64,000 nt of DNA from Luteimonas granuli (lineage in GTDB: Bacteria; Pseudomonadota; Gammaproteobacteria; Xanthomonadales; Xanthomonadaceae), in assembly GCF_007795095.1 (NCBI RefSeq), contig NZ_CP042218.1:124001-188000 (forward strand), read 5' to 3'. The translations under genes were made by a program, and so were the position numbers. Of the stretch, positions 1 through 64,000 are shown piece by piece; the stretch's first letter is position 1, and each line of letters opens with the position of its first letter. Under the pieces are notes generated by a model. The model had not been told where the DNA came from. It saw only the letters and a list, made by a program, of their open reading frames with translations, and did no database searches.

Positions 1-69
1 GTCGTGCAGCGCGTCCCAGGCCGCGGCGGGAATCTCCGCGAGCGATGCATGGACGCGCGCGACGGGCAT
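1..69 (-). CDS. Partial N-terminus of a DUF482/FemAB-like acyltransferase family protein
   Basis: Reading the minus strand from an ATG at 69 gives MPVARVHASLAEIPAAAWD and then runs off the left edge, so only about 23 residues are visible. A short N-terminal segment with an alternating 'sL.eIPa.aWDal' pattern just downstream of trxB is typical of the DUF482 (peptidoglycan/GNAT-fold acyltransferase-like) proteins that neighbour trxB in Xanthomonadaceae. The family call rests on this fragment and the position. The reading frame starts 39 bases after the trxB stop, so the two could be co-transcribed. Confidence 0.45.
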   Translation of the reverse strand, partial: MPVARVHASLAEIPAAAWDALHD

Positions 70-108
70 GTTCCGACTCAGCCGCGCGGGGAAGCCGCGC
101 GCGGCGTC

Positions 109-1208
<1,100 letters not shown>

Positions 1209-1232
1209 GTGCATCACATGAGAGGGCGAGAG

Positions 1233-2318
1233 ATGCGTATCGGCGTTCCCAAGGAAACCAAGACCCTGGAGGGCCGCGTCGCCCTCGTGCCCGCGGCCGC
1301 GGGCGACCTCGTCAAGCGTGGCCACGAGGTGTGGCTCGAGAAGGATGCCGGCATCAAGTCCGGCTTCGCGGACGCCGCCTACGCGGCGCTGGGCGTCAAC
1401 ATCGCTCCCGATGCCGCCGCGCTGTATGAAAAGAGCCAGATGATCGTCAAGGTGAAGGAGCCCATCGCGGGCGACCTGGAGCATCTGCGCGCCGACCACC
1501 TGCTGTTCTGCTACCTGCACCTAGCCGCCGAGCCGGCGCTGACGCGCAGGCTGCTCGACATCGGCCTGACCGCCGTCGCCTTCGAGACCGTCGAACTGCC
1601 CAACGGCGACCTGCCGCTGCTGGCACCGATGTCGATCGTGGCCGGCCGGATCGGCGTCCAGGTCGGCACCCGCCTGCTGCACCAGCCCGAAGGCGGCAAG
1701 GGCAAGCTGCTCGGCGGCCTGCCGTCGACCGAGCGCGGCCGGGTGGTGGTGTTCGGCGCCGGCAAGGCCGGCGGCGCGTCCGCGGCGCTGGCCGCGGCGG
1801 GCGGCGCCAACGTCACCGTGTTCGAAATGCGCCAGGACCGCATGGACGAGATGATGCGCCTGGGCAACAACGTCACCGCGCTGTACCCCTACCACGACGT
1901 GGTGGCGCGCGAGATCGCCGCGGCCGACCTGGTGATCGGCGCGGTGCTGGTCACCGGCGCCCGGGCGCCCAAGGTCGTGACCCGCGACATGCTCAAGGCC
2001 ATGGAGCCGGGCAGCGTGCTGGTGGACATCGCCATCGACCAGGGCGGCTGCTTCGAGACCTCGCGCCCGACCAGCTGGAAGGAGCCGACCTACGTGGAGG
2101 AGGGCGTGACCCACTTCTGCGTCACCAACATGCCGGGCGCTGTGCCGCAGACCTCGTCGCAGGCGATCTGCGCCGCGATCCTGCCCTGGGTGAACCGGCT
2201 GGCCGCAGGCGGCGACTGGGCCGCGGACCCGGCGCTGGCGCGCGGCATCAACGTCGCCGGGGGAAGCTGGTGCACCCGGCCCTGCTGGACATGGCCGTCT
2301 GAGCCGCAATGTGATTAG
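1233..2318 (+). CDS. ald: Alanine dehydrogenase, C-terminus altered by a probable one-base deletion
   Basis: The enzyme interconverts L-alanine and pyruvate plus ammonia using NAD. The start MRIGVPKETKTLEGRVAL is the family signature, and the ATG at 1233 follows GAGAGGGCGAGAG as ribosome-binding site. The nucleotide-binding segment VVVFGAGKAGGASA lies near residue 170. In the given frame the C-terminus reads GINVAGGSWCTRP and stops at 2318 (361 aa). Adding one base after the G run at 2259-2263 gives GINVAGGKLVHPALLDMAV and a stop at 2302, the ending expected for the family. I infer a sequencing or mutational deletion there. The catalytic body is intact. Confidence 0.93.
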   Translation: MRIGVPKETKTLEGRVALVPAAAGDLVKRGHEVWLEKDAGIKSGFADAAYAALGVNIAPDAAALYEKSQMIVKVKEPIAGDLEHLRADHLLFCYLHLAAEPALTRRLLDIGLTAVAFETVELPNGDLPLLAPMSIVAGRIGVQVGTRLLHQPEGGKGKLLGGLPSTERGRVVVFGAGKAGGASAALAAAGGANVTVFEMRQDRMDEMMRLGNNVTALYPYHDVVAREIAAADLVIGAVLVTGARAPKVVTRDMLKAMEPGSVLVDIAIDQGGCFETSRPTSWKEPTYVEEGVTHFCVTNMPGAVPQTSSQAICAAILPWVNRLAAGGDWAADPALARGINVAGGSWCTRPCWTWPSEPQCD

Positions 2319-2358
2319 AATCATCCCATTGCGGGAACTTCTTAAGGTCTGATCACAC

Positions 2359-4719
2359 GTGGCAGCACGCGCGGCAAGCGAACGTGGCACCCGGCGCCCC
2401 CGCAAGGCGGCGTCGGGCGCGGCCGCCTCCGCGCCCGACCCGCGGCGACAGAGGCTGCTGCGCGACATCGCTCTGATCGCGATCGCGCCGCTGCTGGTCT
2501 ACCTGCTGGTCTGCCTGGTGACGTACTCGCCCGGCGACCCGGGCTGGAGCAACGCCGGCAGCCTGACCGCGCCGCTGAACAACGCCGGCGGCCGGGTCGG
2601 GGCCTGGACCGCCGACGTGCTGCTCGGGCTGTTCGGGCACGTCGCCTTCCTGCTGCCCCTGCTCCTCGGTGCCGTGGCGTGGATCGCACTGTTCGGCATG
2701 GACAGCGATGGCGACGGTGCGGCCGACCTCGGCCCGGCGCTGCGCCTGGTCGGCATGGTCGGCTTCATCGTCTCGGCCACCGGCCTGCTGTCGCTGCGCA
2801 TCGGGCCGGTCGAAGGCTGGTCGGCGGGTGCCGGCGGCATCCTCGGCCGTCTGGTCGGCAATTCGCTTTACTCGGCGTTCGGGCCGGTGGGTGGCAACCT
2901 GTTCCTGCTGGCCCTGCTGCTGGTCTCGGTCACGCTGGCCACCGGGCTGTCCTGGCTCCGGGTGATGGACGTCATCGGCGGGTGGGTGCTGAAGCTGCCG
3001 GCGCTGTTCCGCCGCGGCAGCAAGCAGGCCAGCGAGTGGCAGGAAGCGCGCGCCCATCGCGAGGAACGCACGGAAACCCGCAAGCTCGACACCGAGCTGC
3101 GCGCGAAGCGCGGGAAGGTGCGGATCGAGCCGCCGCCGGCGCCGGTGGTGGAGAAGAGCGAGCGCGCCAGGCGCGAGCAGCAGATCCCGCTGTTCAACGT
3201 CGGCGACGGCAGCGGCATCCCGGCGCTTGCGCTGCTGGACGACCCGAAGCCGCAGCCCAAGGGCTACGACGAGGAAACGCTGGAAACGCTGTCGCGCCAG
3301 ATCGAGTTCAAGCTCAAGGACTTCCGCATCGACGCCCAGGTGGTCGGCGCCTATCCCGGCCCGGTGATCACCCGCTTCGAGATCGAGCCGGCCCCGGGCA
3401 TCAAGGTCAGCCAGATCAGCTCGCTGGACAAGGACATCGCCCGCGGCCTGAGCGTGAAATCGGTGCGCGTGGTCGACGTGATCCCGGGCAAGTCGGTGAT
3501 CGGCCTGGAAACGCCGAACACCCACCGCGAGATGATCTATCTCTCCGAACTGTTGCGCTCGAAGGAATACGACAGGTCCGCCAGCCCGCTGACGCTCGCG
3601 CTGGGCAAGGACATCGCCGGCAGGCCCACGGTCGCCGACCTCGCGCGCATGCCGCATCTGCTGGTGGCGGGCACCACCGGCTCGGGCAAGTCGGTCGCGG
3701 TGAACGCGATGGTGCTGAGCCTGCTCTACAAGGCGTCGGCCAAGGACGTGCGGATGCTGATGATCGATCCGAAGATGCTGGAGCTCAGCGTCTACCAGGG
3801 CATCCCGCATCTGCTGGCGCCGGTGGTCACCGACATGAAGGAGGCCGCGAACGGCCTGCGCTGGTGCGTGGCGGAGATGGAGCGCCGCTACAAGCTGATG
3901 AGCGCGGTGGGCGTACGCAACCTGGCCGGCTTCAACAAGAAGGTGCGCGAGGCCGCCGACGGCGGCCAGCCGCTGCTGGACCCGCTGTTCAAGCCCAATC
4001 CGGAGCTGGACGAGGCGCCGCAGCCGCTCGAGCCGCTCCCCTACATCGTCGTCTTCATCGACGAATTCGCCGACATGATGATGATCGTCGGCAAGAAGGT
4101 GGAGGAGCTGATCGCCCGCCTGGCGCAAAAGGCGCGCGCCGCCGGCATCCACCTCATCCTGGCCACCCAGCGGCCGTCGGTGGACGTGATCACCGGCCTG
4201 ATCAAGGCCAACATCCCCACGCGCATCGCCTTCCAGGTCTCCAGCAAGATCGACTCGCGCACCATCCTCGACCAGAGCGGCGCCGAGACGCTTCTGGGCC
4301 ATGGCGACATGCTGTACCTGCCCCCGGGCACGGCAATGCCCGAGCGCGTGCACGGTGCCTTCGTCTCCGACGAGGAGGTCCACCGCGTGGTGGAGTACCT
4401 CAGGCAGTCGGGCGGCGGCCCGGACTACATCGAGGGCGTGCTGGAGGAAGTGCAGGCCATGGGCGACGGCATCGTGGTCGGCGCCACCGGACTGCCCGAG
4501 TCCAGCAGCAGCGGCGACGAGAGCGACCCTTTGTACGACGAGGCGGTACGCGTGGTGACCGAGACCCGCCGCGCCTCCATCTCGGGCGTGCAGCGGCGGC
4601 TGAAGATCGGCTACAACCGCGCCGCGCGCCTGGTCGAGGCGATGGAGGCCGCCGGCGTGGTGTCCGCGCCCGAACACAACGGCGACCGCAGCGTGCTGGC
4701 GCCGCCGCCACCCCAGTAA
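2359..4719 (+). CDS. ftsK: DNA translocase FtsK
   Basis: FtsK is the septal DNA pump that clears and resolves the chromosome terminus at division. Several hydrophobic segments between about residues 35 and 210 anchor it in the membrane. A short linker (residues 220-300) leads to the motor, with Walker A GTTGSGKS at residues 438-445 and Walker [10 protein letters not shown] near 568. The C-terminal winged-helix gamma domain, which reads KOPS sequences, contains [19 protein letters not shown]. At 786 aa it has a much shorter linker than the E. coli protein, as is common outside enterics. The likely start is GTG at 2359, with AAGG upstream. It lies in the same direction as lolA and rarA. Confidence 0.96.
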
Positions 4720-4737
4720 CCCCCCAAGCCCCCATCC

Positions 4738-4830
4738 GTAGGAGCCGCTACAGCGGCGACCCCGGCCTCTGCAGAAGCCGGCGACCGGCGCGGTATCGTT
4801 TTCCGCGGTCGCGGCTATAGCCGCTCCTGC
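4738..4830. repeat. Extragenic palindromic (REP-like) pair
   Basis: GTAGGAGCCGCTACAGCGGC (from 4738) and GCGGCTATAGCCGCTCCTGC (ending 4830) form two imperfect palindromes, and their outer halves pair with each other, giving an inverted doublet between ftsK and lolA. This GTAGGAGC/GCTCCTGC core is the well-known dispersed repeat of Xanthomonas and Stenotrophomonas relatives. It may stabilise or terminate the ftsK mRNA. Confidence 0.75.
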
Positions 4831-4925
4831 AATGGGTGGGTGGCGATAGCGGCCGCCAGCCGCGTGGGGGCGCATTCAGCGCCACCGCGACACACTTCGC
4901 AACGCATTCCCCCACGGAGCCACCG

Positions 4926-5555
4926 ATGATCCGCATGCGCTACTGGCTGGCCGCGCTGGCCTTGCTGTCCACCCTCGCCGGGACCGCTTCCGCCGCTGCC
5001 CGGGACGATCTGGCCGCGTTCAGCAGCGGCCTGAAGGGACTGGACGGCCGCTTCGAGCAGAAGCTCTACGACCTTGACGGTCGCCTCCGGGAGACCTCCA
5101 CCGGCCGCGTCGCGCTGTCCGCGCCACGTCTGTTCCGCTGGGAGTACGCCACCCCCTATGCGCAACTGATCGTGGCCGACGGCGAGAAGGTCTGGGTCTA
5201 CGATCCCGACCTCGAGCAGGTGACCGTCCGCGCCCAGGGACCCGAGGAGCAGAACAGTCCGCTGGCGGCGCTGGTGGACCCGGCGAAGCTGGAACGCGAC
5301 TTCAACGTCCGCGAGAGCGGCGACGCCGACGGCCTGTCCTGGCTGCTGCTTTCCCCGCGCGATGCCGAACAGGCCAGCTTCAGCAGCGCGCGCCTGGGCT
5401 TCAGGGGCGCTTCGCTGGTCCGCATGGACGTGGTCGACACCCTGGGCCAGCGCACCGAGGTGGTCTTCAGCGGCTGGACCCGCAACCCGGCCTTCGCGCG
5501 CGGCACGTTCCGGTTCGTGCCCCCGGCGGGCGTGGACGTGGTCGGCGAAGGCTGA
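4926..5555 (+). CDS. lolA: Outer-membrane lipoprotein carrier LolA
   Basis: LolA is the periplasmic chaperone that takes lipoproteins from the LolCDE transporter and hands them to LolB. The 209-residue product begins MIRMRYWLAALALLSTLAG, a classic signal peptide with cleavage near ASA-AARDD. Family hallmarks follow: GLDGRFEQKLYD, SAPRLFRWEY, and YAQLIVADGEKVWVYDPDLEQVTVR around residues 78-102. An in-frame upstream extension (to 4836) would put the signal peptide internally, so the ATG at 4926 is preferred. It lies between ftsK and rarA, the usual Xanthomonadaceae order. Confidence 0.95.
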   Translation: MIRMRYWLAALALLSTLAGTASAAARDDLAAFSSGLKGLDGRFEQKLYDLDGRLRETSTGRVALSAPRLFRWEYATPYAQLIVADGEKVWVYDPDLEQVTVRAQGPEEQNSPLAALVDPAKLERDFNVRESGDADGLSWLLLSPRDAEQASFSSARLGFRGASLVRMDVVDTLGQRTEVVFSGWTRNPAFARGTFRFVPPAGVDVVGEG

Positions 5556-5696
5556 GGACGGTCGCCGCGCCCTTCGGCGCGCCATCCGCGGCGACGGCGC
5601 GGAGGATGTCCCCCTCCGCATCGATCCCGCGTTGGCTTTCGATGCCGGCAGTCCACCACGCCCCGCCGCTGTTCCTGACCAGACGTCGACCGCCGC

Positions 5697-5731
5697 CCCT
5701 CCCCCGGCGCGCAGTCGGACACAGGGGAGGG
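5697..5731. repeat. GC-rich hairpin between lolA and rarA
   Basis: CCCCTCCCC and GGGGAGGG flank GCGCGCAGTCGGACACA in the 266-base gap, making an 8-9 bp stem. The layout resembles dispersed hairpins seen between Xanthomonadaceae genes. There is no T-run, so it is not a clear terminator. The rest of the gap shows no gene. Confidence 0.35.
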
Positions 5732-5821
5732 CAGGGTCAGGGCGGGGGGGCTGCCGACACCATTCCCGGCTCCCGGCGGCCACCTTGGTATCGTGGCATT
5801 ACAGGATTCCGTGGAAACGAC

Positions 5822-7198
5822 GTGCCCCGCAAGCAAGCCCCCTCCGCCGGCCAGCCCGGCCTTTTGCCACCCGGAGACGATGCATTGGCGCTACGCCCGC
5901 TGGCCGAGCGCATGCGCCCGCGCACCCTCGACGAGATGGTCGGCCAGCGACGGCTGCTGGCGCCCGATTCCGCGCTGCGACGCGCGGTCGAGGCCGGCCG
6001 CGTGCATTCGATGGTGCTCTGGGGCCCGCCCGGCTGCGGCAAGACCACGCTTGCGCTGCTGCTGGCCGAGTACGCCGACGCCGAATTCCGCGCGATCTCC
6101 GCGGTGCTCTCCGGACTGCCCGAGGTCCGCAAGGTACTGGCCGAGGCCGAGCACACCTTCGCCGGTGGCCGGCGCACGGTCCTGTTCGTCGACGAGGTGC
6201 ACCGTTTCAACAAGGTGCAGCAGGACGCCTTCCTGCCCCACATCGAGCGCGGCACGATCATCTTCGTCGGCGCGACGACCGAGAACCCCTCTTTCGAACT
6301 GAACTCGGCGCTGTTGTCGCGCTGCCGGGTGCACGTGATGGAGGCGGTGTCGGCCGATGACATCGGCACCGCGCTGCGGCGTGCGCTCGATGACGGCGAG
6401 CGTGGCCTCGGCGGCCGCGGCGTCGCCATAGGCGAAGGACAGCTGCAGCTCGTCGCGCGCGCCGCCGACGGCGACGTGCGCCGCGGGCTCACCCTGCTCG
6501 AGATCGCCGCGGAACTGGCCGGCGACGGCGGCACCATCACCGACGACACGCTCGCCCAGGTCCTGGCCGACCGCACGCGCCGCTTCGACAAGGGCGGCGA
6601 GCAGTTCTACGACCAGATCTCGGCGCTGCACAAGTCGGTGCGCAGCTCCAACCCGGACGCGGCGCTCTACTGGCTGGCACGGATGCTCGACGGTGGCGCC
6701 GACCCGGCCTATCTCGCGCGCCGGCTGGCGCGCATGGCGATCGAGGACATCGGCCTGGCCGACCCGCGCGCGCAGCAGATGGCGGTCGATGCCTGGGACA
6801 TGTACGACCGCCTGGGCAGCCCCGAGGGCGAGCTCGCGTTCGCGCAGCTGGTGATCTACCTGGCCAGCACCGCCAAGTCGAACGCCGGCTACGCGGCGTT
6901 CAACGCCGCCCGCCGCGACGTGCTCGAGCACGGCACCCAGGACGTGCCCATGCATCTGCGCAACGCGCCCACGAAGCTGATGAAGGGCCTCGGCTACGGC
7001 AAGGGCTACCAGTACGACCACGATGCCGAGGGCGGGGTGGCGCTGGACCAGACCGCATTCCCGGATGCGATGGGGGAGCGGGTCTACTACCTCCCGGTCG
7101 AGCGCGGCCTGGAGCTGAAGCTCAAGGAGAAGCTCGACCGGCTGCGCGCCGCACGCGCCGGGGCAGGAGAACGCGGCACCAGGGCTGGCAGGGACTGA
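5822..7198 (+). CDS. rarA: Replication-associated recombination protein A (RarA/MgsA)
   Basis: RarA is a clamp-loader-like AAA+ ATPase that acts at stalled replication forks. The N-terminal segment LRPLAERMRPRTLDEMVGQ is the family signature, Walker A is GPPGCGKTT from about residue 68, and Walker B is VLFVDEVHRFNKVQQDAF. The sensor-1 segment is GATTENPSFELN. The C-terminal tetramerisation region contains YDQISALHKSVRSSNPDAAL. The chosen start is GTG at 5822, giving 458 aa, the usual length. The open frame continues 72 codons upstream but reads low-complexity Pro/Arg-rich sequence. It follows lolA. Confidence 0.94.
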   Translation: MPRKQAPSAGQPGLLPPGDDALALRPLAERMRPRTLDEMVGQRRLLAPDSALRRAVEAGRVHSMVLWGPPGCGKTTLALLLAEYADAEFRAISAVLSGLPEVRKVLAEAEHTFAGGRRTVLFVDEVHRFNKVQQDAFLPHIERGTIIFVGATTENPSFELNSALLSRCRVHVMEAVSADDIGTALRRALDDGERGLGGRGVAIGEGQLQLVARAADGDVRRGLTLLEIAAELAGDGGTITDDTLAQVLADRTRRFDKGGEQFYDQISALHKSVRSSNPDAALYWLARMLDGGADPAYLARRLARMAIEDIGLADPRAQQMAVDAWDMYDRLGSPEGELAFAQLVIYLASTAKSNAGYAAFNAARRDVLEHGTQDVPMHLRNAPTKLMKGLGYGKGYQYDHDAEGGVALDQTAFPDAMGERVYYLPVERGLELKLKEKLDRLRAARAGAGERGTRAGRD

Positions 7199-7205
7199 TG
7201 CGGGA

Positions 7206-7775
7206 TCACGATTGCGCAGGCAACCGGGGATCCGTCGGCGGCAGGTTGCCGCGATCGCCTCCGACCTGTTCCAGGATCCTGTCGAGCCGCTCGATGATCG
7301 CCCTGTCGATCTTCTCGTGCAGCCGCATGATCTCCAGCTCGGCGCGCAGGTTGACCTCGAAATCCAGGCTCGCCGCGATCCGGTCCTTCGCCGCCTGCCG
7401 GTTCTGGCTCATCATGATGATCGGCGCCTGGATCGCGGCGACCGTCGAGAGCATCAGGTTGAGGAAGATGTACGGGTAGGGGTCGAACGCCAGCCCGACG
7501 CGCGACAGCACGTTGCTGTTGAGCAGCATCCATCCGAGCAGGACCAGGATGAAGGCGATGATGAAGGTCCATGAGCCGCCGACGGCCGCGACCCTGTCGG
7601 ACAGGCGCTCGCCGAAAGTCTGTTGCTGGTCGGCGGCGTCGGCGGCGTCCCGGCTGATGGGGCGGCCTTCGGCGATCCCGTGCAGGACGCTGATCTCTTC
7701 GGGTTCGAGCGCATGCAGCGCCTTCCCGAGCAGGCGCTCGGCGAGCGCGGCGACGTGGCTGCGGTTCGTGGCCAT
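7206..7775 (-). CDS. DUF1003 membrane protein
   Basis: This 189-residue protein has a soluble N-terminal half and two adjacent membrane helices (WTFIIAFILVLLGWMLLN near residue 70 and YIFLNLMLSTVAAIQAPI near 100). After them comes the DUF1003 hallmark IMMSQNRQAAKDRIAASLDF and a charged helix ending in a short tail. A strong ribosome-binding site (AGGAGG) precedes the ATG at 7775. It converges on rarA with only 7 bases between the stops. The biochemical role of DUF1003 proteins is unknown; membrane location is inferred. Confidence 0.88.
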   Translation of the reverse strand: MATNRSHVAALAERLLGKALHALEPEEISVLHGIAEGRPISRDAADAADQQQTFGERLSDRVAAVGGSWTFIIAFILVLLGWMLLNSNVLSRVGLAFDPYPYIFLNLMLSTVAAIQAPIIMMSQNRQAAKDRIAASLDFEVNLRAELEIMRLHEKIDRAIIERLDRILEQVGGDRGNLPPTDPRLPAQS

Positions 7776-7858
7776 ACCTCACCTCCTGTCATGCATGCGC
7801 GGAAGCGACAGGTTCGACCGCTGGCGCCCCGGCGGTCAATGCAGGCCGCCGCCGGTCC

Positions 7859-8581
7859 TCAGGGCGGCGGCAGGCAGCCCAGCGCGGCGAGCGGACCCGC
7901 GAGAGCGGGGATCTGCATCAGCCACGGCGCGGCGATGGTCAGCAGCCCCGCGACCAGCACCAGTCCCCCCAGGGCCATCCGCCATGGCCCGCGCTGCAGC
8001 CACTGGCCCAGGCGCGCGCCCGACCAGGTCAGCGAGACCATCAGCGGCAGCGTTCCCAGGCCGAAGGCGGCCATGGTCAGGGCACCGTTGCGGGCGTCGG
8101 CCTGCAGCCAGGCGGCGGCGAGCATCGTCGTGCTGAGGCCGCAGGGCATCCAGCCCCAGAGCACGCCCAGCGCGATGCGCTTGCCGGCGGTGTCGGCCGG
8201 GAGCAAGGGCGCCTGCAGCCGGCGCAGCCGCTGCCAGAGGGCCACGCCGGGACGGCCCAGGAACGACAGTCGCCCCGAACGGTCCAGCAGCCGCAGCGCC
8301 ACCAGCACCAGCACCACGCCCACGAGCATGCGCGCGCCGAAGGCCAGCCACGGGCTGCGCGCCGCGGCCAGGATGCCGCCGCCGAGGCCACCGGCGATCG
8401 CGCCGGCCAGCACATAGCCACCGACCCGTCCGAGATTGGGCTGCATCGCGGTCCACCAGCCCCGACTGCCACCCATGGCGGAGAAGCCGGTGGCGATGCC
8501 GCCGCACATGGCGGCGCAGTGCACGCCGCCCATCAGCCCGGTGAGCAGCGCCGCGGCGATGGCGAGCCAGTCAGTCGGCAT
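7859..8581 (-). CDS. TauE/SafE-family membrane protein of the cbb3 oxidase cluster
   Basis: From the ATG at 8581 the product is 240 residues with about six to seven hydrophobic segments. It begins MPTDWLAIAAALLTGLMGG, followed by the HCAAMCGGI motif typical of the short 'UreH-like' branch of the TauE/SafE family found beside ccoS. A second conserved stretch is GVLWGWMPCGLSTTML near residue 150. The HC..MC and PCG cysteines suggest metal handling, possibly copper for oxidase assembly (inference). It overlaps the ccoS stop by 11 bases. A longer frame to 8653 exists but overlaps ccoS further. Confidence 0.85.
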   Translation of the reverse strand: MPTDWLAIAAALLTGLMGGVHCAAMCGGIATGFSAMGGSRGWWTAMQPNLGRVGGYVLAGAIAGGLGGGILAAARSPWLAFGARMLVGVVLVLVALRLLDRSGRLSFLGRPGVALWQRLRRLQAPLLPADTAGKRIALGVLWGWMPCGLSTTMLAAAWLQADARNGALTMAAFGLGTLPLMVSLTWSGARLGQWLQRGPWRMALGGLVLVAGLLTIAAPWLMQIPALAGPLAALGCLPPP

Positions 8582-8756
8582 GGTCCCGGCCGGGAGCTTC
8601 GTCCGGCGGCTGGTCGGCGCTGTCGTCGCGCAGGATGTCGATCGCGGCGGCATCCAGATTCTCGAACTGGCCCTTGCGCACCGCCCAGCGGAAGGCCCAG
8701 ATCGCGACCAGCAGCAGGACCAGGCTCAGCGGGATCAGCATCAGCAGGACGTTCAT
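8571..8756 (-). CDS. ccoS: cbb3-type cytochrome oxidase assembly protein CcoS
   Basis: This 61-residue protein has one membrane helix (MNVLLMLIPLSLVLLLVAIW) followed by the CcoS signature FRWAVRKGQFENLD and an acidic tail. CcoS is needed to incorporate heme and copper into the cbb3 oxidase. It overlaps ccoI by 4 bases upstream and the TauE-like gene by 11 bases downstream, indicating translational coupling. Confidence 0.93.
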   Translation of the reverse strand: MNVLLMLIPLSLVLLLVAIWAFRWAVRKGQFENLDAAAIDILRDDSADQPPDEAPGRDHAD

Positions 8757-11170
8757 GGTTCCGGGCTCCGCGCCAGGCGCAGCGCATTGAGGGTGACGAT
8801 CAGCGACGACAGCGCCATGCCCAGCGCGGCCACCCAGGGTGTCACCAGTCCGGCCGCCGCCAGCGGGATCGCCACGATGTTGTACCCCAGCGCCCAGGCC
8901 AGGTTCTGGCGGACGATGGCGCGGGTGCGCCGCGCGAGGCGCACCGCGGCCGGGATGCGCAGCAGCGACGGTGCGGTCAGCACCAGGCCGGCCGCGCGGT
9001 GGGCGAGGGCGGCTCCGCTGCCGATCGCGATCGAGACGTCGGCGCCGGCGAGCACCGGGGCGTCGTTGAGGCCGTCGCCGACCATGGCGACCACGCGGCC
9101 GTCGGCCTGCAGGGCGCGCACGCCGGCGAGCTTGTCTTCGGGCGACTGCCGCGCGGCCACGTGCGCGATGCCGAGGCGCTCTCCGAACGTGGTCACCGAC
9201 GTCGCGGCATCTCCGCTCGACAGGTGGACATCGAGGCCGAGGCGACGCAGCGCCGCGACGGCGTCGCCGGCGTCCTCGCGCAGGGGCTCCTCGAGCGTGA
9301 AACGGGCCGCGGCGGTCGCACCGTCGCCGAGCCAGAGGGCGCCGTCATCCACACGCCCCGCCGCGAAGTCGGCGCGGCCCAGTCGCCAGGCGCGGCCTCC
9401 GACGTTGCCGGCCAGGCCCAGTCCGGGGCGCTCCTCCACCCCGGACACGGTCATGCCGACGTCCTGGCCGTCGAAGGCCCGCGCGATCGGATGCAGGCTG
9501 TCCCGCTCCAGCGCCGCCGCGATGCCGGTCGCATCCTCGACGTCGAGGACCCCGAAGGCCTCGACCCGCGCAAGCGTGGGGCGTCCGCTGCCGAGGGTTC
9601 CGGTCTTGTCGAACACGAGATCGGTGGCGGCGGCCAGCGACCCCATCGCATCGGGATCGGTCGCCAGCACGCCGAGCTTCGCCAGCGCGCCATGGGCGAC
9701 CGCGAGCGCGGTGGGCACCGCCAGCGACAGTGCGCAGGGGCAGCTGATCACCAGCAGCGCCAGGGTGACCTCGAGCGCGCGCGACGGATCGTGGATGCGC
9801 CAGCCGAGGTAGACCAGCGCCGCCACCACCAGGATGCCGGCCACGAAACGGCTGGAGACGGCGTCGGCCAGCTGGGCCGCGCGCGGCCGATGGGACTGTG
9901 CACGTTCGACCATCGCTTCCAGCTGCGACAGCCGGGTGCCGGTGCCGACCTGCTCGATGCGGATCCGCGCCGGCGCCTCGCGGCAGACGGTGCCGGCGAA
10001 GACCGTATCACCGGGCACGCGGCGGACCGGGTGCGCTTCGCCGGTGAGCAGGGCTTCCTCGAACCGCGCCGGTTCGTCCAGCAGGACGCCGTCCGCAGGC
10101 ACCGTGTCGCCGGCGGCGACGCAGGCGACGTCCCCCACCGCCAGCGCCGCGGTCGGCACCACTTCGCGGCCGCCGTCGGCCAGCTCGCGCGTGGCCAGCG
10201 CCGGGCGCGCCCGCGCCAGCGTGTCCACCTGGGCCACGGCGATGCGCCGGGCGCGCTGCTCCAGCATGCGCGCGCCGAGCAGCAGGAAGACGAACATCAC
10301 CGCCGCGTCGTACCAGACGTGGGTGCCACCGCGCACGGTCTCGAACACGCTGGCGAAGTACGCCAGCAGCGTCGAGCTGGCGATCAGCGTGTCCATGCCA
10401 AGCCGGTGGTTGCGCAGCTCGCGCAGCATGCCGGCGATGAAGGGCCAGCCGCACCAGAAGACCACCGGCGTGGACACGAGGAAGGTGATCCAGCGCAGGA
10501 AGTCGCGGGTGGCGACCGGCATCTGCTGGTAGATGTCCAGGTACAGCGCCTCGGCGAACATCATCGCCTGCATCGAAGCCAGCCCCGCGATGCCCATGCG
10601 CACCAGATCCCGGTTGCGCTGGGCGCGCCGCTCGCGCTCGCGGGCGATGCCGCCGGCCAGGTAAGGCACGTAGCCGAGTCCGGCCAGTCGGCGCAGCGGC
10701 GCGGAGAGGGTGGTGCGCGCCGGGTCCCAGACGATGCGGATGCGGCCGGTGACGGCGTTGGCGACCACTTCGAGCACGCCACGTTCGCGCGCCACCGCGC
10801 GGTCGATCAGCCAGGCGCAAGCGGCGCAGCGCATGCCGTCGGTCAGCACGGTGACCTCGCGTCCGCCATCGACCTGGCGGACGTGGCTGGCCTGGACATC
10901 GTCGCGGTCGAAGGCGGCGAGCTGGGCCTCGAGGTCGGTGGCGGCGCGGCCGCCGGGCTCGGTGCGCAGGCGATAGTAGTCGACGAGGTCGGCGTCGCGG
11001 ATCCACTGCGCGGCGGCGGCGCATCCGTCGCAGCAGAAGCGCCGTGGCTGGCCGTCGATCCGGGCGACCGCCGCGGACGGCGGCAGCGCTTCGCTGCAGT
11101 GGAAGCAGCCTTCCCCCACGCCGTGCGCGTCGCGCACGGCGGCGGCCGTGGCGACCGCGCCCGCGCTCAC
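8753..11170 (-). CDS. ccoI: Copper-translocating P-type ATPase CcoI
   Basis: CcoI is the inner-membrane P1B ATPase that delivers copper for cbb3 oxidase assembly. The 805-residue product has a Cys-rich N-terminal metal-binding region (CFHCSEALP, RFCCDGCAAA, then an HMA-type MRCAACAW), eight predicted membrane segments, and the transport motif ISCPCALSLAVPTALA near residue 476. The phosphorylation site is FDKTGTLGSG near 517, and the hinge motif is MVGDGLNDAPVLAGADVSIA. The start is GTG at 11170, one base after the ccoH stop. The N-terminal double Cys motif is characteristic of CcoI/FixI rather than CopA. Confidence 0.94.
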   Translation of the reverse strand: MSAGAVATAAAVRDAHGVGEGCFHCSEALPPSAAVARIDGQPRRFCCDGCAAAAQWIRDADLVDYYRLRTEPGGRAATDLEAQLAAFDRDDVQASHVRQVDGGREVTVLTDGMRCAACAWLIDRAVARERGVLEVVANAVTGRIRIVWDPARTTLSAPLRRLAGLGYVPYLAGGIARERERRAQRNRDLVRMGIAGLASMQAMMFAEALYLDIYQQMPVATRDFLRWITFLVSTPVVFWCGWPFIAGMLRELRNHRLGMDTLIASSTLLAYFASVFETVRGGTHVWYDAAVMFVFLLLGARMLEQRARRIAVAQVDTLARARPALATRELADGGREVVPTAALAVGDVACVAAGDTVPADGVLLDEPARFEEALLTGEAHPVRRVPGDTVFAGTVCREAPARIRIEQVGTGTRLSQLEAMVERAQSHRPRAAQLADAVSSRFVAGILVVAALVYLGWRIHDPSRALEVTLALLVISCPCALSLAVPTALAVAHGALAKLGVLATDPDAMGSLAAATDLVFDKTGTLGSGRPTLARVEAFGVLDVEDATGIAAALERDSLHPIARAFDGQDVGMTVSGVEERPGLGLAGNVGGRAWRLGRADFAAGRVDDGALWLGDGATAAARFTLEEPLREDAGDAVAALRRLGLDVHLSSGDAATSVTTFGERLGIAHVAARQSPEDKLAGVRALQADGRVVAMVGDGLNDAPVLAGADVSIAIGSGAALAHRAAGLVLTAPSLLRIPAAVRLARRTRAIVRQNLAWALGYNIVAIPLAAAGLVTPWVAALGMALSSLIVTLNALRLARSPEP

Positions 11171-11171
11171 C

Positions 11172-11681
11172 TCACTCCTGCTCGCCGGAGAAGCCCGGCT
11201 TCACGTGGGCCGCGCGCTGTCCCGCGGGCAGGCGGCCCTGGAGGCGCCATGGCATGCCCTCGGGCATCACCTCGAGCTTCCAGTCATGGTCGAGGGGGAG
11301 TTCGACCTCGGCGCGCCAGCCGTTGTCGCCGGGCGCTGCCCGAAGCTCGACGTCCGAGGCGGCCAGGGTGGGGTGCCGCAGCACCAGACGCAGCGGCGCC
11401 GCGCGGTCGAACTCGCCGGTCACCGGCAGCACTTCAACATAGTCTTCGTCCACGCGCAGGATCGCGCTCAGGCGCAGGTCGCGCGCGCGGGCGTCCGGGC
11501 TGAGGTCGGCGACCTGGATCTGCGCGGTGCGCGTGACGAGGTCGCCCACCGAGTCGCTGGAGTCGCGCATGGCGACGGTGAGCAGGAACACGCCAGCAAC
11601 CACCGAGGCCAACGGCAGGCCGATGACGAGCCACATCATGGGCTCGCGCCAGAAGGGACGCTTTTGCGGTTCGCGGGTCAT
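11172..11681 (-). CDS. ccoH: FixH/CcoH family protein
   Basis: This 169-residue protein has a single N-terminal membrane anchor (FWREPMMWLVIGLPLASVVA) and a periplasmic beta-rich domain, including LRLVLRHPTLAASDVELRA, PLDHDWKLEV and the tail RLPAGQRAAHVKPG. It belongs to the FixH/CcoH group, which stabilises the cbb3 subunits during assembly. Its ATG at 11681 overlaps the ccoG stop by 4 bases, and its stop lies one base before ccoI. Confidence 0.9.
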   Translation of the reverse strand: MTREPQKRPFWREPMMWLVIGLPLASVVAGVFLLTVAMRDSSDSVGDLVTRTAQIQVADLSPDARARDLRLSAILRVDEDYVEVLPVTGEFDRAAPLRLVLRHPTLAASDVELRAAPGDNGWRAEVELPLDHDWKLEVMPEGMPWRLQGRLPAGQRAAHVKPGFSGEQE

Positions 11682-13234
11682 TGGAGGGGTCCGAAGAAAC
11701 TGCTGTCGACCGTCTGGCTGGCCTCGCCGTCGACGGTCTCGACGCGGAAGCTCAGAGCATGGCGGCCCTTGAGTGAATCCGGCGCGGCGACGATCACCGG
11801 GACGCTGAGCACTTCCTCCGCCCGCGCCTGCACCGCGTCCAGGCCACGGCCACGGAGCTCCACGCCGGGCGCGGCGCCCTCGATGACGATGCGGTAGGTC
11901 TCGGCGGAATCGCTCTTGTTCACGACCTTGATGGTGTAGTCGTTCTCCACCTGGCCGTCGCCGACCACGCGGTACAGCGCGTTGCGGTCGCGCAGCACCT
12001 CGACGATCAGCGGGCTGCGCATGTTCACGCCGGCCACCCAGGCGACCGCCAGCGCCAGCAGCAGGGTTCCGTAGACCAGCACGCGCGGACGCAGCACGCG
12101 GGTGGCTTTGCTGTCGATGGCGTTCTGCGTGCTGTAGCGGATCAGGCCGCGCTCGAAGCCCATCTTGTCCATCACGGCGTCGCAGGCGTCGATGCAGGCG
12201 CCGCAGGCGATGCACTCGTACTGCAGGCCGTTGCGGATGTCGATGCCGGTCGGGCAGACCTGGACGCACATCGTGCAGTCGATGCAGTCGCCCAGCGCGT
12301 CGGGCTCGAACTTCGGCAGCGGTTCGGCCACCTCGCCGGCGCCGCCGAGGGTGATGGTTCCGGCAGCCTGGACGCGGTTGTCGGCCGCGGTCGGGTGCAG
12401 CGCCGCGCGGAACACGTAGTCGTAGGCGGTGACCTGGTCGAGCAGGGCGCGGCCGCGGGCGGCGATGCTGCCCAGACCGCGCTTCCGCGGGCCGCGCGGC
12501 TCGCCGCGCATCGGGTCGTAGGCGATGATCAGGGTGTTGCGGTCGAACATTGCGCTCTGGAAGCGCGCGTAGGGGCACATGTACTTGCAGACCTGCTCGC
12601 GCAGGAAGCCGGCGTTGCCCCAGGTGGCCAGGGCGTAGAACAGCACCCAGAAGGTCTCCCAGCCGCCCCACTCGAACGGCACCAGGCGGGCGCCCAGCTC
12701 GGTGATCGGGGTGAAGAAGCCGACGAAGGTGAAGCCGGTCCACAGCGCGAACACCAGCCAGAGCGTGTGCTTGGCGCCCTTGCGCAGGACCTTCTCGCGG
12801 GTCCAGGGGCCGGCGTCGAGCTTCATCCGCTTGTTGCGGTCGCCCTCGGTCCAGCGCTCCATCCACAGGAACACTTCCGTCCACACCGTCTGCGGGCAGG
12901 CATAGCCGCAGAACAACCGGCCCGCGAGTGCGGTGAAGAAGAACAGCGCCAGCGCCGCGATGATCAGGAGCAGCGCGAGGAACAGGAAGTCCTGCGGCCA
13001 GAAGGTCAGCCCGAACACGTGGAACTTGCGCGCCGGCAGGTCGAACAGCACCGCCTGGCGGCCGTCCCAGCGCAGCCACGGAAACACGTAGAACATGCCC
13101 AGCAGCCAGAACACGGCCGCCACGCGCAGGGTGTTCAGACGTCCGGAGACCTCGCGCGGATAGACCTTCCGCTCCTTGACGTACATCGAGCCGCCGGTGT
13201 CCTCGGCGAGCTCCAGGGGAATGCGACGGTTCAT
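11678..13234 (-). CDS. ccoG: cbb3 oxidase accessory protein CcoG (RdxA/FixG)
   Basis: CcoG is a membrane ferredoxin-like protein that reduces copper for cbb3 biogenesis. The 518-residue product has five membrane segments. RLFCGYACPQTVWTEVFLWM and the C-terminal ferredoxin box (CIDCTMCVQVCPTGIDI, then CIACGACIDACD) provide two [4Fe-4S] cluster sites. An Ig-like C-terminal domain (residues about 400-515) follows the last helix. It overlaps the upstream small gene and downstream ccoH by 4 bases each. Confidence 0.95.
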   Translation of the reverse strand: MNRRIPLELAEDTGGSMYVKERKVYPREVSGRLNTLRVAAVFWLLGMFYVFPWLRWDGRQAVLFDLPARKFHVFGLTFWPQDFLFLALLLIIAALALFFFTALAGRLFCGYACPQTVWTEVFLWMERWTEGDRNKRMKLDAGPWTREKVLRKGAKHTLWLVFALWTGFTFVGFFTPITELGARLVPFEWGGWETFWVLFYALATWGNAGFLREQVCKYMCPYARFQSAMFDRNTLIIAYDPMRGEPRGPRKRGLGSIAARGRALLDQVTAYDYVFRAALHPTAADNRVQAAGTITLGGAGEVAEPLPKFEPDALGDCIDCTMCVQVCPTGIDIRNGLQYECIACGACIDACDAVMDKMGFERGLIRYSTQNAIDSKATRVLRPRVLVYGTLLLALAVAWVAGVNMRSPLIVEVLRDRNALYRVVGDGQVENDYTIKVVNKSDSAETYRIVIEGAAPGVELRGRGLDAVQARAEEVLSVPVIVAAPDSLKGRHALSFRVETVDGEASQTVDSSFFGPLQ

Positions 13235-13530
13235 TTCTCTCGGGGGAGCGCCCGGTTGAAGCGGCTCGACGGGCGCAGGAGGATCCAGGTGAACAGGCTC
13301 GAGGCCGCGGTCGCGACCCAGAACATGAAGAAGGCGATGGAGTAGCCGAGGCTGCGGCTGATGTCGAGGTCTGGGAAGGTGATGTCACGCAGCTGCAGCG
13401 GATCGACGAAGGCCGAGAACACCATCGTCGCCACGCAGGCCGAGAAGAAGCTCGGCCACAGAATGGCGCCCACCCGCTGCGCCATGGGGCGCGGCGGGTG
13501 GTCGAAGGCGGGGCCGGGCGTGCCGGTCAT
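13231..13530 (-). CDS. Small two-helix membrane protein between ccoP and ccoG
   Basis: This 99-residue product begins MTGTPGPAFDHPPRPMAQR. It has two hydrophobic segments (GAILWPSFFSACVATMVFSA and SLGYSIAFFMFWVATAASSL) separated by a short loop with FVDPLQLRDITFPD. It overlaps ccoP and ccoG by 4 bases each, so it is part of the same translation chain. I recognise no named family; small unnamed membrane proteins occur here in related genomes. A role in oxidase assembly is inferred from context only. Confidence 0.8.
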   Translation of the reverse strand: MTGTPGPAFDHPPRPMAQRVGAILWPSFFSACVATMVFSAFVDPLQLRDITFPDLDISRSLGYSIAFFMFWVATAASSLFTWILLRPSSRFNRALPREK

Positions 13531-14462
13531 TGGTTCTCCGCTTGCCGCGTCGCGCCCGCAGGAGGATTGGACAGCGACCAGACGTAGGAGCCCACCAGCC
13601 GCGAGCGGGTCTCGCCCAGCAGTTCGCGGTGCGCCGGCATCACGCCATGGCGGCCCCGGTTGATGGTCTCCATGATCGATTCCAGCGAGTTGCCGTACAT
13701 GGCGTACCCGTCGGTCAGGTCGGGTGCGCCGAGGTCCTGGTTGCCCTTGCCGTCGATGCCGTGGCAGGCCACGCAGACGCCCTCGTACAGGCCCTTGCCC
13801 TGGGCGGCGAAGTAGTCGTTCGCGGGCACTTCGCCGGCCAGCGCACGGACGTAGGTGGCGACCGACAGCACCGCGTTCTCGCCGCCCATGCCGTTCAGCA
13901 CCGTGCCCCATTCGGGCATCACGCCCTGGCGGCCGTCGAGGATGCTGGCGAGGATCCGGTCCTCGGAGCCGCCCCAGTGCCAGATGTCGTCGGTCAGGTT
14001 CGGGTAGCCGATCGCTCCCTGGGCGGACGAGCCGTGGCAGGTGGCGCAGGTGTTGGCGAAGATCGCACGGCCCAGCTCGACCGCACGCTCGTCGCCGGCC
14101 AGGTCGGAGATCGCGCGACCGGCGTAGGGGGCGAAGGTCTCGGCGAGGATGGCGTCGTGCCTGGCCTTGTCGGCGGCATGTTCGCCGGCGGAGCTCCACT
14201 TGCCCAGGCCCGGGAAGGTGCCGAAGCCGCCGTACCACACCAGGTAGCCGACCGAGAACACGATCGTCAGGTAGAAGCCGATGATCCACCAGCGGGGCAG
14301 CGGCTTGTTGTACTCGCGGATGTCGCCGTCCCAGACGTGGGTGGTGTCCTCCGGCTTCGGATCACCGGGACGCCGGCGCTTGGTCCAGGAGAGCAGTGCC
14401 CAGCAGCCGGCCAGGTTCGCCAGCACCAGCACGATGACGTAAATGCTCCAGCCGGTGCTCAT
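13527..14462 (-). CDS. ccoP: Cytochrome c oxidase cbb3-type subunit III CcoP
   Basis: CcoP is the diheme cytochrome c subunit that passes electrons to the CcoNO core. The 311-residue protein has an N-terminal helix (SIYVIVLVLANLAGCWALLS), a second membrane segment (WWIIGFYLTIVFSVGYLVW), and two c-type heme sites, CATCHG near residue 145 and CVACHG near 233. Methionines such as GVMPEWG and GVMPAHR are plausible axial ligands. The conserved TTHVWDGDIREYNKPLPRWW lies between the helices. It overlaps ccoQ by 4 bases. Confidence 0.96.
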   Translation of the reverse strand: MSTGWSIYVIVLVLANLAGCWALLSWTKRRRPGDPKPEDTTHVWDGDIREYNKPLPRWWIIGFYLTIVFSVGYLVWYGGFGTFPGLGKWSSAGEHAADKARHDAILAETFAPYAGRAISDLAGDERAVELGRAIFANTCATCHGSSAQGAIGYPNLTDDIWHWGGSEDRILASILDGRQGVMPEWGTVLNGMGGENAVLSVATYVRALAGEVPANDYFAAQGKGLYEGVCVACHGIDGKGNQDLGAPDLTDGYAMYGNSLESIMETINRGRHGVMPAHRELLGETRSRLVGSYVWSLSNPPAGATRQAENQ

Positions 14463-14602
14463 TCCCGGGGCTCCTCGGAATCGTCCTCAAGGGGCAGCCG
14501 CGCGGCTGCGTCGAACTCGGCCTTGTGCGAAGGCCGCCAGATCCAGATCCAGCCGCCCACGAAGAGCAGCAGCAGTGCGAGCGTGATGATCCCGCCGGTC
14601 AT
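14459..14602 (-). CDS. ccoQ: cbb3-type oxidase subunit CcoQ/FixQ
   Basis: This is a 47-residue single-helix protein, [20 protein letters not shown], followed by a charged tail [19 protein letters not shown]. Size, helix, tail and position between ccoO and ccoP identify CcoQ, which stabilises the oxidase. It overlaps both neighbours by 4 bases. Confidence 0.92.
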
Positions 14603-15291
14603 CGGGCGTTCTCCACGGGCTCGGCCTGGCCTTCGACCGCCGCCGCGGTGACCGCGGCGGCGGTCGGCGCGTGGCGGCCCAGGCCCTGCAGGTAGGCGAC
14701 GACGGCGTCGAGCTCGGTCTTGCCGGTCACGGCCTCGGCCGCGCCTTCGATCTGCTCGTCGGTGTAGGGATCGCCGAGGCGGCGCAGGTTGCGCATGTTG
14801 CGGGTCACGGCCTCCGCGTCCACCGGCGTCTCGGCCAGCCACGGGAAGGAAGGCATGTTCGATTCCGGCACCACGGCGCGCGGATCGACCAGGTGCACGC
14901 GGTGCCAGTCGTCGGAATAGCGGCCGCCCACGCGGGCGAGGTCCGGTCCGGTGCGCTTGGAACCCCACTGGAACGGACGGTCGTAGACCGACTCGCCGGC
15001 CAGCGAGTAGTGGCCGTAGCGTTCGGACTCGAAGCGCAGCGTGCGCACCATCTGCGAATGGCAGTTGTAGCAGCCTTCGCGGACATAGACGTCGCGGCCG
15101 GCCAGCTCCAGCGCCGGGTAGGGCTCGACGCCGGGAAGCGGCTCGATGGCCTCGGCCTGGTACATCAGGGGCACGATCTCGGCCAGGCCGCCGAAGGACA
15201 CGGCGATGGCGATCAGTCCGATCAGCAGGCCGACGTTCTTCTCGACCTTCTGGTGGGCGTTGGGTGGGGGCGTGGTCTTCTGGTCGCTCAT
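14599..15291 (-). CDS. ccoO: Cytochrome c oxidase cbb3-type subunit II CcoO
   Basis: CcoO is the membrane-anchored monoheme cytochrome c subunit. From the ATG at 15291 ([19 protein letters not shown]) the product is 230 residues with one N-terminal helix. The heme site is [21 protein letters not shown], with conserved flanking GREVYVREG-like sequence. A possible start 30 bases upstream (15321) overlaps ccoN and is less likely. It follows ccoN by one base. Confidence 0.95.
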
Positions 15292-15292
15292 G

Positions 15293-16798
15293 TCAGGCTG
15301 CCTGGGTGGACGCGCGTGCATCGGACGGATCGGGCGGCAGCACGGGCTGCGGCACCGGGTCGCGGGCCATCTGGAAGGTCTTCCAGGTGTTGACCGCCAT
15401 CAGCAGCATGCCCGCGAGGATCAGCACGCCGCCGCCGAAGCGCACGAGGTAGTAGGGATAAGTGGCGTTGAGCGACTCGACGAAGCTGTAGGTCAGCGTG
15501 CCGTCGGCGTTGGTCGCGCGCCACATCAGGCCCTGCATCACGCCGGCGATCCACATCGAGACGATGTAGAAGACCACGCCGATGGTGTGCATCCAGAAAT
15601 GCACGTCGATCCACTTGACCGAGTACATCTCCTTCAGGCCGAGCACGCGCGGCATCAGCGAGTAGATCGAGCCGAGCGTGATCATCGCGACCCAGCCGAG
15701 CGCCCCGGCGTGCACGTGGCCGACCGTCCAGTCGGTGTAGTGCGACAGAGAATTGACCGTCTTGATCGACATCATCGGCCCCTCGAAGGTCGCGATCATG
15801 TAGAACGACAGCGCGACGATCAGGAACTTCAGGATGGGGTCCGTGCGCAGTTTGTACCAGACGCCGGACAGGGTCATGATGCCGTTGATCGCACCGCCCC
15901 AGCTGGGCGCAAGCAGCACGATGGAGAACACCATGCCCACCGACTGCACCCAGTCGGGCAGGGCCGTGTAGTGCAGGTGGTGCGGGCCGGCCCACATGTA
16001 GACCGCGATCAGCGCCCAGAAGTGGACGATCGACAGGCGGTAGGAATAGACGGGGCGCTCGGCCTGCTTGGGCACGAAGTAGTACATCATGCCGAGGAAG
16101 CCGGTGGTCAGCAGGAAGCCGACCGCGTTGTGGCCGTACCACCACTGCACCATGGCGTCGACCGCGCCGCTGTACACCGGGTAGGACTTGGCGAAGCCCG
16201 AGGGGATCGCGATGTTGTTGACGATGTGCAGCAGCGCGATGGTGATGATGTACGCACCGAAGAACCAGTTGGCGACGTAGATGTGCTGCACGCGGCGCTT
16301 GGCGATGGTGCCGAAGTACAGCACCGCGTAGGCCACCCAGACCACCGCGATCGCCCAGTCGATGGGCCATTCCAGTTCGGCGTACTCCTTGCCCTGGGTC
16401 ATGCCCAGGGGCAGGGTGATGACGGCGGCCACCAGGATCGCCTGCCAGCCCCAGAAGACGAACGCCGCCAGCCGGTCGGAAATGAGGCGGACGTGGCAGG
16501 TGCGCTGCACCACGTGCAGGCTGGTGGCGAACAGCGCGCTGACGCCGAACGCGAAGATCACGCCGTTGGTGTGCAGCGGCCGGAGGCGGCCGTAGCCCAG
16601 CCACGGGATGCCTTCGCCGAGGGTCGGCCAGTACAGCTGGGCGGCGATGAATACGCCGACGGCCATGCCGACGATGCCCCAGACCACGGTCGCGATCGTG
16701 AACTGGCGCACGACCTTGTCGTTGTAATAACCGGACCTGGCGGCGCCGCGGTCGCAGGCGACGGCGTTGGCCGATACGGTGGCTGGGGTCGAGGACAT
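15293..16798 (-). CDS. ccoN: Cytochrome c oxidase cbb3-type subunit I CcoN
   Basis: CcoN is the catalytic heme-copper subunit for low-oxygen respiration. The 501-residue protein has twelve hydrophobic segments. Conserved histidine motifs include [56 protein letters not shown], and [11 protein letters not shown] near the C-terminus. It starts at the ATG at 16798, about 20 bases below the predicted FNR-controlled transcription start, and is first of the nine-gene minus-strand cluster. Confidence 0.96.
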
Positions 16799-16826
16799 GT
16801 GCGGTGACCTTGGTTGCGTGGCGTGG

Positions 16827-16868
16827 ATTGTCCGGCAGGGGGCCGGGCGCGGGTTTGATCGCGGTCAA
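16827..16868 (-). promoter_or_regulatory. FNR-dependent class II promoter of the ccoNOQP cluster
   Basis: TTGATCGCGGTCAA at 16855-16868 matches the FNR consensus TTGAT-N4-ATCAA with one difference. On the minus strand, GACAAT (16832-16827) lies with its centre 32 bases from the box centre. That places the box at -41.5 and the -10 at about -10, the exact class II geometry. The predicted start is near 16820. Confidence 0.85.
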
Positions 16869-16974
16869 ATTCGCGCGGATATCCCCGGAGCCCGCCGATG
16901 GGCTTCTTGCGAGGGCCGACGCCGATGGCGTGCGGCGATGTTGCATCGCACATTATATGTCGCGGACGAAAAAA

Positions 16975-17450
16975 AGGTTCTTCTCTCTCCTTTCGAGTCC
17001 GGGTCGCCCGCCACGGACGCAGGGGGGATGCCCAGCCGGATTCTCCGCGTCCTGCTGCCAGATCCGGCCGCCGGCCATCCATGACCGGCTCTGGGCATCC
17101 CCCCCTGCATCCGCGGCGGGCACGACCTTTGGTCGCGGTCGGGACGAGGGCCACGTCGACGTCCACGTCGAAACGGAGGGCGTCATGACCGGGAGCAGCC
17201 CGGCTCCGCCGTTGATCTTCCGTCCCGAAGCCGCAGAACGTCGGAGCCCGTCCCGCGTACAGGGGGTGTGCGGACAGCCGGCCATGGATGGCCGGCGGCC
17301 GGCAGTGGGAGCAGGACGCGGAGACGGCCGGGGGAGCACACCCCCTGTACGCGGGACGGGCTGCGCGGACCCCAACGAGGCGACTCCAAGGCGCGACGCT
17401 GCGCCAGAAGCGCGACAACGCGCCAACTGCACGCCGTCACCCCCCGGAGT
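16975..17450. repeat. Long inverted repeat, copy 1, made of two large hairpins
   Basis: The region between ccoN and azurin has no credible gene. It is nearly the reverse complement of 19803-20300. It contains hairpin A, with arms 17006-17035 and 17091-17121 (shared core GCAGGGGGGATGCCCAG). It also contains hairpin B, with perfect 24-base arms 17247-17270 and 17337-17360 (CCCGTCCCGCGTACAGGGGG...). Both loops carry the same motif, GCCGGCCATGGATGGCCGGC-like followed by GAGCAGGACGCGGAGA. Between the hairpins lies GACGTCCACGTCGAAACG. Frames are open here but change with each hairpin and resemble no protein. The stretch 16870-16975 shows nothing further. Confidence 0.85.
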
Positions 17451-17464
17451 CTGGCGACGAACCG

Positions 17465-17493
17465 AAAAAAAGGGCGCGCCTTCCGGCGCGCCC
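17465..17493 (-). terminator. Intrinsic terminator of azurin
   Basis: On the minus strand a perfect 9-bp stem (GGGCGCGCC / GGCGCGCCC, 17493-17485 with 17480-17472) with a 4-base loop is followed by seven T (17471-17465). It lies 44 bases below the azurin stop. Confidence 0.88.
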
Positions 17494-17536
17494 ACTGGGG
17501 AAAGGATTCCGCGCCCCGAGGGTGCGCGTCGGGTCT

Positions 17537-17992
17537 TCAGGGGGTGACGACCAGCTTGCCCTTCATCAGCGCGGCATGGCCGGGGAAGGAGCAGAAGAAG
17601 GTGTAATCGCCGCCCGCCTTCAGCTTGCTGCCCGGGAACGAAGCCTTGGTCTTCGCGCCGCCGCCGATCATGTCGGTGGCGCCGAGCACCTTGGCATCAC
17701 CCTTGGGGAGATAACCGGCGGCCGCGCCGGCCTTGGCGCCAGCGGCGTTGATCGCCTGGACGTCCGCCGTTGCGGCGACGACAACGTTGTGTCCCATCGC
17801 CACCACCGGCAGCTGGCCGGTGTGCTCGAGCTCGATGCTGATCGTCTTGCACGAGGCGGACACGGTGATTTCCTTCTGGTCGAACTGCATGCGGTCGTCG
17901 CCCTTGAGCTTGATCGTGCAATCGGCCGCGGCGGCGGTGCCACCGAAGGCGAGCAGGCCGAGGCCGAGGGCTGCGATGACCAGGTGCTTCAT
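17537..17992 (-). CDS. azu: Azurin, periplasmic blue copper protein
   Basis: Azurin carries single electrons in the periplasm, for example to denitrification enzymes. The 151-residue precursor has a signal peptide (MKHLVIAALGLGLLAFGGTA, cleaved near AAAA-DCTIK). Copper ligands are visible: His in MGHNVVVA (His46 equivalent), then Cys, His and Met in CSFPGHAALMKG (Cys112, His117, Met121 equivalents). The disulfide cysteines are in ADCTIKL and SASCKTI. The ribosome-binding site is AGGAGATCCACC. An FNR-type box lies about 75 bases upstream. Confidence 0.95.
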   Translation of the reverse strand: MKHLVIAALGLGLLAFGGTAAAADCTIKLKGDDRMQFDQKEITVSASCKTISIELEHTGQLPVVAMGHNVVVAATADVQAINAAGAKAGAAAGYLPKGDAKVLGATDMIGGGAKTKASFPGSKLKAGGDYTFFCSFPGHAALMKGKLVVTP

Positions 17993-18034
17993 GGTGGATC
18001 TCCTGTGGGGATGGATTCAGCGTATGGGCAAAGT

Positions 18035-18073
18035 ATTGTCGCCGTGACCGGTCCGCGCCATGACGTGGGTCAA
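18035..18073 (-). promoter_or_regulatory. FNR-type box upstream of azurin
   Basis: ATGACGTGGGTCAA at 18060-18073 (minus strand TTGACCCACGTCAT) resembles TTGAT-N4-ATCAA. A minus-strand GACAATACT at 18040-18032 is a candidate -10. The predicted transcription start is near 18025, about 33 bases above the azurin ATG. The same TTGACCCACGTCA core lies upstream of norB. The box overlaps the sirB2 stop codon (18070-18072). Confidence 0.6.
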
Positions 18074-18477
18074 GCGGCAGCCAGCAGCCAGAACACGCCG
18101 CCCGGATGGTGGGCCCGCGCGATGCTGTACATGAAGGCGAAGGTCGCGACGGCCGCGACATAGCACGCCGTACGCACCCGCGCCGAGCGGCCGCGCCTGA
18201 GCGCGAACATGCCCAGGGCCACGTAGGCTACCAGCAGCACGATCTTCGCGGTGAGCCAGCCATTGGCGAACAGGGCACCGGGCAGGATGGTCAGCAGCAT
18301 CAGCGCCGCGGTGAGCAGGGTGGTGTCGATGGCGTAACTGAGGTAGCGCACCGGCGCGGCCAGCGCCCAGCCCGGCTGCCCGAACTGGACCAGCAGGCCG
18401 CGCAGCGCGAACAGCAGCCCGCTGGCCATCACCGCGGCGACGTGCACCCACTTGATCTGCGGATAGAACTCGATCAT
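18070..18477 (-). CDS. SirB2-family membrane protein
   Basis: From the ATG at 18477 the product is 135 residues with four hydrophobic segments, beginning MIEFYPQIKWVHVAAVMASG and including LSYAIDTTLLTAALMLLTIL and WLTAKIVLLVAYVALGMFAL. The tail is ARAHHPGGVFWLL. This is the SirB2 family pattern. The function is unknown; related genes often sit beside NO and denitrification genes. It begins 4 bases after the nnrS stop, so it is probably in the nnrS operon. Confidence 0.85.
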   Translation of the reverse strand: MIEFYPQIKWVHVAAVMASGLLFALRGLLVQFGQPGWALAAPVRYLSYAIDTTLLTAALMLLTILPGALFANGWLTAKIVLLVAYVALGMFALRRGRSARVRTACYVAAVATFAFMYSIARAHHPGGVFWLLAAA

Positions 18478-18481
18478 CTCG

Positions 18482-19693
18482 CTATCCCGGCCTCCCGTCG
18501 GCTCGCGGCGACAGGTAGATCCTGCCGAGTCGCGCCACCCAGGGACCCAGAGCCACCAGCCAGCCGAGCGCGGCCACCGCCCACCAGGCACCCGGATCGC
18601 TCGCGACGTCGGCGAGGATGCGGACGATCGCCACCACCTGGATGGCGATGAAGGCGAACCAGGCCACCCCCGGCATCTCGATCCTGCGGCCGGAATGGCC
18701 CTGGGTGACCCGGGTGACCATCGCCACCAGCAGGCTGCCGAAGAAGCCCACGAACAGGGCATGTGCGGGCGCCCGGCCGAGGACGAAGCCCTCGCCGGCG
18801 AAGTAGACCAGGCTCTGCACCGCATACAGCCCGAAGGTCACCGGCAGCCAGGCCAGGCCGAGGAACAGCACTGCGAGGATCCCCGGCTTGGGTCCGCGCG
18901 GCCACCAGCGCCACAGCGCGAGCAGGGACAGGCCCAGCAGCGGCAGGTCAGCCAGCCACAGCCAGGCGTAGGCGTGCACCAGTTCGAGGGCCAGGTGCAG
19001 CAGGCACAGCGCCCAGAACGCCCCCAGCAGCCACAGTGGCCGCCAGGAGACATAGCCGGGCACCACGTTGCCCGCGAAGAACGGGAACATCCGGTGCGCC
19101 ACCGTCAGGTAGACCGGCAGCAGCAGGCCGAAGGTGCCGATCTTGATGCTGGCGAAGATCCATGACGGCGACCCGACCAGCAATGCCGCGCCGAACGCCG
19201 CCAGCCCGATCCAGCCCATCAGCAGGGCCGCGAAGCAGGAGCGTGCATGCCAGGTGCGGTTGCGGTCGCGCAGCACCAGGTCGCCGAGGAAGCACAGCCC
19301 GGCCGTCCAGCCGGCCAGGGTCATGGCCAGACCGATCTCGATGCCGGCAGGCGCGCCCAGGGCCCCGAGGAGCGTCGCGATCTGTCCGCCGAACATGCCC
19401 AGGCCCACCGGCACGTAGTGCCAGCGCGCCGCCTCGGGCAGTCCCATCCACTTCGGGAACGTGGTCAGCAGGAAGCCGAAGATGAAGCTCGGCAGCATCT
19501 GGTACTGCATGACGATGGCGTGCAGCCAGCCGGCGTACGGGTCCGGCTGCGACATCGACAGCAGGCCCGGCCAGCGCGCTGCGGCCAGCCAGGCTGTCCA
19601 CCACGCCATCGCCAGCAGCACGTTGCCGGCGCCGACGAAGAACATGATGCGGTGGGGGGGCGGCGGCGAGCAGCCGCGGCGAGAGGCGGGCAT
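18482..19693 (-). CDS. nnrS: NnrS family heme-copper membrane protein (N-terminus probably frameshifted)
   Basis: NnrS proteins help bacteria resist nitric oxide and nitrosative stress. The 403-residue open frame has about twelve hydrophobic segments and family motifs such as GWLHAIVMQYQMLPSFIFGF, AHRMFPFFAGNVVPGY, ELVHAYAWLW, and AHALFVGFFGSLLVAMVTRV. In this frame the start MPASRRGCSPPPPHRIMFF is poor. If the G7 tract at 19654-19660 had one base fewer, the protein would start at the ATG at 19709 and read MDTRSDARLSPRLLAAAPH then RIMFFVGAGN, the usual NnrS opening (408 aa). The FNR box spacing also supports 19709. Confidence 0.9.
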   Translation of the reverse strand: MPASRRGCSPPPPHRIMFFVGAGNVLLAMAWWTAWLAAARWPGLLSMSQPDPYAGWLHAIVMQYQMLPSFIFGFLLTTFPKWMGLPEAARWHYVPVGLGMFGGQIATLLGALGAPAGIEIGLAMTLAGWTAGLCFLGDLVLRDRNRTWHARSCFAALLMGWIGLAAFGAALLVGSPSWIFASIKIGTFGLLLPVYLTVAHRMFPFFAGNVVPGYVSWRPLWLLGAFWALCLLHLALELVHAYAWLWLADLPLLGLSLLALWRWWPRGPKPGILAVLFLGLAWLPVTFGLYAVQSLVYFAGEGFVLGRAPAHALFVGFFGSLLVAMVTRVTQGHSGRRIEMPGVAWFAFIAIQVVAIVRILADVASDPGAWWAVAALGWLVALGPWVARLGRIYLSPRADGRPG

Positions 19694-19744
19694 CGGATCG
19701 TGTGTCCATGGCGCAAGTGTGGGCCTTCCGGCGGCGGAGCGGCC

Positions 19745-19758
19745 TTGACCCAGGTCAC
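19745..19758 (-). promoter_or_regulatory. FNR-type box upstream of nnrS
   Basis: TTGACCCAGGTCAC has one end mismatch to a TTGAC-N4-GTCAA palindrome. Its centre is 42.5 bases from the A of the ATG at 19709, exactly the spacing seen at hemN. A class II position would start transcription one base before that ATG. The -10 (CACACT, 19721-19716) is weak. Confidence 0.6.
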
Positions 19759-19802
19759 CGGGAGCGCTGGTGAGGGCTCAGGCGTTCTGCGGGAGATGAA
19801 AA

Positions 19803-20300
19803 ATGGTTCTTCTCCGGACTCCGGGGGTGACGGCATGCAGTTGGCGCGTTGTCGTGCTTCTGGCGCACGGTCGCGCCTTGAAGTCGCTTCGTTGGGGTCC
19901 GCGCAGCCCGTCCCGCGCACAGGGGGTGTGCTCCCCCGGCCGTCTCCGCGTCCTGCTCCCATCGGCCGGCCGCCGGCCATCCATGGCCGGCTGTCCGCAC
20001 ACCCCCTGTACGCGGGACGGGTTCCGACGTTCTGCGGCTTCGGGAGGAGGATCAAGAGCGGCGGAGCCGGGCTCCTAGTCATAACGCCCCGTTTCGACGT
20101 CGACGTGGCCCTCGTCCCGACCGCGACCAAAGGTCGTGCCCGCCGCGGATGCAGGGGGGATGCCCAGAGCCGGCCATGGATGGCCGGCGGCCGGATCCGG
20201 GAGCAGGACGCGGAGAATCCGGCTGGGCATCCCCCCCCTGCATCCGTGGCGGGCGGCCAGGACTCGAGCGGAGCGTCCGTGGCGGGCGGGCCGGACTCGA
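19803..20300. repeat. Long inverted repeat, copy 2
   Basis: This is the reverse-complement partner of 16975-17450, located between nnrS and norB. Hairpin B has arms 19907-19930 and 19998-20021; hairpin A has arms 20138-20167 and 20223-20254. The order and orientation are reversed relative to copy 1, with the same shared loop motif. The intervening CGACGTCGACGTGG-type spacer is also conserved but has diverged. Frames are open through here but have no protein character. No gene is seen between 19710 and 20386. Confidence 0.85.
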
Positions 20301-20308
20301 ACGGAGCG
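20243..20308. repeat. Two tandem 33-base units
   Basis: TCCGTGGCGGGCGG then CCAGGACTCGAGCGGAGCG is followed by a second unit beginning TCCGTGGCGGGCGG at 20276 and ending in CGAACGGAGCG. The units differ by a few bases. They overlap the outer arm of hairpin A. Copy 1 of the large repeat has a single unit (about 16993-17018, reversed). Confidence 0.75.
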
Positions 20309-20332
20309 TCCATCGATCAGGAGAAAAACCTG

Positions 20333-20363
20333 AAAAAAAAGGGGGCGGACTGCGTCCGCCCCC
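20333..20363 (-). terminator. Intrinsic terminator of norB
   Basis: On the minus strand a perfect 10-bp stem (GGGGGCGGAC / GTCCGCCCCC, 20363-20354 with 20350-20341) with a 3-base loop precedes eight T (20340-20333). It lies 24 bases below the norB stop. Confidence 0.9.
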
Positions 20364-20386
20364 TCCGGCCATGCGCCGGGAAACGA

Positions 20387-22663
20387 TCAGGCTTCGTTGC
20401 CGAGCCGGTCGCCGACGGGCTCGCGGCGGCGACCCGGCGAGAGCCAGAGCGAAGCCACGAACAGGCCGATCAGCAGTGCGCCGCAGGCGAAGATCACGTC
20501 GCCCGGGGTACGCATCCAGACCAGCATGTCGATGATCGGACGGCCCATGAACTCGGCCGAGCGTGCATACCAGTAGCCGTCGTTGATGCTGGCCTCGAGC
20601 TGCAGCACGCCCAGCGGCAGCAGGGTCAGCACGGTCATCAGGGCCAGACCGATGTTGAGCGCCCAGAAGCCCGAACGCAGCAGGCCCTCGCGCCAGACCA
20701 GGTTGGGCTTGAGGCCGCGCAGGCAGTACAGCATCAGGCCGATGCCGAGCATGCCGTACACGCCGAACAGGGCGGTGTGGCCGTGGGCCGCGGTCAGGTT
20801 GGTGCCCTGCATGAAGTACAGCGCGATCGGCGTGTTGATCAGGAAGCCCAGCAGGCCGGCCCCGACCAGGTTCCAGAAGCTGACCGCCAGGAAGCACATG
20901 ATCGGCCACTTGTAGCGCTGCATCCAGGGCGTGGCGCGGCCGTTCTGCCAGGTCTCGTAGGCCTCCCAGCCGATCAGCGCCAGCGGGACCACTTCCAGCG
21001 CCGAGATGCTCGAGCCCACCGCGATCACCGCCGTGGTCGTGCCGGCGAAGTACAGGTGGTGGAAGAGGCCCAGCACGCCGCCGGCCATGAAGATGATGGT
21101 GGCGAAGAGCACGCTGTTGGTCGCCGTCCTGCCGCGCACCAGGCCCAGCTTGACGAAGATGAAGCTGATCACCGCGACCGCGAACACCTCGAAGAAGCCC
21201 TCCACCCACAGGTGGATGATCCAGAAGCGCCAGTAGGTGATGATCGAGATGTGCGAGTGCTCGCGCCACATCAGACCGGCCGCGTACAGCAGGCCGATGG
21301 CGACCACCGACAGGAACAGCAGGCCGGCGATCGAGGACATCTCGTCCCTGCGCTTGAGCGCGGGCCACAGGGCACGTCCCATCAGGGTCAGCCACAGCAG
21401 GAGGCCGATGAAGAGATAGATCTGCCAGAAGCGGCCGATGTCGGTGTACTCCCAGCCCTGGTGGCCGAACCAGAAGTTCCTGTCCAGGCCGAGCTTGTTC
21501 ATCACCGCCATCCACTGGCCGGCGAACGAGCCGACCACGATCAGGATCAGGCTGATGAACAGGAAGTTGACTCCGAAGCGCTGGAACTTCGGCTCATGCC
21601 CCGAGATCGCCGGCGCCAGGTACAGGCCGGTGCCCAGCCAGGCGGTCGCGATCCAGAGGATCGCCAGCTGGGTGTGCCAGGTGCGGGTCAGCGTGTAGGG
21701 CAGGTATTCCGCCAGCGGCAGGCCGTATGCGGCCTGGCCTTCCACCTGGTAGTGGGCGGTGGTCGCACCCAGCAGGATCTGCACCAGGAACAGCGCCATC
21801 ACCAGCCAGAAGTACTTGGACACCGCGCGCATCGAAGGCGTCACCGCGATCGACAGCGACGGGTCGCTCTTCGGCGGCACGAGCGGCGTTTCCTTGCCGT
21901 GGCTGACGGCGTAGTGCCAGACCAGCAGGGCGATGCCGGCGATCATCAGCAGGACGCTGAAGAGCGACCACATCAGGCTGCTGGAGGTCGGAGTGTTGCC
22001 GACCAGGGGGTCGTGCGGGAAGTTGTGGGTATAGCTGATCTCGCTGTCCGGGCGCTCGGTCACCGTGGCCCAGGACGCCCAGAAGAAGAAGCCCGACATC
22101 AGGCGCCGGTGCTCGGCGTCCGGGATGGGGTTTTCGCGCAGGGCGTAGGTCTCGCGCAGATGGGCGCTGGCCGGGTCGTCGGAGAACACGCTGTCGTAGT
22201 GCGCGCTCACCACCTCGATGGCGCGGGCACGCTCGTCGCTGATGACGAGGGTGTCCTCGGAACCGTTGTAGGTGTTGATGCGGATGTCGGGCCGCAGCTG
22301 CGCCTGGAGGCGGGCCTGGTCGTCCGCGGGCAGGGAGCCGTACGAAGCGCCGTACTGGGCCTGCGCCCGGCCTTCCAGCATCGCCAGGGCCTCGCGGTGC
22401 AGCCATTCGGCCGACCAGTCGGGCGCCAGCAGGGCACCGTGGCCCCAGATCGAGCCGATCTGCTGTCCACCGAAGCTCTGCCAGACCTGGCGACCGGTTT
22501 CCAGTTCCTGCTTCGTGAAGACCACCTGGCCGCTCTGGGTCACGATCTTCGATGGAAGCGGGGGTGCCTGCTGATGGATCTCGCGACCCATCCACAACAT
22601 GACAGCGAACGTGACCATCAGCAGGGCGGACAGCCCCCACCACAGTCGTTTGGTGGTATCCAT
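20387..22663 (-). CDS. norB: Quinol-dependent nitric oxide reductase (qNOR, NorZ type)
   Basis: The enzyme reduces two NO to N2O using quinol. At 758 residues it is the long form, with the N-terminal helix and periplasmic domain fused (MDTTKRLWWGLSALLMVTFA; GQQIGSIWGHGALLAPDWSA) in place of a separate NorC. The catalytic heme-nonheme iron core has HTQLAILWIATAWLGTGLYL, WREHSHISIITYWRFWIIHL, FHHLYFAGTT and AHGHTALFGVYGMLG as histidine-bearing motifs. The ribosome-binding site is GAGGAGAG. It is flanked by its own terminator and an FNR-type box. Without other nir/nos genes in view, NO detoxification or partial denitrification are both possible. Confidence 0.95.
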   Translation of the reverse strand: MDTTKRLWWGLSALLMVTFAVMLWMGREIHQQAPPLPSKIVTQSGQVVFTKQELETGRQVWQSFGGQQIGSIWGHGALLAPDWSAEWLHREALAMLEGRAQAQYGASYGSLPADDQARLQAQLRPDIRINTYNGSEDTLVISDERARAIEVVSAHYDSVFSDDPASAHLRETYALRENPIPDAEHRRLMSGFFFWASWATVTERPDSEISYTHNFPHDPLVGNTPTSSSLMWSLFSVLLMIAGIALLVWHYAVSHGKETPLVPPKSDPSLSIAVTPSMRAVSKYFWLVMALFLVQILLGATTAHYQVEGQAAYGLPLAEYLPYTLTRTWHTQLAILWIATAWLGTGLYLAPAISGHEPKFQRFGVNFLFISLILIVVGSFAGQWMAVMNKLGLDRNFWFGHQGWEYTDIGRFWQIYLFIGLLLWLTLMGRALWPALKRRDEMSSIAGLLFLSVVAIGLLYAAGLMWREHSHISIITYWRFWIIHLWVEGFFEVFAVAVISFIFVKLGLVRGRTATNSVLFATIIFMAGGVLGLFHHLYFAGTTTAVIAVGSSISALEVVPLALIGWEAYETWQNGRATPWMQRYKWPIMCFLAVSFWNLVGAGLLGFLINTPIALYFMQGTNLTAAHGHTALFGVYGMLGIGLMLYCLRGLKPNLVWREGLLRSGFWALNIGLALMTVLTLLPLGVLQLEASINDGYWYARSAEFMGRPIIDMLVWMRTPGDVIFACGALLIGLFVASLWLSPGRRREPVGDRLGNEA

Positions 22664-22727
22664 TCAACTCTCCTCGGACACAGGCTTTGTGCCGGCGCAA
22701 TCCTGACGAGTGGCCGAGAAAAACGAA

Positions 22728-22741
22728 CTGACGTGGGTCAA
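22728..22741 (-). promoter_or_regulatory. FNR-type box upstream of norB
   Basis: CTGACGTGGGTCAA (minus strand TTGACCCACGTCAG) shares 13 bases with the azurin box. Class II placement predicts a start near 22693, 30 bases above the norB ATG; AGGATT near 22704 is a possible -10. It lies just beyond the fnr stop. Confidence 0.65.
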
Positions 22742-22780
22742 GCAGAAGTGAACCGGCGTTGTCCGGTGCGAGCGGAGGAC

Positions 22781-23536
22781 TCAGCTGCGCAGGACGGGAC
22801 CTGCGAGCGTCTCGAGTTGGACGCGATCGAGGAGTTCGAGTTCGCGGCGGTCGACGGCGATCATGCCATCGCGCTGGAAGCGCTTGAGCACGCGACTGAC
22901 GGTTTCCGGCGCCAGCCGCAGGTAGTTGGCGATGTCGGTCCGCGCCATGGTCAGCTGGAAGCGGTCGGGCGAGAAGCCGCGCGCCTCGAGTCTCCGGGAG
23001 AGTCCGATCAGGAACGCCGCCATGCGCTCGTCGGCGGTCCAGTCGCCGGCCAGAAGCGCGGCACGGCCGATGCTGCGGCTCAGCAGGCGGAACAGGTGCT
23101 GCTGCAGGCCGGGCAGCTTCCCGGCCAGCACCGAGATCTTCGGAAACGAGAACCGGCACAGCATGACCGTGTCCAGGGCCACGGCGTTGCATGGGTAGGT
23201 GTCGCCGTCGATGCCGTCCAGGCCGATCACCTCGCCCGGGAAATGGAAGCCGAGCACGTGCTCGCGGCCGTTGGCATCGATGATGTAGGTCTTGACCGTG
23301 CCGGCCCGCACCGCGGCGATCGCCTCGAACGGATCGCCCACGCGGAACACGTGGTCGCCGGCATGCAGCGGGCCGACGTGCTCGACCAGCATGTGCAACT
23401 CGCCCAGCGAGGCCTTGTCCATGCCCTGGGCCATGCAGGCCTGGGAGAACGCACAGGTGGAACAGAAGTGCAGCTCGTCGCCATCGTCGGCCAGGATGCT
23501 GGGATCGACGCGCGGAAACGCGACCTTGTTCACCAC
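22781..23536 (-). CDS. fnr: Fnr-type transcriptional regulator with [4Fe-4S] sensor cysteines
   Basis: This is a CRP/FNR-superfamily activator that senses oxygen. The N-terminus carries FCSTCAFSQAC (Cys-x2-Cys-x5-Cys), and the fourth ligand is the Cys in ALDTVMLCRFSF, matching E. coli FNR Cys20/23/29/122. A cyclic-nucleotide-binding fold follows (FRVGDPFEAIAAVRAGTVKT, GFHFPGEVIGLDGI). The C-terminal helix-turn-helix is RTDIANYLRLAPETVSRVLK, with the E-x2-SR that reads TTGAT/TTGAC half-sites. The start is GTG at 23536, preceded by GGGGGAGGT; an open frame to 23635 would overlap hemN. It follows hemN by 19 bases, so it is probably co-transcribed from the hemN FNR box and autoregulated. Confidence 0.93.
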   Translation of the reverse strand: MVNKVAFPRVDPSILADDGDELHFCSTCAFSQACMAQGMDKASLGELHMLVEHVGPLHAGDHVFRVGDPFEAIAAVRAGTVKTYIIDANGREHVLGFHFPGEVIGLDGIDGDTYPCNAVALDTVMLCRFSFPKISVLAGKLPGLQQHLFRLLSRSIGRAALLAGDWTADERMAAFLIGLSRRLEARGFSPDRFQLTMARTDIANYLRLAPETVSRVLKRFQRDGMIAVDRRELELLDRVQLETLAGPVLRS

Positions 23537-23555
23537 GGACGGACCTCCCCCGGCG

Positions 23556-24959
23556 TCAGATGGCGCGGGAGAAGCGGGGCCGGGTGTCCGGGTCGGCGGG
23601 GGGCGGGGTGAGATAGCGGTCGAAGCACATGGCAATGTTACGCAAGAGCAGCCGTCCGCGCGCGGTCACTCTGATCCGGCGAGGTTCGATGCGTACCAGA
23701 CCGTCCTCCTCCAGGGGCTTCAGCTTCTCCAGCCCTTCGGCGAAATAGTCTTTGAAAACAATGGCATGGCGCCGCTCCAGCGCATCCATCGGCACCTCGG
23801 CCTGGCACATCAGCTGCTGGATCAGATCCGCGCGGATGACGTCGTCCTCGTCGAGCTGCATGCCGCGGAACACCGGCAGGCGGCCCTCGTCGATCGCGAG
23901 CTGCCACGAGGGCAGGTCGCGCGGGTTCTGGCTGAAGGTGTCGCCGATATGGCTGATGGCGCTCACGCCCATGCCGATCAGGTCGCTGTCGGCATGGGTG
24001 GTGTAGCCCATGAAGTTGCGGTGCAGGCTGCCCCGGGCCTGGGCCATGGCCAGGTCGTCGTCGGGCAGGGCGAAATGGTCCATGCCGATGTATTCGTAGC
24101 CGGCGGCCGACAGCTTCCGGATCGCCAGCTCCAGCAGGCCGAGCTTCTCCTCGGGGCTGGGCAGGTCCTCGGCCTTGATCCGGTTCTGCGGGCGGAAGAC
24201 CTCGGGCAGGTGGGCATAGCCGTAGACCGCCAGGCGGTCCGGGCGCATCTCCAGAACGGTGTCGAGCGTGCGCGCGAAGCCCTCGGGGTTCTGCCGGGGA
24301 AGACCGTAGATCAGGTCGACGTTGACCGAGCGGAAGCCGTTGGCGCGACAGGCCTCGACCACCGCGCGCGTTTCCTCCACCGACTGGATGCGGTTGACCG
24401 CCTCCTGTACCACCGGGTCGAAGTCCTGGACGCCGAAGCTCGCCCGATTGAAGCCGATGCGGCCGAGCTCGGCGATGTCGGCCGGCGACACGAAGCGCGG
24501 GTCGAGCTCGATCGAGATGTCGCTTTCCTCCGGCCGGGCGAAGTGGTACTGGCGGCGCAGGGCATCGACCAGTTCGCCGATCTGCGACGGATCCATGAAG
24601 TTCGGAGTGCCGCCGCCCAGGTGCAGCTGGACCACCTCGCGGTCGCGGTCGAACAGCGCCGCGGTCATGTCGATCTCCCGGTACAGCCTCGCCAGGTAGG
24701 TCTCGGCGCGGGACTTGTCGCGGGTGATGATGCGGTTGCAGCCGCAGTAGAAGCAGGGGCTGACGCAGAAGGGGACGTGGACGTAGAGCGACAGCCGACG
24801 CGGGATCGGGTCCCCATTGCTGGCCGCCGCGGCTTCGCGCAGCTGGTCCTCCCCGAACGCGCTGCTGAACTGCGGCGCGGTGGGATAGGAGGTGTAGCGC
24901 GGCCCCGGCCGGTCATAGCGGCGGAGCAGGTCGGCATCGAAGGGCTGGGAGGCGTCCAT
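23556..24959 (-). CDS. hemN: Oxygen-independent coproporphyrinogen III oxidase
   Basis: This radical-SAM enzyme makes protoporphyrinogen IX for heme when oxygen is low. The 467-residue protein has the family opening RYDRPGPRYTSYPTAPQF and the cluster motif VPFCVSPCFYCGCNRII (Cys-x3-Cys-x2-Cys plus the HemN-specific extra Cys). It also has the SAM segment LHLGGGTPNFM and the C-terminal HemN domain (RDLPSWQLAIDEGR). The ATG at 24959 lacks a Shine-Dalgarno sequence and lies one base below the transcription start predicted from its FNR box, so a leaderless mRNA is likely (inference). Confidence 0.95.
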   Translation of the reverse strand: MDASQPFDADLLRRYDRPGPRYTSYPTAPQFSSAFGEDQLREAAAASNGDPIPRRLSLYVHVPFCVSPCFYCGCNRIITRDKSRAETYLARLYREIDMTAALFDRDREVVQLHLGGGTPNFMDPSQIGELVDALRRQYHFARPEESDISIELDPRFVSPADIAELGRIGFNRASFGVQDFDPVVQEAVNRIQSVEETRAVVEACRANGFRSVNVDLIYGLPRQNPEGFARTLDTVLEMRPDRLAVYGYAHLPEVFRPQNRIKAEDLPSPEEKLGLLELAIRKLSAAGYEYIGMDHFALPDDDLAMAQARGSLHRNFMGYTTHADSDLIGMGVSAISHIGDTFSQNPRDLPSWQLAIDEGRLPVFRGMQLDEDDVIRADLIQQLMCQAEVPMDALERRHAIVFKDYFAEGLEKLKPLEEDGLVRIEPRRIRVTARGRLLLRNIAMCFDRYLTPPPADPDTRPRFSRAI

Positions 24960-24966
24960 GGAGGGG

Positions 24967-25008
24967 ATACTGAAGCAGGGTCGGGAGGCATGCCTTGACT
25001 CCGGTCAA
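24967..25008 (-). promoter_or_regulatory. FNR-dependent class II promoter of hemN-fnr
   Basis: TTGACTCCGGTCAA at 24995-25008 is a perfect palindrome. Minus-strand CAGTAT (24972-24967) has its centre 32 bases below the box centre, the same geometry as at ccoN. The predicted start is 24960, adjacent to the hemN ATG. The box overlaps the last codons of the upstream EptA gene. Confidence 0.8.
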
Positions 25009-26744
25009 GGCCTGCCATAGGGTCCCGGCCCGGCCTCACCCGCATGCGCCTGGCTGCCCCGGCGACAGGGGAGGTAGATGTCGCGCCCGGGATCGTACAG
25101 CGTCGTGCGCACGTCGGTGAGCCCGAGCAGGGTATGGAACAGGTTGTCGTGCGTGTACTCCAGCCCGGCGCTCCCGCGCACGCAGGCGATGTCGAGCCCG
25201 GTCTGCCGGCGCCATCCCCGTGAGAACCAGGCGACCATCGGCACCCGCAGCTGTTCGACGGGCGCAATGGCATGAGGCATGCCATGCAGGTACAGCCGGT
25301 TCTCGCCCAGCGATTCCCCGTGGTCGGACAGGTAGAGCAGGGCGGTATCGTAGTCTTCCATCCCGGCAAGCGCGTCGATCGCCTGGCCCAGCACGTGGTC
25401 GGTGTAGAGCAGGGCGTTGTCATAGGCGTTGACGATGTGCGCGCGCTCGCAGCGGCCCAGGTCCGAGGTCGCGCACACCGGCGTGTAGCGGGCGAATCCG
25501 GCGGGATAGCGCTCCGAGTAGGTCGGGCCGTGGTTTCCGAGCATGTGCAGCACGAGCACCCGGTCGCCGGGCTCCCGGCGCGCGGCCGCGGCGAGGTCGC
25601 GGACCAGGATGCCGTCGAAGCAGTGCGCGCCACGGCAGAGATCCCGATCCGTGCCGCCCCTGAAGTCCTCGAACGCGAGGCCGCTGCAGACGCCCTTGCA
25701 ACCGGACTGGTTGTCGCGCCACAGCACCGAGACTCCTGCGCGCTGGAGCACATGCAGCACCGATTGGTGGCCGCGGATGGCCTTCCCGTCATAGTCGGCG
25801 CGTCCCTGCGGCGAGAACATGCAGGGCAGGGAGACTTCGGTGCTGCTGCCGCAGGCGGTGACATGCGGATAGTTGACGACGTCGCGCCTGGCCAGCGCCG
25901 GCGTGGTCTGCCGGTGGTAGCCGCCGAGGCCCCAGTTGGCCGCGCGCGCGGTTTCTCCGACCACCAGGACCAGCAGCCGGGGCCTGCGCATGGTCGCCGC
26001 CGGCAGCTGCACGGCATCCTCGCCGATGGGCAGCTGCACGCGCGCCGAGCGGGGGCGCTCGCTGGCGACCTTGGCCAGCGAGACGACCGCATTGGCGGGC
26101 GTGAGCAGGTAGCGCACCTCGCGCTGGTTGCGCAGGAAGGAGGACAGGGACTGCATCGAGACCGCCGCACCGGCCAGTCCGAGCATGACCATGGCGACGA
26201 GGAACATCGCGCGCACCAGCAGGACGCGGCCCGGCCGGCGCGGCGTGATCCGCACCCGGGCCAGGAACAGCAGCGCTGGCAGCGACACCAGCAACGGCCG
26301 CAGGACGTCGGGGCCGAGCAGATCGCGGGCCTCCGCCCAGTCGGTGTTGACCACGTTGCGGACCATGTCGGCATCGATGTAGATGCCATAGGCCGCCATG
26401 TAATGGCCTGCGATGGCCGCCAGCAGCACCAGCGCGAAGAGCATGCCGCGCCAGATGCGTGGCCACAGCAGCAGGCCCAGCAGGAAGCCCTGAGCCGCGA
26501 CGGCCATCAGCACCAGCGACAGGATCCACCGCGGCGCGATCGGTGCCGGCACCGCCGCCTTCCAGAACACCGGGTTCGAGAGCGCGGTGAAGTACAGGCT
26601 GGCGAGCAGGATCAGGGTTTCGCTGCGCAACACCGGGCGCCAGCGAAGGAGCGCCGCCAGCGGCCCGGAACGGGCGGGCAAGGGCACGGTGCCGGCACGC
26701 CCTCGACCGAAGGCAGGTGCGAGCGGCCTGGACGCAGCCGACAT
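25005..26744 (-). CDS. eptA: Phosphoethanolamine--lipid A transferase, EptA family
   Basis: The enzyme adds phosphoethanolamine to lipid A, lowering surface charge and sensitivity to cationic peptides. Five membrane segments occupy residues about 40-215, then comes a periplasmic sulfatase-like domain. VLVVGETARAANWGLGGYHR binds the first metal, TACGSSTEVSLPCMFS holds the catalytic Thr, and LYLSDHGESLGENRLYLHG gives the second metal site. Disulfide cysteines (CKGVCSG, CATSDLGRCERA) are conserved. At 579 residues it is slightly long at the N-terminus, so the start at 26744 is uncertain. Its 3' end carries the hemN operator. Confidence 0.9.
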   Translation of the reverse strand: MSAASRPLAPAFGRGRAGTVPLPARSGPLAALLRWRPVLRSETLILLASLYFTALSNPVFWKAAVPAPIAPRWILSLVLMAVAAQGFLLGLLLWPRIWRGMLFALVLLAAIAGHYMAAYGIYIDADMVRNVVNTDWAEARDLLGPDVLRPLLVSLPALLFLARVRITPRRPGRVLLVRAMFLVAMVMLGLAGAAVSMQSLSSFLRNQREVRYLLTPANAVVSLAKVASERPRSARVQLPIGEDAVQLPAATMRRPRLLVLVVGETARAANWGLGGYHRQTTPALARRDVVNYPHVTACGSSTEVSLPCMFSPQGRADYDGKAIRGHQSVLHVLQRAGVSVLWRDNQSGCKGVCSGLAFEDFRGGTDRDLCRGAHCFDGILVRDLAAAARREPGDRVLVLHMLGNHGPTYSERYPAGFARYTPVCATSDLGRCERAHIVNAYDNALLYTDHVLGQAIDALAGMEDYDTALLYLSDHGESLGENRLYLHGMPHAIAPVEQLRVPMVAWFSRGWRRQTGLDIACVRGSAGLEYTHDNLFHTLLGLTDVRTTLYDPGRDIYLPCRRGSQAHAGEAGPGPYGRP

Positions 26745-26871
26745 TCGGGAACCGGGGGTAGTGGAGAGGGCCGCATCCTGCGTCGCGGCGTGTCCGAGCG
26801 CGGTCGGACATCCGTCGGCAAGCCGTTAAGCGCAGGCGCGCCCATCCAAGCCGCGCAACCCTCAGGGGACT

Positions 26872-28183
26872 TCACCCGTCCTCGGAATGGCCGTCATCCT
26901 CGATCCAGTAGGCATGGGCATCCAGCAGCAGACCGGCCGCCGAGGAGAAGGCCAGGGCGCGGGCCTCGACTTCGGCCATCGCAGCCTCGGCCGCGCGTCG
27001 GCGGGCTGCCAGCAGGTCGGCCAGGTCGACGCCGTCCAGCGCATGGCCGCGGGCCAGGCGTTCCGCCTCCCGGGCCTGCGCCCGCGCCGCGGCGTCGGCA
27101 AGCGCCCAGGCATTCGCCTGGAGCGCAGCGCGGCGTGCAAGGGTGCGCGCCTGCAGGGTGACCTCGGTCCGCGAAGCCGCCGCATCCGCCCATGACGCCG
27201 TGGCCATGGCGGCCTCTTCTTCGGCGACCGCGCGACGGGGGCCCGCACCCAGGGGCACGCTGAAGAACACCCCCAGCACGGTGTCTTCGCCGCCGCGTTC
27301 GGACACCGCGCGCAGGCCGATGCTCGGATCGGCGCGGCGGTCGAGCCGGGCGCGCTCGGCGCGGCGCTCGGCCAGCCGGGCGCGCCCTTCGGCCAGTGTG
27401 ATGTCATGGCTGACCTCGACGACGCGCGCCGCCCATGCCTCCCAGTCGATGCTTTCGTCGCCGGGGACCGCAATGAGCGGCGCCTGCGTGGGCAGGTGCA
27501 GGTCCGGGTAGCGCAGCGCCAGCGCCAGCCGCGCCTCCTGTTCCCGCAGGGCCGCATCCTCGAGCGCACGCCGCGCACGTGCTTCGGCCGCCATGGCCGC
27601 GTCGCGTTCGGCGGCCGCGGCGTGGCCGGCATCGAAGCGCAGCGTGGTCGCCTCGAGATCCCGACCGGCGGTGCTCGCGGCTTCGCGCGCCAGGCCGACC
27701 AGCTCGCTTGCGGCCAGCCATTCGACCCAGGCGTGGAGCAGACCGGTCGCCGCGACATGGCGGGCGTCGGCCAGCGTGTCCGCGCCGACACCGAGTTCGA
27801 GGTCGGCGATGCCGTGGTCCAGCGCCGCCTTGCCCGGCAGGCGCACGCCGCGCTGCAGGCTGAGTTCCCATTCCTCGAAGCGGCCGCCGGCGCCGGTGTC
27901 GCGCTCCTGCCATTGTCCGCCGGCGATCCAGTCGTGCGGTCCGCGCTGGCGGCCGCCGGCGCGGGCATGGGCGGCAAGCCGCTCGCCGCGCGCGCGTTCG
28001 ACGCCCGGATGGGCTTCGATCGCGGCAAGGGCTCCGGTGCGATCCGGCAGCGTGCGCATCACTCCGGGCGGCAATCCGGGGGGGCTGGGCCGGGGCCGGT
28101 CCCGCGGTCCCTGCCAGCGCGGATGCCGATATCAGCGCGACGGCGAGGGCGATCGCCAGCAAGGTCGTCCCGGGCCGCTTCAT
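26872..28183 (-). pseudogene. TolC/CzcC-type outer-membrane efflux protein, frameshifted near the N-terminus
   Basis: This is the outer-membrane channel of a tripartite metal efflux pump. The ATG at 28183 has GGGAGG upstream and overlaps the DUF3240 stop as ATGA. It starts a signal peptide, MKRPGTTLLAIALAVALISA, but this frame is lost. The long alpha-helical body (ALAAIEAHPGVERARGERLA, GVFFSVPLGAGPRRAVAEEE) is one frame away. Removing one base from the G7 tract at 28078-28084 joins them as PPGLPPGVMRTL, giving 436 residues. A TTG at 28074 could start only the headless body. Sequencing error is the simplest explanation. It is last in the efflux operon. Confidence 0.85.
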
Positions 28184-28494
28184 GCCAGCCTCCCGAAATC
28201 CAGGACCGGCGTCAGCCACCACGTGATGCCGGCCGCGGACATCCGCTCGCGCAGCCCTTCGAGGAGTCGTTCGGCGGAGGCCCGCGGCATCACCGCCAGC
28301 AGCAGGCGGCGGTCGGCATGGCCACGCACCAGCTCCTGCACCGACGCGTTGTCGAAGCCATGACCATGGCCGGCGGCGGCCACCGTGGAGAATCCGCCCA
28401 GCCCGGGATCGAGTTCGAGCAGCAGCGCGAGCAGGGGACGCTCCGCCGGGGGTGGAAAGGCCAGCGCGAGCTGGACCAGGGAGGGGTCGTTCAT
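28180..28494 (-). CDS. DUF3240 family protein
   Basis: This 104-residue soluble protein matches the DUF3240 group found between RND and outer-membrane genes of metal efflux operons. It resembles small PII/CutA-like sheets: LVQLALAFPPPAERPLLALL, a His-rich segment AAAGHGHGFDN, and GITWWLTPVLDFGRLA at the end. It overlaps the RND gene's expected stop and the outer-membrane gene start by 3-4 bases. A role in metal sensing is possible but unproven. Confidence 0.85.
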   Translation of the reverse strand: MNDPSLVQLALAFPPPAERPLLALLLELDPGLGGFSTVAAAGHGHGFDNASVQELVRGHADRRLLLAVMPRASAERLLEGLRERMSAAGITWWLTPVLDFGRLA

Positions 28495-31400
28495 GGCGTG
28501 CTCCGGGGGCGCGGCTGGCCGAAGCGCAGGAACAGCAGCGGCAGCATCAGCAGGGTGAGCGGGGTGGCGGTCGCCAGGCCGCCGACCACGACGATCGCCA
28601 GCGGGCGCTGGATTTCCGAACCGGGCCGGTGGCCAGCAGCAGCGGCACCAGTCCCAACGCGGTGATCGAGGCGGTCATCAGCACCGGGCGCAGGCGCCGC
28701 ATCGCACCGTCCACCACCACCTGCGCCATCGGCATGCCGCGCGCGCGCAGGTCGTTGAAGTGGCTCGCCATCACCGTGCCGTTGAGCACCGCGATGCCGA
28801 GCAGGGCGATGAAGCCGACCGAAGCCGGCACCGAGACGTACTCGCCGGCAAGCCAAAGCGCCAGCACGCCACCCACCAGGGCGAACGGAATGTTGGCCAG
28901 CACCAGCAGCGCCGGCCGCGTGCCGCCGAGGCTGGTGAACAGCACCACGAAGATCAGCCCCAGCGCCACCGGCACCACCAGCGCCAGGCGCGCCGAGGCG
29001 CGCTGCTGGTTCTCGAACTGGCCGCCCCATTCCAGGCGATAGCCCGGCGCCAGCGGTACGGCCCGGTCGACCGCGGCGCGTGCCTCGTCGACGAAGCCGA
29101 CCAGGTCGCGGCCGGCCACGTTGGCCTGCACCAGGGCGTAGCGCGAGCCGGCCTCGCGGTCCACCTTCACCGGCCCCTCGACGCGCTCCACCCTGGCGAT
29201 GTCGCCCACGCGCACGCGCTGGCCGCCGGGCGACACCAGTTCGAGGTCGGCGAAACGCGCCGGATCACTGCGCAGCGCCTCCTCGCCGCGGACCACCAGC
29301 GGGATGCGGCGGCCGCCCTCGACCACCACTCCGACCGCCACGCCTTCGACCTGGGCGCGCAGCTCCCGCTGCAGCGCCGCCACGTCGAAGCCCGCGCGGC
29401 CGGCGGCGAGCCGGTCGACCTCGATCTCCAGGTACTGCACGCCGTCATTGGCCAGCCGGTACACATCCTCGGCGCCGGGCACCGCGCGCACCGCCTCCTC
29501 GACCTGCGCGGACAGCAGTTCGAGCTCCGCGAGGTCCGGCCCGAAGAGCTTGATCGCGACGTCCCCGCGGGCGCCGGTCAGCATTTCCGACACGCGCATC
29601 TCGATCGGCTGGGTGAAGGCGTAGGCGGTGCCCGGGAAGCGCTCGAGCACCACGCGCAGCTGCTCGGCCAGCCAGTCCTTGTCCGGTTTGCGCCACTCGT
29701 CCTTGGGCGCGAGCACCAGGAAACTGTCGGTCTGGTTGAGCCCCATCGGGTCGAAGCCGAGTTCGTCGGCGCCTGCGCGGGCGATGATGCTGCGCACCTC
29801 GGGCACCTCGGCCAGGATCGCGCGCTGCACCGCCAGGTCGACCTCGCCGCTGGCGTCGAGGTTGGCCGAAGGCAGCTTTTCCAGCTGCACCAGGATCGCG
29901 CCCTCGTCCAGGGTCGGCATGAAAGTCTTGCCGATGCCAAACCATGCCAGCGCCGCCAGCACCAGCGCGGCCAGCGCGGCCAGCACCGCGCGCCGCGGAT
30001 GGGCGAGGGTCGCCTGCAGGGCACGTGCATAGGTCGGCGCGATCCGGCGCATCAGCCACGGCTCGTGGTGCCCGCTGCGCAGCAGCCAGGAGGCCAGCAC
30101 CGGCACCACCGTCAGCGACAGCAGCAGCGAGGCGCCCAGCGCGAACACGATGGTCAGCGCCACCGGGCTGAACATCCGCCCCTCCAGCCCCTGCAGGGTG
30201 AGCAGCGGGGTGAACACGAGGCCGATGATCAGGATGCCCGAGGTCACCGGCGCGGCGACCTCGGCGGTCGCGCGCCACACCCAGTGCAGCCGCGGGACGC
30301 CGTCACCGGGATGCGCGGCGGCAAGCTGCTCTTCGGTGTTCTCCACCACCACCACAGCGGCGTCGACCAGCATGCCGATCGCGATGGCCAGTCCGCCCAG
30401 GCTCATCAGGTTCGCGCTCAGCCCGGTCAGCCGCATCACCAGGAAGGTCGCCAGCACCGACAGCGGCAGGGTCACCGCCACCACCACGGCCGCGCGCACG
30501 TTGCCCAGGAACAGCAGCAACAGCACCACCACCAGCACCATCGCCTCGACCAGCGCCTTGCCGACGGTACCGGTGGCGCGCGCGATGAGATCGCTGCGAT
30601 CGTAGAAGGGTTCGATGCGCATCCCGGGCGGCAGGCTCGGCGCCAGCTCGGCCAGCCGCGCCTTGACCCCGTCGACCACGGCCGAGGCATTGGCTCCGCG
30701 CAGCCCGACCACCAGGCCCTGCACCGCCTCGCCCCGGCCGTCCTTCGTCACCACGCCGTAGCGGGTCAGCGCGCCCTCGCGCACCGCGGCGACGTCACCG
30801 ACGCGCCACGTGAGACCGTCGCGTTCGGCGACCACGGTGGCCTCGATGTCGGCGGCGCCGGTGATCGCGCCGGTCACGCGCACCACCAGCGATTCCTCGC
30901 CCTCGTCGAGACGGCCGGCGCCGTCGTTGTGGTTGTTCGCGGCCAGCGCCGTTTCCAGCTCGTCGATGCCCAGCCCGGCCGCAGCCATGGCGGCGCGGTC
31001 GGGGACCACTTCCCAGGTGCGCACGCGGCCGCCGAGCGCGTTGACGTCGGCGACGCCGGGGACCGAGCGCAGAGCGGGGCGGATCACCCAGTCGAGCACC
31101 TCGCGGCGCTCGGCCAGCGAATGGTCCTCGCCCTCGATCGTGAACATGTACATGTCCGACAGCGGGGTGGCGATGGGTGCCAGGCCGCCGTCGAGTTCGG
31201 GCGGCAGGTCGCCGGAGGCGGCCGCGAAGCGCTCGGCCACCTGCTGGCGCGCCCAGTAGATGTCGGTGCCCTGCTCGAAGTCGAGGGTGATGTCGGCCAG
31301 CGCGTACTTGGCCGAGGCGCGCATCATGGTCTGCCGCGGAATGCCCAGCAGCTCCATTTCCAGCGGCACCACGACCCGCTGTTCGACCTCGCCCGGGGTC

Positions 31401-31567
31401 ATGCCCGGGGCCTTGAGGATCAGTTTGACCTGGGTGGGCGCGATGTCCGGGAAGGCGTCGACCGGCAGCCCCTGCCAGGCGACCACGCCGGCGAAGGCGA
31501 GGGCGAGGGCCGCCAGCGCGACCAGCAGCCGCTGCGACAGCGACCACGCGATCAGGCGCGACAGCAT
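28491..31567 (-). pseudogene. Heavy-metal efflux RND permease (CzcA/CusA family), frameshifted at the C-terminus
   Basis: This is the proton-driven inner-membrane pump of a metal efflux complex. It begins MLSRLIAWSLSQRLLVALAA, followed by the HME-RND motif VDAFPDIAPTQVKL. The membrane helix IV segment LAIAIGMLVDAAVVVVEN resembles CusA rather than the DFG-containing CzcA. The frame is intact to about 28625, then diverges and stops at 28547. Adding one G near 28620-28623 restores GSEIQRPLAIVVVGGLATAT and a stop at 28491, which overlaps the DUF3240 start as ATGA (1025 aa). The operon overlap strongly favours the restored frame. Substrate (Cu/Ag or divalent) cannot be settled here. Confidence 0.9.
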
Positions 31568-31568
31568 G

Positions 31569-32636
31569 TCAGCGGTTCCCTGCGTCGGGCAGGGATTCCG
31601 CCACCGCCTTGAGCGCGAGCACTCCCCGTGAGACCACGTCGATGCCCGCCGGCAGGCCGCCGACCCAGGCCTGGCTGCCGTCGCGGTAGTGCACCTGCAC
31701 CGGGATCATCGCGATGGCGTCGCCGAGGCGGGCGAAGACCGCGTCACCCGAAGCGATGCCGACCACGGCGCTGGCCGGCACGCGCCGGGTGCCGACCGGG
31801 GCGGCGCGATCGATCGCGAGTTCGACCAGTGCACCCGGCAGGCCGGCCCCGGCCGGCATCCGTGCCGAGACGGTGATCGTACGGCTGCCTGGATCGATGG
31901 CTCCGGCCACCGAGTCCAGTTCGCCGACCGCGCCGCCGACCGTGGCACGCATGCCCGGTGCCAGCGTGCCGGCCAGGCGCGCCGGCGCGCGGCCGATGAC
32001 GACGCGTTCGTCGCGCTCGCCGATCCGCGCCAGCAGTTCGCCGGGCTGGAGCGCACGGCCGTGGCCGCTTGCGCGCTGCAGCAGCCGGCCGGAGCGCGGG
32101 GCGCGCACCAGCACGGTGCCGTCGGCGGACAGCGAGGCGCCGCCGGTCACGGCGTGGTCGGCGCGGGCGGCGGCGCCGAGGACGGTCGCCTCCGCGCGGA
32201 GCGCCTCGACTTCGCGCGCGGCGATCACGCCGGCATCGAGCAGGGCCTTGCCGCGTGCAGCCTGGCGCAGCGCGGCGTCGCGCCGTGCCACCCGCCCGGC
32301 GGCGTCGGCCAGCGCCGCCGCCCACGCCGGGCTGGCCACCGACAGCAGGGGCGCGCCGGCAGCGACGTCACGTCCTTCGGGCGCATGGATCTCGGCCAGG
32401 GTGCCGGGGTAGGGCGCGACCAGCGCGAACTGCGCGTCGGAAGCGATTTCCACCTCGGCCGGGATGCGCGCCACCGGGATCCAGGCGGTGTCGACCGCAG
32501 GCGCGAAGAGCAAGGCCATGGCTTCGACCTGGGCCGGTTCCAGCGCCAGCGGGATGGGCGCCGTGGCCCGGGCCGCGGGCAGCAGCAGCGCGGCGAGCGC
32601 GAGGAAGAGGAGGGAAGCAGCGCGGGGAGGGGACAC
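31569..32636 (-). CDS. Efflux RND transporter periplasmic adaptor subunit
   Basis: This 355-residue membrane-fusion protein links the RND pump to the outer-membrane channel. It has a signal peptide (LLFLALAALLLPAARATA), a lipoyl-like half-motif LVAPYPGTLAEIHAPEGRDV, an alpha-hairpin (residues about 105-155), and the second half-motif VLVRAPRSGRLLQRASGHGR. It ends in beta-barrel and membrane-proximal domains. It starts with GTG at 32636 and ends one base before the RND gene. No N-terminal metal-binding Met cluster is seen. Confidence 0.92.
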   Translation of the reverse strand: MSPPRAASLLFLALAALLLPAARATAPIPLALEPAQVEAMALLFAPAVDTAWIPVARIPAEVEIASDAQFALVAPYPGTLAEIHAPEGRDVAAGAPLLSVASPAWAAALADAAGRVARRDAALRQAARGKALLDAGVIAAREVEALRAEATVLGAAARADHAVTGGASLSADGTVLVRAPRSGRLLQRASGHGRALQPGELLARIGERDERVVIGRAPARLAGTLAPGMRATVGGAVGELDSVAGAIDPGSRTITVSARMPAGAGLPGALVELAIDRAAPVGTRRVPASAVVGIASGDAVFARLGDAIAMIPVQVHYRDGSQAWVGGLPAGIDVVSRGVLALKAVAESLPDAGNR

Positions 32637-32693
32637 GGACGCTCCGGGAATCGGGGTTCGTCGCCAGTGTCGGGAGCCAAACTTTCGTTTCGC

Positions 32694-34109
32694 TTAAGCC
32701 GTCGCCTCGTCCAGCCCCCGCCAGCCGGCGACCTCGACCGACAGCCGCCCATCCTCGAGCCGGAACTCCAGGCTCAACGCCTGCGCGGCCGCCAGCGCAT
32801 GCGCCAGCGCCAGGCCGAGGCCGGCGTGCGCGCCGCCGCCGCGATCGTCCGCGTCGACGGCGTCGGCGCGGAAGAAGCGCCGCCCCAGCTCGGGGAGCAT
32901 GGCCGGCGTGAGGCCGGGTGCCGCATTGGCGATCACCAGGCGCAGCGGCGCCGTGGCGAGTCCGACTTCAATGGCGCTGCCTGTCGGGGCATGTTCAACC
33001 GTGTTGTCCACCAGGATGGCCAGCAAGCGCGCGCTCATCGCGCCGTCGGCGCTGACCCAGGCTTCGATCGGAGGGCGAAGGATGCATTCGAGTCCGCGTT
33101 CCGCCTGGCGTCCGGCAGTCCGCGCGCATGCGGCGCGCACCAGCCCGGCCAGGTCCAGAGGTTCCGGCTGCGCGACCGTCAGCCCGGCCTCGTGGCGGGC
33201 GAGGGCGAGCAGGCCGGCGACGGTCCGATCCATCTCGGCCCCCAGCTGCGACAGGTCCTCCAGCGACTGCCGCAGGTGCGCGGGATCCTCCTGCATCAGG
33301 CTGGTCTCGGTGATCGCGCGCAGCTCGGCCACCGGCGTGCGCAGCTCGTGGGCCAGGTCCTGGGCGAAGCGGCGTTCGCGCGCCAGGTTGCCGAGCAGGA
33401 CGTCGATCACCTCGTCGAAGCGCCGTGCCACGGGCGCCAGCTCGCGTGGCAGGCTTCCGTCGTCGAGGCGGTCGCGCGGTTCGCGCAGGCGCATCGTCGC
33501 GATGCGGCCGACCAGCTGGTCCAGCGGCCGCAGGCCCAGGCTCGCGCCGCTGGCCGCCAGCAGCACCGCCATCCCCAGCGCCAGGGCGATCGCGACCGCC
33601 AGCATCAGGTGCAGGCGGCGTTCGAGCGCATCCAGCTGTTCGCGCTCCTCGGCCACGACCAGGTCGAGTGCGATGCGCGGGTCCCCGGGCTCGAGAGGAT
33701 AGCGGCGGACGATCGCGCGCCCGGCGTGGCCGTCGGGGAGCGGCAGGTCGAACCAGGTGGTGCCGGCAGCGGCACTGGCGGCGGGGCGGGGCAGGTCGCT
33801 GGTCTGCGCCGAGCGCGAGCGCGCGACCACGTTTCCGTGCGCATCCCAGGCCTGGAAGAAATCGGTGTGGCCTTCCTCGCGGAATTCCGGCATCCAGCGT
33901 TCGATCGGGTTCGCGCCCTCGACCTGGGCGCCCAGATAGACTGCGATGGCGTTTGCGCGGGAAGACAGGCCGACATCGAAGCGGCGGTAGATTTCACGGT
34001 CGACCGCGAGGTCCAGGGCCAGGAAGAGTCCCCCCAGAGCCAGCGCCAACGCCGCCGCGACGCCGAGGATGACGCGCTGCCTCAGCGAAACGGTCCTAAC
34101 GCGCGGCAT
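32694..34109 (-). CDS. Sensor histidine kinase of the metal-efflux two-component system
   Basis: This 471-residue inner-membrane kinase has an N-terminal helix (VILGVAAALALALGGLFLAL) and a periplasmic sensor domain of about 130 residues. A second helix (LMLAVAIALALGMAVLLAAS) is followed by HAMP, and the phosphoacceptor is in HELRTPVAELRAITET near residue 253. The ATPase domain is recognisable by ILVDNTVEHAPTGSAIEV, GLTPAMLPELGRRFFR and AHAGLGLALAHALAAA. It overlaps the response-regulator gene by 14 bases and lies 57 bases above the adaptor gene, so it probably controls the efflux genes. Confidence 0.92.
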   Translation of the reverse strand: MPRVRTVSLRQRVILGVAAALALALGGLFLALDLAVDREIYRRFDVGLSSRANAIAVYLGAQVEGANPIERWMPEFREEGHTDFFQAWDAHGNVVARSRSAQTSDLPRPAASAAAGTTWFDLPLPDGHAGRAIVRRYPLEPGDPRIALDLVVAEEREQLDALERRLHLMLAVAIALALGMAVLLAASGASLGLRPLDQLVGRIATMRLREPRDRLDDGSLPRELAPVARRFDEVIDVLLGNLARERRFAQDLAHELRTPVAELRAITETSLMQEDPAHLRQSLEDLSQLGAEMDRTVAGLLALARHEAGLTVAQPEPLDLAGLVRAACARTAGRQAERGLECILRPPIEAWVSADGAMSARLLAILVDNTVEHAPTGSAIEVGLATAPLRLVIANAAPGLTPAMLPELGRRFFRADAVDADDRGGGAHAGLGLALAHALAAAQALSLEFRLEDGRLSVEVAGWRGLDEATA

Positions 34110-34761
34110 AGCCGAAGCCCCGCCGGGTCTCGATCACGTCCTCGAGCCCGCCGCGCGCGAGCTTGGCCCGCAGGGTGCTGAGCAGCACCTCGATGACCTT
34201 GTCGGACGCCTCGCTGTCGGCGGAGTACAACCGTTCGAACAGCTGCGCCCGGCTGTAGACGCGGCCCGGATGGCGGACCAGAACTTCGAGCAGGGCGTAC
34301 TCCTTGGGGCCCAGGTCGATCGTTCCGCCGGGCCCGCCCACGGTCCGGCGCGCCGTGTCCAGCCGCAGGCCGCGGTGCTCGAGTACCGGCAACGGCTGTT
34401 CGTGGCGCCGGCGCGCGAGGGCGAGGACGCGTGCACGCAGCTCATCGAACGAGAACGGCTTGACCAGATAGTCGTCGGCGCCGTCGTCGAGCCGGCCGAC
34501 CCGCTCATCGACGCCATCGAGCGCGGAGAGCACCAGCACCCGCGCGTCCAGTCCGCGCCTGCGGACCTCGCGCAGCACTTCGCGGCCGTCGAGCCTCGGC
34601 ATCAGCAGGTCGAGCACGATCACGTCGTACTCGCCGGCATCGAGGAAGGCCAGCGCGGCGCGGCCGTCGGCGGCGACGTCCACGGCCAGGCCCATGCTTC
34701 CCAGGCCGCTGCGCAGGGCTTCGCGCAGGCGCTCGGAGTCGTCGACGATCAGTACCCGCAT
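34096..34761 (-). CDS. OmpR-family response regulator
   Basis: This 221-residue protein has a receiver domain (MRVLIVDDSERLREAL; phospho-acceptor Asp near residue 51 in VIVLDLLMPRLDG; Lys near 101 in DDYLVKPFSFDEL). A winged-helix DNA-binding domain follows (LGPKEYALLEVLVRHPGRVY, VLLSTLRAKL, VIETRRGFGYAAR). It is first in the six-gene efflux operon, whose products point to metal-responsive control. Confidence 0.94.
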   Translation of the reverse strand: MRVLIVDDSERLREALRSGLGSMGLAVDVAADGRAALAFLDAGEYDVIVLDLLMPRLDGREVLREVRRRGLDARVLVLSALDGVDERVGRLDDGADDYLVKPFSFDELRARVLALARRRHEQPLPVLEHRGLRLDTARRTVGGPGGTIDLGPKEYALLEVLVRHPGRVYSRAQLFERLYSADSEASDKVIEVLLSTLRAKLARGGLEDVIETRRGFGYAAR

Positions 34762-34844
34762 GGCGGCCTCCCGACTGGAGCCACCAGTCTAGGGCGCCAG
34801 CTTTGGTCCAGCTTAAGGCGGGCCCGGGATCCCGGGCTGGAGCC

Positions 34845-35180
34845 TTATCGCATGAGCAGGCAGTCGATTGCGTCCAGGACGATGTGGACGAGCAGCCCGA
34901 TCCCGAACAGCCGGGTGCGCGGATGCAGGCACAGCAGCGCGTACACGGAGATCGCAGGAGCCGTATGCAAGGGATGGAAGCCGATGCTGCAGCGGCCCGG
35001 GGCATAGACGGGATCTGCGAGCAGGTGGTCGATATCGATCAGCCAGCCTGCAAGCAGCCACAGCCAGGCGCGTCCCCAGCGCTGGCGATACCCGATGAGC
35101 GCGATCGCCAGTGGCACTGCGGCGTGCAGCAGCAGATGGACAACTGCCCGGGTGTCGAGGTCCGCGATCATGGCGGCCAT
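34845..35180 (-). CDS. DUF6122 family membrane protein
   Basis: From the ATG at 35180 the product is 111 residues with three to four hydrophobic segments. Family motifs are HLLLHAAVPLAIALIGY, WLIDIDHLLADPVYAP, RCSIGFHPLHTAPAI, and LLVHIVLDAIDC. The conserved His/Asp residues resemble membrane-bound metal-dependent hydrolases, but the function is unknown. Starts at 35171 or 35243 are possible. It is the last chromosomal-type gene before the mobile region. Confidence 0.82.
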   Translation of the reverse strand: MAAMIADLDTRAVVHLLLHAAVPLAIALIGYRQRWGRAWLWLLAGWLIDIDHLLADPVYAPGRCSIGFHPLHTAPAISVYALLCLHPRTRLFGIGLLVHIVLDAIDCLLMR

Positions 35181-35645
35181 GCTAAGCGGGGATCGGTTGT
35201 AGTCAGTTTCTACAAACGCTGGCCCATTACTAACTAGTTGCAAATCATCAACTTATGAATCATTTCTCATTAACAATATGAAATTTCGTGCGCACGTCAC
35301 GCGGATGGGTCACGAACTCGCGGCGTTTGCAATGATCGGCCATGGACTCTTGCCCGTCGTGGAGGAGAGCTTGGGCGTTGCCTTTTCTGCTGCGACCAAA
35401 CGTCAATCAACGCAGACTCGGGAGTCAGCGCTCAGCTCAGAGGCTCCCTGCAAGGCGATGTGAAGGGCCTCATCAAGATCGACGTCAGTCGGGAGTGGAA
35501 GTGACGATCCGTTCGCGCCGGCGGTCAGCTGGATGGCAGGGCTTATCGAGACCGCTACACCGTCCTCACCCAGCAAGACTGAAAATCCAATGAAGCTTGC
35601 CGTCGTCGTTGCGTAGGATTTGGCTTGTGGGCGTGGAGTCCCCCT
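35181..35645. other. AT-richer non-coding stretch, probable transposon terminal region
   Basis: Base composition changes sharply here; 35235-35285 is clearly AT-rich. TTGTAG (35197-35202) and CTACAA (35210-35215) form an inverted pair in a sequence starting TGTAGTCAGTTTCTACAAAC, which could be a TGT-type transposon terminus or a TnsB/TniA-like binding site. No second copy was found by eye. No convincing gene lies here; a short minus-strand frame at 35403-35590 is only weakly protein-like. Confidence 0.5.
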
Positions 35646-37493
35646 ATGGCCGATGCGAAGAATACTTCTGAAGCCCTTAAGGTGGCACGTCGGAGCGTGG
35701 CTTTGAGGGTGAAGAAAGGAGCCTTGGTCGTGTGCGATGGGCGCGCTGCGACGGTACTGGCTGTCGTCTCTGCGTCTCAACTTTGGATCAAGCATTTAGG
35801 TACGGAGGATCACCAGTGGGTCAGCCTTGAAGACCTGCGTCCGTACGTTGAGCAGCCTGCCCCAAAGTTGCTAGAAGTTGTCCAAGACGATGAAAGTGAT
35901 TTTGAGCGCGCAGTCGAATGGATGCGTGCTTTTGATCGCTACAAGGGCTGCTCGACTCTTACTCCGAGTGTCAAATCATCCATTGCGAAAGAAATGGAGG
36001 TTAGTCGCCGCACTGTTGAAAGACACTTCGATCTGTACCAGATCGACTCAACTGTCCGTGGTCAGCTTCCATGCAAACCGGGGCCAGAGAAGGGAAGCTC
36101 ATCGCTCACAAGAGTCCAGCTCGCAATCATCGACAATGCAATAGATGAGCGATATCGAGTCGAAGAGAGGGGGTCCGTTCAGGCCACCGCTGACTTGGCA
36201 GGAGCCAGGTGCGTGGCCGCGGGCGTAAAGGCACCCTGTTACAACACTGTACGGGCTCGCATCTCCGTGCTGGATCGCTGGATGATGGCACGAGATCGAC
36301 ACGGACGCGTCCGAGGCGACGCAAAGGCCGGCCCGGCTGGTCTTGGCATCGCAAACAAGAGCGAGATTAATCCGCTCGACTACGTGCAAATGGATCATGC
36401 AATCGTTGACGTAATCGTCGTTGATCCCGATACACGCGAAGAGATCGGCAGGCCATGGATTACTCTGGCGATTGATATCGCAACGCGCTGCATACTTGGC
36501 TTCTACTTGACCTTCGATGCCCCATCACAAGCCAGCGTCGCGCTCGCACTTGAACAATGTTGCCTGCCAAGAGATGCCTGGCTGAAAAGTCTCGGCGTCG
36601 CTGAGCCATGGCTGCCTTACGGTTTGATGAAGACCATTGGGTGGGACAATGCCAAGTGCTTCCGTAATACAAACTTGATAGCGGCGTGCCGAGGCCACGG
36701 TATCGAGCCTCGATTTCGTAAGGTGCGAAATCCGGTGCACGGTGCTCACATCGAGCGCGTAATCGGCACCTATATGGGCCGCGTCCACTTGCTCAAGGGC
36801 ACGACATTCTCGAACACCAAGGAGCGTGAGGACTACAAGAGCGGCGAGAACGCCATCATGACCTTACGAGAGCTCGAGCTCTGGACGATCCACGAGATCA
36901 ATGGCCGCTATCACAACACCGAGCATAGCGGGCTGGGATGTACTCCACTGGAAGCGTGGAAGGACGCGTGGACAGAGGATGACGGGATTCGGCTGCCACC
37001 AATTCCCGCCAACCGGCGCGACTTTCGACTCTCGCTCTTTCCGCGCGTCCAGCGCAGCGTAGGCCGCGAAGGCGTCCAGCGCTTTGCACTAAAGTACTGG
37101 GATGAGGGCTTGATCCCGCTGATTGGTTCCAAGAGCAAGTTCCCGGTTGCCCACGATCCCCGCGATATAAGCCGCGTCTATCTACTGGCCGGCACGACTT
37201 GGATCGACGTGCCTTGGCGTGACCGTACGCGTGCACCTATTGCATTGTGGGAGTGGGAGCGCGCCAAGCACGAAGTGCGCAGGAAACATAACCGGTCGGC
37301 CTGTAGCGCAGAAGCGTTCAAGCATATTGAAGCCCAGCGCGAGCTGGAGCGAGAAGCCGAGAGAACTACGAGAAAGCAGCGCCGAGACCGGCAACGACGT
37401 CCTGAGGATGATCGACCTAGGTCGCGTGCAACTAGCGTTGACTACGGAGTCGCGCCCACCTTGCTCTCCGATCCATTTTCGCAAAAGTCATGA
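35646..37493 (+). CDS. tniA: TniA/TnsB-type DDE transposase
   Basis: This 615-residue Mu/TnsB-superfamily transposase cuts and joins transposon ends. A helix-turn-helix (SSIAKEMEVSRRTVERHFDL) lies near residue 120. The catalytic triad is Asp250 in YVQMDHAIVD, Asp334 in IGWDNAKCF and Glu370 in HGAHIERVIG, so D334 and E370 have the classical 35-residue spacing. A Mu-type C-terminal barrel follows (EGVQRFALKYWDEGLIPLIG), then a basic Arg/Glu-rich tail that probably contacts TniB. The ATG at 35646 is preferred over an upstream TTG. It overlaps tniB as ATGA. Confidence 0.93.
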   Translation: MADAKNTSEALKVARRSVALRVKKGALVVCDGRAATVLAVVSASQLWIKHLGTEDHQWVSLEDLRPYVEQPAPKLLEVVQDDESDFERAVEWMRAFDRYKGCSTLTPSVKSSIAKEMEVSRRTVERHFDLYQIDSTVRGQLPCKPGPEKGSSSLTRVQLAIIDNAIDERYRVEERGSVQATADLAGARCVAAGVKAPCYNTVRARISVLDRWMMARDRHGRVRGDAKAGPAGLGIANKSEINPLDYVQMDHAIVDVIVVDPDTREEIGRPWITLAIDIATRCILGFYLTFDAPSQASVALALEQCCLPRDAWLKSLGVAEPWLPYGLMKTIGWDNAKCFRNTNLIAACRGHGIEPRFRKVRNPVHGAHIERVIGTYMGRVHLLKGTTFSNTKEREDYKSGENAIMTLRELELWTIHEINGRYHNTEHSGLGCTPLEAWKDAWTEDDGIRLPPIPANRRDFRLSLFPRVQRSVGREGVQRFALKYWDEGLIPLIGSKSKFPVAHDPRDISRVYLLAGTTWIDVPWRDRTRAPIALWEWERAKHEVRRKHNRSACSAEAFKHIEAQRELEREAERTTRKQRRDRQRRPEDDRPRSRATSVDYGVAPTLLSDPFSQKS

Positions 37494-38374
37494 CTGACAT
37501 CTCGGACGCGGCCATCGCACTGCTTACAGCCTCTATCGATCGCAAGGTCGACTGGATTCTGGCTGATTCCTGGGTGCACACCAATGCGACATCCGTCGCT
37601 TTCCAGTGGATGGCTTACATCCATCGCTGTGGACCGGTAATTCGCCCGCCATGTTTGCAGATCACCGCGGAAGGAGGCATGGGAAAAACTGCCATCCTCC
37701 TTTCCTACGCCAAATTGCACCCGGTCGAGAAGGATCCGGACGATCCGCTTCGGCTACAGCGGCCTGTGGCTTACGTCGAGTGTACGCCCGAAAACAGTGG
37801 CGCTCTCGGCGTGCGGCGAGCAATCTTGAAGGCTTGCTGGCCACTCGCAGAACGCCTTAATGGCGGAGAGGAGGAGGTGGACAGGACCCTTCGTGCGCAG
37901 GGTGTACGCGTACTCTTGCTCGATGAGTTTGGTGAGCTGACCAAGTCTGGGCCTGCCAGTCACCAGCGGGCACTGTCGGAACTTAAGCGGGTCAGCAATA
38001 CCGCGCGCATTGGGATCGTCGCGGCCACAGTCAGCAATCTTTCGCATGTTCTCGCCGTCGATCAACAGTTTGCCAGTCGATTCAGGCGCAAGATTGTGAT
38101 TGAACCGTGGTCGCTCTCAAACGACTTGCGCAACTTTGTCTATGGCTTGCAACGAAATCTCCCGTTTCCAAAGAGATCAACGCTAGATGATCATCGCTCT
38201 TTGCCGGAGATTGCGGAAAAAAGTGAAGGAAATACCAAAGAGATTGTTGAACTGGTTCGATTGGCTGCACTACACGCGCTCGGCGCTGGGGCAGACCACG
38301 TAACTTACGATCACTTGAGGTTGGCCATCCGCGACCCCGCACCCCCTGGTTTAGTACTTGAGAACGTCAAATGA
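37490..38374 (+). CDS. tniB: TniB/TnsC-type AAA+ transposition ATPase
   Basis: This 294-residue ATPase links target selection to the transposase. Walker A is TAEGGMGKTAILLSYAK near residue 60, Walker B is VRVLLLDEFGELTKSG near 140, sensor-1 is GIVAATVSNLSHVL, and the arginine region is ASRFRRKIVIEPW. It is coupled to tniA and to the next gene by 4-base overlaps. Confidence 0.9.
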   Translation: MTDISDAAIALLTASIDRKVDWILADSWVHTNATSVAFQWMAYIHRCGPVIRPPCLQITAEGGMGKTAILLSYAKLHPVEKDPDDPLRLQRPVAYVECTPENSGALGVRRAILKACWPLAERLNGGEEEVDRTLRAQGVRVLLLDEFGELTKSGPASHQRALSELKRVSNTARIGIVAATVSNLSHVLAVDQQFASRFRRKIVIEPWSLSNDLRNFVYGLQRNLPFPKRSTLDDHRSLPEIAEKSEGNTKEIVELVRLAALHALGAGADHVTYDHLRLAIRDPAPPGLVLENVK

Positions 38375-39084
38375 GCGTCGAGACCTGGGCGGGGCTTGGG
38401 TCGCATCGCGGTGCCGGTGAGTCACTGGCCTCTTGGTTGCGGGCTGGACCCTTGGGAGCACGAGCTTGCCCCGCTCGCGGGGCCCGCGGTCGGAGGGCAG
38501 ACTCGTTGTTCTGCCCTGCATGCTGGGTAGATGAGGCTGGCCGGCGCCGCTGGTACTCGCGGGAGGCGTGGTCAAACAACAGCGTTGTTTGCACGGTCCA
38601 CGGTTTGCCGTTGCTGTACTGTGACACTGTGCCGAAGCGAGTGCGCGGGCGGCGATGGTCACAATCCTTACGGGAGGAGTTCGATGCCTTGGCCAAGTGG
38701 GCTCCGCAGGATCATCTCCGAGCCGAAAGCGAAGCGATCACGCGCGCTATCTGCGCGCGCAGTGATCCGCGCGAAGCGTACTCGGCCGCCTGGTCGGAGG
38801 CGCAATGGTACTTATGGGCAGAGGGGTGGCCAGTTGCCGCCGCTCCGAAAATGCGCCTCCATGGCGTCCTCCATCCGATAGTCCAGTCTGATCGCTTGGC
38901 ACTGACGGCCATTGTCCGACGAATAGTAGTGAACCTGGAAACGGGTCGACACACAGGTTGGCCAGCCTTGCCGGTTCGCCCGCGCGTCTTGATATGGCTT
39001 CAGGCGCGAATTCAGCGCCTGCAGATTGACTGTCGAATGGGGGTAGCGGGGTGCTTTCGCGACGCCATGAGCAAGCGCGGATAG
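38371..39084 (+). CDS. Short TniQ-like zinc-finger protein
   Basis: This 237-residue protein starts with the TniQ-like GESLASWLRAG, then almost directly has a zinc-binding segment FCPACWVDEAGRRRWYSREA...CTVHGLPLLY (C-x2-C...C-x2-H). TniQ proteins usually have about 60-100 residues between these parts, so this one looks internally shortened. The C-terminal half is helical and unassigned. The 4-base overlap with tniB suggests it works in the same complex. Assignment to TniQ/TnsD rests on the motif order and operon. Confidence 0.7.
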   Translation: MSVETWAGLGSHRGAGESLASWLRAGPLGARACPARGARGRRADSLFCPACWVDEAGRRRWYSREAWSNNSVVCTVHGLPLLYCDTVPKRVRGRRWSQSLREEFDALAKWAPQDHLRAESEAITRAICARSDPREAYSAAWSEAQWYLWAEGWPVAAAPKMRLHGVLHPIVQSDRLALTAIVRRIVVNLETGRHTGWPALPVRPRVLIWLQARIQRLQIDCRMGVAGCFRDAMSKRG

Positions 39085-39093
39085 GTTTCGTTT

Positions 39094-40401
39094 ATGGCGC
39101 GATTGCATCTCACGGTTGATCGTACGCATAGGCAGGTTCCTGCGATTTCATATTTGCCTTTGCTGCCGGACGAAACTCTCTCGAGCTGGGTCAATCGCCA
39201 TCCCGGCACGTCGCTGCAGCGGCGCCCCTTTCAAGAAGAGAAAACCTTCGGGAAGCTCACGATCGATCTTCCCGACCTTCCTGGCGCCTTGTACGATGAG
39301 CTGCAGCGCGCAGCGCTACCACCCGATAAATGGGTCTTGCTGCCCCACCAGCGCACACTGTGCTGTCCGCGTTGCTTTGCTGAGGATTGGGCGCGGGGAA
39401 TGCCGCGTTATTTGCGTAGAGCGTGGTGCGTAAGCTGGCGAACCTGCTGTCCTCGCCACGGGCCATTTTTTGATACTGACAGAGGAGCGGTTCCTCCGGA
39501 GTGGGGCCACTTTCTGACCCGCCCGAGCTGGTCGGGACATGAAGCAACTATCCTGCACCTGCGACCACAGGGATGGTATTTTACGCTTGCACTTGGCGCG
39601 GACCAGCGGGCAATCCATCTAGAAGCGGCTCTGGCAGACGTACCCGGCGCCTGGCGCCCCGGAGGCTTGAGCGGAAAAAAACTAAGGGCGATCTATCGGC
39701 AAATTGTTTCGGACCTGCTCGCCCAATTCTTCTTAATTGGAGGGGGTTCGGAAGCACCTCCCCCTCACTCTAGCTTCAATAATGCTTTAAACGGCAATCG
39801 ATTCGCGATTAACGTGCTCGCCGAGGCAATCTTGTCCGAGTGGACCAATACCCCCCTGCCTGCGCCCACACTTGCTCGCCGGACGATGCTGTTGGTGCGG
39901 GCGATCGGCTGGGGTCTTTCCCGCCCGGCGAAGGCTCATCCGTCGCAGGTGCTGCTTCGTGGACCCAGTGATCGCTGCCGATCGCTGGTTCGCTATGCCG
40001 GGTTCCTAAGGCGCCTTGACTACGCTCGCGTTTCGGATCCGGAAGCTCCTAGGCTGATCGGTTACCTCACCGTTCCCGAGGCTCGTCTCCTCGGGATGTC
40101 TGGAAATACTGAGTTCAAGTTGGCCAGCATGGCCGTTGAGGGGCGTTTTTTGGCCTACCACGGCCGGAGCGGTCGGCTGGTGGAGAACCCCTTTCTGCCT
40201 GCCCAAGAGCGTGTGGGCCCGGGGGAATTTCCGGCGAACGTTCTCTTGCCTAAATGGGCGTATTGCCCGCCTCTTGATGAAGGCTGTATGTCGTCACCTC
40301 GATTCCTCGATTCGACTAGTAGTCAAAAGGCTCGCAGGCGGCGATGTCGCCGCGAGGAGCTGAGGAGCGTGCGACCTCCGCTCATTGGCGATGGTGATTA
40401 G
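39094..40401 (+). CDS. tniQ: TniQ-family target-selection protein
   Basis: This 435-residue protein has the TniQ opening YLPLLPDETLSSWVNRH near residue 20 and a zinc finger CCPRCFAEDWARGMPRYLRR...CCPRHGPFF (C-x2-C and C-x2-H) near residues 90-125. A long C-terminal region follows, with a duplicated-looking helical part and LLPKWAYCPPLDEGC at the end. TniQ/TnsD proteins recognise the insertion target. It starts 10 bases after the shorter TniQ-like gene. Having two such proteins recalls Tn7-like elements with TnsD plus TniQ. Confidence 0.85.
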   Translation: MARLHLTVDRTHRQVPAISYLPLLPDETLSSWVNRHPGTSLQRRPFQEEKTFGKLTIDLPDLPGALYDELQRAALPPDKWVLLPHQRTLCCPRCFAEDWARGMPRYLRRAWCVSWRTCCPRHGPFFDTDRGAVPPEWGHFLTRPSWSGHEATILHLRPQGWYFTLALGADQRAIHLEAALADVPGAWRPGGLSGKKLRAIYRQIVSDLLAQFFLIGGGSEAPPPHSSFNNALNGNRFAINVLAEAILSEWTNTPLPAPTLARRTMLLVRAIGWGLSRPAKAHPSQVLLRGPSDRCRSLVRYAGFLRRLDYARVSDPEAPRLIGYLTVPEARLLGMSGNTEFKLASMAVEGRFLAYHGRSGRLVENPFLPAQERVGPGEFPANVLLPKWAYCPPLDEGCMSSPRFLDSTSSQKARRRRCRREELRSVRPPLIGDGD

Positions 40402-40756
40402 GGCTGGTTATCAGGGGTAGGGTGGGGCGGCTCGGGTCTTTAAGTTCGTACCGCAAGGTGGGTCGGTCGCTGGCCGGAGGGGCTCCTCAAAGATCACACA
40501 AAAAGCAATAGGGTTCACCCAATGCATTGAGCCAAGTGATTCTGCTCGGCCAGCACTGGGTGGTGACGTTGACAAGCAGTCTCTGGCCGCATAGCGCCCG
40601 CAGGCACGCTCGAGCGTCGTCAGCTGGCGACTGGGGACTACGCAGCTCTAGCTGGACGGCCGGTCTCGGACCCATCGTCAGGTTTCCGAAATAGAAGAGG
40701 ACCGCGGAACTCCGCGGCCCTTCGCGTTCCGGCGTTGCCCAGATCTCGCTGGGCGG
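40402..40756. other. Intergenic stretch without a recognisable gene
   Basis: These 355 bases separate the TniQ gene and a convergent secreted-protein gene. Apart from a terminator-like hairpin at 40702-40717, no coding pattern was seen; a 62-codon minus-strand frame (40487-40675) lacks a start context. It might contain transposon-internal or degraded DNA. Confidence 0.5.
40702..40717 (-). terminator. Weak terminator of the duplicated-domain secreted protein gene
   Basis: CCGCGGA (40702-40708) pairs with TCCGCGG (40711-40717) across a 2-base loop. On the minus strand it is followed by TCCTCTTCTATTTC, which is pyrimidine-rich but not a clean T-run. It lies 40 bases after the stop at 40757. Confidence 0.4.
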
Positions 40757-41671
40757 CTAGCCGCCCAGCGGGACACGATCCGCATCGGCACTCCCGTCGA
40801 TGTCGAAGTCCCACTCAAGCACGTCGTAGGTTCGGGACCCGTAGCCAATCCAGTCGACAGTGAACGTGCCTGCCTCTCGCTGGATCGTTAAGCAGCCCTG
40901 CACCTTGCCGCCGCCTTTGTCGAAGGTGAACGCCATGCGGGCGGGTTCGACGCAGTTGGAAACCGGGAAGCGCAGCATGACGATCCGGGGCACGCCGTGG
41001 CGGCTATTCAAGATCAGGGCGGCATCAGAGAAAGTCGGGGAACCGGCGGGTTCTTGTGCCGCCGCCTCACGTTGCTCCTGCTCGGCCTGATCATGGTCGC
41101 TACCCGTGTTTCCAAGTTTCCAATCAGCCACTTCATAGGTCTTGGTTCCATTGCCGAACCAGTCCACCCTGAACGTGTTCGTCGCTGCTTGGAGGGTCCA
41201 ACAGCCACGGACGGTCTTGCCTTTGTCTTGCGTGAACGCCACACGCGCGGGGTCGGGGCAGTTGTAGACCGGGAACCGCATCACCAGGATTCGCGGCAGC
41301 CCATGTCGGCTGTTCAGGATCATTGCGGCCTCCCCGACGGTCGGGGGGCGAACACCGGCGGAATCGGGAACTACCAAGGTCTCTGTGTCCGCCGATCCAG
41401 CGGCAGTGGCGTACTCAACTGCCTGGACCACCTCTTGCTTCGCCTGGTTGGCTGCCCACCCGTCAATGTTGGCCTGCCGCTCGGCTTCGCGTGCTTCTTC
41501 TTCCTCGCGGCGCTCCTCGGAGGCCGCGCGGCGCTCGTCCCATGCCTGACGCATGGCGCGCCCCTTCCGGTAGTTCTCGGCGATGATGTCGCCCGTCGTG
41601 CGTTGCTGTGCGACCGCGTGGCTGCAGGCCGCCGCCCCAGCAAATACGAGGAGTGCGGTCGTCAGTTTCAT
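40757..41671 (-). CDS. Secreted protein with two copies of an unknown domain
   Basis: From the ATG at 41671 (ribosome-binding site AAAGGGG) the product is 304 residues with a signal peptide (MKLTTALLVFAGAAACSHAV, cleaved near AVA-QQ). A charged Glu/Arg-rich coiled coil (residues about 40-70) follows. Then come two similar units of about 70 residues: AAMILNSRHGLPRILVMRFP...GCWTLQ...FRVDWFGNGTKTYEVADW and AALILNSRHGVPRIVMLRFP...GCLTIQ...FTVDWIGYGSRTYDVLEW. Each has two cysteines (probable disulfide). I recognise no family. A lipobox is not clear. It is transcribed against its neighbours and may be cargo. Confidence 0.8.
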   Translation of the reverse strand: MKLTTALLVFAGAAACSHAVAQQRTTGDIIAENYRKGRAMRQAWDERRAASEERREEEEAREAERQANIDGWAANQAKQEVVQAVEYATAAGSADTETLVVPDSAGVRPPTVGEAAMILNSRHGLPRILVMRFPVYNCPDPARVAFTQDKGKTVRGCWTLQAATNTFRVDWFGNGTKTYEVADWKLGNTGSDHDQAEQEQREAAAQEPAGSPTFSDAALILNSRHGVPRIVMLRFPVSNCVEPARMAFTFDKGGGKVQGCLTIQREAGTFTVDWIGYGSRTYDVLEWDFDIDGSADADRVPLGG

Positions 41672-42027
41672 GTCATCCCCTTTCCCTGGCGCAAGTGCAG
41701 TCGATATTCGCATGCTGAAACGGCCCCGACCAGAAGCGGGTAGCCCCGCGCGATTACAGGCACGATTGGGCCGCTGCTGCGCGTGCTGACATCGCGCTCG
41801 GGTTGTGCGGCCATTGGGTGGCTGTCTCTTCCTCGGGAGATCTAATGGCTGCAGCTGGTCTCCGTCCCGCGCCCGACCCACGAAAAATAGCGAATCCGGC
41901 CTCGGCATCTGCGGCTGGAGCGAACCCACGGAAGCCCGACCAGCGGCGCCATGCCAAGCGAATCTCAGTCCAAGCGACCGCCTCGATTACAATTCGACTT
42001 CGAACCGGGCTGGGGGGCCCCCGTCGC
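41672..42027. other. Promoter region between the secreted protein gene and hsdM
   Basis: These 356 bases separate divergent genes. TACAAT at 41988-41993 is a good -10 candidate for hsdM, with no obvious -35. An open frame extends hsdM upstream to 41803 but lacks conserved sequence. Nothing else is recognised. Confidence 0.4.
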
Positions 42028-43875
42028 ATGAATCACTCCGCTCTATCGTCCTTCATCTGGTCGGTCGCCGACCTGCTTCGCGGCAACTACAAACCGCACG
42101 AGTACGGCCGCTTCATCCTGCCCTTCACCGTGCTGCGCCGGCTCGACTGCGTTCTGGCACCCACCAAGCACAAGGTGCTGGCCGAGCTCAAGAAGAAGAC
42201 CGACGCCGGGATCAACCCCGATCCGTTTCTGCGGCGCATCGTGGGCGAGGCTCGCTTCTACAACACCTCGCCGATGGACCTGTCAAAGCTGCTCGGCGAC
42301 CAGGATCACATCCGCCAGAACCTCTATCAGTACGTGCAGGGCTTCTCCCCGGAGGCGCGGGACATCTTCGAGCGCTTCGACTTCTACACGCAGGTCGAGC
42401 GGCTGGCCAAGGACAAGCTGCTGTACCTTGTCACCGAGAAGTTCGCCAACATCGACCTGCACCCGGACCGCGTGGACAACGCGCAGATGGGGCACGTGTT
42501 CGAGGAGCTGATCCGCAAGTTCGCCGAGCTGTCCAACGAAACCGCCGGTGAGCACTTCACGCCGCGCGAAGTCATCCGGCTGATGGTCAACCTGATCTTC
42601 ATCGAGGACGACGACGTGCTGACGCCCGGCAACCCCGTGGTGCGCACCATCTACGACCCGACGGCCGGCACCGGCGGCATGCTGTCGGTCGCCGCCGAGC
42701 ATCTGATCGAGCACAACCCGGCCGCGCGGCTGACGCTGTACGGGCAGGAACTCAACGACGAGTCCTACGCCATCTGCAAGGCCGACATGCTGATCCGCGG
42801 GCAGGACGTGGACAACATCGTGCCGGGCAACACGCTCAGCGAGGACGGCTTCGTCCACCGCAGGTTCGACTACATGCTGTCCAACCCGCCGTTCGGCGTG
42901 GAGTGGAAGAAGGTGCAGAAGGCCGTGCGCGACGAGCACGAGCAGAAGGGCTTCGACGGCCGCTTCGGCCCCGGCCTGCCGCGCGTGTCCGACGGCTCGA
43001 TGCTGTTCCTGCTGCACCTGGTCGCGAAGATGGCGCCGGTGATCAACGGCGAGGGCGGCAGCCGCTTCGGCATCGTGCTCAACGGCTCGCCTCTGTTCAC
43101 CGGCGGGGCGGGGAGTGGCGAGAGCGAGATCCGCCGCTACCTGCTGGAGAACGATCTGGTCGAGGCGATCATCGGCCTGCCGACCGACATGTTCTACAAC
43201 ACCGGCATCGCCACCTACGTGTGGATTGTCAGCAACAAGAAACCCGATGACCGCCGCGGGCAGGTGCAGCTGATCGACGCCAGCGGCTTCTGGCGCAAGA
43301 TGCGCAAGAGCCTGGGCAGCAAGCGCAAGGAGATGGGCGAGGACGACATCGCTACCGTCACCCGGCTGTTCGGCGACTTCACCGAGGCCGAGCGCGTCAC
43401 CGTGCTGGACGCCGACGGCCGCGAGGTGGAGCAGCGCATCGTCACCGCCACCGACAATCCGCCGGTGGCGCCCGAAGGCGGCAAGCTCAAGCGCGTGCCG
43501 ATCTCGCGCATCTTCGACAACGAGGCCTTCGGCTACACCACCATCACGGTCGAGCGGCCGCTGCGTGACGAGGCCGGCAACGTCGTCAAGTTCGAGAAGG
43601 GCAGGCAGAAGGGCCAGCCGCAGCCTGACAGCAGCCTGCGCGATACCGAGAACGTGCCGCTTGGCGAGGACATCCAGGCGTACTTCGAGCGTGCGGTGCT
43701 GCCGCATGCGCCGGATGCGTGGATCGACGAAGGCAAGACGAAGGTCGGTTACGAGATCCCGTTCAACCGCCACTTCTACGTGTTCGAGCCGCCGCGTCCG
43801 CTGGAGGAGATCGACGCCGAGCTGAAGCAGGTGGCCGGGAACATCACGCGGATGCTGGGGGAGTTGGCGGAATGA
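42028..43875 (+). CDS. hsdM: Type I restriction-modification methyltransferase subunit HsdM
   Basis: HsdM methylates adenine in the site chosen by HsdS. The 615-residue product begins MNHSALSSFIWSVADLLRGN, with the N-terminal HsdM helical domain. The SAM-binding motif is DPTAGTGGMLSVAAEHLI near residue 210, and the catalytic motif is NPPFGVEW near 285. The GLPTDMFYNTGIATYVWIV segment is also typical. The extended C-terminal part (residues 430-615) is longer than in short HsdM proteins. Its stop overlaps hsdS as ATGA. Confidence 0.95.
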   Translation: MNHSALSSFIWSVADLLRGNYKPHEYGRFILPFTVLRRLDCVLAPTKHKVLAELKKKTDAGINPDPFLRRIVGEARFYNTSPMDLSKLLGDQDHIRQNLYQYVQGFSPEARDIFERFDFYTQVERLAKDKLLYLVTEKFANIDLHPDRVDNAQMGHVFEELIRKFAELSNETAGEHFTPREVIRLMVNLIFIEDDDVLTPGNPVVRTIYDPTAGTGGMLSVAAEHLIEHNPAARLTLYGQELNDESYAICKADMLIRGQDVDNIVPGNTLSEDGFVHRRFDYMLSNPPFGVEWKKVQKAVRDEHEQKGFDGRFGPGLPRVSDGSMLFLLHLVAKMAPVINGEGGSRFGIVLNGSPLFTGGAGSGESEIRRYLLENDLVEAIIGLPTDMFYNTGIATYVWIVSNKKPDDRRGQVQLIDASGFWRKMRKSLGSKRKEMGEDDIATVTRLFGDFTEAERVTVLDADGREVEQRIVTATDNPPVAPEGGKLKRVPISRIFDNEAFGYTTITVERPLRDEAGNVVKFEKGRQKGQPQPDSSLRDTENVPLGEDIQAYFERAVLPHAPDAWIDEGKTKVGYEIPFNRHFYVFEPPRPLEEIDAELKQVAGNITRMLGELAE

Positions 43876-45209
43876 GTCTGCCGGCGTATCCGGAGTACAG
43901 GGTTAGCGACATCGATTGGGTAGAGATGCTGCCCGCGCACTGGGATGTGGCTAATCTCAAGTGGGTCTGTCGGCGATACTCGGGTGGAACCCCCGACAAG
44001 AATCGGCTCGAATTCTGGGAGGACGGAACGGTTCCTTGGCTGAACTCCGGAGCGGTCAACGACGGCTGCATCTATGAACCGACGACCTACATCACGCGGG
44101 AGGCATTGGAGAGCAGCAGCGCAAAGTGGATCCCGGCAGGTGCAATTCTGATGGCGCTTGCGGGGCAGGGCAAGACAAAGGGCATGGTCGCCCAGCTGAT
44201 GTTCGAATCGACCTGCAACCAATCGATGGCCGCAATTGTGCCAGCCGGGCGAGTGCAAGCGAGATACTTGTACTGGTGGCTTGCGAATAATTACCAGAAC
44301 ATTCGGAATATGGCTGGTGGCGATCTTCGCGACGGCCTCAATCTTGACCTGCTGGGCGAGATTCCATGTCCACTTCCGAGCTGTGATGAGCAAGCCGCTA
44401 TCGCCGTCTTCCTTGACCGCGAAGCCGCCAAGATCGACGCGCTGATCGCCGAGCAGGAAAAGCTGCTGGCGCTGCTGGCCGACAAACGCCAGTCCACCAT
44501 CTCCCACGCCGTCACCCGCGGGATCGACCCCAATGCCCCAATGAAGGACTCCGGCATCCCGTGGCTGGGCGAGGTGCCGGCGCATTGGACGCTAGGCGGG
44601 CTAACGAAGTTCATTGGGCCGATTGTTGATTATCGTGGGCGGACACCGGACAAAGGTGACAAAGGCATGTTCCTGGTGACGGCAAAAAATGTCCGCGACG
44701 GCATTATCGACTACGAAGCATCCCAAGAATATGTTGACCCGAACGAAGCTGCTGCGCTGCTGTCGCGGGGTATGCCTGAGGTGGGCGATGTGCTTTTCAC
44801 GACCGAGGCGCCACTAGGTCAGGTTGCACAGATAGATAGAACGGACATCGCGCTGGCTCAGCGTATTGTTAAGTTTCGAGGTGCGCCGAACGTCATGACC
44901 AACGAATACTTGATGTATTGGCTGATGAGCAAGCCATGTCAGTCGCGACTCGCGAGTCTTGCAACCGGTTCTACGGCTCTGGGAATCAAGGCGAGCAAAC
45001 TCGGCATGATTGAATGCCTCGTTCCTACTGTTTCGGAACAGCAGGCCATCGTTGACTTCATTCGCGCGGAATTAAGACGATTCGATGCTTTGCGGGATGA
45101 GGCTCAGCGAGCTGTCGAACTATTTAAGGAGCGCCGTAGCGCCCTCGTCGCCGCCGCCGTCACCGGCCAAGTCGACGTGCGCGGCGCAGTGGAGTCGCAG
45201 GCCGCATGA
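43872..45209 (+). CDS. hsdS: Type I restriction specificity subunit HsdS
   Basis: This 445-residue protein has two target-recognition domains (residues about 20-170 and 225-385), each followed by a coiled-coil spacer. The first is PCPLPSCDEQAAIAVFLDRE with KIDALIAEQEKLLALLADKR. The second is LVPTVSEQQAIVDFIRAE with RSALVAAAVTGQVDVRG. The lower GC of the recognition domains (for example around 44230-44340 and 44600-45000) is typical of swapped specificity modules. It overlaps the next gene by 4 bases. Confidence 0.94.
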   Translation: MSLPAYPEYRVSDIDWVEMLPAHWDVANLKWVCRRYSGGTPDKNRLEFWEDGTVPWLNSGAVNDGCIYEPTTYITREALESSSAKWIPAGAILMALAGQGKTKGMVAQLMFESTCNQSMAAIVPAGRVQARYLYWWLANNYQNIRNMAGGDLRDGLNLDLLGEIPCPLPSCDEQAAIAVFLDREAAKIDALIAEQEKLLALLADKRQSTISHAVTRGIDPNAPMKDSGIPWLGEVPAHWTLGGLTKFIGPIVDYRGRTPDKGDKGMFLVTAKNVRDGIIDYEASQEYVDPNEAAALLSRGMPEVGDVLFTTEAPLGQVAQIDRTDIALAQRIVKFRGAPNVMTNEYLMYWLMSKPCQSRLASLATGSTALGIKASKLGMIECLVPTVSEQQAIVDFIRAELRRFDALRDEAQRAVELFKERRSALVAAAVTGQVDVRGAVESQAA

Positions 45210-45964
45210 CCGACCCCTGGCTCCGCGATGTCCCCGCGGTGTTCCGCGCACTGGCGGATCCCCGGCTGGAAAGCGCGATCCCGCGGCCGATGACGGGGCC
45301 GCTCGAACAGGCTTGCGCCCACTGGAGCGCGCTGCACTACACGCTGTCCAGCCTGCTGGGCTGGGCCAGCGTCGGCCGCGGCTTGGCGTGGTGGTACGCC
45401 GCCGGCAAGCCGGTTGACGATTCACCCGTGCTGGCACTGGTGCAGCGGGTGTGGGGCGGCGATGACCTCATCGACTATTACGCCGCGTGGTCGTGGTTGC
45501 CGCCGCGTGTCGGCTACGAGTTGCCGCAATCCGCCGTGATCGACGGCGGCCCGTCGCCCACGTGGCTCGCCCGGCATTCGCGTTGGCCGGACGAGGACTG
45601 GTGGCGCAGCTTCGTCCGACGCGGGCAGGTCCACCACCACGACCCGTTCTACGGCGGCAGCGATCCGCTGCACCTGTCCATCCACCACGGCCCACCCACG
45701 ACCGAGCCGTCGGAAAACCCGCTGGTTCACCTGATCCCGGAGCAGCGCCGCGCCGTGCTGGTCACGGGAGGGCTGGACCACTGGCTGGCCGACCTGCACG
45801 CGCTCGACGCGCGCCTGCCGCCCATCGGTGACCGCTCATGGCGGGTCGAGGTGTTTGATCGCCGCACCGGTTACCTGGGTGTATACCGCCGCAGCCGCGT
45901 CACCGGCCGCTGGTTCACCGGCAGGCACGCCATCCACATGCGCGGCCACGACGCGCACGACTGA
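45206..45964 (+). CDS. Unknown protein inside the type I restriction operon
   Basis: This 252-residue protein, MTDPWLRDVPAVFRALADPR..., is rich in Trp, His, Asp and Pro (WSWLPPRVGYELPQ, RGQVHHHDPFYGGSDPLHLS, HLIPEQRRAVLVTGGLDHWL). It has no signal or membrane segment. I do not recognise a family. It overlaps hsdS by 4 bases and precedes the GIY-YIG gene by 15, so it is expressed with the restriction system. The HHH-D cluster could bind metal (speculative). Confidence 0.8.
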   Translation: MTDPWLRDVPAVFRALADPRLESAIPRPMTGPLEQACAHWSALHYTLSSLLGWASVGRGLAWWYAAGKPVDDSPVLALVQRVWGGDDLIDYYAAWSWLPPRVGYELPQSAVIDGGPSPTWLARHSRWPDEDWWRSFVRRGQVHHHDPFYGGSDPLHLSIHHGPPTTEPSENPLVHLIPEQRRAVLVTGGLDHWLADLHALDARLPPIGDRSWRVEVFDRRTGYLGVYRRSRVTGRWFTGRHAIHMRGHDAHD

Positions 45965-45979
45965 CCGCAGGGAACGCTC

Positions 45980-46843
45980 ATGCCCCATCCGCAGACCATC
46001 CAGATCTTCCTCCCCGCTGGCGATCCGCAGGGCATCCGCATCGCCGAGATCACCACCCGCATCGTCCGCGTCATCGAGGTGCCGCGCAGCTTGCTGGGCG
46101 ACTTCCTCAAGATGCCGGAGGCCGAGCAGGTCGGCGTGTACTTCCTGTTTGGCGAGGACGAGGACGGCGGTGCCCCTCGCTGCTACATCGGCCAGACCGG
46201 CTCGCTCAAGACCCGCCTGTCCCAGCACAACGCCGCCAAGGACTTCTGGAACCGCGCGCTGATCGCGGTGTCGCTGACCAACAGCCTGACCAATACCCAT
46301 GCGAGCTACCTGGAATGGCTGTCGATCCAGAAGGCGCAGTCGGCCGGGCGCTACGTGATGGACAACGGCAATGCCGGGGGCCGCCCCTATACCCCTGCCC
46401 CGATGGAAGCCGACTGCAGTGAGATACACGCCACCGTGCGCACGCTGCTGGCCACGTTGGGCTTCCCGGTGTTCGAGCCGCTGGCGCGCGCGGAGGTTGT
46501 ACAGCGAGGTGACGAGGTTTTCGTCTGTCGTGCCTCGGATGCGGATGCGAAGGGTCTCTATACAGAAGAAGGGTTCGTGGTGTTGGCTGGGTCAAGTGGC
46601 CGTCTGGCAACCGTGCCCTCGTTCCAGAACCACGGCTACCACCGGGTGCGTCAACAGCTGCTCGAGCAGGGCGTGCTGGTCGTCGAGGGCGACCGCATGC
46701 GCTTTACCCGTGACCATCTATTCGGGTCCCCAAGCGGCGCGGCCGCATGCGTGACGGGACGCACCGCGAATGGCTGGGTCGAGTGGAAGGACGGGAGCGG
46801 TCGCACACTCGGTGAGAGGAAAGCCGGTGTGTCAGAGGCATGA
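45980..46843 (+). CDS. GIY-YIG nuclease with C-terminal DUF4357
   Basis: This 287-residue protein has a GIY-YIG fold: VGVYFLFGEDEDGGAPRCYI then GQTGSLKTRLSQH (GVY and YIG tyrosines, Arg in KTRL), with the catalytic Glu likely in SYLEWLSIQ. The C-terminal half (DEVFVCRASDADAKGLYTEE onward, FVVLAGSSGR, FGSPSGAAACVTGRTANGWV) is DUF4357. This architecture recurs in defence and restriction contexts. It overlaps the HNH gene by 4 bases. The substrate is unknown. Confidence 0.88.
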   Translation: MPHPQTIQIFLPAGDPQGIRIAEITTRIVRVIEVPRSLLGDFLKMPEAEQVGVYFLFGEDEDGGAPRCYIGQTGSLKTRLSQHNAAKDFWNRALIAVSLTNSLTNTHASYLEWLSIQKAQSAGRYVMDNGNAGGRPYTPAPMEADCSEIHATVRTLLATLGFPVFEPLARAEVVQRGDEVFVCRASDADAKGLYTEEGFVVLAGSSGRLATVPSFQNHGYHRVRQQLLEQGVLVVEGDRMRFTRDHLFGSPSGAAACVTGRTANGWVEWKDGSGRTLGERKAGVSEA

Positions 46844-47676
46844 AGCAGACAGGCCCCATGCCGTTGGCGCAACTGGTTGCGGAAGAGTTCGGCGTCCCGC
46901 TGGACAACGTCATGCTGCTCCGACACTCCGCTGAGAGCGTCAAGAAGCTATTGGCGGCGGGTGGCACCGTGGAGGACTACACGTACACACAGCCGACGGA
47001 ATCCGCCTACGACTACCTCCATCCGCTCAAGACGCCCGTCGAGCTTGTGGCGGTGATCGTTCGGGATCATCTCTACGGGGTCTTCAAGGTTCTGGGCGTG
47101 GAACGCGAAGGCACGACGTATTCCCTAACGTCTGAGGCGCATCAGCGGTTTGACATGGCGCGAGGCAAGCCCCCGCGACCAGCAAAGCGCTTCTCGATGC
47201 AGCCGATGCAAACCGCATACGCTGGCCTGCCAGTGCATGGCTGGGAGGGTCGGAGCAGGACTGCCGTCCAACGATCTGATGGTTCCTTCTTCCTGGAGAT
47301 TGCGGTTGCTCCGCGGGTTGATCCGGAGGATTCCAGCACCCTCCAGCAGCAGCTCAACCAGCGACTGCAGGCGGCCTTGTCTGATACACCTGCGCGGCGG
47401 AGAGAGCGCCTTGCGCTTGCACCGAAACTCCCTCGCATCGTGACCGTCACAACTTCGGCTTTCGTCAGGAACGCAGATGTGATTGCGGAAGTGCTGTTGC
47501 GTGCCGGTGGCAAATGCGAGAGCTGCCTTTCGCCTGCGCCGTTCTTCCGCAGAAAGGACCAGAGTCCATATCTTGAGGTCCACCACAAGGTGCGACTCGC
47601 GGATGAGGGCGAAGACACAGTCGCCAATGCAATCGCGCTGTGCCCTAACTGTCACCGGCGCGAGCATTACGCCTAG
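46840..47676 (+). CDS. HNH endonuclease-domain protein
   Basis: In this 278-residue protein the last about 60 residues form a zinc-bound HNH nuclease: CESCLSPAPF, YLEVHHKVRLADEGED and ALCPNCHRREHY (paired Cys and catalytic His-His). The N-terminal about 200 residues (LVAEEFGVPLDNVMLLRHSA; EDYTYTQPTESAYDYLHP) are unassigned and may sense or bind a target. It is coupled to the GIY-YIG gene by a 4-base overlap and precedes hsdR by 40 bases. Confidence 0.87.
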   Translation: MKQTGPMPLAQLVAEEFGVPLDNVMLLRHSAESVKKLLAAGGTVEDYTYTQPTESAYDYLHPLKTPVELVAVIVRDHLYGVFKVLGVEREGTTYSLTSEAHQRFDMARGKPPRPAKRFSMQPMQTAYAGLPVHGWEGRSRTAVQRSDGSFFLEIAVAPRVDPEDSSTLQQQLNQRLQAALSDTPARRRERLALAPKLPRIVTVTTSAFVRNADVIAEVLLRAGGKCESCLSPAPFFRRKDQSPYLEVHHKVRLADEGEDTVANAIALCPNCHRREHYA

Positions 47677-47716
47677 CACTCACTATAGTGCCGTGGAAGC
47701 GGCAGTCGGGGGACGC

Positions 47717-50700
47717 ATGAACCTGCACCAGGAACACCACTTCGAGCGTGAGATCTGCGCGCACCTTGCGGCCAATGGTTGGATCCACGCCGAGAGGGAC
47801 GCGGCCCAGTACGACCGCCAGCACGGGTTGTTCCTGCCCGACTTGCTGGCATGGATCGAGTCGACCCAGACCGACAGTTGGCAGAGACTGCTGAAAACCC
47901 ACGGCCAGCATCTGGGCGAGCGGCTGGCCGACCGCGTCCGCAAGAATCTCGACGAGCGCGGCACACTGGACGTGCTGCGCCGCGGGGTGGAGATGCTAGG
48001 GCTCAAGCAGCCGCTGTCGCTGGCGCAGTTCAAGCCTTCGCTGGCGATGAACCCGGTGACCCAACAACACTACGCCGCCAACCGGCTGCGGGTCGTACAG
48101 CAGGTCAAGCACTCGCCCAATCGGCCCAACGACTGCCTGGACCTGGTGCTGTTCGTCAACGGCATCGCGGTGGCGACGGCGGAATTAAAGTCGGACTTCA
48201 CCCAGAGCGTCGGCGACGCGGTGGACCAGTACCGTCTGGACCGGCACCCGCACCCCAAGGGCGGGCTGCGCGAGCCGTTGCTGGCGTTCCCGGGCGGTGC
48301 GCTGGTGCACTTCGCGGTCAGCCAGACCGAGGTGATGATGGCCACGCGGCTGGCCGGGGAGGCCACGCGCTTCCTGCCGTTCAACCGCGGCAATGCGGGG
48401 GGCGCCGGCAATGCGCCGGACCCGGCGGGCTTCGCCACCCGCTACCTGTGGGAGGACGTCTGGGCGCGCGACAGCTGGCTGGAGATCCTCGGCCGCTACC
48501 TGATCGGCAAGCGCGATGAGAAAAAGCAACTGCAGGCGGTGATCTTCCCGCGTTACCACCAGTTGGATGCCACCCGGAAGCTGGTGGCCGACGTGCACGA
48601 GCAGGGCGCCGGCCAGCGTTACCTGATCCAGCATTCGGCCGGGTCGGGCAAGACCAACTCCATCGCGTGGACGGCGCACTTCCTCGCCGACCTGCACCGC
48701 GACAACAAGAAGGTGTTCGACAGCGTGCTGGTGGTGTCCGACCGCAACGTGCTGGACAGCCAGTTGCAGGAGGCGATCTTCGACTTCGAGCGCACCACCG
48801 GGGTGGTGGCCACCATCACCAGCGACAGCGGCAGCAAGAGCGCGCAACTGGGGCAGGCGCTGAAGGACGGCAAGAAGATCATCGTCTGCACCATCCAGAC
48901 GTTCCCCCTTCGCGCTGCAGGCGGTGCAGGAGCTGGCCGCGACCGAGGGCAAGCGCTTCGCGGTGATTGCGGACGAGGCGCACAGCTCGCAGACCGGGCA
49001 GGCGGCGGCCAAGCTCAAGCAGTTGCTGAGCCCGCAGGAATGGGCGGAGCTGCAGGACGGCGGCGAGATCGACACCGAGGCGTTGCTGGCCGCGCAGATG
49101 GGCGCGCGCAGCGCCGAGTCCGGCCTGACCTACATCGCCTTCACCGCTACGCCCAAGGGCAAGACGCTGGAACTGTTCGGCCGTCCCGACCCGGATGGGC
49201 TGCCGCAGCCGTTCCACGTGTATTCGATGCGGCAGGCTATCGAGGAGGGCTTCATCCTCGACGTGCTGCGTAACTACACCCCCTACGACCTGGCGTTCCG
49301 CCTTGCGCACGATGGCAAAGAGATCGACCACACCCAGGTTGAGCGCAGCACCGCGATGAAGGGGATCATGCAGTGGGTCCGCCTGCACCCGTACAACATC
49401 GCCGCCAAGGTGCAGATCGTGGTTGAGCACTACCGCGAAAACGTGCAGCCGCTGCTGGATGGCAGGGCGAAGGCGATGGTGGTGGTGTCGTCCCGGCAGG
49501 AAGCGGTGCGCTGGCAGAAGGCCATCCGCGCCTACATCGAAAGCCGCGACTACCCGTTGGGCGTGCTCGTGGCGTTCTCGGGCGAGGTGAATGACCCGGC
49601 GAGCTACCCGGAGCCGGTCACCGAGACCAGCAAGCTGCTCAACCCCGGCCTGAAGAACCGTGACATCCGCGAGGCCTTTGCGCAGCCGGAGTTCCATCTG
49701 TTGCTGGTGGCCAACAAATTCCAGACCGGCTTCGACCAGCCGCTGCTGTGCGGCATGTACGTGGACAAGAAGCTGGGCGGCATCCAGGCGGTGCAGACAC
49801 TGTCGCGCCTCAACCGCGCATACCCGGGCAAGGACACCACCTACGTGCTGGACTTCGTCAACGAGGCCGGCGAGGTGCTCAAGGCCTTCAAGACGTACTA
49901 CGAGACCGCCGAGCTGGAAGCGACCACCGACCCGAACCTGATCTTCGACCTGCGCGCCAAACTCGATGCTTCCGGGCACTACGACGACTTCGAGGTGGAG
50001 CGTCTGGCCAAGGTCGAGATGGACCCGCGTGCGACGCAGGCGCAACTGGTCGCCGCGATCCATCCTGTCGCCGACCGGCTGCTGAAGCGCTACAAGGCGT
50101 TGCAGCAGGCTCGCGCGGCGGCAATCGAAGCGGATGATGGCAAGGCGGAAAAGACAGCCAAGGACGAGCTGGACACGCTGCTCCTGTTCAAGGGCGACAT
50201 GGCGTCGTTCAACCGCCTGTACTCCTTCCTGTCGCAGATGTTCGACTACGGCAACACTGCCATCGAGAAGCGCTTCATGTTCTATCTGCGCCTGCTGCCG
50301 TTGCTGGAGTTCGGACGCGAGCGCGACACAGTGGACCTGTCAAAGGTCGTGCTGACCCATCACACCCTGCGCAGTGGGGGAAGCAGCCACTCAACCTCCA
50401 TGCCGACGGCACCTACAAGCTGCCGCCGCTGGATGCGGTGGGGAGTGGCCGGGTTCAGGACAAGCAGCAGGCCTACCTCGCCGAAATCATCGAGAAGGTC
50501 AACGGTCTATTCGAGGGGCAACTGACGGATGACGACCAGCTGGTCTACGTCAACGGCGTGCTCAAGGGAAAGCTGCTGGAGAACGAAACCCTCATCCAGC
50601 AGGCGGCGGGCAACAGCAAGGAGCAATTCGCAAACTCGCCGGACCTCAAACAGGCGCTGATGAACGCAATCATGGATGCGCTGGAGGCGCACAACACCAT

Positions 50701-50821
50701 GAGCAGCCAGGCACTGGCCTCGGAGCGGGTGCGCGATGGATTGAAGGACATCTTGATGGGGCCCGCACAACTGTACGAGGCCCTTCGTGCGCAGGGGGAG
50801 GGTCTGCGCGCCAATGGCTGA
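47717..50821 (+). pseudogene. hsdR: Type I restriction endonuclease subunit HsdR, two compensating frameshifts
   Basis: HsdR is the ATP-driven translocase and nuclease. The nuclease core contains VATAELKSDFTQ near residue 155. Walker A is HSAGSGKTNSIAW near 305, the DEAD-type box is VIADEAHSSQTG, the helicase motifs are TYIAFTATPKGKTLE and GGIQAVQTLSRLNRAYPG, and the C-terminal helices follow to 50821. The frame shifts at the C5 run 48904-48908 (one base too many; intact reading TFPFALQAVQELAATEG). It shifts again at the G5 run 50376-50380 (one too few; LRSGGKQPLNLHADGTYKL). Corrected, it is 1034 residues, a normal HsdR. Both lie in homopolymers, so sequencing error is likely. Confidence 0.9.
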
Positions 50822-51141
50822 GGTTGCTGGAGCTCTTAGACCTAAAGTTACGTCGATTCGGGATGTTTATCGGGGGTAGGCAAAGGCTCTCTCGTCGCCT
50901 CCAACAGCATGAGACACAAGCAGCTCTAAGCGTTGGCAACCTTCCAGCCACCGGTGGTTCCTACCTCGGCGTGAAAGAGGTCAGTTCCGCAAGCAGCTCA
51001 ACAGACACGACAGATTCCACCTTTAATCGCCAAGGGTGGAGGACAGGGTAGGCGAGGGCCGGCCGAAAGGTCCCGCCTTTCGCTTGGCTGTCCGGATAGG
51101 GCTATGATCAGTGAGATAAGTCAGCACAGGGGAGGGGCGCA
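50822..51141. other. Intergenic region between hsdR and the AAA ATPase gene
   Basis: This region has 320 bases with no credible gene. A hairpin CGAAAGG-TCCCG-CCTTTCG lies at 51064-51082, and TATGAT at 51103-51108 is a -10 candidate for the ATPase gene. GGGGAGGGG just before 51142 is its ribosome-binding site. Confidence 0.45.
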
Positions 51142-53382
51142 GTGATCACGGGGCTATCCATTTACCGATACAAGAGCTTCCATCCAACGGTAGCTCCCCC
51201 CATCCACTTTGAGGCGAACACGCCGCCCAAGCCCGTCTTTCTTTACGGCATCAATGGCGCCGGCAAATCAGCGATCGGAGAGGTGATCCAAGGACTGGCT
51301 GGGAAGGAAGCAGAGTTTGCCCATTGCGCCTTGCAAACTAGCAATAACGCTGACTATCGAATCCTCGTATACAACCAGCGATTCTTAGATAAGGTAATCC
51401 GCACGGCCGAGGGTGTGCCTGGAATCTTCACCATTGGCGTCCAGGACGCCGCCACCCAGGCGGAGATCGAAGAGAAACAAGCTGAAACCGAAAAGCTTGA
51501 AGGGCAATCTGCGGCGTTGGACGCGAAGATCCAGCAAACGATTGACGCGGGCAAGGCAGTTCGGGACATTGCCATTACTGGTGCTTGGAAGGCGCATTCT
51601 GACCACGATCAAGGGCCGTTCCGGGACTTGATGAAGGGCTTTCACTCTGATCGTCAGAAGTTCTTCGAGGAGCTGGACACTTGCACCGTTGCCGACGACG
51701 TAGAGCTGGACGACCTTGATCGCTTAAAGCAAAGACTGGCAGACACCAACAGCACGGAGAGTTCCCAGCCCAAGATTTCTTTGGATCTAACTGGACTCGC
51801 TATCATTGAGGGTGACGCCATCTGGGGCGAGGTGATTGCCGTCTCTGCGACCAGTCGTCTGGCCCCACTCATCGAAAAGTGGGGCAATAGCGATTGGGTG
51901 GGCCAAGGGCGAAAGTTTGCGCATGATCCAGAGTGTCCGTTCTGTCAGCAGCACCTGCCGGCTGGCTTCGCCGAAGATCTAGCGTTGCTACTTTGACGGG
52001 GACAGGCAGTCGAAGCTCGATCGGGTCCAGTCGCTTTCCGACACCTATGCCCAACGTGTCGCCGAGATCGAGGTGGCAGCTAAGACCATGCTCGAACAGA
52101 CGTTCTCCAAGGAAGAGCCGGGGTTGGAGCAGGCTTGGGATCTATTTCATGCACAGATCAAGGCTAACGCCGCCTCAATGTTGTCGAAGATCGAGAAGCC
52201 GGGCGAGAGTGTTGTGCTGGAAGCCAGTGATGCTGAGGGTTTGACGAAGGCGATCGCTACCGTGAACGAGCGGATCACCCAGTTCAACACCCGAGTTGCG
52301 AATCGAGCCGCTGAGCGTGAGCGCATCAAGACCATGTTCTGGCAGGTCATGCGAAGGGAGCGGGCGCCCGTCTATGACACATACAAAGCGGGCAAAGACC
52401 CGCTAGTGGAGATACTGAAGAAGGACAGGGAAGACAAGGCGGAAGTAAGTAAGGCGCTGACGGCTGTCGCCGCGCGGTTAAAGGAACTGCGTCGTGTGCA
52501 AAGCGGTGTTGCTGCGTCGGTGGATAAGATCAATTCGCGCCTGGCACGGATGGGGATTGCGTCCTATTCGATTGCCAGGAAAGCCGGCGAAGGGAATTTG
52601 TATTGTTTGGCGCGCCCCGGGCAAGCCGAAGGAGATATGAAGTCCCTGAGCGAAGGCGAGAAGACTCTCATTTCCTTTCTCTACTACCTGGAGTGCCTTG
52701 GCGGCTCAGACACTGCCGAAGCCGGCGCTGTCGATCTCGGGAGGACCATTGCGGTCATAGATGATCCTATATCCAGCTTGTCTCACAATTTTGTGTTTGA
52801 CATTGCCTCCATCATCTACGGAGAGCTGATCAAGCCGGAAGACGGAACGCCCAGGCCGCGCCAGGTGATCGTCCTGACGCACAATCTGTTTTTCCTGCAC
52901 GAAGTGCTTCGGCAGACGATCGGCGGATCCGATCTTGCCAAGGCATCAAATAAGTGCCAGCTCCTGCGTGTGGTGAAGTCCGAGCACACCAAAGTCGTGC
53001 CCATGAAGGCTGCCGAGCTCATGAACGACTACCAGGCGCTGTGGCAAGTGCTACGAGACGCGCGCGACTCCAACATGCCTGCGATCATGGTGCCCAACGC
53101 GATGCGTTGCATCCTTGAACACTTCTTCTGGTTCACGCATCAAGAGGACAAGTTCAAAAGGCGTTGAAGAAGGTCGGCGACGAAGACGCAACCTTCGCTC
53201 CCTTGGCTCGCTACCTGGATCGAGGATCACACAAGGATGGGATTAACATCACGGTGATGGACTTCAATCAATACGATCTAAACTACTACTTCACCAAGTT
53301 CCAGGCTGTGTTCGTGGCCGCAGGGTTTGGCGATCACTACTCGGCAAATATGGGCGCGGCAAAAGAGCCGTCCGCAGCGTAA
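51142..53382 (+). pseudogene. AAA_13-type (PrrC/RloC-like) ATPase, two compensating frameshifts
   Basis: Translation starts at the GTG at 51142. Walker A is FLYGINGAGKSAIGEVI near residue 35. A coiled coil with a CPFCQQHLP zinc-hook-like motif lies near 270. The ABC signature is KSLSEGEKTLISFLYYLE, Walker B is TIAVIDDPISSLSHNFVF, and the switch His is in VIVLTHNLFFLHEV. The C-terminal NAMRCILEHFF (R-x3-E) and a later RGSHKDG resemble the Arg/Glu/His layout of anticodon nucleases PrrC and RloC. Frames shift near 51987-51994 (extra base; LALLFDGDRQSK when corrected) and 53156-53160 (missing base; KFKEALKKVGDED). Corrected length is 746. The toxin function is inference. Confidence 0.82.
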
Positions 53383-53563
53383 TGCAGACCACTTCTAGTG
53401 AAGCGTCCTGGTGCTGGACTCCGCCCTTCGTGCGCACCGGCGAAGCTGCCCGGTCCAATCGAGCCGACACGCTCGCATTGAGCAGTATCCTCAACAACAC
53501 TCACTTCATCGACTAGCCGTAATGGAAATGTCCCTTCAGTCTTCAAGCAGTCGAGCAGCGGGG

Positions 53564-54205
53564 TTAGCCTGTGGCTCCGCCGGCCTGAAAATACCCCACC
53601 ACACTCGACACCGCCCGGTGCTCGGTCAGCTGCATGATCGCCGGCAGTGACACCCCCTGCCGGCTGGCCTCGGTCACGAAGCCCGACCGCAGGCTGTGCC
53701 CCCCAAAGTCCCCCTCCAGCCCCGCCAGGCGCGCCCGCCGCTGCACGATCTCCCCGACTGCGGCGGGGGACAGGGCAGGGCCGACCCGCGTCTTCCACAG
53801 TCGCCGGAAAATCGCGCCTTCAGTGATCCCCGAAGCGTCCAGCCACTCTTCCAGCGCGAGCGCGGCGCGATCGAGCACCGGCTTGTCCGGTGTGGAGGAG
53901 GCCGTGACGCCGGCCTGCTGGGTCTTGCTGTATTCCAGCCGGTAGATATAGCCCTTTTCACCGATTCGGCTCAGGTCGCGCAGGTCCGCAGCGGCGATCT
54001 CGCTGCGCCGGCGCCCGCCGCTGGAGAAGCCGAAGCAGAGCAGGGCACAGTCACGCAGGCCCTCGAGGCTGTCGTCACAGGTCGCCAGCATCGCTTCCAG
54101 CTCGGCCAGAGTGATCGCGGTCTTCTTGCGCGGCCGCTCGCCGCGTTTGACCGCGGCGCGGGCGGCGCGACTGAGCACGAGGGTCGGCAGGGATTCGTGT
54201 AAAAA
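53564..54205 (-). pseudogene. Tyrosine recombinase/integrase, N-terminally truncated
   Basis: The catalytic domain of a phage-type site-specific recombinase is present. GGRRRSEIAAADLRDL holds the first Arg. HSLRSGFVTEASRQGVSLP gives His-x2-Arg, TEHRAVSSVVGYFQAGG gives the last His and the nucleophile Tyr. The frame is open upstream of a GTG at 54178 (FLHESLPTLVLSRAARAAVK), but it stops at about 54220 and the whole N-terminal core-binding domain is missing. The break coincides with the possible transposon terminus at 54190-54225, suggesting insertion through the gene. It is probably inactive. Confidence 0.8.
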
Positions 54206-54225
54206 CGGGCCGAAAGTGAGCTAAC
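54190..54225 (+). other. Possible Tn3-family-like terminal inverted repeat
   Basis: GGGATTCGTGTAAAAACGGG followed by CCGAAAGTGAGCTAAC starts with GGG, has an A-rich middle and ends near the merR stop. It sits exactly where the integrase homology ends. This is the layout of 36-38-base Tn3-family termini in mercury transposons. No partner repeat was found in the window, so the call is tentative. Confidence 0.35.
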
Positions 54226-54646
54226 TGCCTGTCGCAGCTGGCTTTCTTGGCCGCTCCAGAAAATCGAGGGTTGGGCAGCACTCTCCCGCCGGCACTTGGG
54301 CGCACCGCGCTATTTTCTGTTCGAGATCCCTCTCCAGCTGTCGCAGCTCGCGGATTCGTAGACGGACATCGACGAGCTTTCGCTCGGTCAGCTGACGGGT
54401 CTGCTCGCAAGAACGTTCGCCTGTGATCTCTAGCAGGCCAGCGATCTCGTCGAGGCTGAATCCCATCATCTGAGCGCGCCGGATGAACTGAAGCCGATTG
54501 ACATCGTTTTCGTCGTAACGACGCACGCCTCCTATGGGTCGCTCGGGTTGACGCAGCAGCCTACGTCGCTGGTAGTAGCGCACGGTTTCGACGTGCACAT
54601 CGGCCGCCGCCGCCAGCCGGCTGATCGTAAACGTGTTCGGACGCAC
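54221..54646 (-). CDS. merR: Mercury-responsive regulator MerR
   Basis: This is a 141-residue MerR. The N-terminal winged helix is FTISRLAAAADVHVETVRYY with QRRRLLRQPERPIGGVRRYD, followed by the dimerisation helix and the three mercury ligands: Cys in GERSCEQTR (Cys82), Cys in ARCAQVPAGECCP (Cys117 and Cys126 equivalents). It starts with GTG at 54646, divergent from merT. It represses and, with Hg(II), activates merT by twisting the overlong spacer promoter. Confidence 0.94.
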   Translation of the reverse strand: MRPNTFTISRLAAAADVHVETVRYYQRRRLLRQPERPIGGVRRYDENDVNRLQFIRRAQMMGFSLDEIAGLLEITGERSCEQTRQLTERKLVDVRLRIRELRQLERDLEQKIARCAQVPAGECCPTLDFLERPRKPAATGS

Positions 54647-54649
54647 GGC

Positions 54650-54681
54650 TTGACTCCGTACCTAGGTACAGAGGCTAGTAT
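54650..54681 (+). promoter_or_regulatory. mer operator-promoter
   Basis: -35 TTGACT (54650-54655) and -10 TAGTAT (54676-54681) are separated by 20 bases, the long spacer typical of MerR-controlled promoters. The spacer holds the dyad CCGTACCTAGGTACAG. It lies between merR and merT. Confidence 0.85.
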
Positions 54682-54687
54682 GCTCTG

Positions 54688-55044
54688 ATGCAAACAACCC
54701 CGGCCAAATCGTCTGTTCCAGCCATCGTTGGCGCGAGCATCGCCGCCATTGGCGCATCGGTCTGCTGCGTCGTGCCGCTGGTGCTGGTCCTGCTGGGCAT
54801 CAGTGGCGCCTGGATCGGCACCCTGACAGCTCTCGATTCCTTGAGGCCCTGGTTCAGCGCCGCCGCCGTACTGTCCTTGGCCGTGGCGTTTCGGATGCTG
54901 TATCGACCGGCGGCACGGTGCGGTGTGGATGGCAGTTGCATCGCCCCGGACGCTCTGCGACGCAGGCGACGTTGGCTCTGGTTGGCGACAGCCCTCATCG
55001 TCCTGTTGCTGCTGTTTCCCTATTACATCGTCTGGATTCTGTAG
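54688..55044 (+). CDS. merT: Mercuric transport protein MerT
   Basis: This is a 118-residue inner-membrane protein with three helices. The first has the paired cysteines in GASVCCVVPLVLVLLG (MerT Cys24/25 equivalents). The cytoplasmic loop carries the second pair, ARCGVDGSC. It moves Hg(II) inward from MerP. It starts 6 bases below the -10 box, so its 5' leader is very short or the transcript is leaderless. Confidence 0.92.
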   Translation: MQTTPAKSSVPAIVGASIAAIGASVCCVVPLVLVLLGISGAWIGTLTALDSLRPWFSAAAVLSLAVAFRMLYRPAARCGVDGSCIAPDALRRRRRWLWLATALIVLLLLFPYYIVWIL

Positions 55045-55052
55045 GAGGCGCG

Positions 55053-55340
55053 ATGCACAAGTGGATACTGGCCCTGGTGGCTGCTCTGTCGGTCGGTGCC
55101 GCTCTTGCGACGCCCGCAACCGTAGTAATGCTCGATGCTGAGAACATGACCTGTCCTGCCTGCGGCATCACCATCAGGAAGGCGCTGGAGAAGGTGCCGG
55201 GCGTGGCCGATGTGAAGGTGGACACCCGGGCTGAAACAGTCACGGTGACGTTCGAATCGAGCCAGACGGATGCAGCTGGAATCGCGCGTGCAGTCACGGA
55301 AGCAGGCTTCCCGGCCAAGGTGCGGGCTGGCGGTGAGTGA
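55053..55340 (+). CDS. merP: Periplasmic mercury-binding protein MerP
   Basis: This 95-residue precursor has a signal peptide (MHKWILALVAALSVGAALAT). The HMA fold has the metal site ENMTCPACGITIRKALEKV (Cys-x2-Cys). It scavenges Hg(II) and passes it to MerT. The ribosome-binding site TAGGAGG lies 8 bases after the merT stop. It overlaps the next gene. Confidence 0.94.
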   Translation: MHKWILALVAALSVGAALATPATVVMLDAENMTCPACGITIRKALEKVPGVADVKVDTRAETVTVTFESSQTDAAGIARAVTEAGFPAKVRAGGE

Positions 55341-55545
55341 CATCAAGCTGGAAAGCATCTTGACCTGCCCGGAGTGCGGCCATCGGGCGACCGAGACAAT
55401 GCCCATCACAGCGTGTCAATTCTTCTATGAGTGCACGCGCTGTGGAGCGGTTTTGCGTCCGCATCAAGGCGACTGCTGTGTGTTCTGCTCGTTCGGAACA
55501 GTGCCATGTCCACCGATCCAACAGAACAATCCCTGTTGTGGTTGA
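55333..55545 (+). CDS. GDCCVxC domain protein
   Basis: This 70-residue Cys-rich protein starts with GTG at 55333 and overlaps the merP stop by 8 bases. It has a zinc-ribbon-like ILTCPECGHRATE, then YECTRCGAVLRPHQGDCCVF with CSFGTVPCPP and a CC near the end. This is the GDCCVxC domain found in mer operons. It is probably a cytosolic mercury-handling protein (inference). Confidence 0.88.
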   Translation: MSDIKLESILTCPECGHRATETMPITACQFFYECTRCGAVLRPHQGDCCVFCSFGTVPCPPIQQNNPCCG

Positions 55546-56839
55546 ACCGCGGACTCCGGTAATAGTTGGACAGACAGGCTGCGAGATCGACTGTGCCACC
55601 CTGGAAAGCGCGCCGCTCAACCAGCGGTGTGCATGCGAAGTGGTCGACATCCTCCGTCTGCACGAGTCGATCCGGGGTGCCTTTCCGGAGTTCACGACTG
55701 ATCCCGCCGTACACGCGCACTTATTTTCACCCTATGCCTTGTTCGTTGATCGGCCCGCGTTGGAGGCCATGGGACGAGTCGCGGCGGCGGTCTTCGACGT
55801 CGCAGGAAACCCGGGATATGGCCAGCGCGTCCTGCAATGGGCCCCCGACATCGCAACCCATGATCCGGCTTCGGCGGGTGGCGTCCTGGGGCTGGACTTT
55901 CACTTGACCGTCGACGGCCCGCGGTTGATCGAGGTCAACACCAATCCCGGCGGCCTGCTCCTCAATGCAGTGCTGCTCGATGGCGTGCGGTCTTGCGCGC
56001 CGGCTGCGTGGACCACCTGGACAACGACGGCGAAGGCCCGCAACGCGGCTGTCGCCGCCTGGCTGGACGATGCCCGGCAGCAGTTCGGCCGCGCGCCTGC
56101 GCGTCTGGCGATCGTGGACAGCGCCCCGCGGGAGCAGTTCCTTTACCCGGAGTTCGAGCTGTACGCGGACGCATTCCAGGAGCATGGGGTGGACTGCGTG
56201 ATACGCGCACCCGAGGAACTGAGCCTTGGCCCGGACGGGCTTGCAGATGCCCATGGCCGGATCGACATGGTCTACAACCGGTTGACCGATTTCGCGCTCG
56301 AGGAAGCTTCGCATGCAGACCTTCGTCAGGCTTACCTGGCGGGGGACGTCGCATTCACCCCGCATCCACGTGCGCACGCGTTGTTCGCCGACAAGCGCAA
56401 CCTTGCGGTGCTTGGAGACCCGACCTTGATCGGCGGGTTCGGGGTGGATGCGGGCTCGGCGGCCCTGCTGGCCCAGGTGATCCCGCCCACGGTTGAAGTC
56501 GTGCCCGGAAACCGGGATGCGCTGTGGGCAGCGCGCAACGGCTATTTCTTCAAGCCTGCAGCAGGGTTCGGCAGCCGCGGGAGTTATCGGGGCGACAAGC
56601 TCACCCGGCGGACGTGGGAGTCGATGGTGTCGGCGACCTACATCGCACAGGCCTTCGCGGCACCGAGCTTGCGGATCGTGCATGGGGGGCAGTCCCTCAA
56701 GGCCGATGTGCGCTGCTTCGCATCCGAGGCGGGTGTCCTGTTGTTCGCGGCCAGGCTGTACCAGGGCCAGACCACGAACATGCGCACCCCCGGTGGTGGA
56801 TTCGCAGCGGTGCTCACGTCGTCACGGATCGACGAGTGA
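55538..56839 (+). CDS. ATP-grasp-like protein following the mer genes
   Basis: From a GTG at 55538 that overlaps the previous stop, the product is 433 residues; later starts (for example GTG near 55641) are possible. Motifs are GVLGLDFHLTVDGPRLIEVN with TNPGGLLLNA, MVYNRLTDFALEEA, ADKRNLAVLGDP, NGYFFKPAAGFGSRGSYRGD, and SLKADVRCFASEAGVLLFAA. Lys/Gly and Asp/Glu/Asn motifs match a permuted ATP-grasp ligase fold of the glutathionylspermidine-synthase type. The substrate is unknown. Its coupling to the GDCCVxC gene suggests a role in thiol or metal chemistry (inference). Confidence 0.75.
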   Translation: MVEPRTPVIVGQTGCEIDCATLESAPLNQRCACEVVDILRLHESIRGAFPEFTTDPAVHAHLFSPYALFVDRPALEAMGRVAAAVFDVAGNPGYGQRVLQWAPDIATHDPASAGGVLGLDFHLTVDGPRLIEVNTNPGGLLLNAVLLDGVRSCAPAAWTTWTTTAKARNAAVAAWLDDARQQFGRAPARLAIVDSAPREQFLYPEFELYADAFQEHGVDCVIRAPEELSLGPDGLADAHGRIDMVYNRLTDFALEEASHADLRQAYLAGDVAFTPHPRAHALFADKRNLAVLGDPTLIGGFGVDAGSAALLAQVIPPTVEVVPGNRDALWAARNGYFFKPAAGFGSRGSYRGDKLTRRTWESMVSATYIAQAFAAPSLRIVHGGQSLKADVRCFASEAGVLLFAARLYQGQTTNMRTPGGGFAAVLTSSRIDE

Positions 56840-56875
56840 TTCCCCACCGGAGCCGACCCTTGGGGCGTGTCGTGG

Positions 56876-57979
56876 CTACAGCCAGGCGAGTGCCGATTCA
56901 GCCAGTTCGCGCTCCTCATCGATCGCGACGTTCCATATGCTCGGCCCGCCCCCGCGGTCGATCCGCGTGGCTCCAGCATCGTTGACGTCAGGTGCCAGCG
57001 CCAGGCCGAGCCAGGCCAGTCGCGCGACGATGCGAGCCCGCAAAACCGGCGCGCGATGGCCGATGCCGCCGGAAAAGACGACATGGTCGAGACCGCCAAT
57101 TGCCGTGGCCATGGCCGCGATGGACTGCGCAATCCGGACTGCAAAGAGCTCCACGGCAAGCTGGGCCTGCGGGCCGGGATCCGTCAGCAACACGCGCATG
57201 TCGCCATGGCCGGCGATTCCGGCAAGGCCTGCACTGCGGTACAGGCCGTTTTCAAGCGCCTGCGCATCCAGGCGTTCATGCCTCAGCAGATACAGCAACG
57301 CGCCGGGATCGAGATCTCCGGAGCGGGTAGGGCTCGGGATTCCACCCAGCGGAGTGAGCGCCATGGTGGTGTCGCGGCTGCGGCCGCCCTCGACGGCGCA
57401 GACGCTGCAGCCACCCCCCAGATGCGCGAAGACAGCGCGGCCCTTCAGGATTCCAGCGTCGTGGCTGGCCACTATGCGGAGCGCGGAGGCAAAGGCGAGT
57501 CCATGGAAACCGTAGCGGCGGATGCCCAGCGCATCCCATGCTTCAGGGACAGGCAAGCGCCGGCTCCAGGGCGCGAGCGACGCGTGGAAGTCGGTGTCGA
57601 AGGCCACGCCTTGGCGCGCGTGCGGCCAACGCATGCGCGCGGCACGCGCGAAAGCGAGGGCTACCGGCTGGTGCAAGGGTGCGAACGGCACCAATGCATC
57701 CAGTTTCGCGAGCACGGTTTCGTCGAGCTCGCGGGCGTCGTGCAGGTCACCGCCATGTACGATTCGGTGCACCACCACGTCGGGGCTGGGCGACGGCTCC
57801 GACAATGCCTCGAGCAGGGTGGCAAGGCGCTCCTGCGCATCCACGCCGACTGGAATTTCGGCCCGGGAGCGCTCGAGCAGACGAGACTGCGCGCCGTGTC
57901 CCTCAGTGTTGAACAGATAGGACGCGCCCTTGAGGGTGGACGAGCCAACGTTGAGTGCAAGAAGCCGGCGCGTGGTCAC
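56876..57979 (-). CDS. ackA: Acetate kinase
   Basis: This 367-residue enzyme makes ATP and acetate from acetyl phosphate. Family motifs are LLALNVGSSTLKGASYL near the start, VVHRIVHGG, GVAFDTDFHASLAP, RRYGFHGLAFASAL, FAHLGGGCSVCAVEGGRSRD with TTMALTPLGGI, and DHVVFSGGIGHRAPVLRARI. It is shorter than the usual about 400 residues. The start is GTG at 57979 with GGGGA upstream. It follows the copper ATPase by 19 bases. Paired with phosphoketolase, it completes the acetyl-phosphate bypass. Confidence 0.92.
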   Translation of the reverse strand: MTTRRLLALNVGSSTLKGASYLFNTEGHGAQSRLLERSRAEIPVGVDAQERLATLLEALSEPSPSPDVVVHRIVHGGDLHDARELDETVLAKLDALVPFAPLHQPVALAFARAARMRWPHARQGVAFDTDFHASLAPWSRRLPVPEAWDALGIRRYGFHGLAFASALRIVASHDAGILKGRAVFAHLGGGCSVCAVEGGRSRDTTMALTPLGGIPSPTRSGDLDPGALLYLLRHERLDAQALENGLYRSAGLAGIAGHGDMRVLLTDPGPQAQLAVELFAVRIAQSIAAMATAIGGLDHVVFSGGIGHRAPVLRARIVARLAWLGLALAPDVNDAGATRIDRGGGPSIWNVAIDEERELAESALAWL

Positions 57980-57998
57980 AGGTGTCCCCGAATCATGT

Positions 57999-60074
57999 TC
58001 ATGGGGACCGCACCGCCCGGCGCAACAACTGCGCATTGATTGCCACAACGACGGTGCTCAGCGACATGAGCACTGCCCCAAGCGCAGGTTGCAACAGGAT
58101 CCCCCATGCGGCGAGAACGCCAGCGGCGAGAGGGATGGCGACGATGTTGTAGCCGGCGGCCCACCACAGGTTCTGGATCATCTTGCGATAGGTGGCCTTG
58201 CTCAATTCGATGATCGCTGGCACGTCGCGCGGGTCGCTGCGCACGAGTACGACGTCGCCGGCCTCGACCGCGACGTCCGTCCCTGTGCCGATGGCGATGC
58301 CGACGTCGGACGTGAGCAGCGCCGGAGCGTCATTGACACCGTCACCCACCATCGCGACGCGCTTGCCCTGGGCCTGCAGCTCCTCGATCTTTGCCACCTT
58401 GTCCTCGGGCAATACCTCGGCGAAGACGGTGTCGATGTTGAGTTCCTTCGCGACCGCGTTTGCGACCGCCGTGGAATCACCCGTCAGCAGGACAACCTCC
58501 AGTCCTTCGTCGTGCAGCCGCTTGACCGCGTCGAACGATTCGGGACGGATGGCATCCGCGATCGCAAATACGGCGAGCACCCGGTCGCCTTCCACCAGGT
58601 AGGTTGCAGATTGACCATCGGCTGCCGCTGATTCGGCAGCCCGCCGAAGCGTCTCCGGCGGTTCGACCGCGAGCATTCTCAACAGACCCGGCCCGCCAAC
58701 GTGAAGCGAGCGCTCCTCGACGACTGCGCGCACGCCGCGTCCCGGCATGGACTCGAAGTCCTGCGACATCGGAACGTCGATGCCATGTTCCTTGGCGCTG
58801 GTCATCAGCGCCTGCGCGATCGGATGTTCAGCGTCGCGCTGGACCGACGCGGCCACGCGAAGCACCTCGTCGTCGGTGAGTCCATCGGCGGCAGTGGTCT
58901 TCACGACGCGGTGCGAACCGAGGGTGAGCGTGCCTGTCTTGTCGAACACGACCGTGTTCAGCAAACGGGCCTCTTCCAGGCCGCGTCGATCGCGCACGAG
59001 CAGGCCGTTCCGTGCGCCAATCGTGGTCGAGATGGCGGTCACCAGCGGAATGGCCAGGCCCAGCGCATGGGGACAGGCGATCACGAGCACGGTCACTACG
59101 CGCTCGATCGTGAAGCTCCACGGTCGACCGAGGAGTGGCCAGACAATGGCGGTAACCGCGGCGGAGACGATGGCGATGATCGTGAGGTAGAACGCCGCCC
59201 GGTCCGCCAGGGCCTGGGCGCGCGAGCGCGACGTCTGGGCCTGCTCGACGAGCCGCATGATACCCGCGAGCGCGGTCTCGTCGCCGGTTCCCGTCACCTC
59301 GACACGCAACGAGCCCTGTCCGTTGACGGTGCCGGCGATCACCCGGTCGCCCGTCGACTTGTCCATCGGCTTGGACTCGCCGGTGATCATCGCTTCGTTG
59401 ACGGCGCTGGTCCCTTCCTTCACGACGCCGTCGGCGGGAATGCTCGCGCCGGGCCTGATGAGCAGCAGGTCGCCGCGCTTCAGTTCCGCGACAGGGACTT
59501 CCTTCGCGGTACCGGCCTCATCCAACCGCACCGCCATATCAGGCAGCAGCTTCGCGAGTTCCTTGAGAGCGCCCTGTGCCTGGTTGATCGAACGCATCTC
59601 GATCCAGTGGCCGAGCAACATGATCGCCACCAGCGTCGCCAGCTCCCACCACAGGTCCAAGCCCTCGACAACGCCGAGCGTGACCAACGCGCTGTAAAGG
59701 AAGGCGACGGTGATCGCAAGCGAGATCAGCGTCATCATGCCCGGCAGGCGATTTCTCAGCTCGTGGTATCCGCCGCGGAGGAACGGCCAGCCGCCGTAGA
59801 AGTACACGATCGTGCCGAACACCGCCGGGATGTACGCCGACCCCGGGAACTGTGGTGCGGTGTAGTCGAACCAATGCTGGATCATCCCGCTCCAGATCAG
59901 AGTGGGGATGGTCAGCAGCAGCGTGAACCAGAACTTGTCGCGGAAGCTCGCCACGCTGTGGCCGGCGTGCTTGTCGTGCCCGGCATGGACGTCACCTTCA
60001 GCACCCGTGCGGGGATGCGGCGGTTGCTCGCCGTGCGCCTGATGATCTTGATGATGATGATTGCGTTGCGTCAT
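57999..60074 (-). CDS. copB: Copper-translocating P-type ATPase, CopB type (CPH motif)
   Basis: This 691-residue P1B-3 ATPase has a His-rich N-terminus (MTQRNHHHQDHQAHG, HAGHDKHAGH) instead of a Cys-x2-Cys domain. The membrane motif is VIACPHALGLAIPLVTA near residue 333, the phosphorylation site is FDKTGTLTLGS near 376, GES is ITGESKPMDK, and the hinge is MVGDGVNDAPALL. The CPH motif is characteristic of CopB-type Cu(II)/Ag exporters. The ATG at 60074 has AGGAAGG 8 bases upstream, so it is preferred over one at 60104. Confidence 0.93.
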   Translation of the reverse strand: MTQRNHHHQDHQAHGEQPPHPRTGAEGDVHAGHDKHAGHSVASFRDKFWFTLLLTIPTLIWSGMIQHWFDYTAPQFPGSAYIPAVFGTIVYFYGGWPFLRGGYHELRNRLPGMMTLISLAITVAFLYSALVTLGVVEGLDLWWELATLVAIMLLGHWIEMRSINQAQGALKELAKLLPDMAVRLDEAGTAKEVPVAELKRGDLLLIRPGASIPADGVVKEGTSAVNEAMITGESKPMDKSTGDRVIAGTVNGQGSLRVEVTGTGDETALAGIMRLVEQAQTSRSRAQALADRAAFYLTIIAIVSAAVTAIVWPLLGRPWSFTIERVVTVLVIACPHALGLAIPLVTAISTTIGARNGLLVRDRRGLEEARLLNTVVFDKTGTLTLGSHRVVKTTAADGLTDDEVLRVAASVQRDAEHPIAQALMTSAKEHGIDVPMSQDFESMPGRGVRAVVEERSLHVGGPGLLRMLAVEPPETLRRAAESAAADGQSATYLVEGDRVLAVFAIADAIRPESFDAVKRLHDEGLEVVLLTGDSTAVANAVAKELNIDTVFAEVLPEDKVAKIEELQAQGKRVAMVGDGVNDAPALLTSDVGIAIGTGTDVAVEAGDVVLVRSDPRDVPAIIELSKATYRKMIQNLWWAAGYNIVAIPLAAGVLAAWGILLQPALGAVLMSLSTVVVAINAQLLRRAVRSP

Positions 60075-60137
60075 GGGTCTGCCTTCCTGAATGCACTGAT
60101 GCACCGGGCACCAGCGGGGAGATAGATCAGTGTTCTG

Positions 60138-61730
60138 TTACAAGTGTCCCGATCTGGCGATGGCCATCACCAGCCGCAGTGAGAGCAATCCCGCAGCAGC
60201 GAAGGCCACGATCGCCAGGAAAGGCATGTGACCGAACACTTGCGGGCCGTCGGAATGCAGGCTCAACAGCGCACCGCTTACGTACAGGCCCAAGGTGACC
60301 AGGGCCAACGCCAGCCGGTTGCCCGTGCGCGCGATTGCCTCCTGCGTGGAACTCAGGCCATGGTGGTGTACGGAGAAGGCGGGTCGTCCGTCGCTGAGTT
60401 GCGCCTGCCGCAACAGGTCGGTGGCGATCTGTGGCAGTTGGCGCGCAGTGCGGGCCAGCCGCATGGCAAGCGGCCTGTTGCCGCTGGGGCGGCTGGCTTC
60501 GGCAATGTCGGCGATCGCGGCCGCCTGCGCGGACAGCGTCCCCAGCAGGTCCAGATCCGGATCCAGCGCCCGCAGCGTGTTCTCGACCAGGAACAGCGTC
60601 CGGATCAGGGACAGCAGGTGGGCCGGAAGCCGGAAGCCAGCGCCCTGCCCAATGCGTGCCACGCGCCAGATTGCCTCGGCAATGGACCACTGCGCCAGCG
60701 GACGGCTGGCCATCTCGGCCAGGATCAGGTGGATCTCGCGCACATGCGAGCGGCGGTCGACCTGCGGCGGGAAGAAGCCCATGGCGATCGCTGCATCCAG
60801 CACGCCCTCGGCGTCGTCGGCCGCAATGGCCTCGACCATGCCGCCGAGCGCGAGCCGGGATGCAGGGTCGAGCACGCCGATCGAGCCAAAGTCATGCAGG
60901 CACAGGCGACCGTCGTCAAAGAAGAACAGATTCCCCGGGTGCGGGTCGGCATGGAAGACGCCGGCGCCGAAGAGCTGATGCACGTAGGCACCGAGCAGCG
61001 CCCTTGCCAGTGCGGGAGCCGCCGCCGTTCCATAAGCGGCTTCCATGCGGGTGCCGTGGCTACGATCCTGGACCAGCACGTCGCGGGTGGCGTAGGGCTC
61101 AACGACATGTGGCTGTGTGATGCCGGGCAGGGCATCGAGCACCTTCGCCATGCGGCGCATGTTCTGCGCCTCGTGACGCATGTCGATTTCATCGCGCAGG
61201 AATGCGCCCAGCTCGTCCACCAGTTCGAGGGGGCGGTGTCGCTTCAGAGGCGGCCAGATCCACTGGGCTACGCGCAGCGTGCGTCGAAGCAGCCGCAGGT
61301 CAGCCTGCACTTGAGCGTGGATGCCGGGCCGGGTGACCTTGACGACCACGTCGCGACCGTCATGCATGCGAGCCGGATGGATCTGAGCCACCGACGCGGC
61401 GGCCAGCGGATGGTCATCGAAGCTGGCGAAAAGCTCTTCGACGGAGGCGCCGAACGCCTGCTCGACCATGTGTCTGGCCTGGTCCGCAGGAAATGCCGGC
61501 ACGTCGCTGTGCAACCGCGACAATGCCTCGCGATAGGGCGCCGGCAGCAGGTCCCAGCGCAGGCTCAAACCCTGGCCCAGCTTGACGAAGGTGGTACCCA
61601 GCCCCACCAGGGTGGCGCTGACGTACGCGGGAAGCCGTTCGGGTCTGCGTCGGCGCAGGCGCAACACCGCGACCCCGAGAGTCAGTCCGGCCCAGGCGAT
61701 CTGGCCTCCGCGGCGCACCGTGCCCGCCAT
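60138..61730 (-). CDS. AarF/ABC1/UbiB-family kinase-like protein
   Basis: From the ATG at 61730 the protein is 530 residues. Family motifs are the KxGQ-type segment TFVKLGQGLSLRWDLLPAPY near residue 45, PLAAASVAQIHPA (A-rich loop), VVVKVTRPGI, EIDMRHEAQNMRRM, FHADPHPGNLFFFDDGRLCL and HDFGSIGVLD. Two C-terminal hydrophobic helices (LALALVTLGLYVSGALLSL, MPFLAIVAFAAAGLLSLRLV) anchor it. UbiB proteins support ubiquinone synthesis. Here, between phosphoketolase and a copper ATPase, the role is unclear. It starts 25 bases after the phosphoketolase stop. Confidence 0.88.
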   Translation of the reverse strand: MAGTVRRGGQIAWAGLTLGVAVLRLRRRRPERLPAYVSATLVGLGTTFVKLGQGLSLRWDLLPAPYREALSRLHSDVPAFPADQARHMVEQAFGASVEELFASFDDHPLAAASVAQIHPARMHDGRDVVVKVTRPGIHAQVQADLRLLRRTLRVAQWIWPPLKRHRPLELVDELGAFLRDEIDMRHEAQNMRRMAKVLDALPGITQPHVVEPYATRDVLVQDRSHGTRMEAAYGTAAAPALARALLGAYVHQLFGAGVFHADPHPGNLFFFDDGRLCLHDFGSIGVLDPASRLALGGMVEAIAADDAEGVLDAAIAMGFFPPQVDRRSHVREIHLILAEMASRPLAQWSIAEAIWRVARIGQGAGFRLPAHLLSLIRTLFLVENTLRALDPDLDLLGTLSAQAAAIADIAEASRPSGNRPLAMRLARTARQLPQIATDLLRQAQLSDGRPAFSVHHHGLSSTQEAIARTGNRLALALVTLGLYVSGALLSLHSDGPQVFGHMPFLAIVAFAAAGLLSLRLVMAIARSGHL

Positions 61731-61755
61731 CAGCGCGAGGTCCTGGCCGGCCGGC

Positions 61756-64000
61756 TCACGATGCCGGCCCCGCTTCCGCGCGCAGGATGGCGGTCGGATC
61801 GCCGCGACCATCCACGGCCGCCAGCTCCGCTTCGGACAGCAGGTTGTCGCGGGACTCGCCGAGGACGCCCGCAGCCGCGTCAACCACGTGCGCCCAGGTG
61901 CTGCGGTTGGCGAACAGCAGGCCCGGCACGTCCAGTGTGCCGCCCCGGTTGACGAAGCCCAGCGCCGCGGTGGTGGTGGGGCCGGTGTCGAGTCGGCGCA
62001 GCGCACCGAGGAAGGGCTCCGGACGGGTGTGGGTAACGAATACGCGCGGCCGGCCCACCGGAAACAGCGCTTGGACCGCACTGTCGGAGTGCACGTACCT
62101 TGCCTCCTCCGGATCGCGCGGGGCGCGAAATCGGCCGGGTTCGGCGAGATAGACGATCGCGGCCGACATTCCGCGTGCGGCCAGACGCGCCTGTGCGCGG
62201 CGCACTTCCTGCAGCTGGTACGCGCCGGTGGCCACCAGCAGGATCGCCGCCGTCTCCGGATCGCCGGCGAGGCATGTTGCGCCGGTCTCGGCCAGTGCCT
62301 GGGCCTGCTGCGGGGTCAGCTCATGAGGCACCGGACGCTTGGGAACGACCAGTGTGGTGACCGTGCCCCGTTGCGCGTAGGCGCGGGCGAGGGCGGCGGC
62401 AGCGCCATTGGCGTCCGGCGGGAACACCACGCGCGAAATGTCGGCCATTTCGCCCATGAGCGCCTCGGCCATGGTCGGATCCTGGTGGGACTGTTCGTTC
62501 TTCGCGTTCTCCCACGTGTGCGAGGTCAGCACCAGGGGCACGCCCAGCCAGCCGGGTGGGCGCCCGGCCTGGGCCTGGTGGCGGGCGAAGATCAGTTCCT
62601 GACGTACGGCGCCGAGCATCTTCGGTGCAAACGCCTCGTAGGTGACCACCAGGTTTAGCCCGCCCTTGTTGCCGAGCGCCGCGCAGACCACGGCTTCTTC
62701 GTTGAGCGCAGTGATGACCGCGCCGGTTGGCGATTCGGCGACGCCGGGCTCGGGCTCGTGCACCCGGTGCTTCATCGCGTCCAGGGTCCGGTCGAGCTTG
62801 TTGCTGCGCAGCTCATCGGGATTGCCCACGCGCACCCGCAGTCCCGGATTCGCCTCGGCGATGGCGACGAACTGCTCGTCGAGTGCGGTCATTGGCGAGC
62901 TCTCACCGCCGGCGCCGCGGTCGGCGATCGCCGGGACGCGGGGCGGTTCCACCTGGCGATCGGCCAGCGCATGGTCGCGCTCGCGCACCCGCTGCTGGAG
63001 ATCGTGGCTGTTGAGTGCGGCAACGGCCTGCTCGAGCTCCGACGCGGCCACGAACAGCGCCGCTGCGCCTTCATTGAAGAGCGTGCGCGCCGCGGCATCC
63101 TTCGCCGGATTCCCCGGCAGCGGCAAGTTGTGCGAGGCGTTGGTCCCGGCGCCGGGGAAGCCGAAGCCCTTGACGGTTTCGGCGATGCCATAGGGCAGCC
63201 GCACGTCGGCGGGAACAGCGGCGCCCGCTTGCAGGCGCGACTCCATCACGTGGATGCCCCACGCGATGCTGGCCGGATCGCGCCCGTCCAGCGCGATCGG
63301 ATCAAAGCCGTTCAATCGCAGGTGCCGGTCCAGCCACCGCTCGCCGCCCTGCTGGGTGATCTGGCTGCGCTGTTCGATGCGGCGCCCGTTGAGGATGATG
63401 ATCGGGCTGACCAGTCCGCTGTCCTCGGCGCGCCACCAGCGTGGCGCCCAGTCGCTGCCACGCTGTTCCTCGAACGCACCGTCGCTGAGGAAGGCGACCA
63501 GGCGTTCATCCTTGAGCGGCGCATGCACGTACTGCAGCTCGGCAAAGCCGAGATAGCCGCCTTCCATCACGCCCCCGGCGGTGTGCGCATTGACGTGGGA
63601 GCCGAGGGGCGACGCCGGCGTTCCGTCCGGATTGAGGGTGTAGGCATAGAAGTCGCTTACGAACCGGCTCAGCCCTTCGCCGGTGCGGTCGTAACGTTCG
63701 GCGTGCCGGTCGGTCATGTTGCCAACCAGCACGTTCAGCGCGTCGATGGCGGCCACGCAGTGCCCCTGGCCCATCATCCACGCGCGGGTGACGCCATCCA
63801 GGGAATCCATCAGCAGGTAGCCGGCGTAGGCGGGCACCATGTTGAGGGACCCGCCGGTGTGGCCTTCAGGCGTGGTCTTGAAATCATCGACCTCCAGGGC
63901 CGCGCCGTCGGTACGAACGCGCTGGCTGTAGGTCATGTGCGCCACCAGCCACATGCCGGCGCTGGTGACGCGGTCGGCCGCGGCGAGCCGCTGCCATGCG
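61756..64000 (-). CDS. xfp: Phosphoketolase, 5' end beyond the window
   Basis: This thiamine-diphosphate enzyme splits xylulose 5-phosphate or fructose 6-phosphate to acetyl phosphate. The visible 747 codons lack the start (the frame continues past 64000 as AWQRLAAADRVTSAGMW). Signatures are DDFKTTPEGHTGGSLNMVPA, HCVAAIDALNVLVGN, GSHVNAHTAGGVMEGGYLGF, VAFLSDGAFEEQRGSDWAPR and VTYEAFAPKMLGAVRQE. The C-terminal domain follows to 61756. It leads a tight minus-strand group ubiB-like, copB, ackA. The aldolase-style name (X5P-only versus dual) cannot be fixed from sequence. Confidence 0.93.
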   Translation of the reverse strand, partial: AWQRLAAADRVTSAGMWLVAHMTYSQRVRTDGAALEVDDFKTTPEGHTGGSLNMVPAYAGYLLMDSLDGVTRAWMMGQGHCVAAIDALNVLVGNMTDRHAERYDRTGEGLSRFVSDFYAYTLNPDGTPASPLGSHVNAHTAGGVMEGGYLGFAELQYVHAPLKDERLVAFLSDGAFEEQRGSDWAPRWWRAEDSGLVSPIIILNGRRIEQRSQITQQGGERWLDRHLRLNGFDPIALDGRDPASIAWGIHVMESRLQAGAAVPADVRLPYGIAETVKGFGFPGAGTNASHNLPLPGNPAKDAAARTLFNEGAAALFVAASELEQAVAALNSHDLQQRVRERDHALADRQVEPPRVPAIADRGAGGESSPMTALDEQFVAIAEANPGLRVRVGNPDELRSNKLDRTLDAMKHRVHEPEPGVAESPTGAVITALNEEAVVCAALGNKGGLNLVVTYEAFAPKMLGAVRQELIFARHQAQAGRPPGWLGVPLVLTSHTWENAKNEQSHQDPTMAEALMGEMADISRVVFPPDANGAAAALARAYAQRGTVTTLVVPKRPVPHELTPQQAQALAETGATCLAGDPETAAILLVATGAYQLQEVRRAQARLAARGMSAAIVYLAEPGRFRAPRDPEEARYVHSDSAVQALFPVGRPRVFVTHTRPEPFLGALRRLDTGPTTTAALGFVNRGGTLDVPGLLFANRSTWAHVVDAAAGVLGESRDNLLSEAELAAVDGRGDPTAILRAEAGPAS

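Follow-up and report, generated by a model that had tools for sequence, protein, structure and literature searches.

A Tni-type operon encoding two TniQ-like proteins in Luteimonas granuli, probably part of a large transposon inserted beside chromosomal dif

Bacterial chromosomes are separated at cell division at a site termed dif. Transposons of the Tn5053/Tn402 type have the layout tniABQ-res-tniR, and Tn402 carries a cargo-collecting integron at its far end. Tn5053 and Tn402 are res-site hunters, their target being a site-specific recombination site (parts of PMC11406308), and the IS1202-family dif hunters ISAba71 and ISAjo2 lie beside dif or pdif at fixed spacing with 5-bp duplications (parts of PMC10132070). 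Among Tn7-like elements, Tn6022 and Tsy (TnsF) pair a short TniQ with a selector of tyrosine-recombinase origin, and tandem tniQ/tnsD loci number 1,048 versus 2,905 single ones (parts of PMC10293859). In the TnpS-rst-TnpT module of Tn4651/TnXax1, a tyrosine recombinase is divergent from its helper, with a recombination palindrome between them (parts of PMC7157771). Two TniQ genes in one Tn7-like locus are already known; the surprise in the locus described here is its genomic context.

The window is a 64,000-nucleotide stretch of the L. granuli genome (G000), which we compared with relatives (G251, G105, G197, G029 and others), including a Lysobacterales MAG (L017) and Dyella (L018). The genes tniA, tniB, q1 and q2 form one operon (Table 1), joined by ATGA overlaps at the tniA/tniB and tniB/q1 junctions and a 9-bp gap between q1 and q2, just as an earlier note had described a coupled tniA-tniB followed by TniQ-like genes of 237 and 435 residues. 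A TTG at 35625 is a possible alternative start for tniA, whose rve domain scores under the Pfam cut-off, and a genome scan based on tniA returned 2 loci. No TnsA was seen beside the operon, the ORFs between the left end and tniA all being of 130 aa or less. The reported absence of a CRISPR array holds at 34-52 kb of the window, and no Rfam family matched within its 64 kb.

How firmly can q1 and q2 be assigned to the TniQ proteins? The suggested profile searches gave a divided answer: q2 scores 23.2 bits against PF06527 (cut-off 27; 26.7 for G105 q2 and 28.2 for the G251 ortholog), and q1 has no match in Pfam, nor does any of 11 q1-type proteins match PF06527 at E 0.01, whereas a profile of these 11 members aligns with that of q2 (hhalign 94%, E=1.5e-7). 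An N-terminal ES..SW motif and a CxxC..CxxH finger stand in register with a TniQ and are invariant among the 11 relatives (E17, S21 and W22; C48, C51, C74 and H77). We call q1 TniQ-like. It misses a stretch of about 35-45 residues ('EPERP...LGD') present in longer q1-type relatives, in agreement with the earlier remark that most of the region before the zinc finger is lacking. G251 (57% identity for q1, 54% for q2) and L017 each carry intact copies of q1 and q2, and q1 is therefore no fragment; it is neither unlike TniQ nor degraded in all relatives. In Dyella, q1 is kept as the sole remaining TniQ, with no apparent q2 and a broken tniB. Sequence searches against solved structures gave nothing beyond weak TnsD matches for q2 and weak unrelated chains for q1. 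Two predicted q1 structures were poor (pLDDT 44) and middling (63.5), and fold searches with them, which listed no TniQ or TnsD, are accordingly little informative. Relatives of q1 were found neither in a viral scan nor on plasmids.

The element that contains the operon spans 62,783 bp, with the operon at one of its ends. Similarity to chromosomal relatives breaks off at about 35190, and ends similar to the left terminus occur in G251 and L017. The corresponding elements measure 44,182 bp in G251 (duplication CTCTA/CTCTA) and 71,328 bp in G180 (GGTGC/GGTGC). Searching for inverted repeats alone yielded nothing; the ends emerged once dif had been spotted and dif-side ends were compared, and a first guess for the left end, TGTAGTCAG... 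at 35198, was superseded by AGTCAG at 35201. An exact 5-bp duplication together with identity at no fewer than 5 of the first 6 and 8 of 12 terminal bases, a criterion set after G000 and G251 had been seen, was found in 5/11 true island pairs versus 5/110 mismatched pairs (p=0.0005). With a wider search window the figures are 5/11 versus 11/110 (p=0.006), and for identity alone 5/11 versus 14/110. Ends are convincing in G113 and G287, which lack a clean duplication (CCTGC/CTCGT and CTTGC/CGTGC, respectively); G197 has a duplication and unlike ends, and no ends were settled on for G029, G147, G006, G129, G021, G208 and G232. For the conserved end repeats, probable TniA-binding sites, a search at the right end gave no good inverted copy. 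No clean empty site was found in G316, where the terminus is rearranged, or in G232, G276 and G208.

Beyond the right end lies the only dif match of G000, at a distance of 27 bp (25 bp in G251); the nine mapped ends fall 25-34 bp from dif. A search of 22 genomes returned one dif match in 17, two in 2 and none in 3, with 0 in the reversed control. Wherever dif and the tni operon share a contig (16 genomes), dif lies 0.5-14 kb past the island's other landmark, be it recombinase, first site or tniB. The landing spot is common to several distantly related elements of the Tni kind. It is shared by dual-TniQ elements (G000, G251, G105) and by elements with a single q1-type protein (G197, G029); q2 is therefore not needed for the dif location. 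The L017 element adjoins zipA, which is 80-500 kb from dif in relatives with both located; because the contig stops short of the element's other end, this placement is only a hint.

From tni to dif, the element consists of cargo modules split by 25-bp sites, followed by a tyrosine recombinase and, divergent from it, a KfrA-like gene. The site has 3 copies in the G000 genome (reversed control, 0). Module 1 further contains a profile-less ORF before HsdM, lipoprotein-like by eye, and an unassigned ORF between HsdS and GIY-YIG. Of 14 islands whose contig carries a listed site, 13 have all their listed between-landmark sites between tni and the recombinase; G208 departs from the order. We considered and dropped two further readings, the 25-bp site as a transposon end and the tni operon as a cassette with sites on both sides.

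Table 1. Features of the element and its surroundings, in window coordinates (values above 64000 lie beyond the window)
Feature	Coordinates	Strand	Evidence or remark
Left 5-bp target duplication GTTGT	35196-35200		Identical GTTGT after right end, G000:C1:221984-221988 (window 97984-97988)
Element, part inside window	35201-64000		Continues to 97983
Left terminal sequence AGTCAGTTTCTAC...	35201-35228	+	8/12 bases shared with right terminus AGTCAGTGTTCT
Pair of GGTCACGAAC-type end repeats, 30-bp spacing	35308-35354	+	Same pair and spacing in G251 and L017
tniA, DDE transposase	35646-37493	+	Pfam Mu-transpos_C 2e-8; 74% identity to G251 copy
tniB, AAA ATPase	37490-38374	+	PF05621 E=3.8e-27
q1, short TniQ-like protein, 237 aa	38371-39084	+	11-relative alignment and profile match to q2
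q2, long TniQ-like protein, 435 aa	39094-40401	+	PF06527 1.2e-4, under cut-off
25-bp site 1 GATTAGGGNNNKTTATCGNGGGTAG	40396-40420	+	1 mismatch; overlaps q2 stop codon
Cargo module 1	40757-50821		HsdM, HsdS, GIY-YIG (PDC-S14), HNH, HsdR by Pfam and PADLOC
25-bp site 2	50855-50879	+	1 mismatch to site pattern
Cargo module 2, in-window part	51142-64000		AAA_13/PDC-S06 gene in pieces, recombinase fragment, merR, metal-transport genes
25-bp site 3	87635
Tyrosine recombinase	95312-96391	-	Dif end of element
dif	98016-98036		Only dif match in G000

Like Tn5053/Tn402, the element has TniA, TniB and TniQ with no TnsA visible beside the operon, 5-bp target duplications (G000, G251, G180), a recombination-type site directly after its tniQ genes and, comparable to the integron of Tn402, a putatively cargo-collecting recombinase at the far end. 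It differs in using chromosomal dif instead of a plasmid res, in having a tyrosine recombinase and KfrA-like gene at its far end, apparently in place of the serine resolvase TniR, and in sometimes encoding two TniQ proteins. Integrons are marked by an IntI with an extra domain and by attI and attC sites. The recombinase of our element matches XerC/XerD-type models only, far under cut-offs, and its divergence from a partner gene recalls the gene layout of TnpS-TnpT. The near-fixed spacing from dif and the 5-bp duplication are shared with the IS1202 family, whose members are 1.5-kb insertion sequences that encode a single large transposase, lie at 5 bp from the XerC arm and have neither TniB/TniQ nor cargo, in contrast to a 62.8-kb element with tniABQQ. 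A short TniQ is also found in Tn6022/Tsy, yet Tn6022 has tnsA and tnsF and targets comM, and no such gene was recognised beside our operon. Tandem TniQ genes are likewise a trait of dual tniQ/tnsD Tn7-like loci; the dual cases described in parts of PMC11406308, however, use glmS, tRNA or parE sites plus CRISPR, and none is at dif.

From the operon, the conserved end repeats, the matching ends with duplications in several islands, the position at dif and the order of tni, sites and recombinase, all of them sequence features, we consider it probable that the operon mobilises a large TniA/TniB/TniQ transposon as its transposition module, and that this transposon enters the chromosome some 25-34 bp away from dif, generating a 5-bp duplication; a Tn402/Tn5053-like Tni lineage inserting beside dif is our best reading. 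We envision that TniQ would direct TniA and TniB to dif, perhaps through recognition of XerC/XerD bound there. The q1-type protein may be the core targeting subunit, with q2 adding a second target or stabilising the complex. The tyrosine recombinase and the 25-bp sites might resolve cointegrates (site 1 sits where Tn5053 has res) and might also allow module accretion.

Might the two TniQ proteins instead serve two pathways, with a TnsD-like q2 acting on dif and q1 as an adaptor for a second selector encoded elsewhere? Two pathways are indeed used by many CRISPR-associated Tn7-like elements that have two TniQ proteins (parts of PMC11406308), and q2 is the longer protein, but G197 and G029 sit at dif with a q1-type protein and no q2, and no second selector gene was recognised beside the operon, which makes this arrangement unlikely. 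Of the earlier Tn7-like interpretation, the operon (strictly TniA/TniB) with two different TniQ-type proteins conserved together has stood; two targeting modes or an adaptor role are hypothetical: single-TniQ elements occupy the same dif, q2 may act in a second pathway, and no second target was seen. We find it quite unlikely that integrase-mobilised elements built the island as a tandem array at 25-bp sites and that the tni operon is no more than a passenger picked up at the far end. Site arrays and recombinase are indeed common without strong TniB loci (E below 1e-20), occurring in 95 and 83 of 297 genomes versus 39, but the mappable outer boundaries are transposon-type ends and not 25-bp sites, and about 4 kb upstream of tniA at 15 loci contained no 25-bp site and no half-site better than shuffled sequence.

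Placement at dif by Xer-mediated (IMEX-like) integration, independently of Tni, would leave dif-type sites at both island ends. The location itself and a second dif-like match in G105 and G129 (2 mismatches, 2-3 kb from the first) would fit such an event, which is nevertheless very improbable, as 14/16 genomes have a single dif match outside the mapped transposon ends and no second dif-type site lies at the far end in G000 and G251. That q1 is a decaying TniQ remnant, as its shortened N-terminal part and missing Pfam match might imply, is extremely improbable, since it is intact in three relatives (57, 56 and 31% identity) and is the only TniQ left in Dyella.

Returning to a Tni lineage at dif, it is conceivable, if rather doubtful in this full form, that the lineage hunts Xer-occupied dif, its short TniQ using host XerC/XerD as an in-trans selector; that the second TniQ widens the target range, for instance to dif or res sites on plasmids; and that the tyrosine recombinase and 25-bp sites resolve cointegrates and collect defence and metal-resistance modules. 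If true, the use of XerC/XerD would be a possible evolutionary starting point for TnsF-like selectors, and the whole would be an integron-carrying transposon reinvented from other parts. Literature on TniQ or tniA and the dif site, within a coverage that leaves out preprints and most subscription journals, showed no connection of these to dif in the parts consulted, and sampled papers on Tn7-like elements and dif had Tn7-like in their references only. For short TniQ proteins without an obvious partner, target choice is an open question (discussion of PMC10293859, in part). A Tni lineage with a fixed dif address makes that choice directly testable, with host XerC and XerD as candidate selectors, and elements with one or with two TniQ proteins at a shared target offer a natural comparison. 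In this family, the terminus-linked platform accumulates modules for restriction, candidate defence and metal resistance.

The best explanation of these islands, and probably the right one, is a Tni-type transposon that inserts with a 5-bp duplication roughly 25-34 bp from dif, the XerC/XerD chromosome-resolution site. Our confidence is lowered slightly because three islands were counted for tni position without an informative site. Near-relative comparison gave sharp boundaries: TGTCACAG... stands beside four unlike flanks (in G278, G180, G147 and G246, genomes of the same family sample), and ...ACCGACA bounds the island in G113, G262 and G287. A clean duplication was not found at the G113 or G287 ends, and G276 holds a decayed copy.

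Mapped element ends and their distance from dif (G000, Luteimonas granuli; other handles, genomes of the same family sample)
Element	Ends and target repeats	Position or length	Distance from dif
G000	GTTGT-AGTCAGTTTCT ... AGAACACTGACT-GTTGT	159201-221983	27 bp (from dif core)
G251	CTCTA-ACTCAG ... CTGACT-CTCTA	3827957-3872138	25 bp
G180	GGTGC repeats	71,328 bp	34 bp
G197	ACCGC repeats, ends unlike		31 bp
G242	ATGCA repeats, TGTCG-type ends		25 bp
G105	CATCC repeats, TGTCG-type ends		27 bp
G113	5 bp allowed for duplication		25 bp
G287	5 bp allowed for duplication		29 bp
G276	5 bp allowed for duplication		31 bp

As a control, each dif-side end was paired with the tni-side ends of other genomes. 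The strictest combined end rule, picked with G000 and G251 already in view, passed 5 of 11 true vs 5 of 110 mismatched pairs (p=0.0005); 11 mismatched pairs passed it with a wider search window (p=0.006), and 14 passed on identity alone. The mapped ends gain separate support from a conserved block of ~40 bp at the dif-side end, common to G000 and G251, and from repeats with 30-bp spacing that three elements carry at their tni-side ends.

Scanning 1.12 Mb of DNA found dif beside these islands and zero matches to the reversed pattern; the far ends of the G287 and G113 islands adjoin a dif site. Among 22 whole genomes, at up to two mismatches, dif matched once in 17, twice in G105 and G129, and not in G152, G262 or G278. 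The earlier note had proposed a search for homologous elements and their insertion sites; 16 of the genomes carry dif on the same contig as the tni operon. There, dif lies 1.2-14 kb past the recombinase in 14 genomes (at most 5.5 kb in 13), and 2.7 kb from the first 25-bp site (G232) or 0.5 kb from tniB (G276) in the remaining two. No tni was seen in G316, which has dif; in G283 and G284 the dif match (poor in G284) sits on a different contig from tni, and the G242 and G029 islands occupy the opposite side of dif from most. The same second dif-like sequence, with two mismatches, occurs 2-3 kb from dif at G105:C1:2149040 and G129:C1:525223, and is possibly a Xer-bounded module.

The four genes that the earlier note had placed here, tniA, tniB and those for a short (q1) and a long (q2) TniQ-like protein, were found as ORFs at the same positions. 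On its Pfam match (PF05621, 4e-27) TniB is certain; TniA has good support (Mu-transpos_C, 2e-8). The proposed profile check against TniQ families gave a weak match for q2 (Pfam, 1.2e-4, under the cut-off; the G251 ortholog is over it) and none for q1 in Pfam or NCBIfam, nor for ten q1 relatives in Pfam. Despite this, we call q1 TniQ-like on the strength of a profile comparison: 11 q1-type proteins, as one profile, align with five q2-type proteins, as another, over the zinc finger and the N-terminal ES..SW motif (hhalign 94%, E=1.5e-7). When q1 and q2 were compared directly by BLASTP, no significant similarity appeared. The suggestion that the short protein lacks a region before its finger held up on alignment of relatives: the stretch 'EPERP...LGD' is present in q1-type proteins of G197, G284, G029, G242, G105 and G232 and absent from the compact form common to four loci, those of the window, G251, L017 (a Lysobacterales MAG) and Dyella tabacisoli (L018).

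Tandem TniQ loci are common, section 8 of PMC10293859 counting 1,048 tandem vs 2,905 single. The window and G251 operons are 74% (tniA), 73% (tniB), 57% (q1) and 54% (q2) identical, and Dyella has q1 only and a broken tniB. Our TniB sample comprised, among the matches listed for 297 family genomes, 45 loci at E <1e-20 in 39 genomes; weaker matches, mostly other AAA proteins, were left out. Layouts covered 43 loci besides G000 and G251, seven of them inspected in full (G232, G105, G284, G029, G152, G197, G242). A second TniQ-type gene was recognised in the loci of G000, G251, G232, G105, G242 and, outside the sample, L017, although a TniQ lacking the expected cysteines could have escaped the motif-based calls made on the layouts; both genes are q1-type in G242, and the G232 q1 frame has 180 aa only. 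Of the 43 layout loci, 42 (truncated G175 excluded) went together with G000, G251 and L017 into a 45-row TniB tree, for which the program flagged long branches. There all six group within a single ten-row clade (support 100/98), with dif known at the island in eight rows and the site only in two.

The 25-bp pattern was first noticed after q2 in G000 (-5 bp from the stop, which it overlaps) and G251 (102 bp, a poor copy) and after the operon in Dyella (132 bp). It occurs at up to two mismatches in at least 95 of the 297 genomes, with zero reversed-pattern matches among those listed. All three G000 copies are forward (window coordinates 40396, 50855 and 87635, the last, G000:C1:211635, lying past the window's end); clustered copies mostly share one orientation, with exceptions. 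Five of the seven fully inspected operons (G232, G105, G284, G029, G152) have a site (up to three mismatches) no more than 400 bp past their last tniQ; G197 has only a 5-mismatch site, and that of G242 is ~1 kb away. The far end of the G000 island holds a tyrosine recombinase (PF00589) whose gene diverges from that of a KfrA_N protein (PF11740); at E 1e-20 the recombinase occurs in 83 of the 297 genomes. In seventeen islands tni and a recombinase share a contig (a distant recombinase in G232). Among the matches listed, 14 also have a site there, between the two in 13 (exception G208), and G180, G006 and G129 have none. The tni operon is reversed in G113 and G287. The site array with its KfrA-linked recombinase at one end separates cargo modules and also occurs without strong TniB. 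A 204-aa fragment of a second recombinase copy (window 53564-54178, minus strand; 77% identical to that of G278) lies between sites. An integrase carried by Xanthomonas campestris plasmids (NZ_CP101171.1 19903-20979; also other Xanthomonas plasmids) shares 89% identity with the array recombinase, which points to a possible transfer route.

The cargo includes a GIY-YIG and DUF4357 protein within the hsd cluster (window 45980-46843; it matches the candidate defence family PDC-S14 strongly) and, adjoining the type I restriction system, an AAA_13/PDC-S06 candidate defence gene split over several frames (51142-53382; weak PrrC match). ORF 40757-41929 contains a 128-nt direct repeat (74%; 40913-41040 and 41219-41346), an internal domain duplication. 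Between left end and tniA, G251 (3828025-3828831, minus) and L017 (9161-9841, minus) carry a divergent ORF, 'MPRRRVPTRI...', with no Pfam match and not seen in the window element. The G251 element also holds, between two 25-bp sites, a type II secretion-like set assigned from translations alone (G251:C1:3837484 onward, L009/L010), whose second gene recurs at 92% identity in G113 and G155, and, right after its tni operon, a tRNA-Ile with the rare anticodon TAT (L009:14552-14644).

How might such an element move? TniA/TniB without nearby TnsA suggests replicative transposition, which would require a resolvase. Tn5053 has its res and tniR after tniQ. In these islands tniQ is followed by a recombination-like site, with a tyrosine recombinase on the far side of the cargo; from this arrangement we envision that the pair resolves cointegrates and that modules accrete through the same sites. 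PMC11406308, and the title of a paper it cites (reference 32), describe Tn5053 elements as seeking resolvase-bound res sites, and PMC10132070 describes dif as the target sought by IS1202 elements; a TniQ sensing Xer-bound dif would unite both ideas. In literature searches that did not extend to preprints or to most subscription journals, we found no paper linking dif to elements with TniQ or TniA. Since q1-only relatives are located at dif, q1-type proteins appear to suffice for this address, and q2 must presumably do something else or additional. Because TniB clades carrying other TniQ types (G113, G180, G129) are also located at dif, its use is either ancient or has evolved more than once.
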